Part shown: positions 1 to 20,304 of the stretch, in pieces
Layout of the letters: the number at the start of each line of letters is the position of its first letter
How positions within the stretch are numbered: position 1 is the first letter of the stretch
IMG/VR virus record: IMGVR_UViG_3300043803_001148
Location: 1-20,304 of that record
Reading direction: 5' to 3' (one strand)
DNA length: 20,304 nt
Source of the DNA: a virus
Made by a program: the position numbers and the translations under genes
Notes under the pieces: generated by a model
What the model saw: only the letters and a program-made list of their open reading frames with translations
Databases searched by the model: none
Told to the model about the DNA's origin: nothing

Positions 1-231
1 CAATTCATCAGCGGTCATGTGCCCGCTGTGGCGTCTAATTTCTGTGTCGCTGTCGTCCACAATGATCATTGTGGGCACTGCTCTCACATTGTATTGCACA
101 GCACGAGCACTGTCAGTGTCAATGTTGATCTCGTCCACTGCTAGAGCAATTTGATCACGCACTGATTCAACTGTGTCACTGAGTGATCGACAGGGCGCAC
201 ACCAATCTGCATAGAATTTCAAAATTTTCAT
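1..231 (-). CDS. Thioredoxin-like protein (partial, C-terminus outside window)
   Basis: Small redox protein of the thioredoxin fold, expected to exchange disulfides with cytoplasmic partners; phage copies may reduce phage or host enzymes such as ribonucleotide reductase, but no partner is visible here. The 77 residues in the window begin MKILKFYADW and carry the active site WCAPC, followed by the cis-proline region AVPTMII about 45 residues later, both in the family's usual order. The reading frame runs off the left edge without a stop, so the C-terminal quarter or so is missing. The ATG at 231 is preceded by a GAGG ribosome binding site and, at 254-260, by a CTAAATA box overlapping the stop codon of the upstream gene. 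It is therefore probably transcribed on its own late in infection. Family call is firm; physiological role is inference. Confidence 0.9.
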   Translation of the reverse strand, partial: MKILKFYADWCAPCRSLSDTVESVRDQIALAVDEINIDTDSARAVQYNVRAVPTMIIVDDSDTEIRRHSGHMTADEL

Positions 232-253
232 ATCATTACCTCACGTGGTGACA

Positions 254-260
254 TATTTAG
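254..260 (-). promoter_or_regulatory. Late-type promoter box CTAAATA before thioredoxin
   Basis: On the minus strand the box CTAAATA lies 22 bases ahead of the thioredoxin ATG and includes the TAA stop of the upstream gene. It resembles the T4 late -10 consensus TATAAATA, and the same box recurs at several other gene starts in this window. Confidence 0.5.
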
Positions 261-808
261 CTGTCATCTGACGGTTCAACCACGATCCAACCAAGGCGAA
301 ACAGATCTTCTCGAATTTCATCAGTCACAACCATTTCTGGTACAAAACCATTGTCAGGCGCACCTAGATCCATGATGCCTGAACAGTACCAGTCAATGTA
401 GTCTCCGGCACCCAGCATGTCGGCTATGATGCCGCCAGCATGTCGCCAACTGCAACCCCAGGTTTGATCTTTCAACAGTGGCCAAACTTCGTTGCGTTGA
501 AAACTGTTGTTGCACAGAGCTGCATAAAGATTTTGGGCGTACACATCACTGCTGCGAGCCTTGACCAAGATCCAGTCTGTGCTGCGAAGATCCCACTCTA
601 GATTGTTTTCGCGCCACTCCGGTTTGGCTTCCTGCTCACGCCGCTGCTCGGCCCAGGTGCTGAACAGATTGGTCATCTCTTCCACATGCTGCTGCGTTGT
701 GTTGCCCTGTTCCGCACGTTCTTCCAGTTTTTTCAATTGAAAGGTGCCACGGTCAGGGCTGCTACTGAGTGTGTTAGAGCACGATGTCTTCAAGTTCAAC
801 CTCACCAT
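257..808 (-). CDS. Conserved phage protein of unknown function (DWYCSGI / TDEIREDL)
   Basis: Not assigned to a named family. The protein (up to 183 residues) has a charged, probably helical N-terminal third and a C-terminal globular part rich in Trp and aromatic residues, with the segments YAQNLYAALCNN, CSWRHAGGI, DYIDWYCSGI and VVTDEIREDLFRLGW. From memory, this pattern is typical of small proteins shared by marine T4-like phages. The start is uncertain. The ATG at 808 lies 35 bases inside the preceding gene and has no clear ribosome binding site, while an in-frame TTG at 736 would remove the poorly conserved-looking first 24 residues. The stop codon overlaps the promoter box of the thioredoxin gene. 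It is cotranscribed with the 774-1112 gene and tRNA-Arg. Confidence 0.75.
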   Translation of the reverse strand: MVRLNLKTSCSNTLSSSPDRGTFQLKKLEERAEQGNTTQQHVEEMTNLFSTWAEQRREQEAKPEWRENNLEWDLRSTDWILVKARSSDVYAQNLYAALCNNSFQRNEVWPLLKDQTWGCSWRHAGGIIADMLGAGDYIDWYCSGIMDLGAPDNGFVPEMVVTDEIREDLFRLGWIVVEPSDDS

Positions 809-1112
809 GCCATAATTTGCGATTCTGCTCCATGTCTTGATCTTGAATCGTAGTATAGCCTTTTAGTGCTGCCATGAAATGTTCGTCTTCGTTGACCACA
901 AACACATTGTAATCGTATCTACGAAACGGTTTCATGCTGGGAGCCTCTCTTCGGCCACCGGTGTCAGAATGCACAGGCTCAATAGTGACCTGCTCTGTGT
1001 CCGTGTGTAATTTGATCACTCGGCCCAAAATGATTCGACCATTGTGCGCAACTATCACAGTGCTGCCTAGATTGATATGGTTGCCTACTATGTCTTTGAT
1101 CACAGATTCCAT
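774..1112 (-). CDS. Small protein of unknown function, beta-rich
   Basis: A 112-residue protein not recognised as a named family. The N-terminal half (residues 10-50) reads as alternating hydrophobic strands: INLGSTVIVAHNGRIILGRVIKL, a pattern like SH3 or KOW-type small barrels. The second half is charged, with a short basic stretch (GGRREAPSMKPFRRYDYN). The ATG at 1112 follows an AAGGA ribosome binding site by five bases and lies only 17 bases after the 3' end of tRNA-Arg, so both should share one transcript from the promoter at 1222-1250. The 3' end overlaps the next gene. A nucleic-acid-binding role would be guesswork. Confidence 0.75.
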   Translation of the reverse strand: MESVIKDIVGNHINLGSTVIVAHNGRIILGRVIKLHTDTEQVTIEPVHSDTGGRREAPSMKPFRRYDYNVFVVNEDEHFMAALKGYTTIQDQDMEQNRKLWHGEVELEDIVL

Positions 1113-1129
1113 GACAGTCCTTGAAAAGT

Positions 1130-1204
1130 TGGTCCGGCGTGAGGGAATCGAACCCCCATTCTGGGTTTAGAAGACCCATGTCCTATCCGTTGAACGAACG
1201 CCAG
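1130..1204 (-). tRNA. tRNA-Arg (anticodon UCU)
   Basis: A complete 75-base cloverleaf on the minus strand. The 7-bp acceptor stem pairs CTGGCGT with ACGCCGG. The D arm is GTTC/GGAC with GG in its loop. The anticodon stem TGGGT/ACCCA closes the loop CTTCTAA, giving anticodon TCT. The variable loop has four bases, and the T arm is GGGGG/CCCTC around TTCGATT. The discriminator is A and the CCA tail is encoded. It should read AGA and AGG codons. A TTGACA-N17-TAACAT promoter lies immediately upstream, and the gene at 774-1112 follows 17 bases downstream. Confidence 0.96.
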
Positions 1205-1221
1205 CAATTAATCATTTCAGT

Positions 1222-1250
1222 ATGTTAGCACAGTGCATAATATTTGTCAA
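1222..1250 (-). promoter_or_regulatory. Sigma70-type promoter before tRNA-Arg
   Basis: On the minus strand, TTGACA (1245-1250) is followed after exactly 17 bases by TAACAT (1222-1227). Transcription would start near 1215, about ten bases ahead of the tRNA 5' end. The -10 box overlaps the stop codon of the upstream gene. Confidence 0.65.
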
Positions 1251-1875
1251 GACCTGGTAACCTTTTGGTGATCCAGGTAGCGTCAAATCTAAAATCACTG
1301 CCTTGACTATTTAAGAAATCCTGCATGATATCTTCGCGTTCCTGTTGATCATGCAGGTGCCAGTGTGTGGTATGATCACCAATTTCCAACCAGGGCAGCC
1401 CATTGGGGTTAAATCCAAACACCACCCGGCCACTGGTAGCATTCATGCCACACACTAACAACAAATGGTCATCATCGTGTATCTTGACCCAGTTAGTCCA
1501 ATCGCGGTCTATCGTATCTTGGTGTTGAATTGCCACACAAGAAACTGGCCCGTGATGTTTTCGTTGCTGAACAGCCATCATGCGTGTGTCTCCACACAAC
1601 ACTGAGTAGTGCGAAAGCCTGGGCTCAACCAACAAAGGTTTGCGTATGGGATGGTGATCCAGACAATGAAAAATCCAGTTGGCTCTGATCAGTCGGGCCG
1701 CAGTATTACAATCGCCCCGGTCTTGCCACTGTGATATTATATTGCCTTGTTGTTCAAGAACGTCGTTGAGCCTGTCACAGGCCTGCTGATAGGTCTGACC
1801 CGGTATCAAGCGGTCAATTGTGATACCAGAATGCCACCAAACTTGATAGTTGTCAAAGTCAATGTGGTCTTGCAT
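1225..1875 (-). CDS. Protein of unknown function, 216 aa, His/Trp-rich
   Basis: Not recognised. The protein is rich in His, Trp and Asp, with predicted mixed alpha/beta character. Recognisable landmarks are the helical segment around QQACDRLNDVLEQQG (residues 29-43), PLLVEPRLSHYSVLCGDTRMMAVQ near residues 80-103, the aspartate-rich KIHDDDHLLLVCG near residue 132, and a C-terminal WITKRLPGLDKYYALC. There is no signal peptide or membrane segment. It lies between the two tRNA genes and is probably transcribed through from tRNA-CAU, whose CCA end is 15 bases upstream of the ATG. No good ribosome binding site is seen. The many His and Asp residues could bind a metal, but no known motif supports that. 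Confidence 0.7.
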   Translation of the reverse strand: MQDHIDFDNYQVWWHSGITIDRLIPGQTYQQACDRLNDVLEQQGNIISQWQDRGDCNTAARLIRANWIFHCLDHHPIRKPLLVEPRLSHYSVLCGDTRMMAVQQRKHHGPVSCVAIQHQDTIDRDWTNWVKIHDDDHLLLVCGMNATSGRVVFGFNPNGLPWLEIGDHTTHWHLHDQQEREDIMQDFLNSQGSDFRFDATWITKRLPGLDKYYALC

Positions 1876-1890
1876 GAGATTGCTTTTTAA

Positions 1891-1967
1891 TGGTGGGCCG
1901 GGAGAGATTCGAACTCTCTATCCCCCGATTATGAGTCGGACGCATATACCTAAAATGCTTCCGGCCC
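1891..1967 (-). tRNA. tRNA with anticodon CAU (Met elongator or lysidine-type Ile2)
   Basis: A 77-base cloverleaf on the minus strand. The acceptor stem is GGGCCGG/CCGGCCC and the D stem GCAT/ATGC. The anticodon stem TCCGA/TCGGG closes the loop CTCATAA, giving anticodon CAT. The T arm is GAGAG/CTCTC around TTCGAAT. Discriminator A and an encoded CCA follow. The fully paired G1-C72 end rules out initiator tRNA. Base 8 is A rather than the near-universal U, with U at 14. Pairs C4-G69 and C5-G68 are those known to favour the lysidine enzyme TilS in E. coli tRNA-Ile2, so this may read AUA rather than AUG. Confidence 0.93.
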
Positions 1968-1975
1968 AGAACTGC

Positions 1976-2004
1976 ATTTTAAGACAATTCAGTATTTTTG
2001 TCAA
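1976..2004 (-). promoter_or_regulatory. Sigma70-type promoter before tRNA-CAU
   Basis: On the minus strand, TTGACA (1999-2004) and TAAAAT (1976-1981) are separated by exactly 17 bases, eleven of twelve bases matching the consensus. Transcription would start near 1969, practically at the tRNA 5' end. The promoter straddles the stop codon of the upstream gene. Confidence 0.75.
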
Positions 2005-2395
2005 ACAATCGTTCTTGGTCACTGAGATGGTCAGTCTTGATTTCACGCATCTTTAGACCAAACAAAGCAGCGATGCTGTTTTTGTATTGGATTCTACGGT
2101 TGTTGTTGTCGCGAATGGCAATGGCTCTGCGACCGATTTCTTCCAGACTCAACTGCTGCTCTACGCCGGATTTCAGCTGCCACTCTAGATCCCAAATGGT
2201 ATTGTGTATGCGTGTGATTTCTGCGATGTCACTGTGCAACTGCGTGATTTGATCTGAGTTCAACTGTTTCACAAGTTCTTTGTATCTAGCTTCGTACCAA
2301 TCCAACTCGTCTTGGTTAGATCCTGCGGTACGTTCATATTTTACTCGTGCAATGCACAGACGATCAATCAATTCTAAAACTGGTAAAAATTCCAT
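1979..2395 (-). CDS. Coiled-coil protein of unknown function (LELIDRLCIAR)
   Basis: A 138-residue, mostly alpha-helical, charged protein that starts MEFLPVLELIDRLCIARVKYER. From memory, similar N-terminal sequences occur in marine T4-like phage proteins without assigned function. The middle (YKELVKQLNSDQITQLHSDIAEITRIHNTIWDLEWQL) shows heptad-like hydrophobic spacing, and the last 45 residues are basic and polar. The ATG at 2395 was chosen over a longer frame starting at 2461 because an AAGGA site precedes it and the longer version would run into the upstream gene. A GTAAATA box at 2419-2425 lies 23 bases ahead, so it may have its own late promoter. No enzymatic motif is present. Confidence 0.82.
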   Translation of the reverse strand: MEFLPVLELIDRLCIARVKYERTAGSNQDELDWYEARYKELVKQLNSDQITQLHSDIAEITRIHNTIWDLEWQLKSGVEQQLSLEEIGRRAIAIRDNNNRRIQYKNSIAALFGLKMREIKTDHLSDQERLFDKNTELS

Positions 2396-2417
2396 GCGGT
2401 TCCTTTTTGTTTGTGCT

Positions 2418-2648
2418 TTATTTACTGACACGGCCTGAGGCCTGATCCACTGTGGGTACATCCTGCCAGTCGGACCATTCCCAATGTGCTGTTTTCAACT
2501 TGTCCTGGTCGCTCCACATACCAGCTCGCACAGTGGTGTCAACTTTTTGACGATATTGCAACACAGTTTCTACTTCGTTGGCGTCCAGGCCGTAACGGTC
2601 AATGATTTGCCGGCCAGTGCCGCGTCGCATCCATCGCAGTTCAATCAT
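2418..2648 (-). CDS. Small protein of unknown function, 76 aa
   Basis: Not recognised. It begins MIELRWMRRGTGRQIIDRYGLDANEVETVLQ, followed by a tail with many Trp and Asp residues (WEWSDWQDVP) close to the C-terminus. The ATG at 2648 overlaps the TGA of the phosphoribosyltransferase gene as ATGA, the classic arrangement for translational coupling, and this decides the start over an upstream GTG. The pairing suggests coexpression with the transferase but gives no function. No membrane segment, no Cys motif. Confidence 0.75.
   Translation of the reverse strand: MIELRWMRRGTGRQIIDRYGLDANEVETVLQYRQKVDTTVRAGMWSDQDKLKTAHWEWSDWQDVPTVDQASGRVSK
2419..2425 (-). promoter_or_regulatory. Late-type promoter box GTAAATA
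   Basis: A minus-strand GTAAATA overlaps the stop codon of the preceding gene and lies 23 bases before the ATG at 2395, the same geometry as the other TAAATA boxes here. Confidence 0.4.
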
Positions 2649-3193
2649 AGCCACCACTGTTCGTAGGGAAACTCAACCCAGACATCGTCTTTGCTTTTGT
2701 CAATGGCGCGGCCTGAATAGGAAATTGGCATGTTGGTTTCACTGGCGAGATTATCAATCACAACCGCGGTCCTCACGTTGCGACCCCAAATCGCACGCCA
2801 GGCTGAATGTTCGGGCAGACAACCTCGCGGCCAATCGTTTATGATCCAATTCAGTGTGGCTCCACTGTCGTTGATGTCGTCCACCAACAGGATGTTTTTT
2901 CTCAAGGCTGGATCAGTTTGAGTGCCTGACTCGCCACGTTGATCTTTGGGCACGTAACCAAAAGCATCTTCTGCCATCCAGAGATTGCTTTCGCTCTCAC
3001 CACCGTCACGCAGACTGACCTTGAGAGTTTCGCAAGGTACATTCAAATAGTGACTGATCATCACCGCAGGCAGCAGCCCACCACGTGTGATTCCCACCAC
3101 GTAATCGGGCCGCCACGTGCTGTTGGCGATTTCACGACAGATGTTGTTGACCAAACCAACATACTGATCGTAATCCAGCTTGAGTTTTTTCAT
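2645..3193 (-). CDS. Phosphoribosyltransferase, purine-type (PRPP-binding)
   Basis: A 182-residue type I phosphoribosyltransferase, which would join PRPP to a nitrogenous base in the cytoplasm. The PRPP-binding loop ILLVDDINDSGAT (residues 101-113) matches the family signature of hydrophobic strand, two acidic residues, then a Gly/Ser/Thr loop. VVGITRGGLLPAVM (residues 32-45) is the usual PPi-loop region. Length and layout fit xanthine/guanine/hypoxanthine phosphoribosyltransferases. The base cannot be deduced, because the C-terminal hood is not diagnostic by eye. The ATG overlaps the TGA of the small basic gene upstream, and the TGA overlaps the ATG of the downstream gene, so three genes are translationally chained. 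It may salvage purines, or regulate like PyrR or ComF-type proteins; the first seems likelier. Confidence 0.88.
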   Translation of the reverse strand: MKKLKLDYDQYVGLVNNICREIANSTWRPDYVVGITRGGLLPAVMISHYLNVPCETLKVSLRDGGESESNLWMAEDAFGYVPKDQRGESGTQTDPALRKNILLVDDINDSGATLNWIINDWPRGCLPEHSAWRAIWGRNVRTAVVIDNLASETNMPISYSGRAIDKSKDDVWVEFPYEQWWL

Positions 3194-3339
3194 CTTCCTT
3201 GTCCTCGATTGCGTTTGTAACTGCGACGCAGACCTTTGTTCATGCTTGATGTCTTGGGTCTACGTCCGCCCTGGCAGGTGCGTTTTGGAGTGCTGACATG
3301 CGCCTTGCCTGATGTGCTGGTTGTTGCTTTTTTTACCAT
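3190..3339 (-). CDS. Small basic protein, 49 aa, ending RGQGR
   Basis: A very short gene supported by a strong GGGAGG ribosome binding site six bases before the ATG at 3339 and by ATGA coupling to the phosphoribosyltransferase. The protein is strongly basic: MVKKATTSTSGKAHVST, then KRTCQGGRRPKTSSMNKG, then RRSYKRNRGQGR at the end. From memory, small Lys/Arg/Gly-rich proteins with a similar C-terminal YRGQG(R/K) end occur in marine T4-like phages. The composition resembles ribosomal or nucleic-acid-binding peptides, so RNA or DNA binding is a reasonable but untested guess. No folded domain is evident. Confidence 0.82.
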   Translation of the reverse strand: MVKKATTSTSGKAHVSTPKRTCQGGRRPKTSSMNKGLRRSYKRNRGQGR

Positions 3340-3442
3340 ATGTCCTCCCTGTTTGGTACTATAATTTACTCCAGATCAAACAGCTGGTAACAATTTGGCA
3401 CTCTGAATATAATAGCACAGTTGTGAATTTCAAGCAATAAGT
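3340..3442. promoter_or_regulatory. Divergent intergenic promoter region
   Basis: This 103-base AT-rich gap separates the leftward group ending at the thioredoxin gene from the rightward glycan island. On the plus strand a TATAAT (3408-3413) lies 30 bases before the ATG at 3443 but has no good -35. On the minus strand GTAAATT (3363-3369) lies 23 bases before the ATG at 3339, at the spacing of the other late-type boxes. Exact start sites cannot be fixed by eye. Confidence 0.5.
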
Positions 3443-4438
3443 ATGGCAATGACAATCAGTTTCAAAGATGTATATCAGGGAGAGATTTTCCAAAAAACTT
3501 GCTGTATTGATCAGGAAAATGCACTCATGGAACGCATGGCTCAGTACATGCAGCAGCAAGGTTACACTGGACATCACCCTTTGCACAAAATTTGGACACG
3601 CGGGTCGCGCCAGATCATTCAGTGCCTGGTTGACGATTTTTTCACCTGCGGTGACACTAGCCAATCCACTGCTGCATTGTTTGCTGCTGACACCACAGTG
3701 ATCACCGATAACTGGTGCTGGGCCGAGGTTCCCTATGAGATAGTGCGACTGCCCGACAGTTTCTTTGGTACATTTGCCTATGAGCCCAGTATCCGGGACT
3801 GGCAGCCCACCCACAGATTTGGTTTCTGTGTGAATCGCATTGATCCATTGCGTATCCGGTTGCTGTGTGAGATCGCGGACATTGAACGAGATTTGGTAAA
3901 TGTCAATTGCCTGCTGCACGATCACCGCAACGTTGGCCCTGACCAACTGAGAGAAAATTTCCTCAAGTACCGCGAGGAGGTTGATCATGCCCGGTTTGAT
4001 TACTGGGCCAATATCATGCCTGTGCGCAATCATAATCTAACTCTGGAACAGGTGCATGCATCAGTGCAGGTAAACATTGTTGTTGAAACCTATGCTGGAC
4101 CTGACATCGTGGCTTTAAGTGAAAAAACCTGGCGTGCTGTGCAAACACCCGCACCCTGGATGATATATGCTGGACGCGGATCAGTGAAATTTCTTCGTAA
4201 TCTAGGATTTGATGTTCTAGACGATGTAGTGGATCACAGCTATGATCAGGAAACTGATTGGAACGCCAAGATTGCCAAATTTGGTCAATGCGCTCAACGC
4301 ACAGCTCAAAGTGTGATACAAAAATCACGTGTGGAGGCAGCAGCCCAACACAATCAACAACTGCTGGCCACCATGAAACGGCAATGGCCACACGACCTGG
4401 CTCAGTGGTGGCTGCACTATCAAGAGGTCACTGCATAA
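3443..4438 (+). CDS. Glycosyltransferase-like protein (paralogue of 7163-8275)
   Basis: A 331-residue protein without a textbook motif. Its C-terminal part, residues 226-268 (SEKTW, then GRGSVKFLRNLGFDVLDDVVDHSYD), matches a pattern found in GT-B/GT10-like glycosyltransferases and phage relatives: a Ser/Thr-Glu-Lys-Thr donor-site helix, then a Gly turn, then LGF-x(2)-(L/F)DD. The upstream segment RFGFCVNRIDPLRIRLL (residues 125-141) aligns with FNFMINKPRHNREFLL in the gene at 7163, which also shares the C-terminal motif, so the two are paralogues. The region near residues 205-216 (ASVQVNIVVETY) also aligns. There is no signal peptide. The stop overlaps the AsnB start by one base (TAATG), implying coupled synthesis. 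Sugar and acceptor are unknown. Confidence 0.72.
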   Translation: MAMTISFKDVYQGEIFQKTCCIDQENALMERMAQYMQQQGYTGHHPLHKIWTRGSRQIIQCLVDDFFTCGDTSQSTAALFAADTTVITDNWCWAEVPYEIVRLPDSFFGTFAYEPSIRDWQPTHRFGFCVNRIDPLRIRLLCEIADIERDLVNVNCLLHDHRNVGPDQLRENFLKYREEVDHARFDYWANIMPVRNHNLTLEQVHASVQVNIVVETYAGPDIVALSEKTWRAVQTPAPWMIYAGRGSVKFLRNLGFDVLDDVVDHSYDQETDWNAKIAKFGQCAQRTAQSVIQKSRVEAAAQHNQQLLATMKRQWPHDLAQWWLHYQEVTA

Positions 4439-5925
4439 TGTGTGGAATACTGTTGGTCCGTAGCAAACAGCCAATTGCATTGACCAAACATCTTGAGGCA
4501 CTGGAAACCATAAAATCACGCGGTCCTGATTTTTCCAGATATCACTACACTGATCGCACATTCATTGCGCAAACAGTGTTGCACATCACAGGCAGTGACA
4601 GTTTCTATCACACTCATCGTGACGACTTCTTTGCCTTCAACGGCGAAATCTACAACTACCAACAGTTTGGACCTGCTGCTAGTGACATTGATGTGGCATA
4701 CCAGGCTGCTCGCGACGATTTGTATCGCTTTAGAGATTTCACCGGACCCTGGGCCTGGGCGTTGTACAACAGCGGATCATTTACCTATGCTACTGATCCG
4801 CAAGGTGAACGTGTGCTGTATCAGTATCAGGATCAAGATATCTTGATTGTGTCCAGCGAAGTCACTGCAATTCTAGCCTACATACAACCACGTGTTGACT
4901 CGGTGCTCTATGCCAACAAGTGCTGGACTCTGCTGAGTAAAACGCCTTGGCATGGCATTGAGAGAATAACACCAGGCCAACTCTATCGCGACGGTGTGGC
5001 TCAGATCACCATAGATTCTGTGTGGTCCTGGATCAGGCCCAACCACATGACTCCAGCACAAGCACAGGAAGAATTTGATAGCATATGGCGTCAAGTGTGC
5101 CGCGAAATCCAACCCAACTGTGCTGCTTCACTCAGTTACAGTGCCGGGGTTGACAGCACTGTGATTCTAGATGCCATGCCTGATCTTGAACTTGTGGCCA
5201 TCAACATGACAGGCAAGGATCCTGTGGTCACTTGTGCCCGTGAATATCTGTCGTCCAGTCAACTCATCAAGCTGACCATGATTGACATTGGTCCCAAACA
5301 GTGGGCTCAATTGTATCAAGAGCTTGTGTCCAACACACGCATGCCAGCACAGTCATGGAGTTTTGTGGGTAAATGGGCAGTGGCCAAGGCCTGTGGCACT
5401 CGAGTGCTTTTTACCGGACTGGGTGCTGATGAATTGTTTGGTGGCTATGATGTCTATCGTGACCTTGTGTATGACAGTCACGGCAGCCACAGTCCCTACA
5501 GCAGCAACGACCATGACCAATTGTGGTCACAGTGCCTGGACAGCTATCACGGTGACGCCAGGCAGGCCACACTGTTAATGGATTATTGGTATCAGGTCGT
5601 GGGCATGGATGCACCTGGTCAAGATCGCATTGCCGGTGCCTGGGGCATAGAAGTACGCAACCCGTTCATGCACCAACATGTCATGAAGTTTGCACTGAAT
5701 TTGCCTTGGCATCTCAAGGTAGCTGCTGAGTCCAAACCTGTGCTCAAACACCTATGGCGCCGCGGCCGTCCCAACAAAGAAATTTTGCCCAAAATGGGTT
5801 TTGCAGGTCATGCCAATGACAGTGCTGCATGGTTACCGGTTGAAATTCAGTCAACTGGGGATCGCCATCAAGATTGGATTCAAATTGCACAACAGACTTT
5901 TCTCCACTACTGCGAAAAAACTTGA
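4438..5925 (+). CDS. asnB: Glutamine-dependent asparagine synthetase-like amidotransferase
   Basis: A two-domain enzyme that would hydrolyse glutamine and use the ammonia, with ATP, to amidate a carboxylate. The start at 4438 is fixed by MCGI, which makes Cys2 the N-terminal nucleophile; a longer in-frame extension lies inside the previous gene and is rejected. The glutaminase domain shows RGPD (28-31) and FNGEIYNY (67-74). The synthetase domain has the ATP PP-loop SYSAGVDS (233-240) and GLGADELFGGY (327-337). At 495 residues it is slightly shorter than bacterial AsnB (about 550). Its neighbours are a glycosyltransferase-like gene and an oxygenase, which fits relatives such as the O-antigen amidotransferases that make sugar-acid amides. 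Asparagine synthesis remains possible. Confidence 0.9.
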   Translation: MCGILLVRSKQPIALTKHLEALETIKSRGPDFSRYHYTDRTFIAQTVLHITGSDSFYHTHRDDFFAFNGEIYNYQQFGPAASDIDVAYQAARDDLYRFRDFTGPWAWALYNSGSFTYATDPQGERVLYQYQDQDILIVSSEVTAILAYIQPRVDSVLYANKCWTLLSKTPWHGIERITPGQLYRDGVAQITIDSVWSWIRPNHMTPAQAQEEFDSIWRQVCREIQPNCAASLSYSAGVDSTVILDAMPDLELVAINMTGKDPVVTCAREYLSSSQLIKLTMIDIGPKQWAQLYQELVSNTRMPAQSWSFVGKWAVAKACGTRVLFTGLGADELFGGYDVYRDLVYDSHGSHSPYSSNDHDQLWSQCLDSYHGDARQATLLMDYWYQVVGMDAPGQDRIAGAWGIEVRNPFMHQHVMKFALNLPWHLKVAAESKPVLKHLWRRGRPNKEILPKMGFAGHANDSAAWLPVEIQSTGDRHQDWIQIAQQTFLHYCEKT

Positions 5926-6439
5926 TCCCTGGTGTCACTGGATCGTGGATGATTTTCTAACCGCAGACTGTTTGCGCGAACTCAAGTCTGTGCAACACAA
6001 TGTCACGCAAAACATTCCTGGTCGACGTGTTGGCAGCGGTCGCCTGTTTATCAATCACGAACACAGTGATGTGTACCCCAATCTTTATGCGCTTTGGCAA
6101 AGTCTACATCACGGTTTTTATCGACAATACTTCGAACATTTTACCGGACTTGATTACAGTAAATTGTTTCCGCGTGTGGAAGTGGTCAGCGACATTGGAG
6201 AATTTTATCTTGACCCACATCCAGATCAACCCGAAAAACGACTCACTGCGTTGATTTACACTGATCATGAACAACTGTATCCGGGCACAGCATTGTCGGA
6301 TGGATCCCGGGTAGAAAGCAAAGACAATCGTTGTTTCTTTTTTGTACCGGCAGCTGATACCATACACAGCTACCCACGCACCACGTTTGAACAGGTGCGC
6401 AGATGTCTGCAGATCAATTATTGGACCTACAGTCTGTAA
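5885..6439 (+). CDS. 2-oxoglutarate/Fe(II)-dependent oxygenase-like protein
   Basis: The frame encodes a double-stranded beta-helix oxygenase expected to hydroxylate a substrate using 2-oxoglutarate, Fe(II) and O2. Numbering from a TTG at 5885, the WIVDDFL start typical of prolyl-hydroxylase-like proteins is at 19-25. The metal-binding pair HPD has H112 and D114 and is followed by QPEKRLTALIYTD. The distal His is H161 (TIHSYP) and the 2-oxoglutarate-binding Arg is in RRCLQINYW (172-180). The start is uncertain: TTG at 5801 or ATGs at 5810 and 5816 would lie deep in asnB, while 5885 overlaps it by 41 bases. The stop is certain. The 3' end overlaps the convergent gene by 13 bases. Substrate could be a sugar, lipid or protein side chain. 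Confidence 0.82.
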   Translation: MHNRLFSTTAKKLDPWCHWIVDDFLTADCLRELKSVQHNVTQNIPGRRVGSGRLFINHEHSDVYPNLYALWQSLHHGFYRQYFEHFTGLDYSKLFPRVEVVSDIGEFYLDPHPDQPEKRLTALIYTDHEQLYPGTALSDGSRVESKDNRCFFFVPAADTIHSYPRTTFEQVRRCLQINYWTYSL

Positions 6440-7137
6440 CTATCCCAGTCAATGGCAGTACCAAACCAGTCTGTACTGGCTCTGGTATTGGGATTTTGAT
6501 TTAGGTAATTTCTCAACATCATCAATGCTTCGTCGTCGCTGGGTGTGACTGATTGAGTGCGTGAGTTCTGATGTTCGTACCAGTACACACCGTAGGGCGC
6601 AGCACTGTCAGTCATTCTGAACATGAATCTGTCGTTGTCCTGGGCCTGGCACAAACGAGCAAATTGATCAAGCGTGGTCACTGGTTCTAGATCTTGGTAA
6701 AGATGTGCCCTGTCGGACCGAGTACTGATGAATGCTTCAACGTGTGTGATTTCAGGGATGACTTCCAAACACTTTAACCTACTGTCACCAGTGCCTGCTG
6801 AGTAACTGCCATTGCCCTGATCCTGAATCAACCAAGGCTTGATATTACCACGCTGTCGTAAATCTGCCACCCAGATGTTGAACTTGACCATGTTGGTGAA
6901 AGCATATTGATTGCCAGGCAGCACACGGTTGTCTTGATCAAGAGCAGCCACTCCCCAGGCGTCAAGCATGGAATTGAGCCTGTGGCAAAAATCAATCAGT
7001 GTGTACTCTGAGTGTACGGATCGAAAATCAAAACAGGGATTCCAAAACAGGCAATGTGTGCCTGTGTGGTGCATTTCTGCCACAGGATCCTGTGAGCCGG
7101 GCCAGCAAAGTGAAATTAGAGGATTGTTCCAGTACAT
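6427..7137 (-). CDS. Protein of unknown function, 236 aa, in a lone minus-strand gene
   Basis: Not recognised. The single leftward gene inside an otherwise rightward island. It encodes a soluble protein rich in Trp, Asp and Asn. Landmarks are FWNPCFDFRS (about 31-40), LIDFCHRLNSMLDAWG (about 47-62), a mixed beta region around VKFNIWVADLRQ (about 84-95), and a C-terminal helical MMLRNYLNQNPNT before WFGTAIDWDSY. No signal peptide or metal motif. The ATG at 7137 has no ribosome binding site and a predicted leader of only about a dozen bases, starting from a TATAAATA box that overlaps the divergent gene's ATG. The 3' end overlaps the oxygenase gene by 13 bases. Confidence 0.7.
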   Translation of the reverse strand: MYWNNPLISLCWPGSQDPVAEMHHTGTHCLFWNPCFDFRSVHSEYTLIDFCHRLNSMLDAWGVAALDQDNRVLPGNQYAFTNMVKFNIWVADLRQRGNIKPWLIQDQGNGSYSAGTGDSRLKCLEVIPEITHVEAFISTRSDRAHLYQDLEPVTTLDQFARLCQAQDNDRFMFRMTDSAAPYGVYWYEHQNSRTQSVTPSDDEALMMLRNYLNQNPNTRASTDWFGTAIDWDSYRL

Positions 7138-7142
7138 AAATA
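7135..7142 (+). promoter_or_regulatory. Late-type promoter box CATAAATA (rightward)
   Basis: On the plus strand CATAAATA differs from the T4 late consensus TATAAATA at one base and lies 20 bases ahead of the ATG at 7163. It overlaps the start codon of the divergent gene at 7137. Confidence 0.5.
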
Positions 7143-7155
7143 ACGGCGTATAAAA

Positions 7156-7163
7156 TATTTATA
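7156..7163 (-). promoter_or_regulatory. Late-type promoter box TATAAATA (leftward, exact T4 consensus)
   Basis: On the minus strand the octamer is identical to the T4 late consensus and lies 18 bases ahead of the ATG at 7137. Its first base is the first base of the divergent gene's ATG at 7163. Confidence 0.6.
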
Positions 7164-8275
7164 TGATAGAAATTTTTGGACCTACATATCGCTACGGCGG
7201 CGAAATACTGACCAAACCCGAGATCATCTATGTGAGCGATCATCACTATGATGAGGAACAACAGTGCTTTCATGTCAAGACTCTGCTGGAAAACAGCGCC
7301 TGTGATCCTCGTGAGCACTTGGTGGTGTTTGACCATATGAATCACGAAGACGAACTCAGTGCCTACAATACTTTGTATTTGCCAATCTTGTTGTCAGCTG
7401 AAAGCAAAGAATTTGCCTCGGCCAACATAGTGCCAGACTGGAGCAATAAAACTTTCAACTTCAATTTCATGATCAACAAACCCAGACACAATCGAGAGTT
7501 CTTGTTGCTGTTGATCAAACATTTCAAACTGGAGAATTATTGTTACACTCTGTGCTGGCAAGACATACAAATCAGTCGTGACACCATGGCTCGTCGAACC
7601 AGCAACGCAGAGTACAAAAAAATCATCCTGGAGACCGAAGTTGACATCCCAGGACACTATCTCAGTGTTGGCACAGAACGTCTCCTGGGACGCGGATTGC
7701 AGTATGGGTCAGTGAAAAATTTTGAAAACTATGTCAACCTGCTGAAACAAAACATTTTTGAACCCAGCTGTGTAAGCCTAATCACCGAACCCAGTTTCTA
7801 TGAGCGCGAGACATTGAAAACTGAAAAAACCATCATGTCCATGTACGGTGGCACTTTGCCAATTTGGGTAGGTGGTTGGCGCATTCCGCAATCGCTGCGC
7901 GATCTTGGCTTTGATGTGTTTGATGATATCATAGACCACAGCTACGAAAGCATGAGTGATCCCTATGATCGTGCCTACTATGCTGTGCAAAAAAATCTAG
8001 ATCTTTTGCGAGATTTTACAGCAGCCAAAGATTTCATTGAACGCAATCATGATAGATTTCAACACAACATTAGATTGATTGAGCAAAATGTATTTTTGAA
8101 CAACATGGTCAACAAGATCAAACAATACAGTGAACGTGAACAACGGTATCTTTTGATGATTGCCGAGGGATTTAGATTTAGATGTCTAGCTGACTATCAA
8201 CTACTGGGAGAGCTGATTGGTGACAAAAGCAAACACAATCACGATCCTGACGAAACAAGGCAACGTTGGGGTTAG
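7163..8275 (+). CDS. Glycosyltransferase-like protein (paralogue of 3443-4438)
   Basis: A 370-residue protein whose residues 219-261 (KTEKTI, GGTLPIWVGG, LRDLGFDVFDDIIDHSY) reproduce the C-terminal motif of the gene at 3443, with FNFMINKPRHNREFLLLL (99-116) as the second shared block. The Thr-Glu-Lys-Thr helix followed by PIWVGG resembles the donor-binding region of GT-B/GT10-like enzymes, where (S/T)EK and a downstream P-(I/V)-x-x-G occur. This supports sugar transfer, but no donor can be named. The first 95 residues look like an unrelated Rossmann-like N-terminal half. There is no ribosome binding site; the leader from the box at 7135-7142 would be about 14 bases. Its stop overlaps the stop of the convergent gene at 8272. 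Confidence 0.75.
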   Translation: MIEIFGPTYRYGGEILTKPEIIYVSDHHYDEEQQCFHVKTLLENSACDPREHLVVFDHMNHEDELSAYNTLYLPILLSAESKEFASANIVPDWSNKTFNFNFMINKPRHNREFLLLLIKHFKLENYCYTLCWQDIQISRDTMARRTSNAEYKKIILETEVDIPGHYLSVGTERLLGRGLQYGSVKNFENYVNLLKQNIFEPSCVSLITEPSFYERETLKTEKTIMSMYGGTLPIWVGGWRIPQSLRDLGFDVFDDIIDHSYESMSDPYDRAYYAVQKNLDLLRDFTAAKDFIERNHDRFQHNIRLIEQNVFLNNMVNKIKQYSEREQRYLLMIAEGFRFRCLADYQLLGELIGDKSKHNHDPDETRQRWG

Positions 8276-8637
8276 AGTTTCTGTAGGTATTGCACAAATT
8301 TTGGCCAGTCATTGTATAGAGCACACACTATGGCCATTTCTTCACCATACAGGGTCAATCGTGTTTGTTGATGACGTGCTCGTACGTAGTAAGCACAATT
8401 CAATTTTTGATTCAACAACAGCAGTCGTCCGGGATAGTACACATCAGGCGCATCAAAACTGTAACTAACCAAGCCGGCTTGCTGAAATGATTCATGGCCC
8501 TGATCAGTCAATCGCATTCCGGTATGACCTAACCTTACATCACGCCACCAGGTTTTCATGGCCTGTTTCAGCGATGGTCTAATGTCTTCAGGAAGGCGTA
8601 GCCACACCTGTTGAGTGAGTTGATATCTATCCAGCAT
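8272..8637 (-). CDS. Conserved small phage protein of unknown function, 121 aa
   Basis: The frame reads MLDRYQLTQQVWLRLPEDIR, a basic helical middle (KQAMKTWWRDVR), GMRLTDQGHESF, a tyrosine-rich stretch with the proline-tyrosine block DAPDVYYPG, and ends in GEEMAIVCALYNDWPKFVQYL. From memory this arrangement, an (L/M)RLT-x-x-G motif followed by a C-terminal (M/L)ALY-x-D-like helix, recurs in hypothetical proteins of marine T4-like phages. The start is a choice between ATG 8637, which overlaps the upstream gene by 11 bases, and GTG 8655; neither has a good ribosome binding site. It is the last gene of the long leftward run and its stop codon overlaps that of the convergent glycosyltransferase-like gene. 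Confidence 0.75.
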   Translation of the reverse strand: MLDRYQLTQQVWLRLPEDIRPSLKQAMKTWWRDVRLGHTGMRLTDQGHESFQQAGLVSYSFDAPDVYYPGRLLLLNQKLNCAYYVRARHQQTRLTLYGEEMAIVCALYNDWPKFVQYLQKL

Positions 8638-8923
8638 CAGGGTAAACTTGCGCACCCTGTGTCAACAATACCACAGTGAATTTGTCTGTGCGAAATTGTG
8701 TGTTGAGTTTGCGAGCAAGATTACGAGCATGTCCTGGATTGCTAAAGCTGACCTTTTTGTATTTGGGTCCGGGGTATTGTGTCAAGAGATTGCTGGTCTT
8801 GAGATTGATTGGCTTGTTGTCGTAGAACACTGCCCATACACCTTCGCTCGCCAAGACCTGTTCGGTCTTATAGGTCTGCTTGTTGGTGTGTTCGATCAAC
8901 ACTGTGGGCTTGGGTCTAGACAT
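8627..8923 (-). CDS. Conserved small phage protein of unknown function (SRPKPTVLIEH)
   Basis: A basic protein of 98 residues. MSRPKPTVLIEHTNKQTYKTEQVL is followed by GVWAVFYDNKPINLKT, YPGPKYKKVSFSNPGHARNLARKLN and TDKFTVVLLTQGA. I recall close relatives in marine T4-like phages, always unassigned; the alternation of basic loops with beta strands could suit a nucleic-acid-binding protein. Two ATGs occur in tandem (8926 and 8923). The second has AGGAG at the better distance of six bases, so it is chosen. An ATAAATA box at 8940-8946 gives it a probable late promoter. Confidence 0.85.
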   Translation of the reverse strand: MSRPKPTVLIEHTNKQTYKTEQVLASEGVWAVFYDNKPINLKTSNLLTQYPGPKYKKVSFSNPGHARNLARKLNTQFRTDKFTVVLLTQGAQVYPDAG

Positions 8924-8939
8924 CATTATCTCCTATGAT

Positions 8940-8946
8940 TATTTAT
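8940..8946 (-). promoter_or_regulatory. Late-type promoter box ATAAATA
   Basis: On the minus strand ATAAATA (CATAAATA with the preceding base) lies 16 bases before the ATG at 8923, in the short gap after the gene ending at 8955. The leader would be only about ten bases but would include most of the AGGAG site. Confidence 0.45.
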
Positions 8947-8954
8947 GTCATAAT

Positions 8955-9170
8955 CTAGTCAGATTTGAAACTGCCGCCGCTCAATTCAACAGTTACGATT
9001 TCGTCACGTGCTTGTTGACGCTGTTGCGCAAGTTCTTGCAGTGCCAACAGCAGTTTGGTGATATCAGCATGCAGATCTTTGGCATCACGCATGCTCATGT
9101 GGAAATCTTTTTGCCCACGAGCTTCGTGAGCTTTGAGATTGTCAATGAATCGGTTGATGTGCAGACTCAT
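8955..9170 (-). CDS. Small coiled-coil phage protein, 71 aa
   Basis: Starts MSLHINRFIDNLKAHEARGQKDFHMSMRDAKDLHADITKLLLAL and ends TVELSGGSFKSD. Almost all of residues 5-55 should be helix with regularly spaced leucines, so a dimeric coiled coil is likely. From memory this layout, helical body plus an ITVE-x-(S/T)GG tail, is shared by unassigned marine T4-like phage proteins. It follows the MazG-like gene by one base and has no separate promoter. Confidence 0.8.
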   Translation of the reverse strand: MSLHINRFIDNLKAHEARGQKDFHMSMRDAKDLHADITKLLLALQELAQQRQQARDEIVTVELSGGSFKSD

Positions 9171-9171
9171 G

Positions 9172-9525
9172 TTATTTCACGTAAGGCTCAAGATTGGGCG
9201 CTGTCCAGCCCAGTGGCTTCAGCACCTTGCCATCTTCGCGTTTGCGCACTTTGCCGGTTTCTCGATCAATCTTGGCAAAGTTTGAATTCATGACTTCTCG
9301 CCAGGCACCTTCAGCATCAACACCAAGACTATGGATAGCGCCAATTGTGACAACCAAGATGTCAATCAGGGCATCTAGATCATCAACCTTGGTTTTGCTG
9401 GCCACAAGTTCATCAAATTCTTCGGCAATGAGATTGCAGTACATCTGATATTGTTTTTCATTGAACTCGCCCACGGTTTGGTCGCAAGCTCGCATAAACT
9501 TTTCTTGATCACGAAATGGATTCAT
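9172..9525 (-). CDS. MazG/HisE-like nucleoside triphosphate pyrophosphohydrolase
   Basis: An all-alpha NTP pyrophosphatase, 117 residues, expected to cleave a nucleotide between alpha and beta phosphates with Mg2+. The two metal-binding helices are visible: EEFDE (35-39) and DALIDILV (51-58), the EExxE plus ExxD/DxxxD layout of the MazG and phosphoribosyl-ATP pyrophosphohydrolase superfamily. The C-terminal half keeps SNFAKID, GKVLKP and GW, characteristic of the phage phosphoribosyl-ATP-pyrophosphohydrolase-like branch. In T4-like phages such enzymes may adjust nucleotide pools, but the true substrate is unknown. It overlaps the upstream gene by 17 bases. A second, different MazG-like protein is encoded at 17697. 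Confidence 0.88.
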   Translation of the reverse strand: MNPFRDQEKFMRACDQTVGEFNEKQYQMYCNLIAEEFDELVASKTKVDDLDALIDILVVTIGAIHSLGVDAEGAWREVMNSNFAKIDRETGKVRKREDGKVLKPLGWTAPNLEPYVK

Positions 9526-9955
9526 CTGCTTCTTTCTTGGTATGATACGGACCTTGCCATTTGTATCTCTGCAAGGTAATGAGTTTGGGATTCTCTACCA
9601 CTCGCCAGCGTCGATGCTGTTGTACACTGTACCAACCAGCAGCATACCAACTCTTGCTTTTGCTTTCGCGAGTGAACAATGGTATGCGATGTTTGACGTC
9701 CCAGACTGGATTAAACACACGACCTGACACAGCAAATCCATATACCTGATTGCTGGGTGTAGACTTGGATCGAGGCAATTTTTCAAACTGTATGTTTGCG
9801 GCCTTGCCAGCCATTTTTATGGTTTTGTAACGTGAGACCTGACCTTGAATTTTCACGGTGTATTCATCGCCGGTGGCTTCAATCATGCCTACCTTGGCGT
9901 TGTCTTTTTTCAAGATCCAATACTGTTTTTCAACTATGGGTTTGGCAACTATCAT
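9509..9955 (-). CDS. Conserved phage protein of unknown function (MIVAKPIVEKQYWIL)
   Basis: A basic, beta-rich protein of 148 residues beginning MIVAKPIVEKQYWILKKDNAKV. Middle landmarks are VYGF, FNPVWDVKHRIPLFT and a Lys/Tyr/Trp-rich segment (SKSWYAAGWYSVQ). The end has LITLQRYKWQGPYHTKKEADE. I recognise this as a protein conserved in marine T4-like phages without a function. The start at 9955 is fixed by an AAGGAG ribosome binding site at ideal distance; a longer frame lacks one. It overlaps the RNase H gene by 26 bases upstream and the MazG-like gene by 17 downstream. Confidence 0.85.
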   Translation of the reverse strand: MIVAKPIVEKQYWILKKDNAKVGMIEATGDEYTVKIQGQVSRYKTIKMAGKAANIQFEKLPRSKSTPSNQVYGFAVSGRVFNPVWDVKHRIPLFTRESKSKSWYAAGWYSVQQHRRWRVVENPKLITLQRYKWQGPYHTKKEADESIS

Positions 9956-10949
9956 CAAGAACTCCTTGGTATGTTTCATTCAGCCAGCGTCCAACTGAAT
10001 CGGCTGCTTCGCTGAGTTTGACAAGATCGTACTTGCCACAGAATTTTAAAAAGTGTGCGCCTACCTGGCCCACATCTCTATGACTGACTTGCGCCCGGAT
10101 GGCCTGATCCACTGCGGCCTTGATAGTGTCTGGCTGTGCTGTTAGATCAATCAAGGTGCGATTGCGTTCGTAATCATCCAGCACACGGTGTTCTTTGCCT
10201 TCATGATCAGTCCAACGTTGAAGCATGAGATTGTTCCAGGCATAACCGCGTTTGATTCGGTCCTCATAGGCTTCTTGAAGCCCTACTTTGTTTTTTGTGC
10301 CCTTGGTTCTCACGCCAGGAAACGCTGAGAACACATTGTCGCTGCTGTCGCCGCGCATGCATTTCTCAAACAACAACCAGACTGGATCAGGTATGGCCTT
10401 GGCTGTTTTTGTTTTCTTGTCAATCACAGCATTGCCCTTGGCATCAAACACACCCTCCAGCGTGATTAGTTCGTCAGTGATACCGTTGTATTGATTGACG
10501 TTTTCAGCCAGTAGTTGCACAAAGTCTGTGTCGCTGCTGACAATGGTGTGATGATCGCCAGGATGCAGTGCGATCCAGCGAGCAATGATGTCATCGGCTT
10601 CGGCTGTTTCGTGTCGTATCACGCTGCAATTGGTGCGGGTGGCAAGATACTGACACAGTTCGTCATAGGTTTGCCAAAACAGTTGATCTTCTTCGGCTTC
10701 GGCTTCGGTCATGGCAGCTCGAGCCACGGCACGATTTTTCTTGTAGGGCTCGTAAAAGTCCTTTCGCCAGCTACGTCCTTCCAACGCAAACACCACGTGG
10801 TCAGCGTTGAACTTGCGTACCACTTTGTTTGCAGCCATCAAGGTCACATGCAAGGCAAAACCCAGTCGGGTCCAAGTATCACTGGCTCGATGTGCGCTGT
10901 GTCTAGCACGAAAGAACATGTTGGCAGTGTCAATCAAGAGATATCGCAT
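9930..10949 (-). CDS. rnh: RNase H / 5'-3' exonuclease, T4 Rnh type
   Basis: A FEN-family 5'-3' nuclease that in T4 removes RNA primers from lagging-strand fragments at the replication fork. The 339-residue protein has the metal-binding acidic residues in their expected order: LLIDTANM with D7, EGRSWRKDFYEPYKKNR (57-73) for the helical arch, EADD (117-120), SSDTDF (138-143) and GDSSDN (200-205), followed by the helix-hairpin-helix-like PGVRTKGTKN. T4 RNase H is about 305 residues, so length fits. The ATG lies 20 bases inside the end of the upstream SGNH-like gene. This is the clearest T4-like marker in the window and the reason the genome is placed there. Confidence 0.93.
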   Translation of the reverse strand: MRYLLIDTANMFFRARHSAHRASDTWTRLGFALHVTLMAANKVVRKFNADHVVFALEGRSWRKDFYEPYKKNRAVARAAMTEAEAEEDQLFWQTYDELCQYLATRTNCSVIRHETAEADDIIARWIALHPGDHHTIVSSDTDFVQLLAENVNQYNGITDELITLEGVFDAKGNAVIDKKTKTAKAIPDPVWLLFEKCMRGDSSDNVFSAFPGVRTKGTKNKVGLQEAYEDRIKRGYAWNNLMLQRWTDHEGKEHRVLDDYERNRTLIDLTAQPDTIKAAVDQAIRAQVSHRDVGQVGAHFLKFCGKYDLVKLSEAADSVGRWLNETYQGVLDDSCQTHS

Positions 10950-11664
10950 GGTGTCCCAGAATGTTGTGAGTGTCTAGGTATTGTAGCACATATTGAGCCC
11001 AAAAGCAATGAGCAGCGGCACCAAAATGGTAGGTGTGAGGATTAGCAAATTCATAACCATTTTCACGAAGAATGGCCGCATAACTGTGTTGAATACTATA
11101 GGGTTCAATAAAGTTCACACCCCAATCGTGTTGTTCATCCAAACTGAGTTCGCTAAAGGTACTCTGTCCGTTGAAAAACACATGGCGTACGCCCAAACTC
11201 ACTAGGTCTTGATGCAGTGCCCAGATTTTTTCATGAGCTTGGCGTGTCTTGGTATACCAATCTACTGAAGCCACAAACTCGCGATAGCGATTTTGCAATT
11301 CAGGGGGTACTGAATCTATGCCACTGGCATTGACCTGATACCAGATGCCCTCGTGTAACCACTCCTCACGCTCCCATGTAGTCCACTGTATGATCACAAC
11401 AGTGTCTGCCAAATCATGACTGTGGTCAGCCATCCACTGTCGTGTGGTTCTCAAAATGCGATCGTTGCTGGCTGCACTTTCTGCGTCACAGATCAGTTCA
11501 GTCTTGAGCTGTTGAGACACGTGTGTCGCCCAACTGTGTTTGAAGTTTTCAGGATGTGGTCTACGACCAAGATGCTGATAATCGCCGTCATCTTCGGCGA
11601 ATGCATGTGGCAGCACTGCTTCAGCGGCAGCAGTATGGCTACATCCATTGATGTAAAGTTTCAT
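10930..11664 (-). CDS. SGNH-like hydrolase or acyltransferase, 244 aa
   Basis: The N-terminal KLYINGCSHTAAAEAV places the block I pattern G-(C/D)-S-(H/F)-(T/S) at residues 7-11, where Ser would be the nucleophile. A strand such as TVVIIQWTTWEREEW (about 88-102) is like the region carrying the block III Asn, although here it lacks a clear GxND. The C-terminal NPHTYHFGAAAHCFWA resembles the D-x-x-H block V but with Asp not obvious, so the catalytic triad may be incomplete. Proteins of this kind are common in phage glycan clusters and may add or remove acyl groups. The start overlaps the cytidylyltransferase stop (ATGA). A similar but not identical protein is encoded at 13820. Confidence 0.72.
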   Translation of the reverse strand: MKLYINGCSHTAAAEAVLPHAFAEDDGDYQHLGRRPHPENFKHSWATHVSQQLKTELICDAESAASNDRILRTTRQWMADHSHDLADTVVIIQWTTWEREEWLHEGIWYQVNASGIDSVPPELQNRYREFVASVDWYTKTRQAHEKIWALHQDLVSLGVRHVFFNGQSTFSELSLDEQHDWGVNFIEPYSIQHSYAAILRENGYEFANPHTYHFGAAAHCFWAQYVLQYLDTHNILGHHAISLD

Positions 11665-12137
11665 TTTTGAGTCAGCGCCTTGACAGTTTCGGCCTGTGCC
11701 ACTCGCTTGCGCAAACTACTAGAACTGAAACTATGATCTCTACCATTGAATACTAGTTCAATTCCACGAGCATGGCATTCTCCGTCACCGGTAAAAGATT
11801 TACCTGCATACTCAACACCCAGTATACGCACATCTAGTGGAAGAATCAAAAGCAAATCCACTAGATCCTGTTCGGTCTGATACACAACAACTTCATCAAC
11901 ATAACGGCATGCTGACAACTGAATCTGACGCTCTACAATGCTTTGCACAGGTTTGTTTTTTGTGTCCGGACGATCAATTGTGGGATCAGTTTGCAGTCCG
12001 GCAATAAGATAATCGCAGTGGTTCTTGGCCTCTGCCAACATAGCAACATGGCCTGCATGCAGCATGTCAAAGGTGCTGAATGTGATTCCTATTTTCAATC
12101 CTTGTGATTTGAGTTCTTTTATTTTGCTAAAAATCAT
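11661..12137 (-). CDS. Cytidylyltransferase-like nucleotidyltransferase (TagD type)
   Basis: A single-domain nucleotidyltransferase of 158 residues that would couple CTP, or another NTP, to a phosphate such as glycerol-3-phosphate and release pyrophosphate. TFSTFDMLHAGHVAMLAEAK contains the HxGH motif (27-30). The strand DYLIAGLQTDPTID, the helix RQIQLSACRYVDEVVVY and the C-terminal SSSSLRKRV (like ISSTxxR) complete the glycerol-3-phosphate / ADP-heptose-type cytidylyltransferase pattern. Its length equals the family's. It is translationally coupled at both ends (ATGA with the Lar-like gene and with the SGNH gene). In this context it could supply a CDP-linked polyol for a glycan, but the substrate is not determined. 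Confidence 0.88.
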   Translation of the reverse strand: MIFSKIKELKSQGLKIGITFSTFDMLHAGHVAMLAEAKNHCDYLIAGLQTDPTIDRPDTKNKPVQSIVERQIQLSACRYVDEVVVYQTEQDLVDLLLILPLDVRILGVEYAGKSFTGDGECHARGIELVFNGRDHSFSSSSLRKRVAQAETVKALTQK

Positions 12138-12337
12138 TTTGATTTTGTCCTTGTGTTCCAGCGTTCAATACAATCATCAGGCGATGTGCCCAGTATCTGA
12201 GCCCCGCAGCCTCCCACTTCTTCTGCGCAGTTGATTGACCAAATTGACCTATCTCTGGTTTGTGGATAGATGGTGTCGTGCCACAGATCTTGTTGACTGA
12301 CTTCGTTGCCGCAGAATGGGCAAGGCAACATTTTCAT
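12134..12337 (-). CDS. Lar-like restriction-alleviation family zinc ribbon
   Basis: A 67-residue protein with PCPFCG near the start (residues 5-10), a second cysteine pair NCAEEVGGCGA, and the ending DDCIERWNTR. The two-Cys-pair zinc ribbon followed by an (A/C)-I-x-x-W-N-x-R helix is the signature of the Lar family (restriction alleviation proteins of Rac prophage and relatives). Lar modulates type I restriction in E. coli; whether this protein does is inference. Many phage members have no known function. Its ATG is four bases after the upstream stop and its stop overlaps the cytidylyltransferase start. Confidence 0.82.
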   Translation of the reverse strand: MKMLPCPFCGNEVSQQDLWHDTIYPQTRDRSIWSINCAEEVGGCGAQILGTSPDDCIERWNTRTKSK

Positions 12338-12340
12338 TGA

Positions 12341-12748
12341 TCAGCTGACTTCGCTGCGACCATTGCCTACATCACGGGTGCGTACATAGATTCCAGAATT
12401 GCGCATGGCTTCTTCTTGCTCGTAGGTTTCCAGTACCACGTGTCTGCATACGTTTTGAAACCACCTATCCACAATTTCAGCATCAGTGTCTTCGGGCTTC
12501 ATCATGTAACCAGCCTTGATCAATCTGGCCACAAATATTTCGTTCCAGTCCAACTCAAACGCACCCTGGTGCAAGTTATCAAGATCCACATCCATGTTCA
12601 ACACTGCCACATAGGGTTCTCCGCGTTCGGTGGCCAATTCTTTTTCAGTTTTCTTTTTGGCCACGGACTTGCGAGGCTCTGCAGGTTCATTGCGCACCTG
12701 CGGTTTTGATGGCTCGGACGCCATGCGTTTTTTCAACCAATCAAACAT
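12341..12748 (-). CDS. Conserved phage protein of unknown function (MFDWLKKR, ELDWNE)
   Basis: A 135-residue protein with a basic, disordered N-terminal third (MFDWLKKRMASEPSKPQ to KKKTEKELATERGEPYV), then the better conserved core VAVLNMDVDLDNLHQGAFELDWNEIFVARLIKAGY and EIVDRWFQNVCRHVVLETYEQ. From memory this core is shared by marine T4-like phages. The ATG at 12748 follows GGAG by eight bases, so it is preferred; an alternative ATG at 12772 overlaps the DUF2061 stop as TGATG. No enzymatic motif or membrane segment is seen. Confidence 0.85.
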   Translation of the reverse strand: MFDWLKKRMASEPSKPQVRNEPAEPRKSVAKKKTEKELATERGEPYVAVLNMDVDLDNLHQGAFELDWNEIFVARLIKAGYMMKPEDTDAEIVDRWFQNVCRHVVLETYEQEEAMRNSGIYVRTRDVGNGRSEVS

Positions 12749-12771
12749 TTCAAAAACTCCATCAATGTACA

Positions 12772-12978
12772 TCAGTCAAGTCTGCCCCACTTGATTTTCA
12801 ACCACACACGTTCGTGAACGTAATAGTCAATGCTGAGAAGAACATGCAGAGCTGTGGCAAAGCCTGTGGCACTGCCTAGATTGCCAGTGAACAGATAAGT
12901 CCAAAATATAGTAAACAACCAGGCTGTCAATCTGTAGGTCAACATCCGTGTCAGCGTTCTTGCACGAGTTTCGGTCAT
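12772..12978 (-). CDS. DUF2061 small membrane protein, 68 aa
   Basis: A membrane protein of the DUF2061 family, 68 residues. MTETRARTLTRMLTYRLTAWLFTIFWTYLFTG contains a first hydrophobic helix (about 16-31), and GSATGFATALHVLLSIDYYVHERVWLKIKWG carries a second and ends in the family's hallmark YYxHERxW. Function of the family is unknown; it probably sits in the inner membrane. The ATG at 12978 overlaps the QueE stop as ATGA, which decides the start over an upstream GTG. Confidence 0.88.
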   Translation of the reverse strand: MTETRARTLTRMLTYRLTAWLFTIFWTYLFTGNLGSATGFATALHVLLSIDYYVHERVWLKIKWGRLD

Positions 12979-13820
12979 CGACCCCACCCATTTCCCCAGA
13001 GATCCACATGCAATCTGGGACTATACCAATAACCACGTTTCAACGCTTCATTGGCCACATTGAATCTATTGCTGTCGTACACTGACACTGTACCGCCCAC
13101 GGGCATCACAAACACTGGACCTGCAAATTCACGTGAACGATATTCGGCCACAGCACGATCTACTTCGTCAAAGTCTTCCGGCTTGTCAACCACAAACTTG
13201 AGATAGGTCACGCCATGATTCTCGTATTCAAACACTGTGTCTGGACGTATGGCATCCTCCCACTTCTCGCCACTCACACTCAGCTTGGGACTCACACTGA
13301 ATGTGATCTCGCCATGCCAGTCATAAATGTATTTCCTAAACTCTGGTGTAAGGTCTTGTGTGCCATTGGTTTCAAAAGTCACATGCCTTAGACCACGCTC
13401 GTGTAGATAGCTCAAGAGTTCCGGATAGGCACGTTGCCATCCCAGCAAGGGTTCTCCGCCTGTGATAACCAAATGCACTGGCATCTGATTGGGCTGTAGC
13501 CATGTGTTGTTGGGCAACAGTTGTTCCATGGCATTAGACAGTTCTTCCACTGTGTAGCTGCGACTGAGATGTCGAAAGGCAGGATGCCAGGATGCATAAC
13601 TGTCGCAACCAGTAGACACCAGCGGCAGTTCTTCAAACGTCCGATACAGTTCTACTTGTTTGGCAACATCATCGGCCTCAACACTGCGTTCTCCAGGAGC
13701 GCAACCAAAACCACTGCAGGTAAAGTTGCAACCAAACGTGCGCAGAAATATGCTGGGAACTCCAACATATCGTCCTTCGCCCTGAGCGCTGTAAAATATT
13801 TCACTGACTTTGATTTTCAT
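12975..13820 (-). CDS. queE: 7-carboxy-7-deazaguanine synthase, radical SAM (QueE)
   Basis: Radical SAM enzyme that converts 6-carboxytetrahydropterin to 7-carboxy-7-deazaguanine, third step from GTP towards preQ0 and queuosine. The N-terminus IFYSAQGEG, then VPSIFLRTFGC, is diagnostic, and GGEPLLGW (121-128) and TFETNGTQ follow. At 281 residues it is longer than most cellular QueE (about 210-220). Cluster cysteines C31 and C35 are in CNFTC. The third is probably C72 in CDSYASW, matching the CDSAFTW-like segment of cellular enzymes, so a roughly 36-residue insertion separates C35 and C72; C40 lies inside it. The start overlaps the upstream SGNH stop (TAATG). FolE and QueD are farther up the same strand. 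Confidence 0.93.
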   Translation of the reverse strand: MKIKVSEIFYSAQGEGRYVGVPSIFLRTFGCNFTCSGFGCAPGERSVEADDVAKQVELYRTFEELPLVSTGCDSYASWHPAFRHLSRSYTVEELSNAMEQLLPNNTWLQPNQMPVHLVITGGEPLLGWQRAYPELLSYLHERGLRHVTFETNGTQDLTPEFRKYIYDWHGEITFSVSPKLSVSGEKWEDAIRPDTVFEYENHGVTYLKFVVDKPEDFDEVDRAVAEYRSREFAGPVFVMPVGGTVSVYDSNRFNVANEALKRGYWYSPRLHVDLWGNGWGR

Positions 13821-14566
13821 TAATGACCTCTAAATCTATTCACTGCGCTTGAACCGTTTAGACCTGATTCAAACACTATGGGATTGTTTGCTATTTTATT
13901 ACGCACATCTTGATCTGTCACCCAACCTGGCAATACTGCATCAAGATAACGCAGATGTTCCTGTGTGGTGGGGTGATAGTCAACTCTATCCACACTGTGG
14001 CGCAGTCTTAGATGCTGATCTTTATTCCAGTAATTTTCTCCCAAGACTTCTATATAACTTGTGCCAAGACTTTGAATTACATCTTGATACAGTTCAAGCA
14101 TTTTGGGATTGTCAATACGGTCTTGATTCATGTCGCTCACACGGTCTATAGGAACCATGCACAAAAACTTCCAAGTCACGCCAGGACGATCAAGCAACAT
14201 GTCTCTCACTGCCTTGATTGAGTTCAAGTCTCTCAACAAGAAGCCATGCTCGCACACTCCGCTGTCAATGAACTCCTTGGTGTAAATTTTGTCAGCCCAG
14301 GCCACATTGCCCAGTGTCAACCAGCCTCGACCTTGCACATATCGGTCTTCGCGCATGACATCGGTCCAACACACTATCACAGTGTCGCCAGCACCAAAGC
14401 CGTGCCGCTGATCAGCTTCCATGAAGGACTGAAATATGAACTGATTGCCAGCACCGGCCTGTCCCCAGTTTTCAAATTCACTGTACTGATGCGACAAGAT
14501 AGTGGCCCAGGTCCAATACTTGTAGTTGGTAAAACTACAGCCAAATGTGAAAAGCCTATTTGCCAT
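13820..14566 (-). CDS. SGNH-like hydrolase or acyltransferase, 248 aa
   Basis: Starts MANRLFTFGCSFTNYKYWTWATIL. The FGCSFT block (8-13) supplies a block I Ser, and the C-terminal RVDYHPTTQEHLRYLDAVLP supplies an Asp-x-His-like pair with the usual following helix (His, Leu, Tyr-Leu), so the SGNH fold is more convincing than for the gene at 10930. The strand DTVIVCWTDVMRED may correspond to block III. The probable role is adding or removing acyl groups on a glycan, which fits the dehydratase and epimerase genes just upstream, but no substrate is implied. ATG 14566 is chosen over a TTG at 14599 that would add a non-matching N-terminus. It overlaps the gmd stop by 11 bases and the queE ATG by one. 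Confidence 0.78.
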   Translation of the reverse strand: MANRLFTFGCSFTNYKYWTWATILSHQYSEFENWGQAGAGNQFIFQSFMEADQRHGFGAGDTVIVCWTDVMREDRYVQGRGWLTLGNVAWADKIYTKEFIDSGVCEHGFLLRDLNSIKAVRDMLLDRPGVTWKFLCMVPIDRVSDMNQDRIDNPKMLELYQDVIQSLGTSYIEVLGENYWNKDQHLRLRHSVDRVDYHPTTQEHLRYLDAVLPGWVTDQDVRNKIANNPIVFESGLNGSSAVNRFRGH

Positions 14567-15533
14567 GTGTGGAGTTGTACACTGCGATCCAGTGATCAAT
14601 CATTTCATCCATGAGCTGTTCAAATGTGTAGCTTGGCTTCCAACCCAGTTCAGTTGTGATCTTGGTGTTGTCACCGCGGAGATAAGGAAGCTCTTCTGGC
14701 CTCAGATATTTGGGATTCTGCACCACGTGATCTTGATAATTCAATTCCAGCTTCTTGAACACGTAGTCGCACATGTCACGCACAGATCGTGTGACACCAG
14801 TGGCCACCACATAGTCGTTGGGTTTATCTTGCTGCAGAATCAAGTGCATGGCTCTCACATAATCATAACTGTGTCCCCAGTCACGATAGCTGTCCATGTT
14901 GCCAAGTTCCAGTTTGGTAGCCAGTCCCAGTTTGATTTCCACGGCACCTTTCACAACTTTGTTTGTGACAAAGTTTGATCCACGGCGTGGACTTTCATGA
15001 TTGAACAGAATGCCGTTGCTGGCATGCAGTCGATAGGCATTGCGATAGTGATGCACAATGTTATAGGCAAACACCTTGCTGCAACCATAAGGACTCACAG
15101 GATGCATGGGAGTTGTTTCACGCTGATATCCATCACTATCAACCGAACTACCAAACATTTCACTAGAGCTGGCTTGATAGAATTTGGCATGGGGTACAAC
15201 GTTTTTGTAGGCTTCAAGAATATTGACCACACCCAAGGCATTGGTCTGTACCGTGAACTGCGGAATGTCGCTGGAGATACGCACATGACTCTGTGCTGCT
15301 AGATTGTAGATTTCGTCAGGCTGATAGATACGCAAAGCACGTTCCAGGCTGCTTTGATCTGTGAGATCACCATACTCAACTTCTATAGGTAGATCGGCAA
15401 TGCGATTCTTTTGGTGTTCTACTGTGCTGTTTCGGCGAATGATGCCTGTGACTCTGTAGCCCTGTTCTACCAGGTGCTCGGCAAGATAGCTGCCGTCTTG
15501 TCCGGCAATGCCGGTAATGAATGCTGTTTTCAT
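14556..15533 (-). CDS. gmd: GDP-mannose 4,6-dehydratase
   Basis: Extended short-chain dehydrogenase that converts GDP-D-mannose to GDP-4-keto-6-deoxymannose, precursor of GDP-fucose, rhamnose and perosamine. ITGIAGQDGSYLAEHL (6-21) is the NADP-binding loop characteristic of Gmd. The catalytic Ser-Glu occurs in SSSEMFG and the Tyr-Lys pair in YGCSK (149-153). NHESPRRG (178-185) is a Gmd family marker, as is the C-terminal YLRPEELPYLRGD. The 325 residues are slightly short for the family (about 345-370). It has its own strong sigma70 promoter at 15557-15585 and an AAGGA ribosome binding site. No Fcl or perosamine synthase is in the window; the next sugar step is unknown. Confidence 0.95.
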   Translation of the reverse strand: MKTAFITGIAGQDGSYLAEHLVEQGYRVTGIIRRNSTVEHQKNRIADLPIEVEYGDLTDQSSLERALRIYQPDEIYNLAAQSHVRISSDIPQFTVQTNALGVVNILEAYKNVVPHAKFYQASSSEMFGSSVDSDGYQRETTPMHPVSPYGCSKVFAYNIVHHYRNAYRLHASNGILFNHESPRRGSNFVTNKVVKGAVEIKLGLATKLELGNMDSYRDWGHSYDYVRAMHLILQQDKPNDYVVATGVTRSVRDMCDYVFKKLELNYQDHVVQNPKYLRPEELPYLRGDNTKITTELGWKPSYTFEQLMDEMIDHWIAVYNSTHGK

Positions 15534-15556
15534 GAATGTCCTTGAGTGTTGATTGT

Positions 15557-15585
15557 ATTATATAGATGCTATTGCGATTTGTCAA
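15557..15585 (-). promoter_or_regulatory. Perfect sigma70 promoter before gmd
   Basis: On the minus strand TTGACA (15580-15585) and TATAAT (15557-15562) are separated by exactly 17 bases, twelve of twelve matching the bacterial consensus. The -35 box lies within the last codons of the epimerase gene and the start site would be near 15550, about 16 bases ahead of the gmd ATG. Confidence 0.85.
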
Positions 15586-16447
15586 AATATTTTGCAACCA
15601 CTCGTCCAATTCCTTCTTCAAGACTCACAGTGGGATGAAAATTGAACAAGTGTTGGGCCAATGACACATCGCCCTGTCGGTGTTTGGCTACCCCACCGGT
15701 GATTTCTTGCAGCTCAAGATCACTGCCAAGAGTGCGCAGAATGGTCTGGGCTACTTCACGTATGGTATAGGATTGACCCCCGCCAATATTGATGGTTTGG
15801 TTGCAGCAATCATCGCTTTGTACTATGTCAATGGTGGCTTGCACAGCATCATCTATATAGAGATAGGTTCTGGTGCTGTCACCGGTCATGAGCGTGGTGT
15901 CTTGCTTCTCAACCACGCGAGCAATAAAATCAGGAATGAATTGATTGCGCTGACCGGGTCCATAGATGTTGTGATACCTAACCACAGTAAAGTCAGTGCC
16001 GGTTTGATGATGCATGGCCTGTATCTGTAGTTCATTGGTCAACTTGCTGCCACCGTAACAGCTACGAGGATCTTGTGGATTGTCTATACACAGCGGAACT
16101 GATTCCGGTGTGGGCATGGGCACTGAGAAATAGTCACGACTGCCAGCATAGACTTCGCTGGTACTGGCCAGCACGAATCTCTTTACATTGCCTTGATAGC
16201 GTTCAATCAGATATTGAGTTGACAAAATGTTTGTGGTCAGTACATCAAATGGTCGTGTGGCAAATGCCTGCGGTTGATTGACAGCAGCAAAATGCATGAC
16301 AACATCAACTGCGGGCAAAAACTGAACCTGCTGACGTTGCGTCAAATCAACGCCGTCTGGGCGTACCACTTCATGCCCTTGCTGTTCAAGCCTGTGAGCC
16401 ACGTGACTGCCGATGAAACCACGATGACCTGTGACTAGAATTTTCAT
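15569..16447 (-). CDS. NAD-dependent epimerase/dehydratase (sugar nucleotide)
   Basis: Extended short-chain dehydrogenase, 292 residues, acting on an NDP-sugar. The NAD-binding GHRGFIG (7-13), MHFAAVNQ, ASTSEVY (94-100) with a catalytic Ser/Thr, YGGSK (131-135) with the catalytic Tyr and Lys, and RYHNIYGPGQ are in standard order; RTYLYIDDAV and NIGGGQSYT complete the fold. It resembles UDP-glucose 4-epimerase and dTDP-glucose 4,6-dehydratase-like enzymes, but specificity cannot be read. A role after or beside Gmd is suggested by adjacency, although gmd has its own promoter. The ATG overlaps the cupin stop. Confidence 0.9.
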   Translation of the reverse strand: MKILVTGHRGFIGSHVAHRLEQQGHEVVRPDGVDLTQRQQVQFLPAVDVVMHFAAVNQPQAFATRPFDVLTTNILSTQYLIERYQGNVKRFVLASTSEVYAGSRDYFSVPMPTPESVPLCIDNPQDPRSCYGGSKLTNELQIQAMHHQTGTDFTVVRYHNIYGPGQRNQFIPDFIARVVEKQDTTLMTGDSTRTYLYIDDAVQATIDIVQSDDCCNQTINIGGGQSYTIREVAQTILRTLGSDLELQEITGGVAKHRQGDVSLAQHLFNFHPTVSLEEGIGRVVAKYFDKSQ

Positions 16448-16842
16448 ATGGGTTCGCTGTCCATTTCACGACCAAGATAAGGTCCGTTTTTGATTTCATA
16501 TATCACAGCAGATTCCAAGACCTCAAACCCGTGAGCACCGCGATACAGTATCATGCAGTCACCACCGCCCAGCATTATTGTGTCGCAATGCGAACCATCA
16601 ATGTCATAAAGCTCGGCGCGAATCACACCACGCATGACCACCCATGCTTCTTGTGTACCAACAGTGTTGCGCGGTGTTGCTAGATGTCTGTGCGGTCTAA
16701 GCTGACGTCCTGGTGCTAGCGGTATTGCTGCGGCCTGTAGAATTTCATCTGTGCCAGCAGCATCGGTGCGAACATCAACGTCTGAGTTCATGACCGTGGC
16801 CAACAACAGCGTGGGGTCAACCCGGCTGTGATACTTTTTCAC
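16444..16842 (-). CDS. Cupin-fold protein, WbuC-like
   Basis: A small beta-barrel protein with metal-ligand candidates H51 and H53 in LRPHRHLA, E65 in TQEAW and H104 in RGAHG, the usual two cupin motifs. The body GVIRAELYDIDG, LGGGDCMILYRG and the ending YEIKNGPYLGREMD resembles cupins of O-antigen clusters (WbuC-type), whose activity is not settled. The start is ambiguous. GTG at 16842 gives MKKYHSRVDPTLLLATVMN, which looks like a conserved N-terminus. ATG at 16791 would cut 17 residues off a probably helical start, and an upstream ATG at 16890 lies inside the glycosyltransferase gene. Coupled to the epimerase. A carbohydrate ketoisomerase or binding role is inference. Confidence 0.8.
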   Translation of the reverse strand: MKKYHSRVDPTLLLATVMNSDVDVRTDAAGTDEILQAAAIPLAPGRQLRPHRHLATPRNTVGTQEAWVVMRGVIRAELYDIDGSHCDTIMLGGGDCMILYRGAHGFEVLESAVIYEIKNGPYLGREMDSEPI

Positions 16843-17704
16843 GGGATTTGTTCTCGTACTCGTAACTGAGCTCGCCCTTGGCAGGATCAATCTTCATTTT
16901 GTACTGCACCATCTGCCCATTGACATCGTTGACTTTGAGTTTGGCCCAGGGATCTTGTTCACCAGACTTCACACGAGTCCACCAATCAATGTCCATGCCG
17001 ATCTCTACCATGTGTCGCGACAGCCGTTCACACTCGTTGAGTCTTTTTTGAGTCCAACTGATATGGTGAAAGTCATTGGGATCATGTGGCTTGCCTTCCA
17101 GAGCAATTCTACCTTTGAAGGTGCTGTCTTTGTTGTTGCCAGTAAGATCATGTCGATCATGATTGACAGTGACATCAATTCTTTCCCAGATGTCTAACAT
17201 ATATGCACATTGACTCAACCATGCGTCAATCATTTGATGTGGACTGAGATGACCCAGCAGTTCCATCCACACAGCAGGTACAATAGGGAAAATGCTGTAG
17301 GGATGGTCGTTATGGGTGTGTACTGCCAACAATTTGAACTCGCCAGTGCGCTGGGCAATTACATCGTCCCAGTTTTGAGTTTCCATCACAGCATCATCAT
17401 TGAAAAACATGTACCAGTCAGCATCGGCTCGCTGGGCCAGTTCATTACCGTAACGATTGATATTCACATAGCCCATGGGTGCAAACTGCACAGCTCGATA
17501 GTGAACACCGCGTTGATCAAGCTTGGTCTTGAGGCTGTTGCGGAAATGATCCAGGCCCACTGTATCATCACGATCAAACCCCAGCATGAACTGCACCTGA
17601 TCCAAATTGGAACAGTTGTCAATCAGGCTGAATATGCTGCGATCCAAGAGGTCAGTTCGGCCACGAGTGGGCAGCAAGATTGCTATTTTGTATTGCTTAG
17701 TCAT
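16817..17704 (-). CDS. Family-2-like glycosyltransferase (GT-A fold)
   Basis: A GT-A glycosyltransferase of 295 residues that would move a sugar from a nucleotide donor to an acceptor. ILLPTRGRTDLLDRSIFSL is the N-terminal nucleotide-binding strand and helix. GFDRDD (42-47) and the DXD-like FFNDDAVM (100-107) come at the usual spacing, and NINRYGNELA precedes the latter. The C-terminal third (HDPNDFHHISWTQKRLNECE onward) is charged and not diagnostic; there is no membrane helix. The ATG overlaps the MazG-like stop by eight bases. It is one of three glycosyltransferase-like proteins, and unlike the pair at 3443 and 7163 it has a classical GT2 start. Confidence 0.88.
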   Translation of the reverse strand: MTKQYKIAILLPTRGRTDLLDRSIFSLIDNCSNLDQVQFMLGFDRDDTVGLDHFRNSLKTKLDQRGVHYRAVQFAPMGYVNINRYGNELAQRADADWYMFFNDDAVMETQNWDDVIAQRTGEFKLLAVHTHNDHPYSIFPIVPAVWMELLGHLSPHQMIDAWLSQCAYMLDIWERIDVTVNHDRHDLTGNNKDSTFKGRIALEGKPHDPNDFHHISWTQKRLNECERLSRHMVEIGMDIDWWTRVKSGEQDPWAKLKVNDVNGQMVQYKMKIDPAKGELSYEYENKSREKVSQPG

Positions 17705-17993
17705 CTATAGAATCCCTGTGTGTTGAAAAAATGTTTGACCATTGTTGTAGCTTTTGACGTTTGAGTTTCTTGGCTGTGTCTAGTGCATCTGGATCAACTA
17801 TGCCTTGATCTATCAATATATCAATCATGGCCATTACGTCACCAATTTCACGTTCCAACATTGTGCGATGTGGAATGCCGCGACTGTAATGTATAGAGTT
17901 CAAACCAAATCTGCGACACTTGCTGACTTCAACAATGACCTCGGCACATTCTTCTTGCAATATATCCAATGCTTCTTGAACTTGTGTGTTCAT
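17697..17993 (-). CDS. MazG-like nucleotide pyrophosphohydrolase, 98 aa
   Basis: A second, smaller all-alpha NTP pyrophosphatase. LQEECAEVIVEVSKCRRFG contains the EECAE metal motif (14-18), and EREIGDVMAMIDIL carries the second motif with E49 and D52. ATG 17993 overlaps the QueD stop as ATGA, which decides the start over one at 18014, so the two are made together. Family members cleave (d)NTPs or ppGpp-like compounds; cyanophage MazG has been studied as a nucleotide-pool enzyme, but which substrate this one uses is unknown. The coupling to QueD could mean a role in pterin or deazaguanine nucleotide handling. Confidence 0.88.
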   Translation of the reverse strand: MNTQVQEALDILQEECAEVIVEVSKCRRFGLNSIHYSRGIPHRTMLEREIGDVMAMIDILIDQGIVDPDALDTAKKLKRQKLQQWSNIFSTHRDSIDD

Positions 17994-18493
17994 GCAAATA
18001 GATCCTCGTTCCACTCTCTATGTCCTTCTCTAAAAGCCATGTTGGCTTGTGTTTCTCGTACTTCTACTCTGTAGCACCACAGACGTTCAGCCTCACCTGG
18101 CCCCCACATCTCAGGAATGTAAACACCGTTCACATACTTGTACAACATGTCAGCAAGCCCTTCACACCCCAGTCGTGGCAGAACAACGATCTTGGCCATG
18201 TTTCGTTCTTTCAACAATTGGAATGTCTCCATTTCGGGATCATCTTGTGCCACAATCAAGGTATGATCAAACTGATCCTCTAACACTGATTTCAGTTCTT
18301 TGAGACCACCATAATCTGCCGCCCAGTTACGTACATCCAAATCGTCTGTGCCAAAATAAAACTTCATGCTAAAACTATAGCCGTGAATTAGATTGCAATG
18401 ACTATCAGCACGCCATTGACGATACGCACATGGAAATGCATCGTGATATTCTTTTGTACTTGTGTATTTGTAAACTCTTGTTGCTAAAGACAT
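17990..18493 (-). CDS. queD: QueD-like 6-carboxytetrahydropterin synthase
   Basis: Member of the 6-pyruvoyltetrahydropterin synthase fold, the second enzyme from GTP to 7-deazaguanines. Residues FPCAYRQW (20-27), SHCNLIHGYS (31-40), FDHTLI (75-80) and EVRET near 145-149 align with the E. coli enzyme. Catalytic Cys33 and the Asp76-His77 pair are present. Of the three zinc-binding histidines of cellular QueD, only the first of HGH (H37) is obvious: the others are Tyr24 and Tyr39. At 167 residues it is longer than cellular QueD (about 120) owing to an insert around 85-110. The start is supported by TAGGAG. From memory, phage relatives share the CAYRQW-like and HGY motifs. Confidence 0.88.
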   Translation of the reverse strand: MSLATRVYKYTSTKEYHDAFPCAYRQWRADSHCNLIHGYSFSMKFYFGTDDLDVRNWAADYGGLKELKSVLEDQFDHTLIVAQDDPEMETFQLLKERNMAKIVVLPRLGCEGLADMLYKYVNGVYIPEMWGPGEAERLWCYRVEVRETQANMAFREGHREWNEDLFA

Positions 18494-18502
18494 TGTATTC
18501 TC

Positions 18503-18524
18503 CTATGTTAAGATTTTAGCATAG
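18503..18524 (-). promoter_or_regulatory. Inverted repeat overlapping the QueD ribosome binding site
   Basis: On the minus strand CTATG-C-TAA, a four-base loop AATC, and TTA-A-CATAG form an eight-pair hairpin with one C/A mismatch. The 3' arm runs into the TAGGAG ribosome binding site (18500-18505), so folding would partly cover it. Confidence 0.35.
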
Positions 18525-18580
18525 GCCTGCAGAATTTGTAAAGCGGGATGAAGAGCCAGGAAGGCCGCTGTTGAGACTGA

Positions 18581-18587
18581 TATTTAG
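18581..18587 (-). promoter_or_regulatory. Late-type promoter box CTAAATA before queD
   Basis: On the minus strand CTAAATA overlaps the stop codon of the preceding gene, 87 bases ahead of the QueD ATG. It would give the queD transcript the longest leader in the window (about 80 bases), containing the hairpin at 18503-18524. Confidence 0.5.
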
Positions 18588-18817
18588 TCGCACCAATCGT
18601 CGCTCTTCATGTATTCAGCTGCTTGATTGCGAGCTGACTCCATGCTGTCGGCCACCACTGTAAGAGTGGCCACGCCGTCTTTGATGTGTATGTTGTAAGG
18701 CACTGGACCTTGTGGTAACCAGCCATCATCCACACGCAGCTTCACCTTGAAACTGCGCATGGTCTGAGCACGTTGAATTATACTTTGCGTTAAATCGCGA
18801 GCTTGTTCCTTGTTCAT
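18584..18817 (-). CDS. Small protein of unknown function, 77 aa (DDGWLPQGPVPYN)
   Basis: Starts MNKEQARDLTQSIIQRAQTMRSFKVKLRVDDGWLPQGPVPYNIHIKDGVATLTVVADSMESA, with an N-terminal helix followed by a short beta region and a second helix. From memory the segment DDGWLPQGPVP is recurrent in hypothetical proteins of marine T4-like phages. It follows the previous gene by five bases with no clear ribosome binding site of its own, so it is probably translated after it. No motif suggests a role. Confidence 0.78.
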   Translation of the reverse strand: MNKEQARDLTQSIIQRAQTMRSFKVKLRVDDGWLPQGPVPYNIHIKDGVATLTVVADSMESARNQAAEYMKSDDWCD

Positions 18818-18822
18818 TTTGT

Positions 18823-19239
18823 TTAATTCTCAGTAGTATCTGCTTGATCTTTGATATCAATAGGACCGCGAACCCAGCATTCAGTGTCGTATTGTGACCA
18901 ACCTTCTTCTTCCCAACCGGCCGACCAGTCTTCGTCCCAGATCTCTTGTAGTCGATCGCGTTCTTCTTCAGGCATGTCGTCGGGCCAGATGATGTCTCCA
19001 TACCAGCCATCGTCAAGACTCACAAGTTCTGTGTCATAACCACAGTCATACATGTTCACAGCATCAGCACCAGGACCTTCGGTTTGATCCAGTTCAGGTG
19101 GACTATCGTCTTCGGTTTCCATAGTCCAAGTGCCCCAACGATATCCGTTGATCACACGAATAACCATGTCATCTTTTTGCCATAGTTCGTGTTCTTCCAC
19201 TGATTTCTTTTCTGCGGTTGATACAGTCCATGTAGCCAT
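18823..19239 (-). CDS. Acidic Trp-rich protein of unknown function, 138 aa
   Basis: A very acidic protein: MATWTVSTAEKKSVEEHELWQKDDMVIRVINGYRWGTWTMETEDD is followed by an Asp/Glu-rich middle (PPELDQTEGPGADAVNMYDCGYD) and IIWPDDMPEEERDRLQEIWDEDW, ending WVRGPIDIKDQ. The Trp residues and acidic stretches suggest a surface that mimics nucleic acid or binds basic partners, but this is speculation. I recall similarly composed proteins in marine T4-like phages. The ATG begins directly after the upstream stop, and an AGGA site lies nine bases before it. Confidence 0.82.
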   Translation of the reverse strand: MATWTVSTAEKKSVEEHELWQKDDMVIRVINGYRWGTWTMETEDDSPPELDQTEGPGADAVNMYDCGYDTELVSLDDGWYGDIIWPDDMPEEERDRLQEIWDEDWSAGWEEEGWSQYDTECWVRGPIDIKDQADTTEN

Positions 19240-19464
19240 TTATTTCAATCCTTTGCGACGGTTGCTTTCTGCCATGCCTTGCGCTATCATTTTCTTGAAC
19301 ATCAGCACTACCCGGTTTTTTTCTTTCTCACTCAAATACTTCACCAGCACTAACTTGTCGTCGTAGCTTTTGGCATTGTCCAAAAACTCTTCAGGCACTG
19401 CCAGCTTGGGCTTTTTGGGTTTGAATTTTTTCAAGTCCATTTTTGGTGTATCATCGTCGGACAT
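19240..19464 (-). CDS. Small basic protein of unknown function, 74 aa
   Basis: Begins MSDDDTPKMDLKKFKPKKPKLAVPEEFLDNAKSYDDKLVLVKYLSEKEKNRVVLMFKKMI and ends GMAESNRRKGLK. A lysine-rich N-terminus precedes a helical region. The ATG at 19464 follows AAGGAG by six bases, an ideal site, which rejects a longer frame that runs into folE. A GTAAATA box at 19484-19490 is 19 bases upstream. Function unknown. Confidence 0.85.
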   Translation of the reverse strand: MSDDDTPKMDLKKFKPKKPKLAVPEEFLDNAKSYDDKLVLVKYLSEKEKNRVVLMFKKMIAQGMAESNRRKGLK

Positions 19465-19483
19465 GATGGTCTCCTTTGCCGGG

Positions 19484-19490
19484 TATTTAC
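19484..19490 (-). promoter_or_regulatory. Late-type promoter box GTAAATA
   Basis: On the minus strand GTAAATA lies directly after the folE stop and 19 bases before the ATG at 19464. Confidence 0.4.
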
Positions 19491-19492
19491 TA

Positions 19493-20242
19493 TTATCTAG
19501 GCGCAAACTCCTGTTGTAGCTTGATATTGTCCATGAACTCTTTCTTGACACTGGCATCAGTACTGAACACACCTTTTAACACAGTGGTCTGTGTCAATGA
19601 ACTGTGTGCCATGATACCGCGATTCTCGCAGCAGCCATGTGTGGCCTGAATATACACACCAACATCGTGACTGTCAGTGGCACGAATTATTTCTCGGGCA
19701 ATGTCATTACACAGTTCTTCTTGTAACGTACCTCTCCGCGCACACCATTGTGCGATTCGTGTGTATTTGGACAGACCGATAAGTTTATTGGCCGCAATGA
19801 TACCGATATAGGCGACACCATTAACAGGCTGATGATGATGACTACACATGCTACGAAGCTCGCTGCGTACAACAAGCATACCTTCATATCTTTCTTGCGA
19901 GTGGTTGGGAAAAGCAGTTGCATCAGGTCTTGATTCATATCTACCTGCCATTATCTCATTGAAATACATCTTGGCCAGCCTACGAGCTGTGCCTGCACTG
20001 TTGGGATCTGTTTCACGATCAATCAACAACCTATCCAGTACCAATTCAAAAGCTTCTGTTGCCTCATTGATTAGATGTTCTTTGTCTGTTTCGTGCAAGT
20101 AGTCACTGATGTTGTCACCTGCCCAAAAACGTTTGTTGTCGCGTTGCATTCTGGCACGGATCGCGTCGGCCAAATATGTTTTCTTTGGTGCTGAAGTACC
20201 AGTGTCATCGTCGTTGCTCTGGTACATTTTTTCGTAAACCAT
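19493..20242 (-). CDS. folE: GTP cyclohydrolase I (FolE)
   Basis: First enzyme from GTP to 7,8-dihydroneopterin triphosphate, feeding QueD. The 249-residue protein has SMCSHHHQPVNG with zinc ligands C133 and H136, IGLSKYTRIAQWCARR, the QEEL segment (usually QERL), and HGCCENRG with the third ligand near C204. The first 40 residues are an extra N-terminal tail beyond the usual core (E. coli about 222). Unlike typical bacterial FolE, the loop NHSQERYEGMLVVRSELRS before the zinc motif is not tightly conserved but fits the fold. The ATG at 20242 follows AGGAG. A CTAAATA box is 38 bases upstream. Given QueD and QueE in the same run, it probably serves deazaguanine rather than folate synthesis. Confidence 0.93.
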   Translation of the reverse strand: MVYEKMYQSNDDDTGTSAPKKTYLADAIRARMQRDNKRFWAGDNISDYLHETDKEHLINEATEAFELVLDRLLIDRETDPNSAGTARRLAKMYFNEIMAGRYESRPDATAFPNHSQERYEGMLVVRSELRSMCSHHHQPVNGVAYIGIIAANKLIGLSKYTRIAQWCARRGTLQEELCNDIAREIIRATDSHDVGVYIQATHGCCENRGIMAHSSLTQTTVLKGVFSTDASVKKEFMDNIKLQQEFAPR

Positions 20243-20280
20243 GTAGTCTCCTAGTGTTACAGGTATGCTGTATTTTACAA

Positions 20281-20287
20281 TATTTAG
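20281..20287 (-). promoter_or_regulatory. Late-type promoter box CTAAATA before folE
   Basis: On the minus strand CTAAATA is 38 bases before the folE ATG, with an AGGAG ribosome binding site in the leader. Confidence 0.5.
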
Positions 20288-20304
20288 ATCTTGGTGTCAA
20301 ATGT

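Follow-up and report, generated by a model that had tools for sequence, protein, structure and literature searches.

A divergent AsnB-like amidotransferase and its predicted ParB-fold partner in a conserved gene module of T4-like jumbo phages

The 20,304-nucleotide stretch of viral DNA analysed here (the window) contains a conserved module of T4-like jumbo phages that has no close match in INPHARED. At the core of this biosynthetic module a divergent amidotransferase, P2, is fixed to P4, a protein that profiles and a motif assign to the ParB/sulfiredoxin fold. The explanation that we favour, tentatively and at a little under even chances, is that the module amidates the carboxylate of a sugar, probably a uronic acid, and transfers the product to an acceptor. 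The features of the module are as follows.

3443–4438, plus strand: P1, 331 aa, GT-B-like glycosyltransferase (GT); TAATG overlap with the start of P2
4438–5925, plus strand: P2, 495 aa, AsnB-like amidotransferase with an Ntn glutaminase domain and a PP-loop synthetase domain
5885–6439, plus strand: P3, about 184 aa, putative 2-oxoglutarate (2OG)/Fe(II) oxygenase; optional member
6427–7137, minus strand: P4, 236 aa, predicted ParB/sulfiredoxin-fold protein, convergent with P2 and P3; constant partner of P2
7163–8275, plus strand: P5, 370 aa, second GT-like protein; C-terminal EK-type donor segment in common with P1
7135–7163: divergent start region of P4 and P5, with the T4-late-promoter-like TATAAATA (7163–7156, minus strand) and CATAAATA (7135–7142, plus strand)

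Conservation of the gene neighbourhood

The four open reading frames named in an earlier sequence-only reading, those of P1, P2, the oxygenase and P5, are all present on the plus strand, and the first three are coupled, P1 to P2 by the TAATG overlap and P2 to P3 by an overlap of at least 41 bp. The start of P3 is uncertain, and may be the TTG at 5885 or that at 5801, with the end at 6439. The neighbourhood was counted in 60 distinct viral AsnB loci with enough downstream sequence, 40 of which are also complete upstream. P4 lies convergent beside AsnB in all 60, and the upstream-complete loci carry P1 in 40/40, P5 in 37/40 and P3 in 14/40 cases; most relatives lack the oxygenase, among them a near-complete genome of 328 kb. 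The island of four genes that had been proposed is a real conserved module, but a fifth member, P4, had been left outside it and given no identity, and the oxygenase is dispensable. Nor are the genes scattered in relatives, as the loci of the first scan keep the neighbourhood over whatever length their contigs cover, and the larger locus set keeps it as well. The dN/dS ratio is about 0.1 for four module genes, and for P4 dN is 0.24 with dS saturated. With AsnB and P4 together in 60/60 loci and this low dN/dS, the island is more than chance.

In tblastn searches of 50,697 annotated phage records (INPHARED), P1, P3, P4 and P5 had no match, and P2 matched two distant records at 22%. A P1 profile found no match in bacterial and archaeal genomes, and 0/80 bacterial AsnB neighbourhoods contained P1, P3, P4 or P5. 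A literature search found no paper naming an AsnB/ParB/GT phage module.

Predicted properties of the proteins

P2 matches the Pfam families Asn_synthase (9e-19) and GATase_7 (1e-7), and its closest named families are asparagine synthetases. It has the two-domain architecture of E. coli AsnB (1ct9) and human ASNS, and Cys1 (the nucleophile), Asn74, Gly75, Asp98, the SxGxDS motif of the PP-loop and Lys449 (E. coli numbering) are kept in 50/50 viral AsnB sequences. It differs from asparagine synthetase B in that two other residues are replaced. The position of Glu348 holds Glu in 0/50 (L15 V11 I11 Q7 A5 C1), and that of Arg49 holds Arg in none (Val 49, Ile 1), whereas Arg is found there in 73/76 bacterial sequences. 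Known asparagine synthetases conserve the human counterpart of Glu348, Glu-364 in the aspartate site, and the E364A/Q variants have no activity (PMC6748925); Arg49 of AsnB binds glutamine (PMC11296641). The loss of Arg49 calls into question whether the ammonia comes from free glutamine; with Glu348 missing as well, asparagine supply is therefore unlikely. The viral sequences form one clade against the 76 bacterial sequences and E. coli AsnB (SH-aLRT 100), and are 20–27% identical to their nearest bacterial relatives. P2 falls under the curated cut-off of every equivalog, scoring 124.6 bits against TIGR01536 (asn_synth_AEB; cut-off 267.1) and 43.7 bits against the uronamide-type TIGR03108 (cut-off 816.9). 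The AsnB domain does not group with true asparagine synthetases.

The assignment of P4 comes from its relatives. A ParB_N domain was matched in 22/48 of them at E-values up to 0.1 (best 1.7e-5), and the GxxR P motif (Box II) is present in 48/48; the P4 of the window has no ParB_N match itself, and it matches a Noc profile with an E-value of 0.012. These features, which the P4 family has in common with Noc, SerK, Srx and the ParB-CTPase-fold orphans (PMC12704722), point to a ParB/sulfiredoxin fold, but the partners of P4 are different, and neither a helix-turn-helix nor a partner ParA was noticed in the general inspection of the sequences. Structure prediction, suggested previously for the two GT-like proteins and for P4, gave a poor AF2 model of P4 (pLDDT 64.5), too weak for use alone, and a GT-B-like model of P1 (pLDDT 85.8).

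In a Foldseek search of the PDB the P1 model matched T4 beta-glucosyltransferase (1bgt/1c3j; E-value 1.2e-3, probability 0.99, TM about 0.37), and also FUT13 and EXT1/2. This likeness is at the level of the fold only, with no E-value below 0.001. P1 has no match in Pfam, PHROG or NCBIfam and, unlike its fold, its sequence resembles neither T4 beta-glucosyltransferase nor the GT10 and exostosin-type GT-B enzymes. P5 resembles these enzymes in its C-terminal EK-type segment, and its EKT segment weakly matches the GT10 fucosyltransferase 9s6a (E-value 0.18). P1 and P5 had been called paralogous, which holds for the C-terminal region of about 70 residues (hhalign probability 97%; BLASTP 22 aa) and not for the remainder of the proteins. 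Both may be GT-B glycosyltransferases, judging for P1 from the modelled fold.

The identification of P3 as an Fe(II) oxygenase was borne out by its HxD...H...R motif, since the metal triad (H112-x-D114, H161) and the 2OG-binding R172 are invariant in 10 sequences. Its matches to Pfam 2OG-FeII_Oxy_3 (E-value 0.077) and to the PDB hydroxylase 9blq (E-value 0.004) are weak.

Possible functions of the module

In the favoured explanation this is a dedicated module for modifying a small molecule or a glycan, and the role of P2 would be the amidation of a sugar. The PP-loop domain would convert a carboxylate, most likely that of a uronic acid or of the corresponding nucleotide sugar, to an acyl-AMP, and the N-terminal glutaminase domain would supply the ammonia that turns the acyl-AMP into an amide, a chemistry established for the family. 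P1 and P5 would then move the amidated sugar onto an acceptor, which might be a virion protein, a glycan, a lipid or DNA. P4 may be an NTP-binding protein of the ParB-CTPase fold that acts with P2, either as a kinase-like activating enzyme or as a nucleotide-dependent adaptor, and P3, where present, may hydroxylate the product. The amidated, hydroxylated glycan suggested earlier thus stands in part: sugar transfer and amidation are still the best reading, but hydroxylation is no constant part of it. The AsnB homologues WbpS, WbqG and PGN_1234 make uronamides (PMC7468200), and P2 resembles these TIGR03108 enzymes in its place beside glycosyltransferases and in the proposed chemistry; it differs in scoring far under the family cut-off, and no Wbp pathway was recognised at this locus. 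A gene of the UDP-glucose/GDP-mannose dehydrogenase family is present in 3/3 relatives of 328–349 kb and lies within 10 kb of AsnB in 5/19 compared loci, but in near-complete genomes it is distant (about 120 kb in G001). The window also holds nucleotide-sugar genes for a GDP-mannose dehydratase, an epimerase and a cytidylyltransferase. The dehydratase was rejected as the source of the donor, since conservation of the module does not extend to its gene.

Should the amide chemistry hold, the known range of phage glycan or nucleic-acid modification would widen. The module is also a clean test case for a non-asparagine AsnB whose glutamine site is altered, and gives a ParB-CTPase-fold orphan a function-bearing context. 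A bolder proposal, which we consider unlikely, is that P2 and P4 together make up a new kind of amidation machine for a phage-made carboxylate (uronate or 7-carboxy-7-deazaguanine, CDG), with its ammonia donor changed through the loss of Arg49, feeding two GT-B enzymes that decorate phage DNA or the virion; this would be an undescribed hypermodification chemistry.

The main mechanistic rival to sugar amidation is that P2 replaces QueC and amidates CDG made by FolE, QueD and QueE, with P3 and the glycosyltransferases decorating a base destined for phage nucleic acid. Conversion of CDG to an amide belongs to the known 7-deazaguanine pathway (PMC6884629), and FolE, QueD and QueE are encoded in the window and near the module in near-complete relatives too, while QueC is missing in five large relatives; moreover, the best fold match of P1 is a DNA glucosyltransferase. 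QueE, however, is also present in many phages of other lineages. In Achromobacter phage Motura an AsnB-like gene sits between queC and a transglycosylase gene, but this phage encodes a QueC itself, and its AsnB differs in kind from the module's, being nearer to bacterial AsnB and retaining Arg49 and Glu348. No TGT/DpdA was found with PF01702 in 15 records or with Motura and E. coli TGT probes in near-complete relatives, a search that very divergent DpdA subfamilies could escape (PMC6884629). We regard this route as rather unlikely. DpdA2 was not recognised in Vibrio phage ValKK3. T4-type base glucosylation is disfavoured as well, as seven large records lack the thymidylate-synthase family, to which the dCMP-hydroxymethylase would belong.

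An AsnB-like enzyme and a 2OG oxygenase form the core of beta-lactam pathways, and the glutamine-hydrolysing Cys is lost in beta-lactam synthetases. The pairing of P2 with P3 resembles this core, P2 has weak NCBIfam matches to lasso and macrolactam cyclases, and in one variant locus (L136) an extra radical SAM/SPASM enzyme adjoins AsnB. P2 could accordingly be a cyclase or amide ligase working with the oxygenase in a peptide or natural-product-like pathway, as in lasso-peptide or carbapenem/clavulanate biosynthesis. We find this quite unlikely, given that the catalytic Cys is kept in 50/50 viral sequences, and that the oxygenase is optional while the GT-like genes are near-constant; nor did a precursor peptide come to notice in the general inspection of the sequences.

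The relatives all come from one broad phage lineage, so that conservation of the neighbourhood is not fully independent evidence, and unrelated genes might be held together merely through close kinship; flanking core genes are indeed common to every locus whose contig extends far enough for them to be seen. This explanation is already disfavoured and very unlikely, as the linkage of P2 and P4 persists down to an AsnB identity of 46%, and the module is found both ways round with respect to the conserved genes at its flanks, with the glycosyltransferase genes reshuffled. Gene order and orientation vary among lineages; the AsnB/P4 pair stays fixed. Least probable of all is that P2 is an auxiliary metabolic gene supplying asparagine in infection beside unrelated neighbours, for despite the kinship to asparagine synthetases and the intact glutaminase nucleophile and PP-loop motifs, the two replaced residues, the separate clade, the equivalog scores, the invariant linkage to P4 and the nearly invariant linkage to glycosyltransferases all argue against it.

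An element upstream of P4 is conserved in relatives, where TAAGTA was present in 45/60 compared with 3.5 in shuffles, and TTTACTAAGTA in 25/60 compared with 0 in shuffles.

Organization and conservation of the module

Most genes of this 20.3-kb virus record are carried on the minus strand. The module and the nearby tRNA genes are arranged as follows:

1130-1204, minus strand: tRNA-Arg(tct)
1891-1967, minus strand: tRNA-Met(cat)
3443-4438, plus strand: P1, putative GT-B-like glycosyltransferase
4438-5925, plus strand: P2, AsnB-like amidotransferase
ending at 6439, plus strand: P3, putative 2OG/Fe(II) oxygenase
6427-7137, minus strand, between the plus-strand genes P3 and P5: P4, ParB/sulfiredoxin-fold protein
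7163-8275, plus strand: P5, second glycosyltransferase-like protein

The P1 end and P2 start overlap in TAATG, and P2 also overlaps P3. The 3' ends of P3 and P4 share 13 bp, and a 4-bp overlap joins P5 to the convergent gene that follows it. P4 and P5 lie head to head across a 25-bp gap containing TATAAATA, the sole exact copy in the window (0.18 expected), with CATAAATA on the opposite strand; TTTACTAAGTA or a TAAATA element is kept upstream of P4 in relatives. These elements would fit late expression.

A P2 scan of IMG/VR recovered 23 loci, all with the order P1+ P2+ P3+ P4- P5+ within each contig's reach. When the search was widened with alignments of P4 and P2, it recovered 82 relatives of P4 and 377 of AsnB; 80 of each were retained. 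After identical AsnB sequences were collapsed, a convergent P4 adjoined AsnB in 60/60 distinct loci whose downstream flank was 4.5 kb or longer, the evidence being drawn from contig fragments of one broad phage lineage. In the 40 loci also complete upstream, P1 was present in 40, P5 in 37 and P3 in 14. Gene orders among relatives include P1-P2-(P3)-P4-P5, P1-P2-P4, P2-P4-P1-P5 and P2-P4-P5-P1. The conserved flanking genes of the two main layouts run in opposite directions relative to AsnB, so the AsnB/P4 pair has survived rearrangement. Between the window and the related locus L020, dN/dS was 0.08-0.12 for P1, P2, P3 and P5, while dS was saturated for P4. T4-type major capsid genes were found in 4 of 15 relatives' records; two of these four are among the three near-complete genomes of 328-349 kb.

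Five module queries against INPHARED did not find the module, returning only distant AsnB homologues (22-26% identity), nor was it found in the literature searched. Each enzyme class is already known; what appears to be new is their combination and the pairing of AsnB with a ParB-fold protein.

Some relatives showed further variation. An extra 410-aa P1-like glycosyltransferase adjoins the module in one subclade (L016 8451-9683; L019 14001-15233, minus strand; L077 7438-8673, plus strand). In the variant locus L136 (10001-13634), AsnB is followed by a radical SAM/SPASM protein, an oxygenase and a 285-aa protein, and P4 was not seen up to the locus end. TctA-like and TRAP-DctP-like carboxylate transporter subunits were recognized by eye near the module in some relatives (L150 3426-4835, L137 14182-15171).

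The proteins of the module

P2 shows 20-27% identity to its nearest bacterial sequences, none of which has the partner genes in its neighbourhood. In a quick tree a branch with an SH-aLRT of 100 separates the viral AsnB sequences from the rest, S-SCSM2R being a long branch of unsure placement. Cys1, Arg30, Asn74, Gly75, Glu76, Asp98, the SxGxDS loop, Asp351, Glu352, Asp384 and Lys449 (E. coli numbering) are kept in 50/50 viral sequences. Arg49, which contacts glutamine (PMC11296641), is replaced by Val in 49 and Ile in one. Glu348 corresponds to human Glu-364, which is needed for activity and conserved in known asparagine synthetases (PMC6748925); the viral proteins have Leu, Val, Ile, Gln, Ala or Cys. 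This replacement, as read from the alignment, argues against asparagine synthesis without naming the substrate, because this position is also variable in a diverse sample of bacterial AsnB-like sequences (E 23, D 25, Q 16, L 7).

The P1 model (pLDDT 85.8) best matches GT-B enzymes, with modest significance. Its likeness to P5 is limited to the C-terminal segment, where a GT10 fucosyltransferase matches the P5 EKT motif at E 0.18. P3 contains the metal and 2OG residues and weakly matches a PDB hydroxylase. It is absent from the 328-kb genome G003, where AsnB is immediately preceded by three tandem ~185-aa oxygenase-like genes and a gene for serine hydroxymethyltransferase (70092-71738 and 68758-69897, minus strand); the oxygenase-like call is a reading of motifs, and the tested L150 homologue had no Pfam match.

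The window P4 protein alone gave no match, but 22 of 48 P4 relatives matched ParB_N (best 1.7e-5) and a deep P4 profile matched Noc (E 0.012). A weak P4 model matched Noc, KorB, PadC, sulfiredoxin and SerK. GxxR, present in 48/48 relatives, is the P motif of a 2025 survey, in which phage members of the fold were reported to bind NTPs (PMC12704722). A diverged full-length P4 paralogue with a GDTR motif, lacking a Pfam match, lies at 1225-1875 (minus strand) and also occurs in the close relatives L003 and L020.

The possible product

Uronates are the products of nucleotide-sugar dehydrogenases, and genes of this family occur in each of the three near-complete relatives; in L128, L131, L137, L147 and L154 they lie no more than 10 kb from AsnB. 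The AsnB homologues WbpS, WbqG and PGN_1234, encoded beside glycosyltransferase genes, convert uronic acids to uronamides (PMC7468200). By this analogy and the dehydrogenase genes, an amidated sugar is the best-supported candidate product. P2 would amidate a uronic-type sugar and the glycosyltransferase-like proteins would transfer it to an acceptor. The data show the linkage of the genes, the P2 residues, the viral AsnB clade and, as a model, the P1 fold; from these we infer this substrate and order of steps, as well as any role of P3 and P4.

A deazaguanine substrate is an improbable alternative. Three genes of that route are in the window:

12975-13820, minus strand: QueE
17990-18493, minus strand: QueD
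19493-20242, minus strand: FolE

Since these genes occur near the module in the same phages without QueC, the QueE product 7-carboxy-7-deazaguanine (CDG), itself a carboxylic acid, could serve as the P2 substrate. The near-complete relatives keep all three and have no recognisable QueC or TGT, and thus the pathway seems to end at CDG or rely on host enzymes. The que cluster of Achromobacter phage Motura (L262 5395-11164) includes an AsnB-like gene, flanked by queC on one side and a transglycosylase gene on the other; the product of this AsnB-like gene is possibly the amidotransferase of a 7-deazaguanine DNA pathway. However, the Motura protein keeps Arg49 and Glu348, and no transglycosylase was found in the relatives searched.

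Several other genes were noted in the window and in relatives. A nucleotide-sugar cluster at 14556-17704 (minus strand) encodes a GDP-mannose 4,6-dehydratase, an epimerase, a cupin-like protein and a 295-aa glycosyltransferase-like protein conserved in jumbo relatives. In L258 (9986-13700, genome G001) the sugar dehydrogenase adjoins an Asp/Arg-hydroxylase-like protein and a 305-aa protein, amidinotransferase-like by eye, with a UvdE-like protein nearby; these neighbours recur in L259 and L260, making three jumbo phages. Two window proteins are SGNH-hydrolase-like by eye (10930-11664 and 13820-14599, minus strand); the first matches DUF6071, and its family is conserved near the module and sometimes duplicated.
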